Under the pieces are notes generated by a model. The model was not told where the DNA came from. It made no database searches and saw only the letters and a list, made by a program, of their open reading frames with translations. The position numbers and the translations under genes were made by a program. This document shows positions 1 to 64,000 of a stretch of DNA of 64,000 nt, one piece after another (within the stretch, counting starts at the first letter, position 1; every line of letters starts with the position of its first letter). Location of the stretch: NCBI GenBank assembly GCA_002811675.1, contig PDIM01000021.1, positions 118,329 to 182,328 on the forward strand, read 5' to 3'. Source of the stretch: Ichthyosporea sp. XGB-2017a. Its lineage: Eukaryota > Opisthokonta > Ichthyosporea.

Positions 1-147
1 AACGAGAAGTTAAGCGCACTTCTTGAGAATAGTCTCCGACATGATGAATATGTCAAACCATTGTTAAGTCGTCTCCTTGCAGATACTCCTGAAGAGTTTC
101 AAGACGTTCCTCCAGTTATAAATAAAAACTCTGCCCAGTCCCCGTGA
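1..147 (+). CDS. 3' end of an unidentified protein-coding gene (partial)
   Basis: Frame 1 is open from the first base to a TGA at 145-147, giving 48 codons. The other two plus frames hit stops within 25 bases. The peptide is helical and charged (for example EYVKPLLSRLL, then DTPEEFQDVPP) and ends in NSAQSP. I do not recognise the family. An AATAAA at 121-126 lies inside the last codons and could serve as this gene's poly(A) signal, as happens elsewhere in the window. The gene start and most of the protein lie outside the window, so both function and the assignment as coding are tentative. Confidence 0.5.
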   Translation, partial: NEKLSALLENSLRHDEYVKPLLSRLLADTPEEFQDVPPVINKNSAQSP

Positions 148-372
148 GTCGTGGCTGGTAGACTTTTTCTGGTTTCTTACATCTACGATCCAGTTTTTGT
201 CACACTCCACAGTCAGTCTATCCCTCGTCAGGAAACAATGTGTCATTAATGCACCTGTCAATGATGCCCTATCCCACCAATAACTGGCAGCTGCTGCTGC
301 GGCCCCTTCCATTGAAGCATAATAATAATAACATTCCCCGCCCTTTGCCAGAGTGGCTGGTGTGTCTGTGTG

Positions 373-420
373 TGTGATTTGGCCTGTATGTGATTTGGCC
401 TGTGTGTGATTTGGCCTGTG
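373..420. repeat. 16-bp tandem repeat, three copies, before the formimidoylglutamase start
   Basis: The core GATTTGGCCT occurs at 376-385, 392-401 and 408-417, an exact 16-bp period linked by TGTGTG. The array ends 16 bp before the ATG at 437, so it lies in the promoter or 5' leader. Function is unknown. Confidence 0.85.
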
Positions 421-436
421 TGTGTATCTTGGACTA

Positions 437-1819
437 ATGGCTCCTACCGTGGAAGAAGGAATAAGCGTGCCCGTGACTGCTTCAATGGGAAAGAAAGGCG
501 ACCCTCGAATGGGGGATTTGATTGTGGAAAAGTCGGTGCTAGACGGAGAGGAGGATGTTGTTTTGATTGGATTCCCGTACGATGAAGGGGTGGATCGGAA
601 TGGCGGACGTGTTGGGGCCGCTAAGGGTCCAGAGACGATGAGGAAATACCTTATGAAAATGGGTTGCTTGCACAACTTGGAATATGGGGTAGACTTGAGG
701 TATGTATTGTTGTTGTACTCAACTCGCATTGGTGTTGTAGTGCTGACTAATCCATTGGGTGGTTTGCGTGTATAAACAGAGGATTGAATATTGCTGACTT
801 TGGCGATGTGGAAGTGGAAGGAAAAGACTTTGAAAGTGTCCACAGCCAGCTGAGCTCAAAGGTGGCAAAGGTACTTGAAGGAGCAAATGGCAAGTGCTCT
901 GTTCCTTTCGTAGTCGGTGGAGGCAATGATGAATCGTTTTCAAATGTAAAGCCTCTGCTTTCCAAATACAAGAGTGAAAAGTAAGGTTTTTATTTCGAAA
1001 CATGTGTGGTGAATTGTGCGTTATACTTATGTGGAAGTTGGTGGTTATATTTTGTACTTTTCTTTCTGTTCAATCAGAATTGCCGTTATCAACATTGATG
1101 CCCATTTGGACGTTAGACCGCTGAATGACCAAAAGGCGCACTCTGGCAGTCCTTTTCGACAGATGTTGGAACATGAAGATTACAGTACGGAGAAAGACAA
1201 TTTTGTTGTATTTGCTGCACAAGGCTCTCAATGTAGTGCCGATCATGTGAATTTCATGGAGGGAAAGAAAGGGAGAGTTGTTTGGCTTAAGGAGGTCGAG
1301 GTGAGCATATTGCTGCTATATGTTTGTTTAGCTTTATGTGTTCAATTAACTTTCTTTATTGGCCGTTGTTTCATTAATGTGTTCGAAATATGTGTATAGG
1401 AGCAAACTAGAAAATTGGGCTCAATGGCAACTTATTTCAATAGCTTTCTCAATTCTTTTGGGGATGATGCGCAAATCTTTGTATCGTTCGACTTGGATTC
1501 CGTTCGAGGCAGTGAGGCTCCTGTAAGTAGAAATTTGGTTATTGCATGATAATATGTGGCAGAAATCCTCTTTTAAAGAATAGTTTTGCTGAAAGATCAT
1601 TATTTTTTGTATTATTGCTAGGGTGTCAGCTGTGCTTCGTCGCTGGGTTTGTCTGCTCAAGATGCTATTGAGATTATGCTAGTTTCGGGAAAGCATCCGA
1701 ATGTGAAACTTGTTGACTTGTCAGAGTTTAACCCTGAAATTGAGGATTATCGAACAGGAAAGCTAGTGGCAAACATGTTTTATTACTTTTGTCTTGGACG
1801 TGCATTAGGATCTGCATGA
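437..1819 (+). CDS. HUTG: Formimidoylglutamase (arginase/ureohydrolase superfamily), 5 exons
   Basis: Exons 437-699, 780-980, 1078-1300, 1400-1522 and 1622-1819 join in frame at GT-AG sites to give 335 residues. The protein has the ureohydrolase fold signatures: GGGND (about residues 134-138), DAHLD (162-166) with the following HSGSPF, and FDLDS (Asp260 and Asp262). These supply the two-manganese site. The usual histidine of GGGHD is Asn137. That substitution is documented in Trypanosoma cruzi formiminoglutamase, where Asn binds the MnA ion, and the HSGSPF segment also fits this family better than arginase. The expected reaction is hydrolysis of N-formimidoyl-L-glutamate to glutamate and formamide, the last step of one histidine degradation route. 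The start is the first ATG after the 16-bp repeats; a GTG at 422 in the same frame is not a plausible eukaryotic start. It is convergent with the RUN-domain gene, with 30 bp between stops. Confidence 0.85.
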
Positions 1820-1829
1820 CATCAAAAGG

Positions 1830-1835
1830 TTTATT
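1830..1835 (-). terminator. Poly(A) signal of the RUN-C1-RH gene
   Basis: TTTATT on the plus strand (AATAAA on the minus strand) starts 15 bp past the stop codon at 1850-1852. It lies in the 30-bp gap between two convergent genes. Confidence 0.6.
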
Positions 1836-1849
1836 TCCATTCGTATTAT

Positions 1850-4800
1850 TTACAATAAATAATGACTAACAACAACCCCGCTATAGCTTGCCTGGGAAAC
1901 TTTTGCTGCGTTGTTTGCGTGAGCTTTCGCAAGAAGCTTAGTTGATGAATCCCCTTTTCTGTGAATTCTCTTTTCTTTCGGTATTACGGGCTGCTTACCC
2001 TTTGTGGATGAAGAGGTTTCCTCGACTTGGTCAACAGGCTTCGGCCCATTTACCATGAAATCAGCCCTAAATATGCAGCTCTACAAATATACGTAAAGTC
2101 AAAAACTGTTAGCTTATTATTTCAATTAAGTACTCTCCACACACGATCCCAATAACTTACCCTACACGACTCAGTTACGTGGTCCAGAAATGCCTCCCTG
2201 ATCGAGGACAGGTGAGGCAGAAGGCGTTTGTCATTTACCTTGCACAAATCTTCCAAGGAAAAGAGAATGTCAAACTCTGACAAGACACCACGTTCCCTTT
2301 TTTTTCTTTCCTTTTCCGACGCAACCGCTACCCTCCTGAAAGTCCCGATATGAGCTTTAATAGCAGGTGCTTTTGCAGCATGCCGACATCGATACAAAAG
2401 ATCGTCGATGAAAGCCAATTCTTGATAGGCATCTCTGCATTTGCACAGCTCAGCAACATGATCGAACAAGAGCGGATTAAGTTCCTCCAAATTCAAAGAT
2501 TTCTTTTTCATAAACGAGCTTATGAAATGCTTCGCTTCCCTTGAAACCTTTCGACGGCTGAAATCCCAATTGTGTATTACCCGGGCAGGAATGACACTGA
2601 CGTCATCCCAATGGCAATCATCACAATAATATTTGCCCGAATAATCGCACAGTCTGGCTATTCTTACGCAAGCCCCTGCCTTTGATTTCCCCCCCCTTTT
2701 TAAAGTATTTTGATTAACAGAAGTCCCACCATTGGGCAAGAGTGATATCGGAGAAAAGCATTTAAAGCACTTAAAGTTTTGATCAACCAATCCATTCCTT
2801 TCTGGGCATATCTGCAAGGAAAATGACTCGTTTGCCCGCGAGCAAAGAGCGCATGCCTTGAATATGTTATTTAAGCATCTTTTATGGCAATTATAACCAC
2901 AGTCTAAAGTTGTAAATTTAGAGAAAGAAGGATAAAGACAAAAGACATTTAATAATCTGCTCCCCAGCCCCCCCCCAAAAAAAAAACATAAAAAGACAAA
3001 CTTACTTGAGCACTGGTACCCCTGCTTGTAGAGTCCCCACATTATAGAACTGCATTCATCGCATTTTGTTGGCTTAATGAATTGGGTCTCGACGAACGTG
3101 TGCCCTTTGGTTTCAACATATGTTCCAATTTTTGACATTGAATCGCAATACTTGTTAGAAAAATCCACAAGTCCTCTGTCTTTTCTTTTCCCATCATCTA
3201 GTGCGGGACTACGACAATCTTTAGTTGAAAGAGAGCAGCTTTTCAATTCTGAGTCTATATCGAGCTCGTTTCGATTAATTTCATCTTCCATGGTATAAAA
3301 ACTTATACTCTTTGATCCTTTTCTATCTGCGAAATTATCTCTTCCTGAGCATGTGGTTGAATTAGCCATGTTCGTAGACGAGGCACGTGAGTGAATATGA
3401 GAGCTTGTTGGCACATCAGACTCCGCATGGGAGTGGGTGCTGGTTTGCTTGGGATCCAAGTGTTGAGTGTGTTGAGAGTAATCATACATTTGCACATCAT
3501 ACTTTTTTTTTGAAATTGAATCCCTTTGGGCCATAGCGGCTAAATAGTCTGAGATTAAAGTATTTGCATTCCCGCTTAATGCGTTCTTCTCTTCCGCAAC
3601 ACTTGTAGTTTTGTAGAACTTTGGCGAGAGTGGACTACTCAGCATACTGATTTCTTTTTCACGGGTTCCAGAAGCGGCACTGCTTGTTCTGTGTAGCATG
3701 TCTTTTTGACTTCTGGTCAGCAAATAGCTTAGATTTTCACTATCGGATTCTTGTGCGGGGGATGACGGAACTTCCAAACTCGAGGCCTTTTCTGATATTT
3801 TTCTTTCATCGCGATGTGTTCTTTCCAAGTGTTCAATAGCCAAAACCATTTCTTCAACGATTCCATATATAATAGAGGATTCTAAATACTCATTCGGACT
3901 GAATTGGTTGACTTCAGCAGGGGTGCCATTGGAGTCACTATCTACCCTATGGAGTGTCGTACAAAAGTCATCACTATCAATTGCACAAAATGAGTCATTG
4001 GCCTCACAGAAACTCATATTTGCTTCTATAGAGGGGGCACAGCATGCCAATTCTTCATTTACCAGTGTATTATTTATGCAAGCATAATTGTCATTCAACC
4101 AGGAATTCTTCTTTAACGTACCAGCTTTTTGGGCTTCCGCGCTGCTGACATCATCCTCAGAATGAATAGATGGACTACATGTGCCACAGTCACTAAGTAA
4201 ATTGCTTCCTATACCAGAATCGAATGCGTTTTCTCGCCCTGAGCAGCAGTCATTATCATTTTCACAGCTTGAATGGAAGTGATAGACACAGTTTTCACAC
4301 CCACTGAAATTGCCCCTAGCAAAACAATCAAGGTCAGGATCATCTACAAACAGACTATAAACACAAATTCCGGTGTTATTACTATGGCCCTTGAGGCAAA
4401 AAAAAAGAAAGAAAAGAAAATTGTAGCTTACCCGAAAGCCATGCTCCTTATACCAATAAGAAAGCTCTCAAACACCATAGCATGTTCCATGTCATTAAGT
4501 AAAGCATCTTTTCGGTAGTATGTAAAGAGAAGGTTTTTGTCGCTTGTCAGAATCCGCACATAGTCTTCTAATGTGCCCTCATTCAAAGCAAGTCGAATCC
4601 ACGCCATTCCTTGGCCCACACCGGTCTTTACATTTCTTAATCCATGGCCAATCTTTTTTATCCCATCAGGATATGTAATATTCTGCACAACATCCCACAT
4701 TGAAACACCACCCGATTCATCCCCGATTTCTCCACATTCGCTTTTGCCTGACGAAAACATGACTTTCTTGAGCAAGTCTAACGACGTGTTGCGTTTAAGA

Positions 4801-5097
4801 CCATGGTAAAACACTTCTTGGATGTAAAGGGTCAACTGTAAAACATGTTTGTGATAGATTGTGCGCCTGTGCTTATTGATGGCATATTCTAGTTGAACCT
4901 AAAATCACATAGACGGTAGTTCATAATTCCATGTGAGATGTGAGAAACTCAAGTAACACAACACGCCAATATTGATGCACATGTGAACTATATACACTTA
5001 CAATTTTCAAAATTTGCAAGAGCTCTTTTAAAATAACCTCTGGATCTCTGTCATACATCTGCCCATACGGGGAAAAAAATGGAACTAAAGTCGGCAT
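1850..5097 (-). CDS. RUN-C1-Rubicon-homology (PLEKHM1/DEF8-like) endolysosomal adaptor, 5 exons
   Basis: Minus-strand exons 5097-5002, 4898-4432, 4381-3006, 2903-2161 and 2080-1850 join in frame into 970 residues. The N-terminal RUN domain (about 15-187) shows GQGMAWIRLALNEGTLEDY. A long Ser/Asp-rich, probably disordered middle follows. Near residue 615 there is a C1-type zinc finger (HTFVETQF, PTKCDEC, WGLYKQGYQC). This finger is completed only after removing the intron at 2904-3005, which restores the CSNCGYNCHKRC ligands. A Rubicon-homology (DUF4206) region follows to about 910, with paired CxxC motifs and YYCDDCHWDD. In animals this combination occurs in Rab7 effectors that tether autophagosomes and late endosomes to lysosomes (PLEKHM1, Rubicon, DEF8). 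The PH domains of PLEKHM1 are absent. A Rab7 link is inferred from the family. The RUN exon acceptor at 4382 was chosen because it alone keeps phase. Confidence 0.85.
1854..1859 (+). terminator. Poly(A) signal of the formimidoylglutamase, inside the neighbour's last codons
   Basis: AATAAA lies 35 bp past the TGA at 1817-1819 and directly antisense to the last codons of the convergent RUN-domain gene (stop at 1850-1852). The two mRNAs must overlap if this signal is used. Confidence 0.6.
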
Positions 5098-6520
5098 ATT
5101 TAACTGCTAGTCATCAGCTACACGCGCAATGGCCACAGCTACACACTACTCCAATCAACACCGACTCTCTACGTAGATTTAACCCCTGCCAAAGCTACAC
5201 GCAGGGGACACAACTAAGCCTCACGGGGATTTGCAGACTAACACTTTGAGGAGCAGGAGTTGAATGGGGGATGGAGAGGCAAGGCAGCTGCTAAGTGGAT
5301 CTTTGTGTCTGTGGGGTGAGGGAAGAAGAAGGGGGCAGCAGGATTTAACTTTGTGGGGACTGGGGGGGGCACCAGTCACCACAGACTAAGGAGGCCTGTG
5401 CAGGTGCAGCTGTGGTGTGGTGTGTGGTGGAAAGGCCCTCTGTGGTATAACCCTAGGTGGATATTTGTGTGTACGAGACAGTCGGATGGGGGCCATGATG
5501 GTACACTAACTCGATGATGTGCACCAGGGGGATAGGGTGGGGGAGAGAGAGCCCTGGAATGTTTCGCATTGACCAGACTGTTCATCCACGTGGATAAAGT
5601 ACTGTTGCCTTCTATGGTTGAAGTTTTCCTTGTAGTGTTGTGTAGTGTTGAATACAGAAAGTTTGAACTTTTTCAGCAAATTGTTCTAGTTTCAATTTTT
5701 TTATTCTTCGGCTTAATTGGGGAATGCTAGGTCGCAAACGCTCCTTGATGAGTGTACTCTTTTGCCATTCACGCATGAAACCTTGACCAGTGGCGCGACG
5801 ACTTCCCGCTTTTGTAGAATGGTGTCGGTCAGCAGCCTCGAAGTTAGAACTGTGTCGGCTATAAACATTCTTTTCACATTACAGTACCTAACAGCCGTTG
5901 TCATGAAAAATACAAAAGCATAACAGCCCATTTCAAACTGCTTCAGAGCATTCGGCAATAATTAGCTTTTGGACATGAATTGGACGCAAACAGAGACCTT
6001 CCACCTGTGGCAAAGCTTTGCTTAGCGTGCGCAGTCTTGCATAGTCCCATTATTACATTGCTAGCTCCGACGTGCAGGGATATGGATGAGTCAATCCCTC
6101 AAGTTAGCAATGGTGCAATGTGTTAACATCACTAACACTGACGTGTGCAGCCTTTACCTGTTGCCTTTGGCCATGGGGCAAGGATGGGCGAGCATCACGG
6201 AACCCTAATTTCCACCCATTCTGGTGTAGGGAAATTTTGTAATTTCTTTTTTCCGCAAAAAAAACATTACAGGCTCCTCTCTTGGTAATTCATGTACACG
6301 CGGGGAGGGGGACCCCTATAGGCCCTAATCCGCGGGGGATAAGGGACCTTTCTGCGGTGATTATAATTCCAGGCCATAGATAAGATAGTACTGTAGACCT
6401 TACTAGAGTGCTAAATAAAAAGGAGAAACTAAAGGAGATTCATATAGCCCACAGTGTAGATTTGATTAGTGTAACTCACTGGGGATAGAGAAAAGGGTGT
6501 GAAGGAAAATAGAGAAGAAT
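5098..6520. other. Intergenic region with no recognisable gene
   Basis: The divergent promoters of the RUN-domain gene and the tyrosine phosphatase lie here. The sequence holds several G-runs (around 5351-5370 and 6300-6310) and open frames of at most 81 codons (for example 5713-5958 on the minus strand), none of which resembles a known protein. Confidence 0.6.
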
Positions 6521-7765
6521 ATGCCTAGAACTGCTAAAGAACTAGACATCTGCATCAAGGAGGTAGAGGAGGAGTTTACGAGTGTTGAACGTAATCAGGC
6601 ATGGTCTCGAGTATTTGTTCAGATTGCTATCGAGGAGCGAAAATTCGAGCAGCACCTTAAACTTGCCCGCACATCTGTGTCTAGCCATAGAAATAGGTAT
6701 AGTGATGTGCTCCCATATGAGCACACCATTGTAAAGTTACAAGGAGAAAATGTAAGGGGAGAGAAGCAGCCTTACATCAATGCGAACAGAATCACTGCAG
6801 TGGATTGTAATCGCTGTTACATTTCTACCCAAGGACCTCTGGAGAACACGATTGGGGATTTTTGGCAAATGATTTGGGAGCAGAAGTGCGAAGCAATTGT
6901 TATGACCACGAACATACACGAAAGGGGGTTTATTAAGTGTGAGAAATACTGGCCAAATGAGGGATCGTCGCAGAAGTCATGGTTTCTGAAAGTGACTAAT
7001 GCCAAGGAAACCAAAACAACATATGGAGTAAAGAGGCGCTTTGAGTTGGAGCACTCTAAGGTGGGTATTTGGTGGAAAAAAAAACACTAACAGGGTCGCA
7101 TGCTCTTTCTGTGTTCATTGTACTAATTTTCTTTGGGTTGCTCTCTTATTTGTTTGAATTAGACTGGGGAAAAGAGAACTGCCACGCATTTTCACTTTTG
7201 CAATTGGCCGGATTATGGGGTTCCAGAAGCAAATGCATACACAGATTATATTGTTGATATAAAAAAATCGGCACCTAATTCAGGAAGCAGTGTCAGCCCG
7301 ATGTTGGTTCACTGCAGCGCAGGGATTGGCCGTTCGGGGACATTCATTACTATTAATATATGCTTGTCTCTAATTGCAATTGGAAAGTGCTCAAAAAAAT
7401 ATTTAAATATTCCTCAAATAGTCCTTGACCTTAGGAGACAGAGGCTTGGCATGATACAAACACCCGAGCAATTCAGATTTGTTTATCTTGCGCTTATGGC
7501 AGGGATAAAGAAATTTCCCTTGGAATCTATGGAGCAGGTAGTGGACGGTAGTTCGAGCTCTGGGGGTAGTGTGCGCCCTAATACATCAAGCACTAGGCAG
7601 AGGAAGAAGAACACTGAAGAAAAGATAATGGAAGTTAAGAAGAAAATGAAAGAGTCTGAAGAGAATCATGAGAGGAAAAAACTTTATACCGAGGTTGCCT
7701 GGAAGTCTGCTCTTGGTATTGGGGTTATTGCTGCAGCAGGAACTGTGTTTTATTTAAAGAAATGA
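6521..7765 (+). CDS. Classical protein tyrosine phosphatase with C-terminal membrane anchor (PTP1B-like)
   Basis: Two exons (6521-7060 and 7163-7765) give 380 residues. Classical PTP motifs appear in order: NRYSDVLPYEHT (phosphotyrosine loop), YISTQGPL, the WPD loop NWPDYGVP (general acid Asp197), the P-loop HCSAGIGRSGT (Cys231, Arg237) and the Q-loop QTPEQFRF. Everything needed for activity is present. After the catalytic domain comes a charged, probably coiled linker, then a hydrophobic segment (about 361-377: ALGIGVIAAAGTVFYL) ending in KK. This is a tail anchor like that of PTP1B/PTPN1, which holds that enzyme on the cytosolic face of the ER. The protein should dephosphorylate phosphotyrosine at ER or other internal membranes; localisation is inferred. 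The organism should therefore have phosphotyrosine signalling. The intron sits between the substrate-loop half and the WPD loop. Confidence 0.9.
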
Positions 7766-7790
7766 GTGTGAGTATTCGTTAAGCAAACTA

Positions 7791-7796
7791 AATAAA
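7791..7796 (+). terminator. Poly(A) signal of the tyrosine phosphatase
   Basis: AATAAA begins 26 bp past the TGA at 7763-7765, in AT-rich sequence. The position matches other genes of the window. Confidence 0.6.
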
Positions 7797-8026
7797 AGCA
7801 CTTTAGACTTGCGATTTCTCATAGACCTACAGGGGAATTGGTAAATGACCGCCCGTAGCGCAGAAAAACGTCGGAAAGTGCCAAGAAGATTTGCAGTTTC
7901 ACTTGTTTCGTGTACTACTTTATTGAATTTACCTCTTTTTCAAAAAAGAAAAGGCATTTTTGTATAATAGGAAGTTGATAATAATGAAGTGATAGGCTAT
8001 GTAAATACCTATTGACCGTTTTGTCG

Positions 8027-9190
8027 TTAATTAGCTTTAGCAACTTTAGCAATTTCCTCGAGCTCAACTGAGGGGTCAACAAAAGGATTGATACCCGTTC
8101 TTTCAATCTCATCGTACATTTTCATTAGATTGACAACCCGCTCGTTCATTAACCAGAACCATAGAGGGGGGCAAAGGGCGGCAAGAAACATTGTGGCATA
8201 GCCTGCAGGCATCTGAGGAGAGACCTTCCAAGAACGAAGTATTTGATAACGACGGCCACCATAGGCGTGATGGTCAGAGTGGCGTTGCAATTTGAACAGG
8301 AAATAGTTTGTCACACGTTCACCAGCATTCCAGCTGTGGATTGGAGACGTTGGGGCATACTCGCCGTTGCTTCTCAGTTTACGGGAAAGGCCATAATGCT
8401 CGATGTAATTGATGATTTCCAACATCAGAAATCCAATTATAGCTTGCCCCCAAAACATCGCAAATCCTCTGGCACCGAAAAAGTTTGCCATAGCAAGAGC
8501 AAGGCAAATGGTCTGGAAGCCCATCTGAATTATTCTATTCTGAACAGACCATTCGGAGGCACCTTTCTTTGCCAAGAATCCTTTCTCGATGTTCCAGGCT
8601 GAGATAAAGCTATAGTACACAGAGCGAGGAAGGAAAGCGTACAGTGTCTCATTATATCGCGAAGTGGCGGGGTCTTTAGGAGTGGCAACATTCTTATGAT
8701 GTCCCCAAAGGTGCTCTAAATAGAAATGTCCGTACGCACAGCAGACAAGCAAGAATTTTCCCATCTCCTGCTCGTACCAAAGTGGCTTATGAATAAGTTC
8801 GTGAGCTACATTGATGCTTGCTACTGCACTGAGACCAGCACTGATCACAAGTCCTATACCCTGGACTGTAGTCATTTCGTTAACAGAGAACGCATAGCAG
8901 CTCAATACCATGGTGGCAAACTGGAGTGGAACCATCAAATAAGTCACGAGACGAAAGCTAAAGCGTGTGGCCAATTCCTTCTCTTCTGCTTTGGTGGGGT
9001 TCCAGTCATCTGTTCCAACTAAATTGTCTATAATGGGAATAAAAACAAATACTATAATCAGGGGCATCCAGTAGAAAGAGGGCCCCAGGGCAATCGCTGC
9101 AAGGACAAAGATTGCAGGGAGATAGGCGATAGTAAATGGCAATGCCGACACAGGAGCAACTGTGTGCTCTTTGCTTACCTCAGTACTCAT
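8027..9190 (-). CDS. alkB: AlkB-type alkane/fatty-acyl hydroxylase, integral membrane di-iron enzyme (copy 1)
   Basis: A single-exon gene of 387 residues starting at the ATG at 9190-9188. It carries the full set of AlkB histidine boxes: HELIHKP, EHLWGHHKNVAT with PKDPATSR, NYIEHYGL and LQRHSDHHAYGGRRYQ. The NYxEHYG motif separates alkane 1-monooxygenases from ordinary desaturases. About six hydrophobic helices are visible (for example ITYLPAIFVLAAIAL-type segments near the N terminus and ICLALAMANFF). The expected reaction is terminal hydroxylation of alkanes or related chains, with two irons bound by the histidines and electrons from rubredoxin or a similar donor; no donor gene is nearby. 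It is followed by a paralogue in the same orientation. AlkB is best known from bacteria. An origin by transfer is possible but base composition is like the neighbours. This is not the DNA-repair protein of the same name. Confidence 0.85.
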   Translation of the reverse strand: MSTEVSKEHTVAPVSALPFTIAYLPAIFVLAAIALGPSFYWMPLIIVFVFIPIIDNLVGTDDWNPTKAEEKELATRFSFRLVTYLMVPLQFATMVLSCYAFSVNEMTTVQGIGLVISAGLSAVASINVAHELIHKPLWYEQEMGKFLLVCCAYGHFYLEHLWGHHKNVATPKDPATSRYNETLYAFLPRSVYYSFISAWNIEKGFLAKKGASEWSVQNRIIQMGFQTICLALAMANFFGARGFAMFWGQAIIGFLMLEIINYIEHYGLSRKLRSNGEYAPTSPIHSWNAGERVTNYFLFKLQRHSDHHAYGGRRYQILRSWKVSPQMPAGYATMFLAALCPPLWFWLMNERVVNLMKMYDEIERTGINPFVDPSVELEEIAKVAKAN

Positions 9191-10224
9191 TTTTGATTGC
9201 TTCTAAAATGTTTTCGAAAATAGAAAATTGAAATATCTTGATCTTTTGTTTTCTTAATCTTGTTGCGAGTTATCATGCAAAGCCTGGGAAGAACACCCAG
9301 CTGGACAACTGCGGTTAAGTAGCTTTTCGGCCAAGGAGAAAGAAGGAGACCGGTGTAGTTCCATAGTGACGTGTCTTTTGGATATTCTGTGGGTGGTGAC
9401 TCGGGGAGAATAATCCCTCAAAAACATCATGGATAGACGGGGGGGCATAGGGGGTGGTGGCCTTTGAACCTCATCTCACTGTAATTCATATTTCATTCCG
9501 TCGGAATGGATCGGAAGCTAAAATACTTGTAGTACAACCCTTTTTCTTAGTTTCTTTTTACATATATAGTAATCCGTACTGTAGTACTATGAGATGCTTC
9601 CGACTTCCGAGCAATTATATATTTCCAAGTCCGTCGACCCCCAATTACAGTTTCACTCTCCGCACTCGGACGCACCGTATATCCATCTTGACCAGCTATG
9701 GCATTCGGAAACGAGTCAAGCTCAACCCTCCGATCAGTTCTAAATTCACATACTTGTCGAATGTTGACAGTACGTCTACATGATGTGCAGTATTTCCACA
9801 TTTACTGCAACGCATGAAGAACTGAATACTCACTCCTACAGGCTACAGCACAAATTGAGACCCTCTAGTTAGAGGACCAGCACTACATTACAACTACATG
9901 TACTGTTACAATCATTTGACAGTACAGTACTAGTAGAGCTATCTACAGAGTACTACGTACTACATAGTACTGCCCATGCAGTACACGAGGAGTTCACATG
10001 CTTTGATAAAGCGATGTTGAGATGGTAATTATGTCAAGTCTTCTTTTCAGTCCTTCTGTACTGCTAGTGCGGCTTGTACATTTCATTTTTCATTCTATTA
10101 TAATTTCTGATGGTCTGCAAAGGTGCTTTTTCTATTCTGTTTTTATTATTCATTACAACACATGTTATATGGCATTCTTTTCACTCTAGTTATCTGCTTA
10201 ATTGGTGTAGCTGCAAGCTGCTAT
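9191..10224. other. Intergenic region between the two AlkB genes, rich in GTAC motifs
   Basis: This is the promoter of AlkB copy 1 and the 3' region of copy 2. It contains a dense cluster of GTAC tetranucleotides (seven between 9900 and 9984, plus GTACTGTAGTAC at 9576-9587). A likely poly(A) signal for copy 2 (TTTATT on the plus strand) is at 10142-10147. No convincing gene is present. Confidence 0.6.
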
Positions 10225-11355
10225 TCACATTACGGAAAAGTCTCCCCTGTTTGCCTTGTCACAGAGAGGATTCATCATTCTAAAGAACAAGGGTGGGTAC
10301 AGACTGATCAGTATCATGGTTGCATAACCATATGGAAGTTGAGGCGCCTTTTCAATATTCTTTAGGCACTGATATCTCACTCCGGCACTTTGGTGATGAT
10401 GACTATGGCGTTGTAGCTTAAACAAAAGATAATTTGTTAATCGCTCACCAGCGTTCCAGCTATGGTGAAACTTCACAGACTCATATTGCCCATCTGGTCT
10501 TTTCTTTCGCTCAAGCCCATAGTGCTCCACGTAATTAACAATTTCAAGGAAAGTTGCGCCCAGCCAACCTTGAAGAAAGTAAAAGACCATCGCAATCGTT
10601 CCCATGAAATAGTAAATGGCACCTGCCAAGGCCATTGACAGTGCCTGCATTACAATGATCTGGTTGTATACGCTAAACACGGGCTTATTCTTCTTCAAAA
10701 GGCGCTGTTTTTCAAGCTCCCAGGCACTAAAGAAACTGGTGATTTCTGAACGAACAACGAAAGAATACACATTTTCATTATACCGGGATGTTGCACAGTC
10801 CTCAGAAGTCGCTACGCGTTTGTGGTGACCAAACAAATGTTCCACATACCAATGCCCATAATTCACAATAACCAAAATGGATTTTCCTAGAAACTGCTCG
10901 ATCGCAGTTGGCTTATGGATGAGCTCATGGCTTACATTGATTCCTTGAGCCCCATTCAACCCAGCTCCTACCCACAAGCTGAATGCTTGGAGAGGGGTGA
11001 GTTCGTGATTAGCTACGCAATAGGACGCCATGAGAACATTTGTGAGATGAATAAATGGCCAAATATAAGTGACATAGCGGAATGTCATTCTACTCTCCAA
11101 TTCTCGCTCTTCCTCTTTACAGGAGGGGTTCCACTTGTCCTTGCCAATCAGATTGTCAAGGATTGGAACAAGCCCAAAAATAACCAACATCACGCCCAGA
11201 TGCCAATATCCTCCATACACAAAGGCAATGTAAAAAAATATTAAGGGTGAGTAAGCGGTCAAGTAAGGCCAAGCTCGTACTGTCGACTTGGTCCGGGTGT
11301 CTATCCTCCCTGTAGCAGGTCGATCTGAAGTTTCTTTTTTTCCAGAAATACACAT
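10225..11355 (-). CDS. alkB: AlkB-type alkane/fatty-acyl hydroxylase, integral membrane di-iron enzyme (copy 2)
   Basis: A single-exon gene of 376 residues, using the ATG at 11355-11353; the same frame extends two codons further up without another ATG. Histidine boxes match copy 1: HELIHKP, EHLFGHHKRVAT with SEDCATSR, NYVEHYGL and LQRHSHHHQSAGVRYQ. The last box has His in place of the Asp found in copy 1 (RHSHHH against RHSDHH). DCATSR replaces the usual DPATSR. The N terminus is longer and more basic than in copy 1. The two proteins are clearly related but widely diverged, so the duplication is not recent. They may differ in substrate chain. Both lie on the same strand with about 1 kb between them and each appears to have its own promoter and poly(A) signal. 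Confidence 0.85.
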   Translation of the reverse strand: MCISGKKETSDRPATGRIDTRTKSTVRAWPYLTAYSPLIFFYIAFVYGGYWHLGVMLVIFGLVPILDNLIGKDKWNPSCKEEERELESRMTFRYVTYIWPFIHLTNVLMASYCVANHELTPLQAFSLWVGAGLNGAQGINVSHELIHKPTAIEQFLGKSILVIVNYGHWYVEHLFGHHKRVATSEDCATSRYNENVYSFVVRSEITSFFSAWELEKQRLLKKNKPVFSVYNQIIVMQALSMALAGAIYYFMGTIAMVFYFLQGWLGATFLEIVNYVEHYGLERKKRPDGQYESVKFHHSWNAGERLTNYLLFKLQRHSHHHQSAGVRYQCLKNIEKAPQLPYGYATMILISLYPPLFFRMMNPLCDKANRGDFSVM

Positions 11356-12007
11356 ACTGCACAATCAGAATGCTATCCAAGCTTAGATTGAGAAAAAAGA
11401 CCAGTTCGTTATTTGTTGTGTGTATGCGGTGGTAGTAGACTAATCAGTGTACAAATAGACTTCTGTGACTGTCACAGCACGTGGGGAACACATGGGATTA
11501 CCCGAAATGGAGTTGCTCACTGTATGTGGCTGCAAAGATTCCGTTCAGTCTAGGCAAACTCATGCAAATTGAGCTTTGTTCCTTGAAGAGAGCAGAGCAG
11601 TGCGTTTGTTTACGTTTCGGAAGCAAATGTTGGGGTTACTCTCAGAAAGGGTGATATATCGTCCACCGTCGGAAGTCCGGAAGCGGATGCCGGATGGGCT
11701 TCCGGCCGAGAGGTGTTAAAGGGTTTGTGGGAATATTGTAATATTGTTGTGGTTATTTGTGCCAGAATTGTTGTTATAAAAGGCTAAAGCTTTGGAATAA
11801 ATTATGTACATAGTTGAAGGGACTTTGAAACACGAAGCTACAGTCTTGGCTCCTGAGCTCCAGTACTGATAGTCCTCGAGGATAGATGGTCGATTACAAA
11901 TAGAAGAGGGGACAGTGACTGGAGCAAGTGCTACATTCGAGTTTGATTTGTAGAGGAAATGAAACTTTTATTTTATTGCAAGCCTAATAACAGGCTCTAC
12001 TATGTAG
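11356..12007. other. Intergenic region, no gene seen
   Basis: The promoter side of AlkB copy 2 and the 3' side of the protease. Minus-strand AATAAA signals for the protease are visible near 11967-11978 (TTTATTTTATT on the plus strand), about 30 bp past its stop. Confidence 0.5.
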
Positions 12008-13668
12008 TTACTCACTATTTGAAGTGAGTAGCGCAGCAATGGCCTTCTCAGCGTCAGGCAGTCCGTGCCCATAAATGTTATTAGGCCAACTTCCCCACGG
12101 GATATTTCCGCAGTCAGATTTTCCAATGATGGGCTTCTTCATATCTCTCTGTGCGGTACCTGTGAGGGCCTTATACAAACTAGTATAGGACGCCCGAGGC
12201 CGCGCATGCTTCAAAAGAGCAACTACCCCAGCAACTACACCACATAATGAAGAAGAAAAATTTTAGCAATGCTTACTCGGTCATCTACAGGGACTCACAC
12301 AATTTGATAAGAATACTTACTGTGAGGAGCAGCCATACTTGTACCAGTGTACCGCACATATTTGCGATCCGAAGCGCTATTTGCAGAACGGATAGCAAAT
12401 CCAGGACCAACTACGTCAGGCTTGACTTTCCCTTTGGGCGAGGGGCCTCTAGCACTCGCACCCCACTCAATATTAGATTTCAGTGTGGCCCCCACAGCAA
12501 TAATATCCTCTTCGTCAGCCGGAGATAGTACAGTGCCACAGTGAAAAGCGTCTGTGTTCCCAGCTGCAAAGATGGGCGCAATATTTGCCTTCAGCCAACT
12601 TTTTAGAATCCTTTTAAACCACGGAGTGCTTCCTTGAGGGTCGTCCCAGGCATTTAGTACAACATCAGCCCCCTTGCTGCAGTCTTCCTCTCCTCCCGCC
12701 ACAGGCTTTGGGCACATGATCCACTGGGCAGCTTCTTTGAGAATCAAAACTGAAGACCTGCCGTATGTATCAAATGCTTTTACAGTTATCCACTGGGCAC
12801 CTGGGGCCACGCCTACTCCAGTTGACTTAGCACCAACTGCCGTACCCATAGTGTGCGTTCCATGCCCGTTTCCATCGATATCAGGATGGATACTTTTGTT
12901 GTTTTGCGAAGGGGCTGTGGCATCATAAAAATTGTAATCATGGTCATATTCATTTGGACCCTTTCTACCACGGTAATTCCTGGTTAGTGCTTCGTGGGTG
13001 TACCTTACACCAGAGTCTATAGAAGCAACTACAACACCCTCTCCACTATTTCCTTGACGCCAAACCTTGTCGGCATTGAGCTTGGATACACCCCACTCGA
13101 CCGAACTTCCAGACGAGTACTCCTCGTCTGTTGCTTGGTGCAGAGGAAGGAGGTGTATTTCACGAAATTTATCAACTTTTATATTCGCATTGGAATCAAG
13201 AATCTCTCTCAGCATGGTGCTTGATACGCTCGTAATGTAAATCGAATTATCAATCCAAAATGATTGAAATTTTATCTTATGCTTTTGAAGCTGCTCAATT
13301 GTTTCAGATTGGGTACTTCTAGCTTGCTCTACCAATTGGCGATAAACCTCTTCTCGCCTTGAGGTAGAATCCCCAAGCCGTTCTAATAAATCCAGGGCAA
13401 TTGCGTCTTCCCCCTCACTATTTACCTCACTGTCAAACACAAGAAAGATGTCATGGATAGTATCTTTCTTCAGTTCCCTCTCATATTCTGCAGGGCGCAG
13501 AATATCTTTTGACCACTTCAACCCGAATTCAGTCGCTAGACGCTTGTGAGGAGTATTCGAAGACGAAGCAGGAAGTGCAACAACGGCGACTGTCCACCCA
13601 CAGACCAGTACTGCCAATAGCACTCCCAGTGCAGGGAAGTTTGAATCACGGGGCTTCCCTGTTAACAT
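12008..13668 (-). CDS. Membrane-anchored subtilisin-like serine protease (S8 family), 2 exons
   Basis: Exons 13668-12321 and 12234-12008 give 524 residues. The start is the ATG at 13668-13666. A hydrophobic stretch (about 13-32) is a signal peptide or signal anchor. A prodomain (about 70-175) resembles the I9-type subtilisin inhibitor. The catalytic domain has the full triad: Asp218 (ASIDSG), His269 (GHGTHTMG) and Ser444 (GTSMAAPH), plus the oxyanion AAGN. The intron interrupts the codon after APH; splicing restores the APHIAGVVALL helix typical of the family, which confirms the junction. The enzyme should be a secretory-pathway or secreted endopeptidase activated by prodomain removal. The C terminus ends shortly after the catalytic domain with no added domains. 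Substrate is unknown. Confidence 0.9.
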
Positions 13669-14390
13669 AACTATCAATCAACTAACTCGTACGTAACACT
13701 TTCAAGAACTGAGTACTTAACTGAATATATATGTTTGATTCAGTTGACGGGGTGCTCCTGTCACTTGTCAGCGCTCAGCAGCTGGCAGTAATCATGCTAG
13801 CTACTGGGTACACATAGTAGTTACACCATGAATGCATGAAGCTCTTGCTACGTCTCAGGCTCCCAAGTCTCAATTAGTGTGGAGGGAGGGTGTGGACTGT
13901 TCACTGTGGAGTCTCTGATGATACTGCATAATATAACAGGACTACGTAAACACCACAGGAATGCACTGGACCCTATTCGGCTATTCCCTAGTACTACCCT
14001 ACTAGTGTGCAAGAATAGGCCACGTGTCAATGTACATATTAGGCAAGAGGGCGGGTCCGAGGAGGCCTAGCTGCTAGCTGCTCATGTTAATTATTTATAA
14101 TATAAAATGACATTGTTTATATTATCAGCTATAATTTATTTATTTATAATATTCCCTGCACCTGTCCATCCAGGACTATACTAATAATAATAACAATAAC
14201 AATTATATAGACAGCCCACTAGCTGAGGCAAAGTATATAGTGGAAGTCAGGCTTTTTCTCACCCTGCTCCATTGTATCTATGCGTGTGTCACTGTCACTG
14301 TGTGCGTGTGTGCTAGATTTACTTGTCTGTTACTTGCTCTTTTTGCAAATTGATTGAGGTTCACTTATTGATTTACTCTCGAAAGCCATT
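13669..14390. other. Divergent intergenic region between protease and ODAD3-like gene
   Basis: It contains the promoters of both genes. A strongly AT-rich stretch at about 14085-14215 has TTTATTTAT runs and short AAT/AAC triplet runs. No gene was seen and no clear RFX X-box was found here. Confidence 0.5.
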
Positions 14391-15968
14391 ATGCCTGCAG
14401 CAAGACAAGGGGCTGTCCTCCTCGGGGGCTACTTCAGGATTGAAGAAGAGCTTGATGAATTGAAAAAGAAATATTCCCTGCTAGAAGGGGATCGTAAAGC
14501 GTACTACGAAAACTCTCAGCAAAAGATTAAGGAGAATAGGGAGTTGATTCAACAGTACCGAGAGAATAACAAGGGTTTGCGAGAGGCCCTAGTCGAGTTT
14601 GGCAAAGCCGACAGCGCTACAGTGAAGGCGGAAGATATAGAAAGCCTCCCATTGACAAGTAAGATTGAAAAGTTGGATAAAAAAGTTTTCAGTATGAGAA
14701 AAAAGATGGACGAGGTACATGTGAACTTAATGAAAAAATACAAGCAAGTCACTGAGCTTGAAGATATGGATAATCAACTTACCAATGATGATGCGGTGAT
14801 TCAAAGCAATGCCAAAGAATCAGAGCTTGCTAAAACCACCCGATCACTAGAAAATAGATACGACAAGGCCCAGATTAAATACCAAGAGGCATTGAGTATT
14901 AAGAAAACGTATGCAGAAATTATTGCTCGCCTAAAATCGGAGCAAATGACGTATGATTCCCGGTTGGCTGACACCGAAAAGGTTATTGCCCATAAGCGCA
15001 AGGAAGTGCAAGAACTGTTGGAGCTATCAAAAGATGCTCTCTATGCCAGAGATTCTGCAAAAGAAGAGCTGACTGCATTCGAAAAGCAACTGGCTGAAGA
15101 CAGAAAGGTGCGAGAAGCTGAATTGACTCGAAAGAAGGAAGAAGTCAAAAATGCTCTGGAATCTACTGAAAAAATGGAAAAACGGCAGCAGATGAAAATG
15201 GAGCTGGAAGAGGAAACGCCAAAAGATAATCAGCAAGACGAGGAGGAGGCCGAGCGGAAGATAAGCAGTTATGAAGACGCATTGAGAATGATAAAAGATG
15301 CTACCGGAGTTGCCGATGTCAGTGAAGTAATCGACAAGTTTCTCACCCAGGGAGACACTCACAAGCACTTGTTGGATTTGAAGACAGAAAATGAGCAGCG
15401 CATTGAAACACTTTCTGAGGAGAAAGGTAAGCTCACTAAAGAGTTGAATGAGCTTACTTATTCCGGAGAAGTTGAGTCTGGAACAAGAAGAATAATCGAT
15501 GAGTTTGAAAACAAACTCAGGGAGGCACAAGAAAAGTACAATAGCAAGGCAGAATCATTGACTAGAATGTGCAAGACTATGATGAGTATCAAATCCGGAG
15601 TACTGCATTTGGCTAGCAAAGTTGGGGATGCGGGAGAAGTGGCTTACAATATAACAGATGATAATATTCATTCAGTCCTATCAACATGCGAAGAAAAAAT
15701 CGGAAAGATTTTATTGAAGCTAGATGAAAAGAGCACGCCAGAAAAGGAAGAAGAACATGCCCGCACCCCTGCTGTAATACTTCCAGAACACAATGTTCGA
15801 GTCGTTATGCCCACTGGGGACAAAGCAGAAGTATATTCGGACGATGAAGATGGCCCGCACCCAGAGGACGAAGTTCCAAGCAGAGAGAATATGAAAAAGG
15901 CTGCCGCTGTGCTGGTGGACTCCAAGACCAAGAAGACCAAAAGAAAAGGAAGACGGGGCAGAAAGTGA
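14391..15968 (+). CDS. ODAD3: Outer dynein arm docking complex subunit, ODAD3/CCDC151-like coiled coil
   Basis: A single exon encodes 525 residues, almost entirely charged heptad-type coiled coil. Segments such as RYDKAQIKYQEA, KTYAEIIARLKSEQ and ELLELSKDALYARDSAKEEL, together with ATGVADVSEVIDKFL further on, match what I recall of CCDC151/ODAD3 and its Chlamydomonas counterpart ODA10. Their role is to assemble or dock outer dynein arms on ciliary doublet microtubules. The paralogous ODAD1/CCDC114 family is the main alternative. The C terminus changes to an acidic patch (YSDDEDGPHPEDE) and then a lysine/arginine tail (KTKKTKRKGRRGRK). The gene implies a motile flagellum and fits with HYDIN at the other end of the window. 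Confidence 0.75.
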   Translation: MPAARQGAVLLGGYFRIEEELDELKKKYSLLEGDRKAYYENSQQKIKENRELIQQYRENNKGLREALVEFGKADSATVKAEDIESLPLTSKIEKLDKKVFSMRKKMDEVHVNLMKKYKQVTELEDMDNQLTNDDAVIQSNAKESELAKTTRSLENRYDKAQIKYQEALSIKKTYAEIIARLKSEQMTYDSRLADTEKVIAHKRKEVQELLELSKDALYARDSAKEELTAFEKQLAEDRKVREAELTRKKEEVKNALESTEKMEKRQQMKMELEEETPKDNQQDEEEAERKISSYEDALRMIKDATGVADVSEVIDKFLTQGDTHKHLLDLKTENEQRIETLSEEKGKLTKELNELTYSGEVESGTRRIIDEFENKLREAQEKYNSKAESLTRMCKTMMSIKSGVLHLASKVGDAGEVAYNITDDNIHSVLSTCEEKIGKILLKLDEKSTPEKEEEHARTPAVILPEHNVRVVMPTGDKAEVYSDDEDGPHPEDEVPSRENMKKAAAVLVDSKTKKTKRKGRRGRK

Positions 15969-15991
15969 GCAAGTTAAACAAAAGAAAAAAA

Positions 15992-15997
15992 AATAAA
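15992..15997 (+). terminator. Poly(A) signal of the ODAD3-like gene
   Basis: AATAAA lies 23 bp past the stop at 15966-15968, after a run of A residues. Confidence 0.55.
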
Positions 15998-16140
15998 CAT
16001 CGATCCATTATTTCCTTCTCGTTCAAACTTCCCAAACAAAAGACCAAAAATACAATTGGAAAGTGAAGCAAATGTGTGACAGCAGCTGGTCACATCAATC
16101 AAACACGTTCTATTTCAAACTTATATAAGAAGAGTGCCCT

Positions 16141-17910
16141 TCACATAGTTTTATAACGTCCCAAGACAATGTGCCTGAAGAGCTTCGGCTGATCAACAAG
16201 ATCTGGGCCAACAAAAAATATAACACGAAAGGAAATCAAAATCATTACTAGCCAGAATATAATCGAGCCATATTGAAAAGAACCATCAGAGGTTGGCACA
16301 AGAAGGCTTAAAACAAGCATTGAAAACAGGAACACCAGAACCAAAGGTAAAAGTCGAACCATTGAACCTACAAAAGGAGTTGGCTTTCTGCGATCTGGCA
16401 CATAATTACCCAAAAACAAATCAATCGAGTCTTGTCTAAAACCGTCCGAAAAGTTATTTTTGTAATATCTGATGGCCGAGTTTTTCCCATCTTGCAAAAG
16501 ACCGGCTTTGGTTCGCTTCCCAGTACGAGTAAAGTCTGTTTTTAAAGCACCCGTCCCCGAATATTGGTTACTAACAGCATCCGCGTTGTCCGCCCATGTG
16601 TTCTTGAACACATACTCGAACTCATGTTGCATTTCCAAAGACTCGCCGGGGTTGAGGACACCCAATTTTGTTAACTGTACCTTCAGATTGTCACGGGCAA
16701 GCATGCTCTGTACCACATTTGTTCTATCAAGGCAATCAACACAATTTGTTCTGAAAACGCCAATTTGTCTTTCCAAAATGTTTCCGGATTTATCCAACAG
16801 AAAATAACCATTCTTCGCTTCATCATCTTTCAACTGATCCAAAAGAATTGATAAGCGGTCATACCTCATGTTTTTGCATTCTGTATGAAAATCAAAAGCA
16901 ACATATCTCAGCATATGATTGTGCAAGCTTTCAACCCTGGCCTTGAATTGCTTTCCAATTTCAAGCTCAGTTCCCTTTTGATCAATAAGATTTATAGCTG
17001 TCTGTCGCCCATAGAGTCCAATTTGGGTGTCAAAGTGCTTTTTAATTGCCGAGTCGTGGTCCGCCTGCAACAGTTTTGGTGTGAGCTTATAGCGAATATT
17101 TGGTCTTTGCTCCCAATAAAGCGGGATAGACCCCCTCGTTTGCACAAAGGAACTGTGCATACCATCCAACCCAATAATCTGTTCAGTCTCACAAAAGTTC
17201 GCACATTCACCATTTTCGTCTACTCCCCTTGCAAAAAAGCGTGTCCCTGTGTTGAAAATGCTTCGGCGGGTAATCAGAATATAGTCAAATGTTTTGGAAT
17301 TGATCGATGTGGTATTAATCGAAACAAAACCGTGCATAATGGGAATCAAGAAGCGGTCAATTTGACGCAAGCCTATAAAACTTTTCAATAAAAATCTATT
17401 CCAACAAAAGCGAGCCTCTGCTCTTTCACACAGCCCTTTTCCTAAAAACTGCGGATCGGTGCTTGCAAGCCTCTGTAAGGTGTGGGTAAGATCATGAGTG
17501 TAGGAAAAGTGGAACAACTGAGTATCAAGCATCATATGCAGCATTGAAAGGTATGTTTTCTCATCTCTCAAGTGAGACTCACTCAAGGACGCACTGCTGT
17601 TAGCAAAGGGAAGAACTTGAGCTTCAGTCATTCTAAATATTTCTTTTCCAAGAATTCTCCCTTTGCTCTCTCTGCCCGAAATGACAATTAAATACTTTCC
17701 TCCTATGAGTTCAATCACACCCATTATTCCATAGATTTCCATCACTTGTACATTTGGCTCATTGTAACTCTTTTGAGCCTGTACTGATATTTCTTCGGAG
17801 GCTCGGTTGATTTCTACAACAGGAAAACTAGGCTCCTTTGTTACCGGTTCGATGACATAGCGGGAAGGGAAAGTCAGCAACTGATATCTATCATATACAG
17901 GAGCCATCAT
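16141..17910 (-). CDS. SAC1: SAC1-type phosphoinositide phosphatase, integral membrane
   Basis: A single exon of 589 residues, close to human SACM1L (587). The SAC catalytic domain has the P-loop RTNCVDCLDRTN (a CX5R phosphatase signature, about residue 385). Family blocks include HDLTHTLQR, CWNRFLLK, RGSIPLYWEQRP and WADNADAVSNQYSGTGALKTDFTRTGKRT. Two hydrophobic hairpin helices near the C terminus (LLPLVLVFLFSMLVLSLLV and IIFWLVMILISFRVIFFV) match the ER/Golgi membrane anchor of Sac1. The enzyme removes the 4-phosphate mainly from PI4P at ER and Golgi, recycling it to phosphatidylinositol. Two ATGs lie side by side at 17910-17905; either gives the same protein but one residue. No intron is present. 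The C terminus ends in YKTM and lacks a KKxx retrieval motif. Confidence 0.93.
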   Translation of the reverse strand: MMAPVYDRYQLLTFPSRYVIEPVTKEPSFPVVEINRASEEISVQAQKSYNEPNVQVMEIYGIMGVIELIGGKYLIVISGRESKGRILGKEIFRMTEAQVLPFANSSASLSESHLRDEKTYLSMLHMMLDTQLFHFSYTHDLTHTLQRLASTDPQFLGKGLCERAEARFCWNRFLLKSFIGLRQIDRFLIPIMHGFVSINTTSINSKTFDYILITRRSIFNTGTRFFARGVDENGECANFCETEQIIGLDGMHSSFVQTRGSIPLYWEQRPNIRYKLTPKLLQADHDSAIKKHFDTQIGLYGRQTAINLIDQKGTELEIGKQFKARVESLHNHMLRYVAFDFHTECKNMRYDRLSILLDQLKDDEAKNGYFLLDKSGNILERQIGVFRTNCVDCLDRTNVVQSMLARDNLKVQLTKLGVLNPGESLEMQHEFEYVFKNTWADNADAVSNQYSGTGALKTDFTRTGKRTKAGLLQDGKNSAIRYYKNNFSDGFRQDSIDLFLGNYVPDRRKPTPFVGSMVRLLPLVLVFLFSMLVLSLLVPTSDGSFQYGSIIFWLVMILISFRVIFFVGPDLVDQPKLFRHIVLGRYKTM

Positions 17911-18416
17911 GCTTGTTGGTAAGCTAATCTGCCTCTATCTTAAATTTAACTAAATCTATTCAATTGGATGGGCTTAATACTTTTTACACATACACCACTG
18001 TGATCTATAGTCTAGTTTATTCTCTCTCTAGTCTAATCTGACTCCAAGCGTACCAGAGTTCAGTATAACATAAATTATAATTACGTTATTATCTATTATA
18101 TTTATTATTACTTTGTTATTATTAAAATAGTCTGCACAGCAAGTGTGGACGAGCGAAGCTTGTACGTGTAAGGGATCCAGTTTTGAGAAGCATAATTTTG
18201 GGGGGATGAGGGTTTTATCCAATCAGAAGGCTGCATTTATCATATATCCTTGAAAAAATTGACCGTCGAAAAGGGCCTGAGCTGATGAGAGAAAAACGCT
18301 ACGCTGCGCTTCGCTCAATTATTGGTTTGGTCCATAAGAAGGATTTCTATATCAAGAAGGAGGATGACCACTTCACGGATCCCACGCATTTTTATTTCAA
18401 CGTCACTCGGTTAGGG
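17911..18416. other. Intergenic region, AT-rich
   Basis: Promoter of SAC1 and 3' region of WDR91. It includes an AT-rich tract at about 18060-18130 (TTATTATT runs). A GGTTAGGGTTAA telomere-like motif at 18409-18420 overlaps the WDR91 stop. No gene seen. Confidence 0.5.
18391..18396 (-). terminator. Poly(A) signal of WDR91
   Basis: TTTATT on the plus strand lies 21 bp past the WDR91 stop at 18417-18419. Confidence 0.6.
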
Positions 18417-20216
18417 TTAACTACAGTGTGTGCTCGCGGTCGATATCTCTGCTTCATAGAAGTACAAATTGCCATCCTCACAGCCAAGGACTAACACTGA
18501 AGAGGAGCAGTCAAGGCAACTTATAACATCCTTACAAGACCCAATGATGCCCAGAGGTTTCAGGTGAGGCAAATGATACACAACAGCACTGTTTCCTCGA
18601 GAGCTCGTAAATAATAATTCACCTTTGCTCGCTTTTAAGAAAGCCCTCTTCTGTTTCTCACAGAAGCAATTAGCTAAAGTGGTGGCTCGAAGGGTTAAGT
18701 CAAAACTATCTCCCCCATTTGTTGCCGACCAGCAAGCTAAAAGTTCTGAGATATCCACAGCAAAGAAGGAGTACGTATCATCAAAAAATCCAACATTCCC
18801 AATATTTGAAGTACTTACATCACCGATAAAAACACAGGAATAGTCTTCTAAAGAAATAAGCCTAATTGATCCATCCGAGCAACCAAATACCCCCAAAAGA
18901 CCGTCCGAGCTAATTGCTAAACAAGTTACATAAGTCGGAGAACGAACACATTGTAATTCCTCTTCCACAGACTCTTCCATTTGATCTCGCTCAAATTTGA
19001 ATACGACAGAGCCTTGGAATGCTTCGGTAGCGCAAACAATGAAAACATCACAACTACAAGGACGCCCTGCAATATCCATTATAGACTTGAAATTCGAACG
19101 TGCTGAAAGGGTCTTCGATTCGTTAGGTTTTCTAGGACATAGCATTCGAAGCTTTCCTTGATCCCCACCAATGTAGAGTCTTTCAGCATCAGAGATGTCC
19201 CATTCAAGGCAAGTTAACTTGTCTTGGCATTTCAGACTAAAAAAGGGTGAAGTTGCATTCACCTCAAAAACCCGCAAAACATTGTAAAAATCAACACAAG
19301 CATAAATGGAACCGTTTCTTGAAAAGCTAACAAGCCTAATAGGGCACCCTGAAGCTTTTACAACAGTTTCAACGACAGGGCCTTTGGTTTGCACCCTCAT
19401 GGCGGAAGCTATATTCTGGTCACTTCCATTAAAGCTGCTCTGCTTCAGATACTTCCTATGCGAAAGATTAGCAGATGGCCTGCGATTCTTTCTGGATGAC
19501 GAGGGACTCTCCTGACTATGGATACTGCCCTCGCAGCTGTTACTGAATCCTCCAAAGGAACGCCCATCCGTCCCAGAGCCTTCATTATCCCACATCTGTT
19601 CGTATTCCCCCATTTTCTCATGCAATGCCTCATTTTCCTCCTCTAGTTTTCTCATATTCTTCAGAAAGGGAAGGAACTCAAGAAGTACTGGACGAGGCAT
19701 CGAGGAAAAAATAGTTTCCAGAAAATTACCAAGAGATAGTTTGAGAGTGTTTACCCATTCTTCAGTAAAATAAGGCTGGTAAAGAGCCTCCTTTTGCGGG
19801 GATTCCACAAACAATATCCCATACCAGTCCTTCCATTCGCTGCACGGCCCACTTGAATTTCTATTTACATGTTTAAAAAAGCTAATCACTTCTTCTTTTT
19901 TGCCGTGTTTCAAAGCATGCGTAATGTAGTACTTATCTATCCCAATCTTCAGCTGCTGGGTTGTTTTAATAAAAGAGAAATCTAGTTTACAAAAGAAAGA
20001 TGCATCAAGGGTATTCCAATAGTTGGTTAGTCCATCCAGATCATAGGAAGATACGTAGTCAAATAACGCATCAACCACAATCCCCGTGTTATACGACCTG
20101 TTGATATCCGTTTTGATGTCATTCTCAAAAGTTTTTAATGTTTTCCCGAATCCACGATAAAGCAGATATTCCTTGATCAGTTCGTCGACAAGGGCAGTTT
20201 CATGGTTAACGTTCAT
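18417..20216 (-). CDS. WDR91: WDR91-like endosome maturation factor (LisH plus WD40)
   Basis: A single exon of 599 residues. The N-terminal half matches WDR91: LVDELIKEYLLYRGF (LisH-like), a DLDGLTNYWNTLD segment, AEWKDW-like SEWKDWYG, and EEWVNTLKLSLGNFLETIFSSMPRPVLLEF followed by a short coiled coil (LEEENEALHEKM). A Ser-rich linker leads into a WD40 propeller (about 260-599). Animal WDR91 is a Rab7 effector that restrains PI3-kinase activity on endosomes and drives early-to-late endosome conversion. A similar role here is an inference from the family. SAC1 lies next to it on the same strand, but eukaryotic neighbours need not be functionally linked. No intron is present. The start is the first ATG of the frame. 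Confidence 0.88.
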   Translation of the reverse strand: MNVNHETALVDELIKEYLLYRGFGKTLKTFENDIKTDINRSYNTGIVVDALFDYVSSYDLDGLTNYWNTLDASFFCKLDFSFIKTTQQLKIGIDKYYITHALKHGKKEEVISFFKHVNRNSSGPCSEWKDWYGILFVESPQKEALYQPYFTEEWVNTLKLSLGNFLETIFSSMPRPVLLEFLPFLKNMRKLEEENEALHEKMGEYEQMWDNEGSGTDGRSFGGFSNSCEGSIHSQESPSSSRKNRRPSANLSHRKYLKQSSFNGSDQNIASAMRVQTKGPVVETVVKASGCPIRLVSFSRNGSIYACVDFYNVLRVFEVNATSPFFSLKCQDKLTCLEWDISDAERLYIGGDQGKLRMLCPRKPNESKTLSARSNFKSIMDIAGRPCSCDVFIVCATEAFQGSVVFKFERDQMEESVEEELQCVRSPTYVTCLAISSDGLLGVFGCSDGSIRLISLEDYSCVFIGDVSTSNIGNVGFFDDTYSFFAVDISELLACWSATNGGDSFDLTLRATTLANCFCEKQKRAFLKASKGELLFTSSRGNSAVVYHLPHLKPLGIIGSCKDVISCLDCSSSVLVLGCEDGNLYFYEAEISTASTHCS

Positions 20217-20918
20217 GGTGTGTCCTTTTGCCCCTCAATGCTGGGCATCTATACAAGAGTGCAGGGTGGTGGGCAGTGTTGTTTCAAGTACAGTTCAGTC
20301 TCCTCCCCCTCCCCCCTCTGGGTTATCAATGTCTTTCTTCACAAAGCAGAAACACCACCAAGGGCCAAGCAGCTATACAGATTACAGGGCCTGGGACTTG
20401 GCAGTTGGGGAATGGGGGTACTGCAACTTAATAATTTCCGGACTAGGGATGGTTAAGGGTTCGTATTATGTTTCACCAGAGAGACCATTGAGGCCAGAGG
20501 GACTTTTATTATTCTAATTTGGAGGATTTGCATGGAGTTATTGTTTATGGGGGGAGGGACAGATGGATGGACGAATGGGTGAGGAGGAGGGATAATAGCT
20601 ATGAAGAAGAGGAAGAAACAGGAGGAGAAGAGGGGGGATGCACAGGGAGAGGGAGGAGGAGGGAGTGGGGAAAAGGATGTGTGGAGGAAAGAAGAAGCTG
20701 AGGGTGGGGGAAGTGAGACGAATGGGAGGGAGAAAGGGAAAGGCAAGGATGAACATGGGCATTTTCAGGATTATACCACATCCTCGGGCTTAGTGGTAAA
20801 CGTGGGGAAGGGGGAGGGAGACTGTAAAGGAGAAGGGCAAGAAAAGGGTAAGGGGGGCGGAAGAGAAAAGATGTTGCGTCCCCTGTACGCGATTGAGACT
20901 TTCAGTCGTGTGGAGACA
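20217..20918. other. Divergent promoter region with a long polypurine tract
   Basis: Between WDR91 (-) and the 7TM-lipase gene (+). From about 20520 to 20870 the plus strand is mostly G and A (GGAGGA, GAAGAAGAGG and similar). An ATG-led frame from 20601 joins the lipase frame through this tract. Its translation is low-complexity Gly/Glu/Lys, and I regard it as more likely 5' untranslated. Confidence 0.55.
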
Positions 20919-23900
20919 ATGGTGTATATAATTATCTATTGGGTAGTATTCGTGTTCCTTTTCGTCCTCAGCATTGCAGCCCTGTTGGGATCTGCACAAT
21001 CATCTACCTCCTCCGTTCCACTGTGCACATCTCTCCCTGCCGGTAGTGGGAGCACTGTACAGTATAACTGTCTGGATGTACAGCAAGCGGAATCTTTCTC
21101 AAAGTCTGCAGGATCTGACTACAACAGCAGTACATATACAACGATCCTGTGGCGATATGCCTTTGACTGGACATCGGCGGAGAATATTTTTGCTATGGAC
21201 GTGCAGTTCAACTTTGATGCCGACAATCAGACCACGGGGAACAGTGGGGTAGAAGACGGGATAATGCCCTCGCTGACTACCATCTATAATGGGGAATATA
21301 AGCCTGACAAGGAGAGTGGGGATGTGAATGAAAGATATTACTACAAGATCAATAGGACCTATCCTTTGAACTTCGAAGTAACCACAGGAGGGGAGAGAGA
21401 GAGCAATGTGATTTCGCTTATTACTACAGACGATTCTGTTTGCTCGACCAATTGTACAGTATATAGTGTAGAGGTGAGGAAGTTTACTATAGTGGCCAAC
21501 TTCTCCATGATTCCGTTAGCAGAAATTGAAGGGAAGAGTTTGGGTGGCAGTGTTGCTAGGGTCATTGAGGACGGTCGTTCATCTCCCAGCGAGATGACAA
21601 TGCAAATGACTTTTTGGAGCTACAATCCCTCCGTTTATTACACAGTGATATCAATATTATATGTCATATCCGTTCTCGTTTGGATCATCTTCTTGTACTG
21701 TTTGTACCGGTTGTATCCTTCTTTCCGAGACAAAACGGTGTCTCTCCATGCCATTTATGCTTTTGTGCTGGGGGGCGGAGGTGCATTGCTGTCAAGTCCT
21801 TTGAGTCAATTCGTTCATCATTGGTTTGGTCAGGCGCAAAGGACCTTATATTTGATTAGCTTGATATTCTCTTGCTTTGGTGCAGTGGTGATGTTTTTTT
21901 CTATCCTTTGCTTGGTAGACATTCTACCTTATAGACCAACCGTTAAACGGTCACCAAAAGGGTTTTATCGCTTTAAAATAATTCATTCGGTGGTAATGGC
22001 TGCTGCTGTGGGTACATTTAATCTTTACGGGTACTATGAGTCGCCAGAATACCGTAGGTCGGATATTTTTGACTATAATCTGGAAACAGATGATTTGGTA
22101 TATGTCATAACCAAAGCCATTCTTGGTATTTATCTTGTGGGATGCTTTATTTGGCTAATTATTAAATTCGTGAGAACTCAAAAAAGTTTGAGAAATAAGC
22201 CATTTTTATTGAATCGATTTCGACATTTATCTGCAGCGGCTGTAACTTATTTGATTATTCTTTGCATTGGCTTTGTGCTGTTTGATGTTCTGCTGACATT
22301 CTTCCTGCACAATTTTGATGTTTGCTCAGATGTTTCTTATGAGTTTAAAGTTCGTGTAGACTCGGTTGTTAAATCGTACTGTGGGTTGACTGCAGTACTG
22401 ATTACTTGCGTCTTTCTACCAGCACGCACAGACAGCGAAGTAATTGAGTCGATGTGCGGCGCATCTCGGGGTATGTTTATCGAGGATGCTCGGTGGATGA
22501 TTACATTTGCATCGGAAGCGTATCGATTAGGTCAGAAAACAAAGGACAGTTCACCAGAGGATTGCGTGGACACCGAGGAATTGCTTGAAATGAATAGGAG
22601 AAAGAAAATGGAGAGCGGGGACCAAGCTATTGAGGACAGAAGAAGCTCCGAGCCTTCTTCTAAAGAAGATAATTGTGATCAGAGCATGGCGAGGGGGAGC
22701 GCAGGATCTACCGATAGCTTTGAAAAAAGCAAACGAATACAGCCAGAAATTTATGGATATTCAGTAATTCAAGAAGTGAATGACCCTCTCACGGACAGCA
22801 ATGCCTTTGTATGCAAAAAAAACAATCGTATAGCTATTGCTTTTCGAGGAACAAAGTCTTACAAAAATGTAGCAACTGACCTGAAAACCGACAAGGTCAT
22901 GCTTTCTGAAGAATGGGTGTATAAAAATGACTTGATAGATTCACAATCAAAGGGGGCAACTTTTATGGATTATTTCAGAAGCAAACTCTCCTACAAAGAA
23001 AAATGCGCTGCACATCAGGGGTTTTGGGAATCTTATTGTAGATTAAGGAAAATTTTGTGCTTGCTAGTGATTCAACATTGGAAAGAGGATATGGACTATT
23101 GCTGGATTACAGGGCATAGTTTAGGCGGAGCATTGGCTTCCCTTCTTGCGTTCGAAATTTCATGCAAATATGGGATTCCAAGCATTGTGTACACATTCGG
23201 AAGTCCTCGAGTAGGAAATCGGGCATTCGCTAGTAAGTTCAATGTTGCCGTTCCGCGGTGTTATCGAATATGTATGGATGGGGATGTAGTAACTGGATTG
23301 CCCCCTAAGTGGAGGGGATACAAGCACCATGGATTAGCTGTCATTATTGACAAGTTAGGAAATTTGATTGTGGAGCCTGGGTCTTTTGAAAGCTCTATGC
23401 TCACATCTTCTCGGCGAAGCTTCTCCAGTCATAAAATGGCCACGTACCGTCACGCCGTGAATGCAGCATTAAAAATGGACAGAAAATTAATGGGGTTTGC
23501 TTATGGAGATCCTGAGGATGTTGATGAAAATGTCTTTTTTTCTGGGAAAAGTCAAGTTGTAGGCATATCTAATGCAGTATTGTACACTCTTCCCGTGATG
23601 ACCCTTCACTCTCAAGTTACCCCCTCAACTCCTCATCGTAGTGGAAGAAAACATAAGAGCCATACAGATGAGGGCTTGGCCGATGCTTCCGAAAATTCAA
23701 AAAAACAACTTTTGCAGAGTTCTGAAAGTGTTTCTGATTTCAGCACTATAGAGGAAGGCGAGTCTCATTGGGGCGGACAATTAGGCATTGGTATAGGTCG
23801 CATGAGTGGTGGCAAACGCGAACCTACTGCAGGCGCAGATGAAGACACTAAGTTGAATGCCGATGAAGAAGACGATGAAGGTGATTGTGTAAACGAACAA

Positions 23901-23951
23901 AATCGCAGTGAAGATGATGAGTCGCCGCCCAAATGGGTATTCATGCTGTGA
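20919..23951 (+). CDS. Seven-transmembrane (GOST/Wntless-TMEM181-like) protein fused to a class 3 lipase domain
   Basis: About 1,010 residues from the chosen ATG at 20919. In-frame ATGs at 20871 and 20601 give longer N termini. I prefer 20919 because it places a hydrophobic signal segment (MVYIIIYWVVFVFLFVLSI) at the very N terminus. Next comes an about 220-residue Cys-containing lumenal/extracellular region with NxS/T sites. Seven hydrophobic helices follow (about 21636-22440), a layout like GOST proteins such as Wntless and TMEM181. The C-terminal half (about 22740-23500) is a class 3 lipase: AFRGTKS, the nucleophile elbow ITGHSLGGALASLL, the acid region (FGSPRVGN, DGDVV) and a catalytic-His candidate (YRHAV). 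It resembles diacylglycerol lipase and probably cleaves acylglycerols at the cytosolic face. The tail is acidic (DEEDDEGD). The topology and the GOST assignment are tentative; the lipase call is firm. AATAAA overlaps the stop codon. Confidence 0.8.
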   Translation: MVYIIIYWVVFVFLFVLSIAALLGSAQSSTSSVPLCTSLPAGSGSTVQYNCLDVQQAESFSKSAGSDYNSSTYTTILWRYAFDWTSAENIFAMDVQFNFDADNQTTGNSGVEDGIMPSLTTIYNGEYKPDKESGDVNERYYYKINRTYPLNFEVTTGGERESNVISLITTDDSVCSTNCTVYSVEVRKFTIVANFSMIPLAEIEGKSLGGSVARVIEDGRSSPSEMTMQMTFWSYNPSVYYTVISILYVISVLVWIIFLYCLYRLYPSFRDKTVSLHAIYAFVLGGGGALLSSPLSQFVHHWFGQAQRTLYLISLIFSCFGAVVMFFSILCLVDILPYRPTVKRSPKGFYRFKIIHSVVMAAAVGTFNLYGYYESPEYRRSDIFDYNLETDDLVYVITKAILGIYLVGCFIWLIIKFVRTQKSLRNKPFLLNRFRHLSAAAVTYLIILCIGFVLFDVLLTFFLHNFDVCSDVSYEFKVRVDSVVKSYCGLTAVLITCVFLPARTDSEVIESMCGASRGMFIEDARWMITFASEAYRLGQKTKDSSPEDCVDTEELLEMNRRKKMESGDQAIEDRRSSEPSSKEDNCDQSMARGSAGSTDSFEKSKRIQPEIYGYSVIQEVNDPLTDSNAFVCKKNNRIAIAFRGTKSYKNVATDLKTDKVMLSEEWVYKNDLIDSQSKGATFMDYFRSKLSYKEKCAAHQGFWESYCRLRKILCLLVIQHWKEDMDYCWITGHSLGGALASLLAFEISCKYGIPSIVYTFGSPRVGNRAFASKFNVAVPRCYRICMDGDVVTGLPPKWRGYKHHGLAVIIDKLGNLIVEPGSFESSMLTSSRRSFSSHKMATYRHAVNAALKMDRKLMGFAYGDPEDVDENVFFSGKSQVVGISNAVLYTLPVMTLHSQVTPSTPHRSGRKHKSHTDEGLADASENSKKQLLQSSESVSDFSTIEEGESHWGGQLGIGIGRMSGGKREPTAGADEDTKLNADEEDDEGDCVNEQNRSEDDESPPKWVFML

Positions 23952-23956
23952 ATAAA
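23951..23956 (+). terminator. Poly(A) signal overlapping the lipase stop codon
   Basis: The final A of the TGA (23949-23951) is the first A of AATAAA, so the 3' UTR of the 7TM-lipase mRNA would be very short. Confidence 0.6.
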
Positions 23957-24536
23957 GTCATAAAGGTATTGTCTATGAACGCACGATTAGGATTTTTCTT
24001 TTAGTTTTGACCGTTGGTCTGAACAGTGATTTAAATATATTTCAGTTCTTCTAAGTCAATTTCGGAGGACCAGGCACGTAGGCTTGCCCGAAAGATATTC
24101 TTCGTCAGCTGCAGAGCACTCACCGGGTTTACCAGATTCACCTTTCTCCGATCGAATGCTATTCATGCTTTTTTTGTCGCCACAATGGTAAGATTCGCCC
24201 GCTTCAAGCAAGTCTCCTATCACAGTCAAATCATCAATCTGCAACAATGACGGATAGGATATCAGTGAGAGGGTTTGGCACTTTGTTCCTTACAAGGACT
24301 GCGCCCGCTAGAGCTGAAATACCCTACTTTAACTTTTTCAATGGTTCTTTTTGTTTATTTTCTCTTCACGCTGTTCTCTCTCCCAGCCCCCAGGGACGGG
24401 CTTCCGTGTAGTAAAACAAATAGTGTTCCTGAATAGGCTGACAAGGTAATTAAAAGGAGCTCTATAGTGCAAAGGATATAATTGGGAAAATGTTACCTTT
24501 CGTGCTAGGGTATGCATAACAATGGTAAATTCTTTG
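23952..24536. other. Region between lipase and esterase 3' ends, no confident gene
   Basis: A minus-strand open frame at 24056-24246 follows a possible acceptor (GTTGCAG before ATTGATGATTTG), but I found no upstream exon joining in phase and no known family. A plausible minus-strand poly(A) signal for the esterase (TTTATT at 24354-24359) lies before that frame. The region is probably non-coding. Confidence 0.5.
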
Positions 24537-25619
24537 TTATTCTTTATCACAAGGAGATGGTGAGATGTCTTTATCCAGTATAATGTGCTGTCGAACAAAG
24601 GCAGATATTTTCCTAATGCTTTCCTTTCTATGAGGACTGTCCGGGAACTGATGGAAGTCATGAACTTCATCCTGGAAAGCTTCATAGGTGACTGTGCCAG
24701 GCCCAGCGTTACTGTTAACTAACTCAGAGAATTGACGCATACAAGGTTCTCCGAATTCAGCCAATCCCGCATGGATAAGGATGGGACATGATGAGAACTG
24801 GTCACTACCATAAAATGGTGAAATCAATGGATTGTCTAATGCTTTTCCATTCGCATATATTCGAGCACAAAGAGAGTCAAATCGAGGGTCTGAATAGTCC
24901 CAAGGATACTTTTCAAGTAGCTTGCTCATCTCTTCGCAAGTTTCGTCCAGTCGAAGCCAAGGTGATATAATCGCTAGGCAGGCAGGGTGAACTATGTTTT
25001 TGTTCTGACACTCCAAAAGCGTCGATAGGCATAAATTGCCCCCAGCAGAATCCCCACTCAACATCACAAAACTTGGGTTGATACATCTTTCTGTCAACAA
25101 GTGGTTGTATACGGAAGTCATTTGATTGAGTGCAATGGGAAACGCAGCCTCAGGAACAAGTGAATAATCCACAATAACCACAGTAAACCTTTTGTCAATG
25201 CCTTTGATAAACAAATCATTCGAAAGATCAACAAAATCTCGAGCGGTCATACACGAGAAGCTCCCCCCATGCGCATAAACGCACACTGGCCCTTTGATGC
25301 AATTTGAATTTTCCTTTGCTTTCTTACTGTGCTCAAGAACAACACACGGAACCCCCCCAAGGTTCATATTTCTTACCGATCTATTACTTGGATTGGCCTT
25401 AAATGGAGCACTTTGTAGAAAGTTTCTTTCGGTTTGCAAAATGGTTTTTTCATCGACATTGCCATACACTCGCTTCACATTTCGGTCTAATAGCATGGCT
25501 ACTGTTGTTTTATATATAATACCCCACGACTTTGGAAACTGGGAAGACCCAATGATGCCCTTAAAGAACTGGGTCATCAAACAGCCCACAAACTGAGAAA
25601 GAAACCCTGATGTACACAT
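24537..25619 (-). CDS. Hormone-sensitive-lipase-type alpha/beta hydrolase (esterase)
   Basis: A single exon of 360 residues from the ATG at 25619-25617. HSL/alpha-beta hydrolase 3 signatures: the oxyanion HGG motif (YAHGGSF), VVIVDYSLVPEAAFPIAL, the nucleophile elbow SGDSAGGNL, ISPWLRLD, and the C-terminal His in DEVHDFHQF. The acid residue of the triad usually sits in a G-x-x-E/D segment; here it reads HAGLAEFGE, so the acid is probably a glutamate. A hydrophobic N terminus (FLSQFVGCLMTQFFKGIIG) may insert in or associate with membrane. Likely substrates are short- or medium-chain acyl esters or acylglycerols, but this is not determined by sequence. It lies tail to tail with the lipase fusion and head to tail with the SGNH esterase. 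Confidence 0.85.
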   Translation of the reverse strand: MCTSGFLSQFVGCLMTQFFKGIIGSSQFPKSWGIIYKTTVAMLLDRNVKRVYGNVDEKTILQTERNFLQSAPFKANPSNRSVRNMNLGGVPCVVLEHSKKAKENSNCIKGPVCVYAHGGSFSCMTARDFVDLSNDLFIKGIDKRFTVVIVDYSLVPEAAFPIALNQMTSVYNHLLTERCINPSFVMLSGDSAGGNLCLSTLLECQNKNIVHPACLAIISPWLRLDETCEEMSKLLEKYPWDYSDPRFDSLCARIYANGKALDNPLISPFYGSDQFSSCPILIHAGLAEFGEPCMRQFSELVNSNAGPGTVTYEAFQDEVHDFHQFPDSPHRKESIRKISAFVRQHIILDKDISPSPCDKE

Positions 25620-26063
25620 CGTGGAGCAGGGCTTGATTCAAAGGGGCATACAATAGCTGTCAAATCAGCCCACTTTAGAGCGGAGAGCAGGAAGAAACAC
25701 AGGAACTGAGCGATACACACCGAAGATGGTGTGTCAATTACAACTGTGTGTGTGTGGACAGATCAGCAGAAAGGACGGGAACAAATCTACCGAGGCAAGA
25801 GAAAGACAAGTGGGGCAGTGTACTTCCCTCGGCTGCAGTGGGAAGTTAGGGGGGTGCTTGAATAAAATATAAAAATAGATATTCCATTGATATATAATGG
25901 GAATATTTGTATATCGTAATTCTGATTTCTCCGCTGCATGTCCCAACGCCGGCCCCAAACGTCGTCTACTACGATCAGCTGTGAAGAATGACCGACGCAT
26001 GACAATAACTACACCATTCGGAAGACGTCCTTTATTGAAAGAAACTATGAACAGAACAGTGCC
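25620..26063. other. Intergenic region, no gene seen
   Basis: Promoter of the HSL-type esterase and 3' region of the SGNH esterase. The short frames here have no recognisable similarity. Confidence 0.5.
26031..26036 (-). terminator. Poly(A) signal of the SGNH esterase
   Basis: TTTATT on the plus strand lies 28 bp past the stop at 26064-26066. Confidence 0.6.
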
Positions 26064-27617
26064 TTACACACCTCCAGAGGTCCAGTTCATTGTTTTGCCA
26101 ATGATAGGGGCAAGTAAGGATGCGACCTTTCGGTTTCCATTGGCGTTCCAATGTCCAATGCACCCAAAATCATCCTCCTTGGACATTCCCTCACTCGATA
26201 TATAGATATAGTGAACGTTCGCCGACCCACTTAGCTTCAGGTTACTAACCGTTTGATTAATAAGTTTGCAAAACACCTCATTATTCACATGATGGCCGCC
26301 ACATACATTGAAAATTTGGATAGGTCTCTCATAGCTACCGTTAATCCGTTTCAAAAGAGTTGCGTACGCTTTGGCAAAAGTATCTTCACTTGGCGAGGGT
26401 GGAATAAGAAAATCATTGCTACCAAGCATAACTAAAACAGCGTCAGGCACCCATGAACTAAAATTCCATACATTGTCTCCCCCAATATCACTGTACCCTA
26501 ACGTGCGTGTCCAATATGTTGCCATGTTGTCCGAAGAAGAGGCGAATATACTTACATCAGCATTCTTCACGACTCCTTTACCTGACCAGGCCACAGTGCT
26601 AATATCAGCGTGAAAATGATGCCCAAGCAGAAAAGGAAAATCCAAAGAGCAGTCCTCATTCCTAATGGCCTCGCGCAAACAGGTATAAGTACTGTCATTT
26701 GGGGAACCATGAAGGCCGAATCCCGCAGTATCAGAGTCCCCAAAAAACTCGATTCGCCTCTTCCTCGCCAAACTATTGCCAGCATGATGCACAGCAGTGT
26801 TAATACGGGCCTTCATGCTTTCCAAGGAAAACTGAGCATCCTTGGGTTCCACACCGATCCTCAAAATATGTACAGGCTTTGGATAGGTCATGATCTTCAG
26901 TGCAGTACTCATGGCTGAAGCTTCCGTAAGTTTGATCACTTCAATGCGGTACACTACATCGTCCTCGCGCAAAGCTGTACCTTTAAAGTCCGGAGTAAGA
27001 TCGTACACAGACGTTTTATCAGAGCTGTCAATAGTAAATGATTTTTCTAAAGTTTCTTTAGCCGCACCAATCCGTCGGAACCTTAATACCCGGAATTTGC
27101 AATTCCCACCATTCATTTGAACAACTGCCCTCTGGACACTCGAGTCAATGGCAAACGTAAACATAACACAAGGCCAATCGTAGCTGACTAATGAATCTCC
27201 AACTTTCGATGAGCCTTCACTCTTTTTCGTTCTACCAGTAAAGGTGACCAAAGAAGTGTCAGTTGGATCAATAATAGTCCATTGCGATTTCCACTCGTGT
27301 TCTAACCCCCCATTATGATTATATGCCCCAACAACTGAATTCCACCCCAGAAGAATGAATGCCACACAGAAGAGAACAACGAGGAGCACTATACATGTCA
27401 ATCCTCTGCAGAGCTCATGTCTCCCCAACACCCCAAAGAATCTACCTCTGTCCAGTGCAGGTGTTCGTTCACAGTCAACACTCTTTCCCTCGGATTGCAG
27501 ACTTGCACTGTTGTCTTCGACACTACCTTCCGCGGTTACACTCGGATAGCTATTCAGTAATTCTCGCGCTTCCCCTCCTTCACTAAGTCGGGAAGATCTT
27601 CTGCGGTTCCTACTCAT
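26064..27617 (-). CDS. Type II membrane SGNH-hydrolase, carbohydrate esterase family 2-like
   Basis: A single exon of 517 residues. About 75 mostly polar residues are followed by one transmembrane helix (GLTCIVLLVVLFCVAFILLGW), so the catalytic part should face the Golgi/ER lumen or the outside. A beta-rich region comes first (about 100-270). The SGNH hydrolase follows: block I FFGDSDTAGFG (nucleophile Ser), block II with Gly in AWSGKG, block III LGSNDF and block V with His in DDFGCIGHWNANG. A beta-sandwich before the SGNH fold is the layout of CE2 esterases, which deacetylate polysaccharides such as xylan or glucomannan. The Golgi setting suggests a role in trimming or editing acetyl groups on glycans; that is inference. 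Several NxS/T sequons (for example NDST, NGSY, NQTV) support a lumenal location. Confidence 0.8.
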   Translation of the reverse strand: MSRNRRRSSRLSEGGEARELLNSYPSVTAEGSVEDNSASLQSEGKSVDCERTPALDRGRFFGVLGRHELCRGLTCIVLLVVLFCVAFILLGWNSVVGAYNHNGGLEHEWKSQWTIIDPTDTSLVTFTGRTKKSEGSSKVGDSLVSYDWPCVMFTFAIDSSVQRAVVQMNGGNCKFRVLRFRRIGAAKETLEKSFTIDSSDKTSVYDLTPDFKGTALREDDVVYRIEVIKLTEASAMSTALKIMTYPKPVHILRIGVEPKDAQFSLESMKARINTAVHHAGNSLARKRRIEFFGDSDTAGFGLHGSPNDSTYTCLREAIRNEDCSLDFPFLLGHHFHADISTVAWSGKGVVKNADVSIFASSSDNMATYWTRTLGYSDIGGDNVWNFSSWVPDAVLVMLGSNDFLIPPSPSEDTFAKAYATLLKRINGSYERPIQIFNVCGGHHVNNEVFCKLINQTVSNLKLSGSANVHYIYISSEGMSKEDDFGCIGHWNANGNRKVASLLAPIIGKTMNWTSGGV

Positions 27618-27999
27618 ACCACCCAGGCAGGCAACTTAAGCGAGTTGAATTCTAGACCAGAGTAGGGATATCAGAGCTTTAGGTGACGCAGAGTACCAAC
27701 TACCAAGGTAGGTGGATGGAGATCACACAGATATACACAACAACAGCAGCAGCCCTAACAGATTGGGGACGGCCGGTTACAGACGTGAACTTCGCCGGCC
27801 CGAGGCAAAACAAGTCATGATTATACAGAACTGCATTGAGGTAGGGTTAGGGCTGTAGTGCAGCTGGACTGTACTGTACTCCCATTCCGACTCCATGCTG
27901 TACAGATCCACTCACTCGCACTGTGGGGTAGATGTGCAGCTAGAGGACTCTCGAGTGTTGCGGTGTGTGTGTTACCCAGACAGACGAAGAAGGGAAGGT
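27618..27999. other. Divergent promoter of SGNH esterase and FMO
   Basis: About 380 bp without a gene. It contains a telomere-like TAGGGTTAGGG at 27842-27852 and a GTACTGTACT motif near 27870. Confidence 0.55.
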
Positions 28000-29701
28000 A
28001 TGGGAGCAAATCGAACCTTAAGGATGCCAGAAGTGGCTATTATAGGTGCAGGGGCCAGTGGTTTGGTGTGTGGAAAGATATTTCGTGAATATGGCATACG
28101 GACAACCGTTTATGAGTCATCCTCTGTTGTTGGAGGCACCTGGGCTTATGATGAGAATGCGGAAAGGGATGAGTGGGGAATGCAAAGAGCCGGGAATGTA
28201 CATAGCAGCATGTATGAGAATCTACATACAAATCTTGCAAAAGACATTATGGCATTTAAAGATTTTCCTTTTTCAGCTCGAAAGGGAGAAGAGGAAATAA
28301 TTCGCTTTCCGTCTCGGGAAACAGTTCAGGATTATTTGGAAAAGGTATGTCCGCCAAGCATCTTTTATTATGTTTATTGTAATTGTATAGGACGCTGACG
28401 GATAAGGCTACTAAAACTTATTTCTTTAGTATACGGATCACTTTCAACTGAAAGAACTTATTCAGTTCAACACGAGAGTGGAAAAGATTCAGAAGTGCAA
28501 GTGCGACTCCCTTGGGGATGAGTCGTCGAAAGATCAGACTGAGTTTTCTTTGTTCAATTCTTCGTCAAAATGGAGACTACAGTTGTCCAAACAAATGCCT
28601 ATCCCAATTACTCAGTGGCACATGGACGATACAAATATGGGTGGTAGGAAAGAATGTGTCGAGACACGCGAAAGAGAGTTTGACGCCGTTGTAGTTTGCA
28701 ACGGACATTACACAAAGCCTTCCTGGCCTGAAATTGATGGAATGGACATCCCACAGCAACATGGTGTAGTAAGTGATAATTCACGCAATGCCAAAGGTCC
28801 ACTCGTATTCCATAGTCACTGGTTTAGGCAAGCCACTGAGAAGTACAAGGGAAAGCGTGTTGTGGTGCTTGGAAGTGGACCTTCAGGGTTTGATATTGCC
28901 AGGGAAATTGGGAGTGCCTCGGAAACTACAGAAGTTTACTTGTGTGCGAGGAACAATGCACGGGATGTATATGCAGTCGAAGATGTTATCGAAGAAGAAC
29001 GCCGAAAAGAAAATTATATGAAAGAAAATGTGGATGAGGGGTGCGTCATGAAAAAAAGAAAAAGTGTAATTGGAGAATGTGTCGCCAAAGGGAAACCGTC
29101 ATGGCCTTCAAGCTTGGAATTCAGTAATGATGGATCAAGAACAGGTAAACTAAACTTTGAGGATGGTTCTTGTTTAGAAAGAGTTGATGTTATTATTTGC
29201 TGTACGGGATATAATTACTCTTTTCCGTTTATTGATCCTGTTGATGGTCTTGTATCTATTGAAGAGTCGGGTAAAGTAGTGACACCACTATTTCAACACG
29301 TATTTACTTGTACAGACCCTACGTTGGCATTTGTGGGGCTTAATTTCAAAGTTGTTCCCTTTCCTTTTTCGGAACTCCAGGCCGAGTGGATTGCCAAAGT
29401 GTATACTGGCAAGGTTCCACTTGTCCATTCCGAGGTATTGGCCCTTGTGTCGAAAGATGTACGTGAAAAATGTTCATCTGTAAGGGAAGAGCAAGAAGAG
29501 GGTATGAAGGCTTGGCTTGTGCGGTCGATGCAAAGATGTCCATACAGGCCGCTGTACCACTGTATGGCTGGCGGGGCACAGTTTGAGTATTTCGAAGAAT
29601 TGAGTAGCGAAAAGTATGCTCATATTAACAATCACGGCCCCGCCATTGAAAGTACGTACTATGCTTCAAAGAGACTGCGAAGGAGACTTCTTGGGTACTA
29701 G
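28000..29701 (+). CDS. Flavin-containing monooxygenase, 2 exons
   Basis: Exons 28000-28344 and 28430-29701 give 538 residues. The N-terminal FAD site is IIGAGASGLVCGK (GxGxxG), followed by YESSSVVGGTW. The FMO fingerprint appears as VFHSHWFR, with Phe-x-Ser where most family members have Phe-x-Gly. The NADPH site is VVLGSGPSGFDIA. The late motif CTGYNYSFPF is typical of FMO/N-hydroxylating enzymes. Expected chemistry is NADPH- and O2-dependent oxygenation of nucleophilic N or S atoms in small molecules. The substrate cannot be read from the sequence. The start is the ATG at 28000, eight codons before MPEVAIIGAG; the second ATG is also possible. It is convergent with talin; stops are 102 bp apart. 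Confidence 0.88.
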
Positions 29702-29775
29702 TATTGCTGCACTAATTTCATCTAGTCACATTATGCAAACCAACTCCGAGCATCATGTGTTATTTTTTTTATCCA

Positions 29776-29781
29776 TTTATT
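29776..29781 (-). terminator. Poly(A) signal of talin
   Basis: TTTATT on the plus strand lies 23 bp past the talin stop at 29804-29806. Confidence 0.6.
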
Positions 29782-29803
29782 TAAGATTGGTATTAGTGAA
29801 TAG

Positions 29804-32800
29804 TTATAATAAATCTTCCGCATCGCTTATCTCAGCGCGAGCTTTGTCGGAATCGTTGGTGGCAAGGAAACTTCGTGCAATGGATTCTTTAACAATGGAT
29901 TCTTTTTTTAGCTCACCCAGTTTAGATGTGGTCGGGTCTGAGTGATTGCTCGAAGTTTTGGTCGATGGTTCATTAATATTTCGCCCGTCTTCTAGATGGG
30001 AGTCAGGCAAGAGTCGTTCATCTTCGCTATTTTCTGGAACTGGAATGTGTATTTTCGGAATAGTAGGGAGAACAAGTGTCACCTTTGCCTTAGATGCATG
30101 GTAAGAGCACTCAGCTACATCAGTGCAATCATTGCATTCCGAAATATCGTGCGCTAGAACTATATTGAGAGACTCTATTGCAAAGTTCAAAGCATTTCCA
30201 GAAGCCTCGAATGCTCTCCAAGCCCGGTTGTTTTCTGCAACGCTTTGCTCTCTAAGCGTGTGGGCAGTGGATGCAAGTTTTTGTGCAATAAGAGAAAGAG
30301 AATTAACGTCACCCTTTTCCGTGACATTAATTAAAAGCTCATCATAAAGAATTTCCAAACAGTCCTTCAGAGAATTGAAGTAAGAAATAAGCTTGGCATC
30401 ACTATCTTCAGATATGCTAACTTTATCCTGTCCATCATGAGTCTTTAACGCATTTTGATAATACATGTGTCTCTGTACGCTCACCGCAGCTCTTAAGAAG
30501 GCCGAGAGGGTACCTGTGATTCCTCTTACTCCATCTATAATTTGCTTGTAATTGTGCCATAGATGAGGTGTATGAAGAATGTGCTTTGGTACTTTCACAG
30601 AAGTAAGCATTGTTTGGACTTCTTCCACGGCTTGAATGATTGAAAGAAGGGTAGTATCGATTTTACTCGCAACGGGTGCAGGATACACATCTTGCTGTCT
30701 TTTTTCTTTCTGAATATTTTGTGATTTTTCGGCATTTCCTTTTTTATGTCTTTTCAACAACAATTCAACCTTTTCTTTGGCTCTTTGCCGTCTTTCGCCG
30801 ACATCTGTTTGACAACCTGCGTTCTTCGTTTGAGGAGAAACAAGGGATACGGACTTGACAGAACTACGAAGACCTGTGAAGTCTCCTCTAGTCTGAACTG
30901 AGCGGGATGATTTTGATGACATTGGCTGACTTTTTTGGTGTGGTGAAAGATGAGTTGCTGTCACAACTACATTATTGGCAGCAGCTTCATCACGCGCTTC
31001 TTTTAGGCGCTTTAATACAGATATATAGTTTGCAATGCTCGATGCCACATCTGCTGCAATAATATTAATTTGGATAGAGTCTTTCTGGGTATAGGTGGCT
31101 GATATCAAACTCGAGCATGCGTCAACTACAAGTTGTAATGATTTAAGCCTATTTCGATTCATTTTTTTGTCCCCCTTGAACTCACAGGCATGACTGGAAA
31201 GCAAAAGTTCGATCAAAGTCTTTTTGACCTCACAGCATGCCTTTTTCAAAGGAGACCTATTGAATGATATAGCAAGTGAAACGAGTTTTACAGTTGATTC
31301 TGTCACTGGCTTTGTTGTTAGAAGCATAGTTTCAACTGTATCATCCTCACAAAACGACTCTTCGTTAGCCACAATGATCATGCATGTTTTGATTTCCGCC
31401 AAGATGTCATCAACCGAAGTCACGTCTTCGTCTGGACATAAGTACATGACATTGAATCTCCTCAGCAACTGATTGCAGCGTGATCGAATGCAAGGAATAC
31501 ACTCCATAATTGGTCTCACTTTTGTGACAAGGTCATCTTCAACGATGACAGCATCATTGCACTCTGTCATAAGCTGGGTGCAAGACTCAAGCATAGACAT
31601 AAATGATGTACAAAGGGCTTCAATATTTACATTTGTTGAAGTCAGAAATTGAACGATTGCTTTAGTGGTTTCAGATGTTGTCAAAGTACACAGATCAAGC
31701 ATTCTATCAGCACAGTCAGCATGGAAGCAGGAAATACTATCTTCATCTAGCGACTGGCTTTCAAATCTCTCTAATTCATCTTTCAAGCTTACAAGTGACT
31801 TAACCATAAGTTGATGATATTGCTTTACACAACTTTTCAGATCTTCACTGTTTTGCAATGTTGACTCTGTGTCAATCGCTGATGAGAATGTCAAGAGGGC
31901 TTTGAGTTCATTTTCACATTCAAGTAATTTAGATGCTCCTCGCTTGTATAACTTAACGACTGGTCCTTTGAGGCATCTTAATTCTTTTCGCAAGCTATCT
32001 GAAATTAAACTTATGTCTGTAGTAAGCTGTTGAAGTTTCCATTCGGTAGAGGAAGTATCTTCAATTATAACATATTCCATAAGCTGCGAAATTGTGTTAA
32101 AAAAATCCCTGTATTGTGCTTTAAATGCTGCTATAGCTGGAGCTTCAACAGATATTCGACAACTCTCCCTTGCATAGAATGTCAACTTTGAAAAGGATGT
32201 TTCAACAGCTATCATTTGGTCATCGAGCAAACTCTGATCATTTGTAATGGGGTACATTGCTCCAATAAAATCTTTTAATTGCATAAGATTCAGCTTTGCG
32301 CCATCAATAGCAGAATTTATAGTAATAGTGGGATCAATATAATCACCACCCCCTCTCAAAAATAAGGAGTACGAAGCTGCCATGGATACCATACTTTTGA
32401 GCAACTGTGCCCTCCATTCCAGGGTATTTAGAATTTCTGACATTTCAGATATTTCTGACAAAATGTTTCCATGGAGTAAGTTGGGGCCATACTCACCGAC
32501 GCTTCTATTAAGCATTCGGAGTCCTGAGGCCCATACATTTTGTATTTTTGTCAAAATAAAGCCTTTTGTGACTTTGCTAGGGCACTTTGAGCAAAGCTCA
32601 GTAAGCGGATCTAAGTTTCTTGCAAGAGCTTGGCCAAAGAGAAGTAGACTTTCTCTTAATGTTTCTTGACTGCAATTGGTCTCACAACTAAGTTTCAGCG
32701 GGATAAAATATTGTTTGTTTAAGCGCCGAAACTTAACATTTTCCATCTTAGTCTACGGAACTCAAAAAGAAACAAAAGAAAGGGTTAGTATCGGAGAAAT

Positions 32801-35800
32801 TTTACACAGTAATGGGGTCTTCTGCACTCACCTCAATTTCGTTGGAGCTAATGAATAAATCTTCGTCTGGCATAACCTCAAAAACACAGTCGTCAAGTGC
32901 TCTTAAATGAGTTTTGTATATTTTCAGTGCCTTTTGGTATTCTACTTCTTCTGCTGATGCTCTCTCTTTAACTACGGGTATTAACTTTTGAATAAGCTTT
33001 GTCGTTGAAAAGCAAACGGACATTACAGTGGAGCTGTCCTTATTTGTCATATCAATGAAGTCTATCAATGAATCGTTTGTTTCTTTTAATGCATTGCCAA
33101 TACTACATAGCATCGAAAGAGTCTCTTCTCTTGCCATATCATCTGGAATATATCCTAAGCACTTTTCAGATATATCTAGAAGTTTCTCATAGCTGATGCA
33201 AGACTCTCTGGAAATGTTAATATGATCGGAATTGATCGAAACGGATGCCAAGGGTGCCAAACTGCTTGAAAGCTGATTCACTCTGTCTTCAAATATCTCC
33301 ATATTAATCTGATCAATATTTTCACAAGGGTGTATAACTTTTTCATTGAATACACAAACAATCTCGTCGAGGGTATTATTGACAAGGGAAATTTCGTCCC
33401 TTGGTGTGAGAATTGCGGCTACTGATGTATACAGTCTTTCCAATGAATTTTTGACTTCTTCTTTAGCTAACAGGCTTTCTTCATATCCACTATCAATATC
33501 TACGATATCAGCTTTCAGAGTTTCTCCAAATTGCGAAAGGCACCCAGCTAGACCTACACCATCTTCAATGACGGGAAGTGCCTTTTCTTTGGGGGTTTTA
33601 ATGCTAACTTCTTGGGTTGACACGAATACGCGTTCTATTGACACCTCAATATGGTCTATTATTTGTGCTACATTTGAACTACCATCTTGCAAAGCCTGTA
33701 ATAAACTGTTTGACTCATCCAAAAGGCTTTTCGCCTCATTAGTTAGAATGGCCTGCACATCTTTAACTTTCATCATACATTCAACATCTAATCGAATATC
33801 GCCTTCTCCGGACGCTACAGTTTTCTCGTGGATGCCATTAAGTCGCTGAATTCCCGACTGAATAAGTTGAGTCATCTTTGTGATGGACCTTACGCCAGGA
33901 ATCAGGAGCGAAAGCTTGTCGGCTAAGCGACTAGTTGCAACTTTACATTGATTTGATCCCGAGAGAAGGAGTAATTTGCTGTTTTCACATCCCAACTCCG
34001 AGTGTATTGTGCATGCATTAAGTACACAAAGGGACAAATTGATTACATTTACAAGCGATGGTATGATTGACTCGACAGTATCTTTGTTTTCATGCCTTAG
34101 GGCCATTCGTGTTTCTGCAACTATGGCTTCAATATCATTACACAGTACTTCAATGTGCTTTCCTTGTATGTGTTTCGCTTTTTGATTCAATGTCTGCAAA
34201 TCTTTGGAATAAGCCAGACACTCGAATACAGCATTGCGCATGTACGAAATAAGCGTGTCAGAGTCCGAATCAAGGACGGTTTTCTCATTGTTTCCACTAG
34301 CTAAATTTTCAATGGCGTGTATATGCTTGGCAAACTTAGGCTCTATGTTTTCAACTAAAATATAGATTGTATTTCGAATAATTTGCATTGCCTTGACCAA
34401 CTTTGAATCTGCATGATCATTCTTTGGTGACTTTTCAAGGGCTTTCACACTTGCTATGTATGACTGACCAGCTTCTATTAAGTGTTCACTTATTTCTGTA
34501 TAATTTTCATCCAGCTTCGTAAGCAAAACTATGTTAGAAACAACTGCTGATATATGTGAAGCGATTACATACATTTCCGCGACGTCATAGCCAAAATCAA
34601 CATGTCCATCGTTTTCGCAGTCAAAAAGGAGCAAATCAATTTCGGTCACTATTCCAAGAGTGTCATTTTTTATCATTTCTTTGTCTTCGGAAACAATAGG
34701 TCCAATAATTACATCATCTGGCTCATTTAGTCCCTTTCTAGCTTCATCAAGAGCATTTAATGCAGCATTATAATTACTTGGAATTTCCTTTTGTCCTGCA
34801 ACAAATTTAGTGCAATCAGTGACTTGGGATAAAAGCTGTTCAGCTTTAATGGCAACTGACTCTATAAGAGCGAGAACTTCAGAATTAACGTTTTCTTCGG
34901 AAAATGAATATGCGTATTTACCAACTAAATACAGTGCCTCTAGTGATTCTTCAAATACAGGTTTTACTAGACTAATTAAGCCACGTTTAGCAGGTGGGTA
35001 TCGCAAAAAGGATATAAGTCCGGCAAAACTCTCTCCAAATTGCTCAAACTGATGTGACAAAGATAAAGCCTGCTTCCCAAAGACGACAGGATTTTCCAGG
35101 CCAGCGAGACACGTGATAGGAACATTCTTACGTAAAAGCTCTACGGCATGCAAAATCATGTCTTGGAACTCAGTAAACGCTAAGGTCTTCTCTTTTGTCA
35201 CTGGATGAAATACTTTATACTCTACGAGAACGCTTTGAAGCGCATTTTTCACAGTGTCCGTACCTGAAAGAAAATCTCCGTACCCAGGAAACTTTCCTTT
35301 AAGAGTGGAGCTGATAAGTTCGGTTTTCTGCACTAGCTCTTCATTTGAAATACTCTTTGAAGAAGCTACATTCTCCAGTAACTTGCAAATGGACATCTTA
35401 CAATCTTCCGCCAATACAGAGCACAAGCCGTCATTTCCTATAAAGGGTGACAAAGTACGAAACATTTCAAGCCCCTCCCGAAGAAAAAAACACGAACTGT
35501 GAATGTCTAAACCCCCCCTTACATCACATTCAGACGAATAAGACTGTAGCAGATTAACACCCAAAGCCAATGAGGCGTGTATCTGTTTTGCTAAAAGGTG
35601 GTAACACTCGATCGCAGGGCTCATTCCTATGCTCCTGAATTCTTCTTGCATTAGGTGATGACATTTACCAAGCTCTAGTAGTTCAAAATCACCTTCTTCA
35701 AGGCTCTTTTCAAATGACTTGCAGTGCTTTACGATGCTCCGTATAACAATACGAGAATCTTCTCCGGCTTTCATTCGTTTAAACAACTTTTTGCAGGAGA

Positions 35801-38800
35801 TTCCAACGTCACGTAATTTTACAGTAAGAATGGATCCGAGATCGTCATCATGAAGAGTAGCAATTAATTTTCCCGTACATAATGATATTTGCTCCCAAAG
35901 AAGGGTCAGTTCACATGCCCAGGAGTAACAGCTTTCACTTTCAATATGATTTGCTCGTTCAGAAAGCTCTTTAGACATGGGCTTAAGAAGATTCCAATAG
36001 GAAATATACAGGTCAGAAAGTACAATATGCTCAGGAGAATCTCCCTTTTCACATGACTGGTAGTACTTATCAAGTCGCTCCATCCCATGCTTAATCCAGC
36101 AGTCGAGTTTATCATAAATAGATTCTTTCACCACTTGGGTAGTTATTCCCAACTGCAAAGATTTTAGCTTCCCGAGCAAAGCCATCGCAGAATCACTCAC
36201 AGATGCACATGGAGATGTTTCAACACTTTGTAAATTGCCTATTATTGACCTAATGAAGTCTTTACAGTGCTCGACAACTGCCAGGTTATTTGATGAGACA
36301 CACTCCATATGTGCATAAAAGCTACCATCCCTCACAACCATAACAAGCGTGTCAGAAAGAGTTTTTAGAAGATGAAGATCATCAGAGTCGTGTGCATGTG
36401 CAAAAACATCCTCTGCTTGAATTCTAAATTCTTGAAACGCGTCACTTATTTCTTTTGCAATATCTTTCCATTCAGGATTATCACTGACTGACAGGGCGTT
36501 CACAGAATCCAAAAGCTCTTTTACATGTGATGAAAGCTTTTGTATACACACTTTACGTTCTGAAGCAGAAATATTTTCTGCAACAGCTCTATGGCATTCA
36601 TATTTAACTTTGACACTGTGAGTGTTAAAGTAAGAGGCTCGCTCAAGTAGCATATGCTCCAAAGGAACCTTAACACGGGACATCAGAGTAATTATTTTTA
36701 CAATTTCTTCCGTAATCGATTGAACGGCAACCGGAATGACTGCATGCTTGCTGTTCTTTAATGATGCAAAAACAAGATTTATAAACGATGCAATTCTTAT
36801 CCTTGAGTAGCCTACACTTGCAAAATAACTTTGCGTAAGATCTTCAGTGATTGTTTCGGGTTCTGCCGTGGAAATAGTTAAATTCAATTTTCCAAGCTTT
36901 TCAATTTCCTCTGTGAGAGCACGTGAAGTCACATCATCTTCTACTGCAGACTCACAAACATCATCGCAAAGATCGGACAACCTTCTCTCTTTTGGAATCA
37001 TGTCTTCATCATTGCCCTCACCCTCATTGACAAGGTCTTCTCCTTCATTATATATACCCAGATATTCGGCACGAAAATCCAGGACAATTTCCTTCAAGTC
37101 ATCAAGACGATCTTCTTCCAACGAATATATATTTTCCAAAATATTCAAAATTATTTTACCATATATTCTAAGTTTGTTAATTTCATCACTATCTTCATTG
37201 TGTGTAACACATTGGTTGCAGCAATTGATCACTAAATGGTGAAACCTTTGAATCCTTGACGCTAAAAAGTGTAATTTGGGTATAAGACTATCCTCATCAA
37301 GTTCGGGTGCATCGGTGTCTTCTTCAATTGAGTCAAGAGAGGATATAAGTTTGTCGAAAGTTTCAAGGCCTTCTTCTAGGGTGCAATATCTTTTAGTGCG
37401 CTTGCTGACTAAAAAGTTTGAATGGTCTAGCGAAGAAAGGAAATTCTGAATCCATCCAATTGAGCAAGCTTTTAAATTTTCGCATGGGTTCTGATCTTCT
37501 ATGTATGCAGCAATTTCATCTGCAGAGCTTAAAATAGACCGCCGCAGACGCTCTTCTTCTACCTGCTGCTCATCGATACTATTGTTAATAATAGAAACAA
37601 ATGATACGCAATGGTCAATTAGTTCTTCATTGTAGGCTTTGATTTGTTCGAACACAGAGTTGTTTCCCTTAATGGTGACAGGCCAAGTCAAAGATTTTTC
37701 TTTGGCTTTAGTTGAGATTAATTTAAGTGCCTTAATGAGGTTTTTGGAGGCCTTTTGAAATTCTTCTCCCCAATTTTCACCTTTCCCTGTACTCTTATTT
37801 TGTATACATTCAGCAACTGCGGACGTACACGAAACAAGATTCTTCCCCAAGCTCATCCATTTTGCTGACTCGTTGGAGTTGTGCTCCTTTTCAGCTTCCG
37901 TTTCGCAAGAGCTGCACAAAGCTGAGGTGGTTTTGGCAATCACCGCGGCGTACCCTAACAGTTTTGGATCACCTGCCTCCAACTTGTTGATACCCTCAAT
38001 AGCTATTTTAACTTTCGGAAGTGTGCTTAAGAATGGGTGATGCTTAACAATATGCTTAGCTGTTGCATAACCAAAAGCTGCATTAGCACTTTCTTGCACA
38101 ATGCTCTTAATAATCAACATAAATTCATGTAGATGATCAACAAATTCATTTTCTTCTATACTACTGCTGCTTATTTCACTTAAAATACCATTTAGTTCCC
38201 CCCTATGAGTTAAAATACCGTCGATACTACCATAGTATAACTTTAGCGAATGAATGCTAGTTGGGTTATCAAAAAAGTGCAAAAAATTTCGAAGTGTGTT
38301 ACAACTTTCAACGAACGGGTTGTCTGACTTCGTTAAAGCAATAGTAGTCTCCTTTTCAGCAGACGGGGTTTTATGAGGCTGAGGAGAATGCTTCGGAGAT
38401 TGCTTCTTCTTCAGTGATGACGAGGGTACAGTTACCTTATCACCTTCCGTCACTTTCAAGCTCTCTCTTTCAGCGTCTTCGAGGGGGGGAGCGCTAGATA
38501 AAATGTTGCATAACAAGTCTTGTAGGGGGCAACTACAATCCGAAGTGGCATTTTTGTCAACCATAAGTTTCTCCGTTAGTTCCTCGGCAATCTCTGTAAC
38601 CAGCAAAGACAGTTCCTTGGTCACTGATATCCAATCTCTTTTTAATTTATCATTCTCAATGTTCCCAAGCATTTCCTTACAATATGTTAAAAATATAGAG
38701 CACTTGCCAAGAAGATTCTGACTTCTCTCTGATAGACGTTCAATATCCTTATTTGCACTTGCCCCTATATCTTCCTTATCTTGATCCTCTTCTCCATCTG

Positions 38801-41800
38801 ATTGGCTAAGGGGCTGTGTTTGACTTCCATGAACAGAATCTCGAGCACCTACTTCTTCTAGAATGGTCAATATATCATCAATAATATCTTCGCACTTTTC
38901 TCTATCCACAGCGCGATTAAATTCTGGAAGTTTTTTACTCTCCTTTCCCAGCTGCTCCAAAAGAGGCTTCAATTTGTGCAAAGAATCGTCGTCAATTTGT
39001 ACCCCCTCACAGTTGCCCGCAGAACACATTTTAGTGAGATTTGAGTGTGCGTTCAAAATAGCTCTTTGAACTGGAGGTTCTTCAACTATCGTAGTACAAT
39101 ACTCATTGATTTTTTTTAGAAAATCATTCGACTGTGGGCTTGACCCTTCAGTACCAACATCCTGTGAGGATAAAGAAGCTACCCTTACATTAGATATTGA
39201 CATACTACTAGCGCAAGCAAAGCATGCATTTGCCGAAATATTGCATAGTCCGATGGTAGACTGCTCCATTAACTTCACAGATCGCTTTAAAGATTGGAAT
39301 TTCTGAGAGTTGTATGCAAGGGCAAGGTCATCCATACTTTCTTCTACAATATCTTTAAGTCTACAAGGTACTTCAAGGGATTTTTCATTCAGCCCTTGAA
39401 TTAGAGAATCTACAGTGAACTGCTCGTCAAGACTATCTTTGGATGCTTTGATTGTGGCAATTGAATTATCAAAAAATTCTTGATATTCTATTGTTTTGAA
39501 GTTTTCAAGTAGCTCTTCGGTGTCTGCATTGTCCACATTGATAGTATTACTCAATGCTGATGTTTTCTGGGGAGCTATGGCTGGCTGCGATAGCCTTTTT
39601 TCCAGTTTTGCAATAGTCCCTTGAATATCATCGTTCTCATCATCAGATTCCATTTCATCTTCTATCTTTTCATTATTCATCAATACATCGTCTTTAGGGT
39701 TAGGGTCCTTTGCTTCTGGGATACTATCTTCGCTCTCATTTTTTGAAGAAGCATCTGCGCTCTCATTGATTTCTACTTCAACTTCTTCTTCAACTTCTTC
39801 TTCAACCTCTTCTTCAACTTCCTCTTCAACTTCTTCCCACTCCCCGTTATCTCCTTTCAGTCCTTCAACTAATTCAATCATATTGTCAATTTCTTCATAA
39901 TAGGACCCGAGCTCTGCGGAAGAAGGAGGCTCCGCAAATCGTTTAATCAAACCTATCATAACATCATGGTGCTTCTTAAACGGTTGGGAAAAATCCTCCC
40001 AATGCGAACCCATATTTTGGGCGATTGCGGCTTGAGATAAGGTCGAAAATTCTTTGTTGTATTTCATTACCAAGGCTGATATAGCCTTGTTATCATCTGC
40101 TCCAGCCATTTCATTAAGGGTTTCTAGAATTGTTTCAGCTTCGGGAAATGCTTTTTCGTTCCCCTCCTTTTTAACCATTTTCTTCACAGTCTTTTTAACT
40201 TTTTTCTTAACAACAGTTTTTTGCATTACCTTCTCTACTTTAATTCTTGATTTTTTGTCCTCTCCTAATGTCGCATTTACTGACTTTACTGACTTTGGAG
40301 TATTACTGCCATTTGTATTTTCTGGCAATATTTCGGGTGTCAGAGGCTTAGCCACAACACTATTGTCATCAAGCGTATTGTTAGCCCTACCATCTTCGTC
40401 ATGTATATCACTCCCATCGGAAACGGACCTTACGTCGTTAGACGTCTCAGACTTACTAGTCGCTGATGCTAGGATGCCCCTTTCAAGTCGCTCAGGTGGG
40501 CTTTCAAGTACATCCATTAAGTCAAAAGCAAGCTGAATACACACATCTTTGTCCGTACCGGTTTCGGATTCTGCATAACGTTTCATTTTTGAAGCAAGAG
40601 CGTCCAGAGAAGTTTTAACTTTTCTCACAAAATCGGTAATATCTTGAGAACCTTCGGCCTCTGCCTGCTTGTGCACATAAGAAAACTCTGCGTTCAACTT
40701 CTTAAGCTCCTCTGGGTATACTTTTGGAGCGGAATTATCATCGGATAAAACAATACAGCTTTCAATCATCGACTCTATACTTTTGGTGAACCCAGTGAGT
40801 TGTTTGGAGTAGCCAGAAGGCTTTGGCGAGCTTTCTGGGCTCTTGCTAGCTTCTGTGCAATTTGAAACAATACCTGCATTACCGGAGCTCGGTTTAGGAT
40901 GTGCATTTGCCTCACTTGTTTCAGGTAATTCCCCATCACTTTCCTCAAGGCCCCATCTTGATCCCAAGCGAAGGCAAATAGCATCTTCCAAGCACATGAC
41001 GTATGGCTCGACGGCACCTTCAAAGTCATCAATATCAAAATTTTCTCGAAGGTCCCCAGCTTTTGCCTCTAAAGCTGCATACGACTTATCAAAAGTTAAG
41101 GCAACCTCACTCCAACCGTTAAGATTTAGTTTGGATAAATGAGATTTTACTATGGCATGATTATCCCATACATTTAATAGTTCTTTTTCAACTATTTTTG
41201 AAAAACTATCTTCCAAAGCTATATTATCAAACGCTTTGTTAATTAACTCGTAAGCAGTTTCTATCAAATCAATTTCTTCATTATCAGGTTCCTTGTTAGA
41301 AACCTCTGCTTTAGAGGTTTCAAGATTCGTTTCTCCAAGAAAGGCGCTCAAATGATCACTTTCACTTTCACTATCACTAGCAGCACTTTCTTTGCTTATA
41401 TCATCATCTAGTAAAGTTTCCCCAGCTGTCACAGTTTCTTGGTTATTTGCAGATATGTCTCCTGAATTGCCTTTAAGGGTGGTATGTGCAATGAGTCCTT
41501 CAATTATTTCCATTATAGGATCGATAGAAAGGGCACACGTCTCTCGATGAGCATCCGTTTCTGCTTCAGAAAGTTTATGAATACCTTTTCCGAGATTTTC
41601 TACATGCAGTACCAATGATTTTAAGTTGTCCTCCCAAAACTTTAGCTTGTTTCCTTTGAAAACGTCTGTTAAGGAAGATATTGCTTTGGATATGCCCCCG
41701 TAGTAAACACCAAGACTCTTAGATCCGACATGGTCGTCCAATAAAGAATTGCAGTTTGAAAGTATTGTTTCCATTAGGGCTCTTGTTCCTGGTGCTACAG

Positions 41801-43413
41801 GAAGGCTTTCGACCATGTCACGATCTTCATCTTCGACAATATCAGGCTCCCCATCAGAATCTTTGTCGGCTTCTTTCGATTCTTCACGGATATTTAAATC
41901 TTCTGCGCTACCACCATCAACATCTTCCAAGTGTAAGTCCGCATCAGAAGACGCTTCATGGACGTCTGTTTTAGGCAAATACTCTTGCATCATATCTAGC
42001 AAGTCTTCTACTTCACTTGTGTTGAACTCATGCCTAGCCATATCGTCCCTGACAAAATTAATAACAATTGTATTCTTTTGACATGAAAAGTCGCGAATGT
42101 ATTTCAATGGCCAGATTGAGAGTGTCGTTTTTAATTTAGCGTCTATGCGAATTATATACTCCTCGCAAATGCCTAGTGTCACCTTCTCGATTTTTTTCTT
42201 CCCGTTAAACTCCTTGCAATTAAAAAACGTCACACCATATGCCGGCAGAGCTCTAATAAGCTCAATGAATTTGAACTGAGCCTCTATATGGTTTAAGTGC
42301 CTTACTGTTCGATAAGTTTCATATAATTTATGAGCCACGTCTTTTTCTTTCGCAAATTCATGAGGAACAAATTCTTTTGTCTTTTGCCTTTTCGAAGGAG
42401 CAGAAGAACGTAGAGCTTGTTAGGTCCTAAGCTTATATTGGAGCATAGCGCTTCTTTGCAACATGAATACTTACTTGAGGAATTTTAACAGGGATTCTTT
42501 ATCATGGGCCATATCTTTCAGAACTATAATATGGAGGGCTCCGAATATAAGAGCTATTTTATACTCACAAGGAACAGTTCCTTCAAGTACCACCTTTCGC
42601 GCCTTTTGACATGTGAAGAAACAAAGAATAATGAATAACAATGCATCTACTGACTTAAATCACGACCCACACATCTTAAATTTTCCTTCCTAAGCATTAA
42701 CATACCTTTTCATATAGAGCGCTTACTAAACTTTTATCATCTCGTGCTTTGAAGTAACTTTTCCACAATCCCGGGTTTTTAAGAGTCAAGATTGGTTGTG
42801 TTCCGATGTCTTGCTCACTGAGAGATTTATCATTGTCCAAGAATTTCCCTAGTAAAAGCAAGAACAACAAAATATAAGCTTTAATTTTCTTTCTTAAGCA
42901 ACAAACAAAAGCGAAATTGTATTGAAGGTGGTTGGTTCACTTACATCTCTTTAAATCAGCCAAATAGAAAGTGTCTGTGCTGTTAACCTCCTCCGTGAGT
43001 TCCTCTTCTTCCGCCAAATTGAAGGACGAGGGTGTACTTAGTGCAATTTCTTGGCATATTTTCGGGACAAGATCTTTACAGGGCAATGAAAAATCTAACT
43101 CCATCTTTTCCACAGTTTCGTTTGGAAGCCTAACTAAGACTTTTTTCGTAGGCTTTCTCATTTCGACAATGGATTCCGCACCTAAATGATAATCCCCCAA
43201 CTTTTTGTCAGGTTCAATCCACTTCCCCATGCTTTTCTTCCTCTTGTCAGGAACAAAAAGTTTAAATGAAGACGCATCCTCTGAAAAAGCTGCAGCAAGG
43301 GCTTTCATTAGATCTTTCCCTTTACGGCCAACATCAACGTTCACCTTTTTACTCTTTTTCTTTGCCACGTTAGTGACAATGATCGGGAGCTTTAACTTTT
43401 CTTTGTCTGCCAT
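29804..43413 (-). CDS. TLN: Giant talin-like FERM/rod protein, 5 exons
   Basis: Exons 43413-42945, 42848-42706, 42602-42475, 42387-32832 and 32752-29804 join in phase at GT-AG sites into 4,414 residues. The N terminus is a talin FERM: F0 with MGKWIEPDKKLGDY and VEMRKP, F1 with VLVRLPNETVEKMELD and, across an intron, KRWKFLDNDKSL; F2 with KARDDKSLVSALYEK and VVLEGTVPCEYKIA; F3 with AYGVTFFNCKE and WPLKYIRDF. This order and the split RWKFLD motif match animal and Dictyostelium talins. An acidic linker (about 375-440) follows, then roughly 3,900 residues of mostly helical, Cys-containing sequence resembling talin rod bundles but strongly diverged. A Lys-rich patch (about residue 975) and a tandem EEVE run (about 1,108) interrupt it. 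I see no obvious I/LWEQ actin-binding module; the last 35 residues are charged and helical. Talin links membrane receptors to actin. Only the FERM assignment is firm. Confidence 0.85.
29808..29813 (+). terminator. Poly(A) signal of the FMO, inside talin's last codons
   Basis: AATAAA on the plus strand lies 107 bp past the FMO stop and is antisense to the final Asp-Leu-Leu codons of talin (stop at 29804-29806). It is the only AATAAA noticed between the FMO stop and that point. Confidence 0.5.
39769..39837 (-). repeat. Tandem 12-bp repeat coding for a Glu-Val run in talin
   Basis: The plus strand reads repeated CTTCTTCAACTT-type units. On the coding (minus) strand this gives five copies of a four-residue EEVE unit, forming a highly acidic stretch at about residue 1,108 of the talin rod. 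Such repeats vary easily by slippage. Confidence 0.8.
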
Positions 43414-44025
43414 TGTGCGTTCATTGATTTGACAGAGGAAAAGACCTACAGAACTCTATACGTAAGTCTTCTCTGCACCAAATGTATTCCAAAAGTGTGC
43501 GTTAAATTTCTTTTAGGCAGAAACTCTTGTTTATGTATATATATGCTGCGAATCTAGAGCAGAGCAGTCCAAAGGATGGTATTCCTGTCTATGAGGATAC
43601 TATAGATCTCCAAGTTGTGTGGGTATTCAGGTGTGAGAAGGAGCAGAGGACGAAGAAGAAGGAGGAGGAGGGGGGGGGAGGGGAGTACTGTAGTGAATGG
43701 GAGCACGACCGGGATAGCTGGAGGAGAATAAATGGCCTATCCTTCCCGTTAAGGCAATAATACAAATAAGTACAAATATGTCAATCACGCATGGACCGGT
43801 TTAGCTCTATGTTGCTGCTGCTGACTAGCAATTAGGGCTCCTTGCTGATAAGGTACCGAGGAGAGAATCATTGCGTACAAGCCGCCTCCCCCAAGAAATA
43901 AAACAGAGGCACAACAGCTTTGTAAGACGCTTGAATTAATATAACGGATTTCAATCAAAAGTGTGCACCATGCCATTATTGCACTTATCCTCTGTATGGG
44001 TAGAGCTGGATGAGCGGGAAGCAGT
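43414..44025. other. Divergent promoter of talin and the MFS transporter
   Basis: No gene recognised. It has a purine-rich stretch at about 43635-43690 on the plus strand (GAAGAAGGAGGAGG with a G-run). A short frame at 43527-43760 lacks any family signature. Confidence 0.5.
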
Positions 44026-46290
44026 ATGAGCAGAGCACAGGAGGATCTAGAGCTACGGGAGGTAGAGAATGGGGTAGCAGGGATAGAGGGAGCCTCTGAC
44101 ATAATGGACGCTGAGAGTGTGTGTGAAGATTATCCCCTGGCCTATCCTGATGTTGACGAATGTGATAATGAAGAGCTCGAGTACGGAAAAAATGAGTCTT
44201 CCGAGGAGGAGGAAGAAGGGGCACAAGAAGAGTTGTATAGAGGCGACATACCAGAAGAACCAGAGAGCTTAGGAATTATGTACGTTACAATGAGTAATAA
44301 CCCAAAGTTAAATATTCCTGGTGCTGCAGATAGTCCGTATGATCCACACCATTTACCACCGCCTTATGCCCCCAATCGCTGTCAAACTACTGTTCCAGTG
44401 GAAAAGAAGTGGAATCGAACCTACTCATTTACATGGAGTGAGAGATTGATTGTCGCGTTAACCTTTGTTAACAGTCTCTACTACTACAGTGTATATATGA
44501 GTCTCCAGTCATTTTGGTATGTGATCGCTCCGGGAATGGAGAAACATTTTGGGATTGTTTGGGCTATTTTAGATTTTGGCAGGATAATAGGTCATTTCCT
44601 GACTTTATTTATTTTTAATCGGTATGGGGTGCGAGTGGCGTGTCTCAATGGGTTGATTTTAGGGACCATTGGGAGTTGTTTGTATGGTCTGTCAATGTTC
44701 ACTGGCGGTACGAAAGTAACGGATGGGAGTTTATCTGTTGGAACATACCAACTTCTCTATATTGCCAGGTTGCTTATGGGTATATCTTCGGGGTCGATTA
44801 TAGCTGGGCCTCTGTATTTTTCAAAGACATTGTTAATAGAATATCGAGGCCCTGCCTTGCTCATGTGTAAGCTGGCAGAACTGGTTGCCTTTGTTCTGGG
44901 AACTTCATATCCAATTGCCTTTACGGCGACATTTTCGGATAATGTAGACTATGGAGATGATCTTGAAATGGTATTTAATTTATATACTATTCCTACCTGG
45001 CTAAATACGTTCATTAGTGCTTCTTGTATCCCACTGGTTATCCTTTTTATGGAAAACCCAAAAGTAGCAAAGAGACGCATTACAGGAAAGAATTTGTTCG
45101 GGGCAAGAGTAAAAAAGGTGTACAAAGAATTACAGCCAGGGAAATACTCATGGGAAACCTCAAAGGACATTCGGTATCAAGCATTCTGTTTGTGCTCCAC
45201 AGTGTTTGTTTTGAATGTTTTTTTTGCATCAGTTTCCACGAATATGTTTTCATTGGCTGTTCGATACCAGGTTGTCTCTAGTGCTAACGAGCTGGGACTT
45301 ATTGGAGTGAGTGTTACGGCGATAGTTGTGGTATGCGGTCTTTATATGAGTCGGGTGAAAAACCATTTAAGTTTGGTTTGGGGTCTTGCTATTGCCAACT
45401 CTGCCGCATTCCAGCTTTTGGATTATGGTGTGCCACACGGAAGCAGTTTTCAGTTTTATTTTGGCACGCTTTCGGTTACTTTAGGTGACCTGCTTACAAC
45501 CATGATCGTCGGGCAGTTCTACATGAAACAAATGAGCTATTACATGGATCAAGGCGGGGATAAGATACAAACTTTTGTATCTTTAATTGGTTTAGCTGGA
45601 ATCTTCGGAAAAGCAATTGGCAGCTTAATATTTGGATATTCTTTGGCGGTTGAGGTTTCGAGTGACGATGAACTTGCTGCTCGCGGCTTTAACTTTACTC
45701 TGTCGCTAAATAACGCCACTTACTTAACTGATTTTTATTCGCAAAACAAAGATTTGTGCGTTCTGCGATTTCCCAGTAACTTTCAAACTGATGGCTGCCG
45801 ATTAATTGCTGTCAATGGAACTTTCATATCTATGATAGTGTTTTGCATATCGTTTTCCTTTATTTTGGGTGCTTATATGCATAATAACGACATATTGGGA
45901 TTTCCGGCTGATATCTATTTTGGCAATCTAGGGGAAAAAAAAAGTGAATTTTTTGATGTTGGAGAAACTTGCAATACTAAGGAAACTGCAGAAGAAAACG
46001 AATTTGACCTTCTGGATAAAATCGAGTGCCCTGACTGTACAGATCGTTCTTGTAAACGATGCAAAAAGCGCAGAAAGGCGTTGAAAAAGATTCAGCGTTT
46101 TCGAGATCGACCTGTTGTGCAGCATTCGTTTTATGAGCCGTACATGTCCCCTCTGAACTTTTATTTTGTAGGCCCTGATGATTTTAATTATCGATACAAT
46201 AGGGATTTTCGTGTACATGACATTGACTACAGTGGACACCATGACAGGAGTAAAAAGGACAGCGTTGCCGATATTGTAAGCCTTTCTTAA
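44026..46290 (+). CDS. Major facilitator superfamily transporter
   Basis: A single exon of 754 residues from the ATG at 44026; a second in-frame ATG at 44104 would drop 26 residues. The N-terminal 140 residues are acidic and polar (ESSEEEEEG), probably cytosolic. About twelve hydrophobic helices follow. The TM2-TM3 loop (ILDFGRIIGHFLTLFIFNRYGVR) resembles the MFS signature, and RLLMGISSGSIIAGPLYF fits TM4. A Cys-rich cluster after the last helix (CPDCTDRSCKRCKKR) could bind zinc. A lumenal loop with NFTLSL, NNATYL and NGTF sequons precedes the last helix. The substrate is unknown; the MFSD8/CLN7-like and SPX-type groups were considered but no specific match was seen. The stop is only 24 bp from that of RCAN on the other strand. 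Confidence 0.8.
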   Translation: MSRAQEDLELREVENGVAGIEGASDIMDAESVCEDYPLAYPDVDECDNEELEYGKNESSEEEEEGAQEELYRGDIPEEPESLGIMYVTMSNNPKLNIPGAADSPYDPHHLPPPYAPNRCQTTVPVEKKWNRTYSFTWSERLIVALTFVNSLYYYSVYMSLQSFWYVIAPGMEKHFGIVWAILDFGRIIGHFLTLFIFNRYGVRVACLNGLILGTIGSCLYGLSMFTGGTKVTDGSLSVGTYQLLYIARLLMGISSGSIIAGPLYFSKTLLIEYRGPALLMCKLAELVAFVLGTSYPIAFTATFSDNVDYGDDLEMVFNLYTIPTWLNTFISASCIPLVILFMENPKVAKRRITGKNLFGARVKKVYKELQPGKYSWETSKDIRYQAFCLCSTVFVLNVFFASVSTNMFSLAVRYQVVSSANELGLIGVSVTAIVVVCGLYMSRVKNHLSLVWGLAIANSAAFQLLDYGVPHGSSFQFYFGTLSVTLGDLLTTMIVGQFYMKQMSYYMDQGGDKIQTFVSLIGLAGIFGKAIGSLIFGYSLAVEVSSDDELAARGFNFTLSLNNATYLTDFYSQNKDLCVLRFPSNFQTDGCRLIAVNGTFISMIVFCISFSFILGAYMHNNDILGFPADIYFGNLGEKKSEFFDVGETCNTKETAEENEFDLLDKIECPDCTDRSCKRCKKRRKALKKIQRFRDRPVVQHSFYEPYMSPLNFYFVGPDDFNYRYNRDFRVHDIDYSGHHDRSKKDSVADIVSLS

Positions 46291-46314
46291 AGGCTGAAGG
46301 GGTAAGTGAAACTC

Positions 46315-47040
46315 TTAAGACTTAAAGTCGGGTCGTTTTGTGCGACAGTCTGAAATGTTGGTTGCTTCAATATTTGCGGAAGCATTGTTTTCCCCATCCC
46401 CGGAACAGTCCATTAAAGTAATTGATGGGTGGCTATTGTTATCATCGTAAAGTACGTGGGTCCGGCCTCGTGCAGTAAGTCTTTCCAGAGAATCTATCAA
46501 TTCCTGGCTCACAACAGGCACCCCCTCTTGACTCGGCTGCCATCCAGCTGGGGGAGACGCTGGTGGTGAAATAAGGAATTGCTTTTCCAGCTTTGGAACA
46601 GCTAGCAAACTTGGTCTTCTATTTTGCGAAGCATAATTGAGCTCCTATGAAAGCAAAATAAGAAAAAGAAAAATCGTGTTATTGAATGAAGAACCGTTTT
46701 GGGCTCAGGAAATATCCATTGTTGCGTTTTGACCAATCATTTGACTTACTTCAGCGAAATAAATTTTAAACTTTTGTCCTTGAAAGCTGTAGCCATCGAG
46801 CTCTTGCTTGGCCCAAATCGCTGCCTCTACAGTTTCATAATACACAATCAATCTCTTGAATGACTTCAGTGGACAAAAATCAGAAATGGAGCCATAAAAC
46901 GATAGCAAGTTATAAAGCTCTTCTTTACCTTCCTTAGAATCAAGGGAATCTACACACACATTTGTAATAGTAAGGCCATTTGTCTCAGACCCACGGACTG
47001 AATTATTTTTAGGATCCTCATTCTTTCGGCTTGTATTCAT
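46315..47040 (-). CDS. RCAN: Calcipressin / regulator of calcineurin, 2 exons
   Basis: Exons 47040-46750 and 46644-46315 give 206 residues. An RRM-like domain (about 20-95) includes TITNVCVDSL and FKRLIVYYETVEAAIWAKQEL. The hallmark FLISPPASPPAGW (about 120-132) is the conserved calcipressin motif (usually LxxPPxSPPVGW; here Ala replaces Val). Near the C terminus HPSITLMD resembles the PxIxIT docking sequence of RCAN proteins. Family members bind and tune the Ca2+/calmodulin-dependent phosphatase calcineurin, often under GSK3 phosphorylation of the SP site, which is present (SPPAS). Between the two motifs, RGRTHVLYDD resembles the region that in RCAN1 precedes the docking site. The intron junction restores the frame through ELNYASQ. 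The start is the first ATG of the frame. Confidence 0.88.
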
Positions 47041-47773
47041 ATCTGGTTGAGTGATTCGCTCATTCCTTAGACATCAATACAACCAACCCAGTCCCAAATC
47101 TGCCCAGGGCGCTCTAAAAAAACTGAGGGATTAATTACAGTATGGTTCGCAAGTACTCGTTTACAAGGAGTAAGGCATGTGTTATTCAGCGTGGTAATCC
47201 GTCGAATAGACCAATTGCAATAAGCAATAAAGCGCAAACCGTCACTGATGTACACGGTTACTGCAAAGCGAGGGGACCAGTGGGCAGTGAGCCGCGACCA
47301 CTCCCTGCTGGAGGGGACAGAGGTGAGAGGTGAGAGGTCAGAGGAGAATGCCTCCACTCTGCCTGCGGCCTCCCGTCTCAGCAGTCAGCAGAGACTGCAG
47401 TTGTACGTATTATGGCACAAAAACTAAAAAAGGCAAAAAGGAAAAGCCACACAAATAAATACGTATAGTAGTGACTTCTGACATTATTATGGTTTGTTGG
47501 AGTTATGCATGTGACTTCTGACGTATGCGTTATGGTGACTTGTGGTGTGAAAAGCTAGAAGCCTAGCTTCTCACATGTGGAAGTATCATGATTCCATGTG
47601 TTATACTTTCGTAGATTCCCTACAGGCTACATCAAGCTTTTCGCAATTCGAATTACGGCATTTCTTCACTTAGTTTATTTAGAATTGCATGCTTGCCTTC
47701 TATAATTGCAATTTGCACGCACAGAAAAAGTATTGTGATAGTCTTAGATATTTCGTGCCATTTGACAAGAGGC
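47041..47773. other. Intergenic region, no gene seen
   Basis: Promoter of RCAN and 3' region of BRD8. A minus-strand poly(A) signal for BRD8 (TTTATT on the plus strand) lies at 47674-47679, about 95 bp past its stop. Short frames here look random. Confidence 0.5.
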
Positions 47774-49511
47774 TTATTGGTTCGCAGCTCCACGTCGAGC
47801 TCTACGAGGTCGCGTGCTCGCGGGCGTCTCTCGATGGGTTGGTGTCTGGTTTGATGTTCGGCGACGGCTCCTCCTCGACGAGGCATCATCGGGTGTACCT
47901 TTCCGCTTCTTTGTTTTTTTGGGGCTACTCATGCCACTATTCGGACCTGAGGAAGACTCATCTACTTTCTTTTTAAGCCCGCTATTTTCAGCATCCGGTT
48001 CAACACCCTCAGCCCCGATTTTATCATCCAACTGGGCAGCAATGTCACGCTGAGCCAGCTCAAATTCATTTACTCGCATCTTTATATCCTCTCTAAAAGA
48101 GCGTGCAATTTGATTATAATGGTGCTCCTCACCGTTGTACTGAATAGCATTTTGACACATTTGCAGCATTGCTACAAGGAATGATTTTGTGGTTGTAATA
48201 ACCTAAAATTAATTTAACATAAGCATCTACTTTGTAAATATTCAAAACATCATGTACAACTTCTATCATACAAATATGGTTCTACACATACCCCGGCATC
48301 AACATCCTTTTTTATAGACGCGAGACACACAGGTTTCTTGATGAGCTTATAGTAATCCTTAGCCGTCTCTGGTTTAACCGGGTTCATAAAAACATTAGCA
48401 TCCTTATGGTTTGCTATATCACGCCATACCATCAACATGGCCTTCTTCCAATTCTTGGACGGAGGAGCACTATATAGAATAAATACAGCAAAATAGAAGT
48501 ACCTCATTAGTTTAGAAGAACACCCACTGAACGCGTACGGTAGAGAAAGAAGAGCACTCACCTAAATTGGCTGTCCATGGCTTTGCTATCTAGTAACAGA
48601 GAATTTTCTCCATCATCTATTGTCGTTTCGTTAACAGGGGTAGTTGTTCCATCACCAGAGTTTTCCCCTGTTCCAGGGTGTCTCCTACTCCTTCGAGTTG
48701 ATGCCGGCCTAGGGGGAACAGAAGTTTGGGCTTTGATACAGAAACATACAAACAAATCAATACTCAAATCCATCAATAAAACTACACCAACAAAAACATT
48801 TCACCCACCTTTTTTAGGTTTGCGGCCTCTACGAGCAGGAGCGGTAGGCGTTTGTTCCTCCGAAACAGTTTCTAGCTCAGGCTCTTGTTTTATAGTTTTT
48901 CCTTCTGCCACCACTCCAGCCTTGGCATCCACACGCTTCTTGGGAGAACTAGCTGATTCCTTCGTAGAACTGTGCAGCACAGCGACGTCCTCCTTATTAG
49001 AGCTACCTGTCATACCATCTACCACATTAAGGGCAGCAGCAGTCTTCGCAGGCCTTCTGCTTATAAGGCCACTGAAGTAATTCTCGTTTGTTATCATGTT
49101 TTCCAATTCGTTGTCTCTTTTCCCATCTTGAACCTCTGACAAATATTTCATGAGAATGGCATACTCTTTTCGATCGTCTTCAATCGTGTTCTCTAAAATC
49201 GTTAAGTATTCCACGTAAAGCCTTCCGGTTATTTGTACGAGTGGGGAAGTCATATTCTTTACATCATTTCGCTTTCTTTTCGGTGTTTTTACAGTTTCCA
49301 ACAGCGAAGCATATGCAGAGGCACACGACTTTTGCGAAAACTTCGAATGATTTTGCTCCATTTCTATATGAGGTTTCAAGGCTCGGCTTACGCCTACCCA
49401 ATTAGCATCTCCAATCCTGTACACGGCTTGCGCAAGCAACAATTTGTCCTTTACACTCCATTCTTCTGAGCCAGAGGGGGGAGGGTGGATTGCTCCTGGA
49501 ATTTCACTCAT
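47774..49511 (-). CDS. BRD8: BRD8-like bromodomain subunit of the NuA4/TIP60 acetyltransferase, 4 exons
   Basis: Exons 49511-48809, 48730-48562, 48469-48292 and 48202-47774 give 492 residues. The N terminus matches BRD8: EEWSVKDKLLLAQAV, GDANWVGVSRALKP, FSQKSCASAYASLLE and TPKRKR, a SANT-like region that docks in the complex. A basic, Ser/Pro-rich linker follows with an AT-hook-like RRGRKPKK. The bromodomain spans about 290-390 (NWKKAMLMVWRDI, FMNPVKPETAKDYYKLIKKP, VDAGVITTTKSFLVAMLQMCQNAIQYN). The asparagine in NAIQYN is the acetyl-lysine anchor. The KDYYKLIKKP segment corresponds to the ZA loop. The tail is Arg/Lys-rich (RRSRRRTS). BRD8 recruits the TIP60 complex to acetylated chromatin, including H2A.Z deposition sites. 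It is divergent with the SAGA subunit gene next to it. Confidence 0.85.
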
Positions 49512-50385
49512 TATGGAAAATCGAAATTAGCTAGTTCACCATTATTATAAATCCCTTATACATACGTACGTATACACTGTAGCAAATCCCAAACCAATTT
49601 GGAGGGGGGTTTGATTTCTGAATAACAATAGATTAGGCGGCTCTAGAGATTCAGCGGAGTTACATTGTTCTTGAGCAAGTCTCAACCATGAGTACACCAG
49701 CTAGTTGGAGTTGGGGCACTACACAAACAGTACTAGCGCTCCTTGCATTAGTCATAAAAATCGTAACCCTGGCCCTAACCCTAGATTGATATGGATTGTG
49801 ATGTGTCTCTCCTTGCACAAGGAGCTCGGACTTCCAGGGGCGATAGAGAGAGTCTCTCTCTCTGAGCTGCTGCTGGTCACTGGTGAGAACTGAGGTACTG
49901 GCTGGTCAGGGAGCGGCTCCCTGGGGACAGTGGACTGTGGTGTGTACCCTGCACAGGTGACCCTGGTCCTTATAAAACACCCTTCCTCCTTCGCAACTAG
50001 AAGAGGAAAGTAGAACCATAGTTGATAGATCTAGAGTAGAGTAATGGATCTCTGCCCTGGAACTACTCTACCCAAGAACCGTTGATATTATTCTCCGTCC
50101 AGTCCAAAGGGGAGCTACCCAAAGAAAACACATTAAGCTGTGCAGGTATTTGTTTCCCGGGTGTACGAAAATCTTGAATGCATGATTGTAAGAAGGTACC
50201 TGCGAAACTAGCCACAGGAATTATATGTAAATGATCTTCATTGGAGATTTCTGTCTGGCTCAACATTAATTGCATTGGGTAAAAAGCAACTAAAAACAAA
50301 ACTTGATAATCCAGACAAACAGCACGGCATCAAAATTGCGTTCGTTCTTATTGTAACTGTGATTTCAAAGTGTAAGCTATGGAAC
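49512..50385. other. Divergent promoter of BRD8 and ATXN7
   Basis: No gene recognised. A telomere-like CCCTAACCCTA lies at 49773-49783. A frame at 50275-50478 runs into ATXN7 exon 1 and would add 37 residues upstream of the chosen ATG. Confidence 0.5.
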
Positions 50386-52283
50386 ATGAGTAAAGTCTGT
50401 GGAGAGTTGAGCGAAAAGCAAAGAGCCCTGGTGGAGGAAAAACTTCGGAAGGTTGAAGAGTTAAAAAAAGGTGAGTAGCCAGGAACATTTCAGTTAAACT
50501 ATACAACTTTTGTTAAAACTCTATGTTTTTTTCAGAGCTGAACGAGAAGAACAAGAAGCTGCCAGCAATTCTTCATGGCCAAGAAAGGCATCATCCTACG
50601 TCATCATTGATTGAGACTATCAGGTCGTTTGGTAATGGGGAATTAAGCACTGAGATCAAGAAGAAGGACACAACAAAAGATTCAAAGTCAGCAATTAGGC
50701 TCTCAACAAGTCTCCTAAAAAGCATTGAAGGTAGGGATGAAATTCCCATGTATTGTTCATGGAAAGATGTATCTCCTGTTGTATATGATGCTTCCGAGTT
50801 TGAATCAAGAAGACTTGTAGTAAGCTCGAAAAACAAATTGGCTGAGAGAAGTTCTGTGTATAAACCAACTACTGAGGATATGTGTATGTTTGGACAGTAC
50901 CCTGTCTCAGATCATATGGATTTGGTTATATGCGATCATTGCAACCAAAGTATCAGGGCTCCTGGCTTTGCGCAACATATTGATATTTGTCCCGTTCTTC
51001 ATCCTTACAGTAATAGTAGATATGCAGAGATTGGAATTAAGGGCAGCCGTTATGATAAGCGAAAGTTTAGTAGTGTATCTGAAGATGATAGCTCCTCAAA
51101 GAAGACCAAGCTATCATGGTATGGTCATTGCGGAAACCTCATTGAAGAGGATAGCATTGGGGCTAGCGAAGAAGGAACACTCTTTAAGGGTGAGTCGAAA
51201 CTTGATCGCATATGTGGGGTTTTGAGAAATGGGATTATCTGTAACAACCCCCTTTCCTGTGATACATGCCCAAACAGCTTAAAAAGAGCGGTTCCCGGAA
51301 GATCAAAGCCTTTTGACTTTCTTCTTTCGCTCCAACTGTCGGAGAAAGTCGATGATGATAGTGGTGCTTTTAGAAAGACTGACGAGTCGGTGCCCTGGGC
51401 TCCTTGCACAGATTTTTTCAATCAAAATGAACTTGTTAGTGAAGACCATTCGTTTGAAGATATCGACAGGGAAAAATCGCGGAGTTTTTTTCGGAGTGTC
51501 GTTAGCAATATTAACTACGTTTACACTGGTGAAGAGCCGTGTCCGTTAGCTGTAAAGAGTTTTCGCGCAAAACTAGCTGGGTTGAATTCGTTCACTTTCC
51601 AGAGGTTTGCAGAAGATGTACGAAATATATTTTACACGTATGTGCTTACGCGAACGCCCAGCGAAGAAGAAATTGGGGCTTTAAATAGCAAAAAACTTGC
51701 GGAAGCGGAGACTAAATCAACTTCCAAAGCGACTGTGATGAAAAACAGCAAAAAGTCTGTCAATGGACGAAAAATGCCTCCTCCAACCGCAAAGACGACT
51801 ATTCTAAGTAAAGTTAGTGGAACGAAGAAAGGCCCCACAGTTGGCACACCGAAATCCAAAGGCAAAAAAGAAAAAACCCAATCTACATCTGAAGTTGTAA
51901 AGGAATATTTGTCAACTCTTGATGAGTCGAGCTCGCCAAAGAAAAAAAATTCTTCAAAAAAGAATGTCGCTAGTAAAGCTAAAAGCACAGTGAAGGCTAA
52001 GGTAACAAAAAAAGATCTTGTGAAGGCTTCAGCAGAAGCTAAAGGAAAGGAAAAGAAAACGAAAAAAACGCTCAAGAAAGCAGCAGGTGGTAAGAATGAA
52101 TCAGCTTCCGATAGAAAAACAAGTGCGTCATCTGAATTTTTTGAACTGCTTGACCAGATTGAGATGTCGAGAAAAACTAATGCTTCTGGCTCGACACCCA
52201 AAAAAGTTAAGACCAAAAATGATATATCGAAGGCAAGGGGGAACACGTCGAAGAAGAAAAGCTCATCGAGTATTGTGTTATGA
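50386..52283 (+). CDS. ATXN7: Ataxin-7/SGF73-like SAGA deubiquitinase-module subunit, 2 exons
   Basis: Exons 50386-50470 and 50536-52283 give 610 residues. A first zinc finger (about 162-185) reads ICDHCNQSIRAPGFAQHIDIC, the Cys2-His-Cys finger that anchors the deubiquitinase module. The second, the SCA7 domain (about 262-305), reads ICGVLRNGIIC, NNPLSCDTC, then LKRAVPGRSKPFDFLL; the GRSKPFD block is diagnostic. The usual final His ligand is Cys here. The last 180 residues are a Lys/Ser-rich, probably disordered tail (repeated KKxxK and SxxKKK patterns). Ataxin-7/Sgf73 tethers the H2B deubiquitinase to SAGA. The start at 50386 was preferred; an in-frame ATG upstream at 50275 is possible. Confidence 0.85.
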
Positions 52284-52322
52284 AACCAAAACATGTGCGC
52301 CTTGTTGAAGTCTCACAGTGGT

Positions 52323-52328
52323 TTTATT
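52323..52328 (-). terminator. Poly(A) signal of ELMO
   Basis: TTTATT on the plus strand lies 22 bp past the ELMO stop, inside the 66-bp gap to the convergent ATXN7 stop. Confidence 0.6.
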
Positions 52329-52349
52329 TCTGTAGTGATACTTTTGAAA

Positions 52350-54967
52350 TTATGCAATCTCCGAGAGAAATTGAGGTTGGAGTTTTGGTGAGTCTTCCGG
52401 AATATCTGTGCTATGTAAGAGAAGCAGCCTGGTTTTCTCCTCTACATGCAGCATAGTTTCTATGAGGGAGGATGTAGTGCTTTGAGTCATAGGCATGTTC
52501 TTTAGTGCTCTTAAGCAGTCTATCCAACAATCACGCCTCTCACAATTTGTTGTTTGTAATGTGATAGTGGATATTTGGCTCTTCTTGTTCCCGACTTTAT
52601 CTTTTATCATTAGAGTGAATGTGTAGCTATACTCAGATGGTGATGGGCGACGTGTATCTGGTAGAGCTTGTTTTTGGGTAGTATCATCTATGATCTGATC
52701 AATATCTTCGAGTTTAACTTTTTGGAGTATGTAGTTAATTAGGAATAGATTAGCCATCGATTTGAATTTGTGGTATATTTTTTTGTGTGCATATTCAACA
52801 CATGCTGCCCTTACCTGCCTTCTTCGTAGCACTTTTGGTATTTGTGTAGTGGAATACAATGGTGGTGTGACTTGGAGAAAGCGTTACACGACATGATTCC
52901 GACTGCTTTGTAGCTATAAATTTGCGCGTCAAAGTGAATCCCTTTGGGGCTGTTTCAAGGACTTTGAAAACCTGACCAGACATAAGTTCAGACAGATAGT
53001 TTTGAAAAATAGTGTTTTGAATGCTTAAAGAGAGGCGTACTCGTAATGCTCTGGGTGAAAAGTTAAAAAAGATGTACAAATGTTAATACGCAACATATTT
53101 TATGACACACAGTGGGGGATAAAAGCATAAATTGATGTGGGTTGTACCTAAAAAGTTTTGTCTTTGATTTCATTTGCTCCATTGACAAAGTTTCATTTTC
53201 CCATTTTGTAGACAATTCTTTATGGCTTATTTTGAAAAGCTTCACTCTAAGTTCTGTCAACGAAGCCGAAGGAACGTTTCTTTCCTTTTCTAAGAGAAGT
53301 TCAAATTTTGCATGTATAACCTGTGTGCAGGCATCTATTGCCGGGTGGTGATCTTTTTTGAGCTCAGAAATGGCAAGGGAGAGTCCCAGTGCGCATAGCT
53401 CTTGAACTGGCATTTTTGAAGAAAGCAGGGACGGGTGAAACTGAGTCGTTCGTTGGAGTAAGGGCTTGTTTAACTCAAAACATTCATATATTATGCCAAG
53501 CACCGATTCACAGAGTGTTGGTATATTGCTTTTTGCTGTTTCGATATCGTTTATACTCAAGTTTAGACCAATTATATCTTCTAGGAGGTGGTGAAAACAA
53601 CTTAGAGTAAGTAAGCCATGTTTTGAGTTGAAAAAGGCTGATTTATCTGCACCAATTACTGTCTTTGAAGACTGTTGAAACACTTCTTCCCAAGTACTAG
53701 TCAAAGACAAGTCAGAAGTAGCGCTGTTATAATCATCCAAAATATCCAAGCATTGGATAACTTCTGCCTTAAATTCTTCATTATTTTGTTGCATCGTTTT
53801 GTCTCTAACATCTTCGGCGAGCCGAAAGCAAAAGTTTTGATAGACTTTTAGATTATGGAGAGTAGCAGAGCTACAATCACCCCTGGCGCTAGCTCCCATT
53901 TTCTTAATTTGGAAAGTTGATATAAGTAGTGTTATTTGCAGAAGAAGAAGAAAATGTAAAGGCTTACCTGCAGTAAACGCAGAAGTTTGCATCCATTTGT
54001 CAGTGTTTGAAAGACTTTAAGCCTTTGTTCCGGAAGGCCCTGGTCTTGAAGGATTGTTGTCATCAAACTAAATGCATTCTCTTTAGTTTCGATGTCCTCT
54101 GAAGAAATATATTGCTGTAAGGATTTTAAATTCAAATCGTCGTTGATATGCTCTATCTGATTTTTACTACCCAAAAGAATAAACTGCGTTACTACTGCGA
54201 GAGCATATCTTGTAGTTGTTACTTGGGCACTGTTTCCATTGTTTACACTTTCTACAGCTTTGGATAGAAACTTTTGTGGGGTGGACGAAAGGTCGAGATC
54301 AAAGGCTGAAGCAGTTAAATTGACAAATACCTTTAGGGCAAATCCCAAGGTAGAACCTTCGCATGTAGATATTGCATCGGCCAATGTATCCACCCCACCT
54401 TGTTCTACGAAAGCGTCAGTATAAGCCATATTCTAAAATTCATTGGTTACTCTCCACCTGTTAGTAGCCTTTACTGCTGTATGTCTTTATGTCTTATCTT
54501 ACTCACCATTAATGTAAACTTACCTGAAGATTATTGTTAATTGCAAATATAGCTGCTTTCATCTGCTGAGGATCTTGAAGGTTTTGAATGGTCTCAGTTA
54601 CAATTTCCAAAGGAACCATTGTTAGCGTAACATTCAGTCCATCGTGTAGCTCATCAGACTGCATTTTTTAGAGTATATAGTATATGACATGTTTTTTGTT
54701 TCACAGAGTTAGAATAAATACCATAAGTAATGCCAACAATCTCTTTCGCGTTCAAATACCAGTACTCACCCATTCTGTCAGGTACTTATTGCATTCCTGG
54801 CACCATAATGTGTACCAGTTAACTGGCTTTTCTGTTGCCCCAAAGATGTTGCAAATCATTTGAATATTACATTCCCATGATTTATAATTGTGCATTTCAA
54901 CGATTTGGGAATCATGGCCTTCAAAATCCACCCACACTTTTGCAATTCTATATTCTTTTGACGCCAT
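52350..54967 (-). CDS. ELMO: ELMO (engulfment and cell motility) family protein, 6 exons
   Basis: Exons 54967-54770, 54658-54524, 54432-53968, 53902-53148, 53050-52815 and 52717-52350 join in phase into 718 residues, close to human ELMO1 (727). An N-terminal Ras-binding-like fold (about 1-66) has VWVDFEGHDSQIVEM. ARM-like helices follow with VEQGGVDTLADAI and LKVFVNLT. The central ELMO domain includes HPAIDACTQVIHAKFELLLE-type helices and LRVKLFKISHKEL. A C-terminal PH domain ends in CWIDCLRAL and the helix TRLLLLHSTDIPEDSPKLQP, which parallels the LRLLDLENIQIPDAPPP of ELMO1. ELMO works with DOCK exchange factors to activate Rac and drive actin-based movement or phagocytosis. No DOCK gene is in the window. 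The classical Pro-rich PxxP tail is reduced. Exon junctions were fixed by phase at GT-AG sites. Confidence 0.83.
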
Positions 54968-55811
54968 GGTGAGCAAATCCAAATATTTTGTATAACTTTC
55001 AAATCTGCAGCATGAAGGAGTTTAGTTTCATTTCTTCTGGTATTTGTTCTAGGTATAGATATCAGTTTATTAATTTTTAAAGGACTCTTTTAGTGAAAGA
55101 GAAGAAGGACGTCAAATTGTATACATTAAGTAAGTGCCTTTATTACAAACACAAAGGCGTGCATCATTGCGTGGATATGTTGCGAATATTTGCAACGGCG
55201 TCTGCACTCGGCAGTGTACCTAAAGTACTGTGGAAGCTTTCAAGCTGCTGTGCATGCAGCATAATAGAGTGGAGGGTTAGGGTGGTATCGTGGGGGGGGT
55301 CATCAGGAAATATTCTATTTATAGCGGGGACTAATGATTGGCCCAAGGGGAGGGGGAGGGAGTCTCCATGGCAACTGGGGAACATGAGACATGGATGATG
55401 GAGGGGGTTATAGGGGAGAGGGCAACCATGATCCATCACCATGATCAGAAAGTTTTTGGTGCTCGCCACAAACAATCCTCCCGGCCATGCACCATTCATT
55501 CATAATTCTATACAGGCTTGCACTCTGGCACAGAGTAGAGCCAAGTAGAGTAGAAGCCTTCCTTTCGCATAGGTTTTGGCTGGTATTTTTTTATATGTTA
55601 TGTCCTGTAACTGTATGCAATAAGAAGATTAGCAATATAAAACCCTTCTCCAGGCATTTATATACAAAATCACTGATATATCCGGACGGTGCCCGTTAGC
55701 GGGAAAGAACATCGAGAAGAGGGGTTTTTTACAAAAGCGCTTTCATTGTGTATGAGTGAAGAGATTCGAAGGAAAGCATTTTAGGGGGAAGGGAACTCAT
55801 ATATTTGAAAG
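54968..55811. other. Divergent promoter of ELMO and HYDIN
   Basis: About 840 bp without a convincing gene. It contains a telomere-like AGGGTTAGGG (55273-55282), an RFX X-box match (55362-55375) and G-rich runs at about 55290 and 55350. Confidence 0.55.
55362..55375 (+). promoter_or_regulatory. RFX X-box match upstream of HYDIN
   Basis: GTCTCCATGGCAAC fits the X-box consensus RYYNYY-N(1-3)-RRNRAC exactly, with a 2-bp spacer. It lies 437 bp before the HYDIN ATG, and RFX factors are the known regulators of ciliary genes in animals. It could equally serve ELMO on the other side. Confidence 0.6.
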
Positions 55812-58800
55812 ATGGAAGATACCTCTATTACCCATGCGCTTTTAGAAAAGCGGCAGCAGGATAGAAGGCAGAGTACTTCCAACCTTGTTGGTGATGTCTT
55901 ACTCGCAAAGGTAAACATAGACATGTGCTTAAGTGGTGTGTATTTGTGATAATGTACTTACAAGTAAATATTTTTGTGTAGAAAACACCTTCCAAGTATA
56001 TTACGGAAATGTCCTGGACCACTGCAGAGCGATTGAAAAAGGTTGCGCTAAGTGGCTGCAAACCTCGGATAATAGAGCTTCACGATATGGCCGATCATTG
56101 TGAATACAAAGAATCTATGGTACAAGTAGATGAGCCTCTGTTCAGCCCATATCCATCAAAGTTGGTATTTCAGTCGTACGAGCCGTTCAATACATATTCG
56201 GTCAATGTTACCCTGCGAAACAACGATAAGGTAAGATAAAAGAATTCAAAAGACCTGTTTTTCAAAAGTTCTTAGTTGGAGACTAATGTTGTGCATATCT
56301 TTAGGTTGCAAGACGAGTGAAGGTTCTAAAACCTGAAAGTTCCAATTTTGAAGTGGTTACAACAAAAAAGCACTTTAAAAAAATAGCACCGGGAATGGAA
56401 GCAGAATATGAAGTTCGATTTACACCTCATGATGAAAATGATTACAAGTGTGACTTAGTAGTTGAAACAGAGAGAGAAAAGTTCGTTGTTCCGATTGAGG
56501 GTATAGGAGCACGGGCTTTACTTGATTTTCCTGATGAAATCAATTTGGGCACTCAAGCGGTTAAACATGAATCAATCAAAACTATTCTTGTGAGAAATAT
56601 CGGAAACAGGGCGTGTACATTCAGGCTCTTGTGCACGGAGCCCTTTTCCCTTTCAGACTATACCGCCCAACTTGAAGTAAATGCCAGCATGCAGATTGAG
56701 ATAAAATTCAATCCTAAATTTTCCAAAGCTTATGAAGGGGAGATGGAAGTGTGCTATGATACCAATGAAAAAGTTTACATAAAACTTTATGGGATTGCAG
56801 AAGATGCCAATATTCGGTTAGAAAAAACGAGTCTTCGACTTGAGAATACTTACATAACAATGGCTTCGCAAAGAAGTGTGAAAGTGCTAAACAGAAGCGA
56901 TATTATGGCTAAGGTTTCATGGCACCGCTATTTTAATGAAGAGGAAGAGGAAAAACAAAGGGAAATGGACTATGCGCGTTTGAGGGAAGAGGAGGTAAAG
57001 GAGTTAGAAGATCCGTCAATGCAAGATGATCCGGAAGGGAAGTCTTTGATTATACAAAAGTACAAAAATAAGCGCAAAGCGGTGGAGCAGAAAAAAATGC
57101 TTTATGAAGAAGGCGCATTTGCAGTATCTCCAGTTGAAAGCACGGTTTGGCCATATTCTGAAGCAAACTTTACATTTTCCTTTTACCCTCCTACGGCAGA
57201 TTCCTTTTGTGAAACATTGTACTGTGAAATATCTGGCAGAGAATCGAGACTCCCTCTGACTATAAAAAGCAAAGGTATTGGGCCCAAAGCGAGGTTCTCA
57301 TATGACGTTTTCGATATTGGAGATGTTTTTCTCAATTCAACCCATATCTATGAAGCGGTGCTTGAGAATATTGGAGATATCCCATGCCCTTACAAGCTTC
57401 AACCCAGTGATTCTCTATTTTGGTCAAAGTTTACATTTTCTCCGGAAGAAGGGGTTCTGCAAGTAGGTGATAAGCAGAGTATTCAAGTGCGCTTTAGATC
57501 TGAAATTTTAGGGATGTATACAGAAGATTTTGTTTTTGCTTTAGAAAGCAGCTCTGAAGTCTTAACATTGCAATTCAAAGGGCATGTCATAGGTCCAACA
57601 TTTCACTTCAACAAGAGTAAGCTCGATTTTGGAACCGTTACTTACGGTTTTGTTAACACCCAAGTTGTATCTCTTATTAACACCTCATTGATACCTATGG
57701 CTTACAAGTTAAGGGTTCCGGCGGACGAAGGGTTTTATGGAGAAAAGGAATTTAAGGTAACTCCTAGCAGTGGCATTATACCTCAACAAAGTGAGCAAGA
57801 TATTAAGGTTGAGTTCACATCAAAGTTTTCAAAACTGTATAACCTTGGCTTGGTTGTAGATGTTGACATTGTTGGTGAAGAACTAATGTCATTACCAATA
57901 ACGGCTGTTTGCGTTGTTCCAAGTATAGTGTTGACAACACCTCTACTGGACTTTTCCACATGCTATCTTAATTATCCTTATGAAAAGGTTCTCGAACTTT
58001 CAAATGATAGTGATCTTCCTGCACGATTTGAATTGATGCACAGCGACGCTCTAAACGGCGAGCAAACAGAAGGCGGTATAACACACCCCCTTTCATTTTT
58101 TGCTAATATGGCGAAGGGAACTATTAATGCTCATTCGACCATACGCATAACAATTTCCATTTCGGTAAAGGAAGTGGGCCCAATTGAACTTCCTATACGA
58201 TTTCGAATTGCTGGAAGTGAAGAGCAGCCCTTGCAGGCCTCCATCGTTTGCTGTGGCAAGGGGCCTGAAGTTAAGGTCCTTTCGCACTCTTTGGATTGGG
58301 GGAAAATTCCAGTTTTGACTCCGAACTGTAAAATTTTAACTTTAAAAAACTCGTCCCCAATTGATGCGTACTTTAGTTCCCAGCTTATATCAAAAACAAA
58401 TGTGTTTTCGGTTACACCAATGTCCGGTTCCATAAAAGCGTTGGACTCTTTAGATGTTAGCATAACAGCTTTGCTGGATGATGTTATTAAATTTAATGAT
58501 AAGCTTGTTATTTATGTTAAGAATGGTGAAGAATTTACAGTTTCATTAACTGCTTCAGGAACCGGCACGACCATTATCTGCTCAGAGACGACTAGGGCCA
58601 TAGCATTCGGAAATATTTTTTCAAGCCAAGATTGCTTTAAGACCTTGAGTTTCAAAAACAATGGTAGGCGACAGCAAACTCTTATGTGGATCGTAGATGG
58701 GCATCTAGCAAAGGCGAAAAGAAATGAGGGTGAGCAGGTAGGGCCAGTTTTTTCTGCCACCCCAGAGAGACTTGTTCTTGAGCCAGGTGATGAGCAAGAT

Positions 58801-61800
58801 GTTTGCTTTAAAGGCTCATCCAAAGTGGCCATTAAAAGTGCTGAAAAATTACTATGCCAGGCCGTAATTGGGAAAAATTTGCACAAGGATCAAATATTTA
58901 ACTTTCAGTTAAGTGCCAATTTCATTGACCCTCTTTTGGAGTTTTCGAGTACCCAATTAATTTTTCTTTACATGCACGGAATTGGGCTCAACAGGGAAAT
59001 TCAAACTAAAGTTTTTACGATGAAGAATGTGAGCAAACTGCCTCTTACAATCAATCTTAAAACTTCATACCCGTTTACACTTGATATGACCGGTGTGTAC
59101 TTGGAGCCAGAAGATTCGGCGTCAATTAACGTTCATTTTGATCCTGCGTATAAGAAGGACAATTATTCAGAAAAAAAGAAAGGGAAAATATCGATTTCCT
59201 ATCTGGAGCATCCACTGACTTCGTCTATTAGCTTGGTAGGAGATGTATGCTTTCCAGATTTAAAGTTTTCAACCAAACAGGTTAATTTCGGATGTGTTCT
59301 AAATGGAACGGAGTCTGTTTATGAAATAGAAGTAACTAATACTGGCTTGTTAGAAGCGACATATTCGTGGAAGTTTCTCGAAAGCAAAACATCTTTTACT
59401 TTTAAAGCAGAAAAACAAGAGGGAATTACCATTGACCAAGTATTCGACATTCTTCCATTGCAATCTACCTTGCAGCCCGATGAAACAGAAACAGTACAGT
59501 TTTCCTTTTATGATATGTCAAATGGTGATTATTCTACAACTGCTGTATGTTCTGTCAATGGTGGGCCTGATTATGAAATTGAAGTGAAAGGGCAGTCTTC
59601 TATAATTAAGTACACTTTAGATCACAATCATTTGGATTTCGGAAAGCAGCTCTTTCGAAACTTTGCTGAAAGTTATGTCACAATTCACAATACCAGTGAC
59701 GTTGGGTTTGATTTCCAAATTTCTGAGCCTGTTCATGTCACAAAAGGGGCTCAAGATCAAAGAGATATGATAACTGTATCACCCACAAAAGGGCACGTCA
59801 GCGCCCATACCAAGGCGGTTCTAACTCTGAAGTTTTTGCCTTTGGTTCCTGAATGTGTGCATGATGTGTTTGAAATTCAAATTGCCCATTTTGAGCCAGA
59901 AAGGTTGGTTGTGAAAGGGGAAGGTGTCTTTCCGAAGCTGGCCCTGAGTCTACCAAAGCTGGAAGATGAACGCTTCCTACTTAAAGCTGAAGAGGCACGC
60001 AAATCGTTGGCTCAGAGTCGAGGAACCACTGCTGATGCGGTGGAAGAAGCGGATGTTCTAGTTGAACTAGAAAGACTTATGATGGTAGAACATGCTCTTG
60101 AGCAGGTGAACAAAGGCAGTGGAGTGAGTGATCGAAAACTTCAGAGTCATGTGACTGGTTGGACCGGTACTGATTCGAGGCTTCCTAGCCCGTCAAAGCT
60201 TGGGGACGTATCTGCTGCAGTCGGGAGAAGGCCGTGGAAATTTGAAGATACTGCAAATCTAATAGAATATGTTTGTGATTTTGGAAATATTGTAAGGGGA
60301 TCTTTCCGTCGTCAGACGTTTCAAGTTCATAACACTGGATTTTGTCCAGTGTCACTTCAAATAGGCAAAAAGGTACTAGCAAACACTGGGTTCTCTATAG
60401 ATATGGATAAGCTTAAAAATTTGCAAGGGGCTCCTTCCAATGAGGTAGTTGATGTGGTTGTCAATCTGTCCACAAAGCATGTCGGACCTCTCGGGCCTGT
60501 TGAAGTTATGTTGCCATTAGAAATAGCAGGAGGACCAGTTATTAAAGTGTGGCTTAAGGCTAAAATAACATTACCTGATCTACAGATTTCTAATGAAAGT
60601 ATTGATTTCGGTGTCGTATCCGTGGGCCAATGCCGAATCGCAACAGTGCAGCTTCACAATTATAAGCAAGCCCCCTGTGAATGGCATGCCACTACCAAAA
60701 AACCATCGCTTTTCGGCGAATCGAAAGTAGAACCCCCTTGCCCATTCATTGTAATTCCATCTTCAGGAGTTTTGGCTCCAGATGAAAAACTAAATGTTGA
60801 AATCAAATTTACCCCCACATCTGAAGATGTTCATTCTTTTCAAATCCCTTTTAAGATAAAAATGAATCCAAAGGCGCATATTGTTAAAGCCAAGGGAGTG
60901 GGGACGGAATCTCAATTGGTATTTACTCCAAGTGTGGTGGAATTCAATGCAATTCTTCCTTACAGTGGGGGAGATGAAAACAAGGTAACTGTTTTTAATC
61001 CTACCGCAAGGCCAGTTGAAATGTTTTCTGTCGACTTTGACAAAAAATACTTAGAAGAAGAAGAAATTCTTCGAAGCACTGAGGGTTACATTAACGGGAT
61101 GCTTCTGCTTCCTCCTAGAGAAGTTGGGGAGGGCCTTCCTCCTGAGCTTGTTGACGCTTTTTATAGGTCTAAGCAACGTATTGAGTCTGAGAATACCAAC
61201 AATGATAGTAGGGCCGCATCTGTACAACCTCCTGAAGAGGATGACCCTGCAAACGAGGATAAGAAAACAGGAAAGTCATCCCCAACAGCACTATCACACT
61301 GCAATGAAGATGCTCAAGACAAGGATGAGATTGCTGAAACTCCTGTAGCTGCTGCAATTGCTCGACATCTGGGGATTGTAATCAACAAACCCCTGGCAAA
61401 ATTTGACCCAACCATCAATATTATTATACACGGTGCCCCTTTTGCTGGGAAAACATCGCAAGCACAAAAATTATCAAAAACTTTCAAGATTCCTATTGTT
61501 AATGTACAAGATATTGTTGATGAGCTACTGAGCGGTGATGATGATCTGGCAGAACAGCTACATGACGCTTTGAATGGGAATATAGCTGATAAGGAGAATG
61601 CAGGGCAAGCTCCGACAGTGACTGGTGACATAGATAATTCAACTGGCAATTTTTTGCCTGATACACTTTTGCAAAATTGTATAGAGCGAAAGCTGTCTGA
61701 GTTTTGCTCTCGCGGGATTATATTTGATGGTCTAGAATGCAAGTATTGTAGTAGTATGGTCCATACACTTATCGCTATATTGACAGCATTAGGAAAAAAG

Positions 61801-64000
61801 AAGCGCGCATTTTTCTGCAATCTTAGCATTGATCCAGTTATCGCACAGTACAGAGAATTGCTTCTTAATCGAAAGTTGGCAGAAGAAAATGCGAGGATTA
61901 ACAGAAAAGAAGAGGTTCCAGAGATTGACGAAGATGTGTATGATTTAATGACCGAGGAGGAACAAGAAATGTACGACCGAAAGTACCAAGAGTACAAGAA
62001 GTATCTGGCCGAAGAAGTGACAAGACAAGAGTGTCAGAAACGAGAAGATGATTTTCTCCCAATAGGTCAAGAAAATAAGCTGAAGCAGGTGGCTAAAAAA
62101 ACTGCGAAAATACCAATTGCAGCTATCGGGGCCATGGTTGCTGGGAAAAAAATGGAGAAGAAAATTAGTATGCTAGGTGTTGGAAATTCGCTAACTCAGG
62201 ACAAGTCTATGAAAGAGAAAGAGTCCAAAGGACCTTCAGGAAGATCCACACCTACCCGTGGCACAAATAACCCAAAGCAGGGTGTTTCACAAAAAGAGCT
62301 AACTGAAAAATTGGAAACGAAAGTGCAAGAAGATAAAGTTCCGAATGTGCCTCCTCCGGCCGCCTCTAAGCCCGTAAAGGAGCGAGAGCGAAGAGGCTCA
62401 GTCTCCACCGCAAGCATTGTTGCCCCATACGAGTTTGATGAAGAAGGCCGTTGTTTAAATTATCAGCCAGGCCTTCAAAAAGAGTCGTTGGATCCTGAGC
62501 AGGTTGCTCAAATTTTAGGGTCAATGAGTGAGGACGCCTGTAAAAAATATGTTTGCTATAATGAGACTTACGACTCTATTGTCCAGTTGATTAAACATTG
62601 GCCCGAAAAGGGTGCTGATTTTTTGACTATGAATGTAGCGGCAGTGCCCGAAAAACCACATGGAAAAGAAGCCAAAGAGCAGGAAAAAAAGAAGTCAAAG
62701 GAAAAAGCTGATAAAGCGGACAAAGAAAGTAAGGAAAATGCAGGGTATCACTTGCCGCGCACAGAAATACTGGAAGAATTGGCAACTAGTGAGTCTGCCA
62801 AGGATTCTGTGGTACCTGTAATAGTAGTTGATGGAAATTTAGAACCAGACATGGTCTCACTTCTTTTGCTAGATAAACTTCCAGATGTGGCCGACGATAA
62901 CGGAGATGAAGCGAAAATCTTGCCAATACCCCCAACAGCAACCTACGAACGAATTACGTATCCCCCACCAAGACCAGTTTTGATGGCTCCAGAAGACTAT
63001 CTATTTCAAATTCAAAAGTGCGAAAATGGCCAAGATGAGGCTTTTATAAGTCCCGAGCCCGAAGTAAAGGACGGCCCAAGGCCTGAATCTGTCAGCCCTA
63101 CGAAGTCCGAGGGAGGTAAAAAGAAAGGTCTACCAGGCGGGACCAAAGGTAGCGTAATGAGCAGGGATGATGAAGATACCGACATGCAGCATCGTTGGAT
63201 TGTTCCTGCTAATGGAAGTATCGATCTCATTGTGAGCTTTGCATCAAATCAAGTAGGCCGGTTTGATCAAACTCTTACATTTGAAATTGTTGGAAGTAGC
63301 CGACAATATACTTTGTTTGCTCGTGGAACATGTCAATTTCCAACTATAAGCAAAGAACCAAAAGTTCTTTTTCCTCGAAAAAAGAAGTTGCGCAATACCG
63401 AGGAAATTATTAAGCACTGTTATATAAGTGAAACGTCAACTTACGAAGTAGGTCCGCTGCTGTGTGGAAAACCGAAGGATAAACACGAAGAAATAGTGAA
63501 TGGAGATCATGTAGATCGGTTTAATATAGTAAATACCTCCCTAATGCCTGTATCTTGCGATTTTGCACTCTATGGTGATCCACAAGGATCTCCTTTTTCA
63601 CTCGAACCACAATCTATGGAGATGGGTATTGGAGAGCACGGCATGCTAACTTTGACATCATACGCAAAGAATGTTGGCCATTTTGAAGATAAGATTGTGT
63701 GCACTGTGAAAGACAATCCGACTCCAATTATTCTAAATATTTCTTGTAATGGAGTAAAACCAGAAGTTGAATGTGACACAAAAGCTTTGGTATTCGAAAG
63801 ACTCTTGCTTCATCGATCTGATACCAAAACATTGACAATTAAGAATAATACTTTATTGCCTCTTATGTGGAAAATTGCAGGTACAGAGTCACTTGGAGAA
63901 GAATTTGTAGTCTCACCACTCTCTGGGGAAATTTATCCCGGAAAGAGCCAAACATTAACAGCCGTTTTCAAAGCGATTAAGCCCGTTGTGTTAAAAAAGG
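55812..64000 (+). CDS. HYDIN: HYDIN, central-pair apparatus protein (5' part; runs off the window)
   Basis: Exons 55812-55910, 55982-56230 and 56305 to beyond 64000 read in one frame, about 2,680 residues in the window. The N terminus matches HYDIN: TPSKYITEMSWTTAERL, PRIIELHDM, PYPSKLVFQSYEPFN, NNDK then VARRVKVLKP, and GARALLDFPDEINLG. The rest is a chain of ASH/MSP-type immunoglobulin-like domains (repeated LDFGxV, N-T-S, and FxP patterns), interrupted at about residues 1,820-2,000 by a P-loop NTPase-like insert (IIIHGAPFAGKTSQAQKL). An acidic/Lys-rich linker follows (about 2,060-2,290). HYDIN is a very large protein of the axonemal central pair C2 projection, needed for ciliary bending. 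Human HYDIN is about 5,100 residues, so roughly half is in this window. The third exon is uninterrupted for 7.7 kb. Confidence 0.93.

Follow-up and report, generated by a model that had tools for sequence, protein, structure and literature searches.

From the analysis of a 64,000-nucleotide stretch of DNA (the window), a giant talin of 4,414 residues was predicted on the minus strand (29804..43413). Talin connects receptors at the cell surface with the actin cytoskeleton. On sequence comparison and structural modelling, the predicted protein is assigned three parts in the order in which talin has them: an F0-F3 head, a mid-rod R7-R8 module and, close to the C-terminus, an R13/THATCH-type bundle. 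It is likely the product of a single gene of five exons, a second talin beside the ordinary one of the ichthyosporean Chromosphaera perkinsii; the naming of the host rests on the 100% identity of that ordinary talin (P0004, Nk52_evm24s1178), a protein of 2,590 residues encoded on another contig of the same genome. A review describes the length and domain order of talins as invariant (PMC6032930), so the giant would be a previously undescribed talin variant. In the titles and abstract openings screened from open-licence literature, neither a giant talin nor a multiplied R8 was described.

The predicted gene was composed of the following parts.
42945..43413, minus strand: exon 1, which holds the start codon and encodes F0 and some of F1
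42706..42848, minus strand: exon 2, F1 and the start of F2
42475..42602, minus strand: exon 3, F2
32832..42387, minus strand: exon 4 (9,556 nt, ~3,185 codons), the remaining F2, F3, the N-terminal rod, R7-R8 and the bulk of the expanded middle rod
32753..32831, minus strand: predicted intron 4 (79 nt, phase 0), GTGAGT, a polypyrimidine tract and TAG
29804..32752, minus strand: exon 5 (982 codons and the stop), the end of the middle rod, an R12-like bundle, a linker, an R13-like bundle and the tail

As an earlier note on this DNA had stated, the five exons join in phase, exon 4 alone accounts for about 3,185 residues, and the 79-nt intron leads in phase into exon 5. Introns 1-4 were 96, 103, 87 and 79 nt long, with the donors GTAAGT, GTATGT, GTAAGT and GTGAGT and acceptors ending in TAG, AAG, AAG and TAG, respectively; for introns 1-3, the splice sites were selected visually to keep the FERM continuous, among 60 combinations open across exons 1-4. 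An AATAAA begins at 29781, close beyond the stop codon. Stops occurred at 9.1% per codon in the other frames of exon 4, hence its open run of 3,185 codons is not random. The in-frame codon usage of exons 4 and 5 correlated with that of the ordinary talin at 0.955 and 0.948, compared with 0.78-0.87 in the other frames. The window contained no N, and the whole coding region of ~13 kb was intact on one contig. A TACTAAC in intron 4 was dropped as branch-point evidence, the motif being unenriched (5 copies against a permutation mean of 13.7 in the 84 kb examined). The GC content of the window, taken in 4-kb steps, was 39-45%.

The head was compared with PDB sequences by phmmer. The best match was talin-1 (E 3.2e-31 over residues 9-384), followed by the best kindlin (9.6e-14) and by myosin VIIa and protein 4.1 at 2.3e-5 or weaker. 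In Pfam, FERM_M (54.6 bits) and IRS (32.4 bits) were above the cut-off, FERM_N barely exceeded it (22.9 against 22.7 bits) and FERM_f0 fell slightly under it (24.9 against 26.9 bits). By these sequence comparisons the head encoded by exons 1-4 is a talin-type F0-F3 FERM, as the earlier note had recognised, nearer to talin than to kindlin or other FERM proteins. In talin F3, R358, W359 and L325 are integrin-binding residues. At these positions the giant carries D, F and I, respectively, and its host's ordinary talin R, W and M. Of the basic residues of F3, those at 316, 322 and 324 were retained in the giant. Since R358 and W359 are replaced by D and F, the giant probably binds its receptor differently from the way in which talin-1 binds the integrin NPxY motif. 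A search of a 5.8-billion-protein database with the F2-F3 piece returned a single match, of 2,382 residues.

In the region preceding R7 (residues 385-1603), recognisable R1-R6 were replaced by four-helix-like units set on acidic linkers. Seven units, U1-U7, were delimited by eye, and the leave-one-out models included U2 and U7, both of which failed the repeat test. The units listed as repeats were the following.
41484..41789, minus strand: U1, residues 447-548, R8-like repeat unit
40497..40796, minus strand: U3, residues 778-877, repeat of the U1 kind
39852..40154, minus strand: U4, residues 992-1092, weaker repeat
38844..39131, minus strand: U6, residues 1333-1428, repeat of the U1 kind

The leave-one-out scores of U1, U3 and U6 were 23.8, 19.8 and 23.2 bits, each reached by none of 300 decoys, and U4 scored 6.2 bits (2 of 300). 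The R8 profile gave 18.8 bits on U1 (0 of 500 decoys), where the next bundle besides R7R8 had 1.6 bits; 7.6 bits on U3, with R6 close at 6.5 bits; and 3.8 bits on U6 (5 of 500 decoys). Used alone, it missed U4 (-0.6 bits). It is thus probable, as far as the sequence comparisons go, that three, perhaps four, of these units are mutual repeats of an R8-like kind.

R7-R8 was better preserved than the rest of the rod, and it was followed by a greatly expanded middle section.
37473..38318, minus strand: R7-R8, residues 1604-1885, found by phmmer, profile, hhalign and Pfam
37689-38048, minus strand: R8 itself, residues 1694-1813, within R7-R8
32832..37472, minus strand: residues 1886-3432, the exon 4 part of the expanded middle rod, with helical periodicity and no homologue that could be assigned
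31427..32752, minus strand: exon 5 part of the expanded middle rod, residues 3433-3874, helical

R7-R8 matched talin-1 of the PDB by phmmer (E 1.5e-5) and was also recognised by a profile (27 bits, reached by none of 400 decoys), by hhalign (95%) and by Pfam Talin_IBS2B (33.4 bits), and in the alignment R8 appeared to be inserted within R7. R7-R8 and R12 were spaced by 1,989 residues, compared with ~481 in talin-1, the middle rod being ~1,500 residues longer than the ordinary one. Amphipathic alpha-periodicity was present in all four large rod sections. The earlier note had inferred a rod with perhaps twice the usual number of bundles. Its length and helical periodicity were borne out, but a doubled number of bundles was not, for acidic or serine-rich linkers account for some of the added residues, and the N-terminal rod has a different layout with R8-like units rather than a repetition of R1-R6. 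Of R1-R12, profile comparison recognised R7-R8 and probably R12 alone, leaving R1-R6 and R9-R11 unrecognised, and PDB matches for three pieces spanning residues 2000-3200 included no talin. A complete R1-R12 rod of four- and five-helix bundles in fixed order was therefore not recognised, and the giant was classed as a variant rather than a standard talin. The further cryptic binding sites suggested by the earlier note gained no support from the vinculin-site models: Pfam VBS was absent from the scan of the giant, and Talin_VBS2 reached 15.9 bits, below its cut-off of 24.2, over R8.

Full-length profiles gave summed z scores of 20.5 for the N-terminal rod and 35.8 for the middle rod (0 of 100 decoys each, shuffled in 7-residue blocks). 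When rerun, they gave 19.1 forward and 19.8 reversed for the N-terminal rod and 36.7 forward and 15.4 reversed for the middle rod, while the controls, a reversed ordinary talin rod and vinculin, scored 30.5 and 39.6. The 7-residue-block decoys were thus too weak, and the talin ancestry of the middle rod, as drawn from these profiles, was withdrawn, given 36.7 against 30.5 and 39.6.

Three features were delimited at the C-terminus.
30989..31426, minus strand: R12-like bundle, residues 3875-4020, found by profile and hhalign
30125..30691, minus strand: R13/I-LWEQ (THATCH)-like five-helix bundle, residues 4120-4308, found by profile, phmmer and model fold
29807..30124, minus strand: residues 4309-4414, the C-terminal tail, in which no dimerisation helix was recognised

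An R12-like bundle probably lies directly before R13, judging by the profile (11.7 bits, reached by none of 400 decoys) and by hhalign (best of 14 at 38%); PDB phmmer gave no support for it. Just two PDB sequences matched the R13-like region at E<=10, both of them talin-1 R13, and talin R13 and the HIP1R THATCH were the top fold matches of its single-sequence AlphaFold2 model. Its full-length score was 27.1 against a maximum of 23.9 among 25 decoys, a secondary result because such decoys were too weak. By sequence and model, residues 4120-4308 form a diverged bundle of the R13/I-LWEQ (THATCH) type, a putative actin binder. The earlier note had seen no obvious I/LWEQ module; one is found on exon 5 and was overlooked because it is divergent, too much so for the Pfam model. 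Of the HMM searches that the note had proposed, those for VBS and I/LWEQ gave no Pfam match above the cut-off, the I_LWEQ model finding no match in the giant; R13/I-LWEQ was identified by the profile and the fold. The KVK of talin-1 R13 was not retained in the profile alignment. The dimerisation-helix (DD) profile found no match in the giant, and the tail was modelled as short low-confidence helices. An AlphaFold2 model of all of exon 5 was helical at a pLDDT of 38.9, hence it was read for secondary structure only and left out of the fold comparison.

The giant was ~1.70 times as long as its own ordinary talin and 1.74 times as long as talin-1 (2,541 residues), far longer than known talins but short of the near doubling put forward earlier; the best 120 of the 1,644 database matches of the ordinary talin had 2,488-2,880 residues. 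Its head was 22.0% identical to that of the ordinary talin and 23.2-29.6% to the 15 others compared. For R13, the values were 16.7% and 21.0-23.9% (four others), and for R7-R8 12.6%, 17.0-20.2% (three others) and 8.2% (P0003). Sequence identity does not place the giant nearer to its host's ordinary talin than to other talins. In a tree of talin heads its branch was by far the longest, 5.86 changes per column, so its position among talins is unreadable. A search of the genome for paralogues of exon 5 returned exon 5 itself and one match of 16.7 bits on contig C61.

The giant shares the order F0-F3 head, R7-R8, R12-like and R13/THATCH-like bundle with animal talin-1 and talin-2 and with its own ordinary talin. 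Those proteins, however, have ~2,540-2,590 residues and carry R1-R6, whereas the 4,414-residue giant has spaced R8-like units in the N-terminal rod, no recognised R9-R11 or dimerisation helix, and altered F3 positions R358 and W359. HIP1R/Sla2 proteins share the C-terminal THATCH fold; they are not known to have a talin F0-F3 head or a talin R7-R8. Amoebozoan talin was duplicated into two talins of distinct function, Dictyostelium TalA and TalB, according to the review (PMC6032930), which is a precedent for two such proteins, but there and in similar cases the extra residues are C-terminal, beyond the standard order, whereas the expansion of the giant lies inside the rod. TLNRD1 derives from the talin R7-R8 module and keeps R8-type ligands, as described in an earlier paper (PMC8287531). 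It is a headless R7R8 dimer, in contrast to the R8-like units placed in series within a talin that bears both a head and R13.

A talin that keeps both ends and R7-R8 with altered number, order and spacing of domains raises the question of which domains must stay, and also of how rod length and the number of R8 set force and signalling. The giant and the ordinary talin occur in one genome, so both could be compared in one cell. The host is a single-celled relative of animals from a clade with much of the integrin adhesome, as reported for Creolimax in one study (PMC4739763).

We proposed, tentatively and as a possibility still short of probable, that the giant was rebuilt after a duplication: R8 would have been multiplied into a beads-on-a-string docking array by the membrane-bound head, ~1,500 rod residues inserted between R7-R8 and R12, and the R12-R13 actin end kept, giving a longer tether and a multivalent adhesome hub. 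On the likely reading, one gene for a second talin, the head would dock on the cytoplasmic side of the plasma membrane, the basic F2/F3 residues being partly kept, and the C-terminus would engage actin, so that the molecule links membrane to actin. Its load-bearing rod would be lengthened by the 1,989 helical residues that separate R7-R8 from R12, and R8-like units outside a compact rod may be extra docking sites, as R8 offers to LD-motif proteins. The standard job would be left to the ordinary talin of 2,590 residues and a specialised one would fall to the giant.

Several other explanations were weighed against a single-gene second talin. Two genes, a head-plus-rod protein of ~3,441 residues stopping at 32802 and a headless R12-R13 gene starting from the ATG at 32746, were regarded as distinctly improbable. 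Retention of intron 4 would indeed end the frame at 32802, 9 codons in, the third codon of exon 5 is that in-frame ATG, and I/LWEQ matches were present on contigs C164, C197 and C40, where no talin-type head was found. However, the stop and the ATG are just 55 nt apart, intron 4 runs in phase 0 from a GTGAGT donor through a long polypyrimidine tract to a TAG acceptor, and exon 5 provides the R12-like and then R13-like modules otherwise missing from the head-bearing part. That a talin-like head was joined to a long helical scaffold of other origin, akin to spectrin or plakin, leaving the head as the sole talin part, was considered very improbable: ~2,000 rod residues have no assignable homologue and their profile scores barely exceed those of the reversed ordinary talin rod, but R7-R8, the R12 profile match and the R13 fold stand in talin order, and Pfam scans of exons 4 and 5 contained no spectrin or plakin models. 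The least probable was a decaying duplicate or an assembly or prediction artefact that yields no working protein. It would suit a head that shares just 22-30% identity with the 16 talins and has by far the longest branch, as well as the search of 5.8 billion proteins, at least one of them from this species, in which the rod had no match at E<=0.001 (7,988 candidates of 1,758-5,593 residues scored). Against it are the intact 13-kb coding region, which lies on one contig with no N, codon usage like that of the ordinary talin and the amphipathic periodicity kept in every large rod section.

It was also considered, as an unlikely reading, that the protein is a talin by descent that tethers neither actin nor integrin and instead acts as a membrane-bound cortical scaffold, gathering LD-motif-type ligands on its R8-like units. 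The D and F at F3 positions R358 and W359, the loss from R13 of the KVK of talin-1, the dimerisation helix not being found and the better preservation of R7-R8 than of any other part of the rod are consistent with such a scaffold. A tether is favoured over it by the five-helix THATCH fold of R13, the retention of which despite great divergence suggests use, and by the basic residues kept at 316, 322 and 324 of F3.

The giant, a predicted second talin of this genome, was modeled in the window with five exons:

43413-42945, minus strand, exon 1
42848-42706, minus strand, exon 2
42602-42475, minus strand, exon 3
42387-32832, minus strand, exon 4
32752-29804, minus strand, exon 5

When joined in phase, these exons gave 4,414 codons and a stop in one frame. 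Exon 4 (9,556 nt) contained zero stops, and in its other two frames stops made up 9.1% of codons. The in-frame codon usage of exons 4 and 5 tracked that of another long gene of the same genome, out of frame less so, and no N bases were present in the window. Hence, the count of 4,414 residues from five in-phase exons, made in the earlier note, was found to be exact.

The last intron had a good donor, a polypyrimidine tract and a good acceptor in phase 0. The exons could also belong to two genes, the frame of the giant ending inside this intron and a separate gene beginning in exon 5: a retained intron leads to a stop after 9 codons, a candidate start ATG lies 55 nt further on, and the same genome has I/LWEQ matches with no talin-type head nearby. 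However, a single gene comprising exons 1-5 was preferred from the sequence, because exon 5 brings the otherwise absent C-terminal talin modules in talin order, and because so short a gap would hardly accommodate both a gene end and a gene start.

Contig C21, which carries the window, belongs to a genome of 25.06 Mb in 291 contigs (set G000), in which an ordinary talin was also located:

C24:71445-79309, minus strand, ordinary talin P0004, two coding exons in the model, 2,590 residues

P0004 contained FERM_f0, FERM_M, IRS, Talin_middle, Talin_R4, Talin_IBS2B and I_LWEQ domains. Its spliced model was confirmed by 100% identity over the full length to EukProt Nk52_evm24s1178, the Nk52_evm prefix being that of Chromosphaera perkinsii according to PMC6981761, a species described in PMC5560861 as a dermocystid ichthyosporean. 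As the same genome carries P0004, the giant is a second talin alongside an ordinary one. Vinculin was found in this genome as well. Integrin alpha and beta models gave no match in it, in searches run without a working control, and absence is not claimed; for the related ichthyosporean Creolimax, PMC4739763 reports a nearly complete integrin adhesome.

The head of the giant (residues 9-384) matched the talin-1 head with an E value of 3.2e-31 in a PDB-wide search, where the first 19 of 44 matches were talins and kindlins followed at 1e-13. Its identity to 16 talins was 22-30%, the minimum of 22.0% being recorded for P0004 of its own genome. Lysines were retained at talin-1 positions 316, 322 and 324, and position 325 was I. 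Talin-1 K256 and R277 were replaced by L and H, and R358 and W359 by D and F. Docking on integrin in the talin-1 fashion is doubtful, since R358 and W359, F3 residues that make contact with the integrin tail, are changed.

The R7-R8 segment aligned to talin-1 residues 1371-1573 (E 1.5e-5, PDB search) and was matched by the R7-R8 profile at 27 bits (0/400 decoys as high), by hhalign at 95% and by Pfam Talin_IBS2B at 33.4 bits; the sequence-based assignment is firm. When the profiles were built without three of the talins (P0003, P0004 and P0010), R7-R8 was the best-kept rod part of the giant (39.9 bits, R8 28.5). The same R8 profile gave 7.7 bits on the R8 of P0004 itself, or 11.9 when only that region was searched. 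The weak R8 of P0004 against the better-kept R8 of the giant points to a possible division of labour. With these profiles P0004 itself appeared divergent: R1, R2, R4, R7R8 and R13 were clear, R11 gave 12 bits, and the best matches for R3, R8, R10 and R12 fell off their own positions.

Residues 3886-4016 of the giant, upstream of R13 and separated from it by a 99-residue linker, were matched by the R12 profile at 11.7 bits (0/400 decoys, top decoy 8.6) and by full-length hhalign at 38%, best of 14. This R12-like bundle was graded as probable because a PDB phmmer search with the segment found no talin.

Between the end of R7 and the start of R12 the giant has 1,989 residues, when talin-1 has about 481. 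With z values of 3.8-8.2 in four large sections, alpha-helical hydrophobic periodicity was recorded for the middle rod overall and likewise for exon 5 and the N-terminal rod; 3 of 20 rod blocks of 200 residues lacked it. The middle rod had no relative that could be recognised: three 401-residue pieces of it found no talin in the PDB, and the rod had no match among proteins of matching length in a 5.8-billion-protein set. Against talin bundle profiles the middle rod scored above shuffled decoys and at 36.7 forward versus 15.4 for its own reverse, 30.5 for the reversed ordinary talin rod and 39.6 for vinculin. A predicted helical middle rod is thus shown, and the claim goes no further because the score was barely above the reversed ordinary rod and below vinculin.

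No recognisable R1-R6 was present between head and R7, where more hydrophobic units of ~85-105 residues alternated with acidic or serine-rich linkers. The unit boundaries (U1-U7) were set by eye, and four units gave the following leave-one-out scores:

U1, residues 447-548, 23.8 bits, 0/300 decoys
U3, residues 778-877, 19.8 bits, 0/300 decoys
U6, residues 1333-1428, 23.2 bits, 0/300 decoys
U4, residues 992-1092, 6.2 bits, 2/300 decoys

U2, U5 and U7 failed this repeat test. In a self-comparison of N-terminal rod windows the top pair reached 18.5 bits versus 13.7 for the top reversed-window pair. That three units are repeats of one unit appears well supported.

The talin-free unit profile had R8 as its top match in 24 of 26 talins, which are related and so do not represent 24 independent tests. 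None of 30 shuffled unit models placed 10 or more talins on R8, some piling onto another bundle in up to 20. By hhalign, U1, U3, U4 and U6 together matched R8 at 84% (E 7e-6), the next bundle besides R7R8 at 2.7%, and reversed units reached at most 1.6%; without U1 the value fell to 21%, R8 still being first. The unit profile found 23 matches but no talins in the whole PDB, and U1 alone gave no match at all. Taken singly, U4 and U6 showed no preference for R8 and U3 showed one in 8 of 26 talins; R8 profiles also matched other talin bundles. U1 is likely derived from R8, and the remaining units moderately likely so. The LD-binding lysines K1530 and K1544 of R8 (PMC4938799) were equated with K1529 and K1543 in P0020, a lizard sequence, and each position was basic (K/R) in 3 of 5 units, counting the giant's own R8, in an alignment read by eye.

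From family knowledge, we proposed that the head would attach to the membrane, perhaps also to a receptor tail, that actin would be bound by R13 and that the rod between them would carry load. Talin-1 R8 is described as a four-helix bundle to which DLC1, paxillin and RIAM bind through their LD motifs (PMC4938799), and R7-R8 as a signalling hub branching off the rod (PMC8287531). If R8-like units are strung close to the membrane on flexible linkers, LD-type docking sites would be multiplied, while the longer middle rod would extend the tether. The giant may instead now be mainly a cortical scaffold, as its F3 pocket is altered, no dimerisation helix was found, and KVK, the actin motif of talin-1 R13, is lost.

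Talins are described as having kept nearly the same length and domain order, although some organisms have additional residues at the C-terminus (PMC6032930), and as present in Obazoa and Amoebozoa (PMC12686525). No giant talin and no R8 multiplication appeared among the open-licence papers listed by the literature searches. Having the head, R7-R8 and R13 but not the standard R1-R12 order, the giant is filed as a talin of a new variant form.

Two further I/LWEQ frames were observed elsewhere in the genome. The one on C197 (L008, 1-2124) would have an unusual I/LWEQ architecture: by eye, its N-terminal part resembles a BAR-type coiled coil, after which comes an SH3-like stretch. The other (L009 on C40; at least 716 residues, 38.9 bits to I_LWEQ) was distinct from the ordinary talin and from a strong match on C164. 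Within the window, a 758-codon plus-strand frame (44014-46287), transcribed divergently from the giant and starting ~600 bp upstream of it, had no Pfam match at E<=0.001. Two adjacent minus-strand fatty acid desaturases (8030-9202 and 10228-11364) are perhaps a tandem duplicate. A plus-strand frame at 56305-63999, open to the window end, has 2,565 codons inside the window. Numerous Ig domains of HYDIN/CFAP65 type were matched in it, Hydin_ADK weakly so, and it is predicted to encode a hydin-like axonemal protein. An ODAD1 coiled-coil protein (outer dynein arm docking; 14358-15965, plus strand) joins this frame as another sign that a flagellated stage exists.
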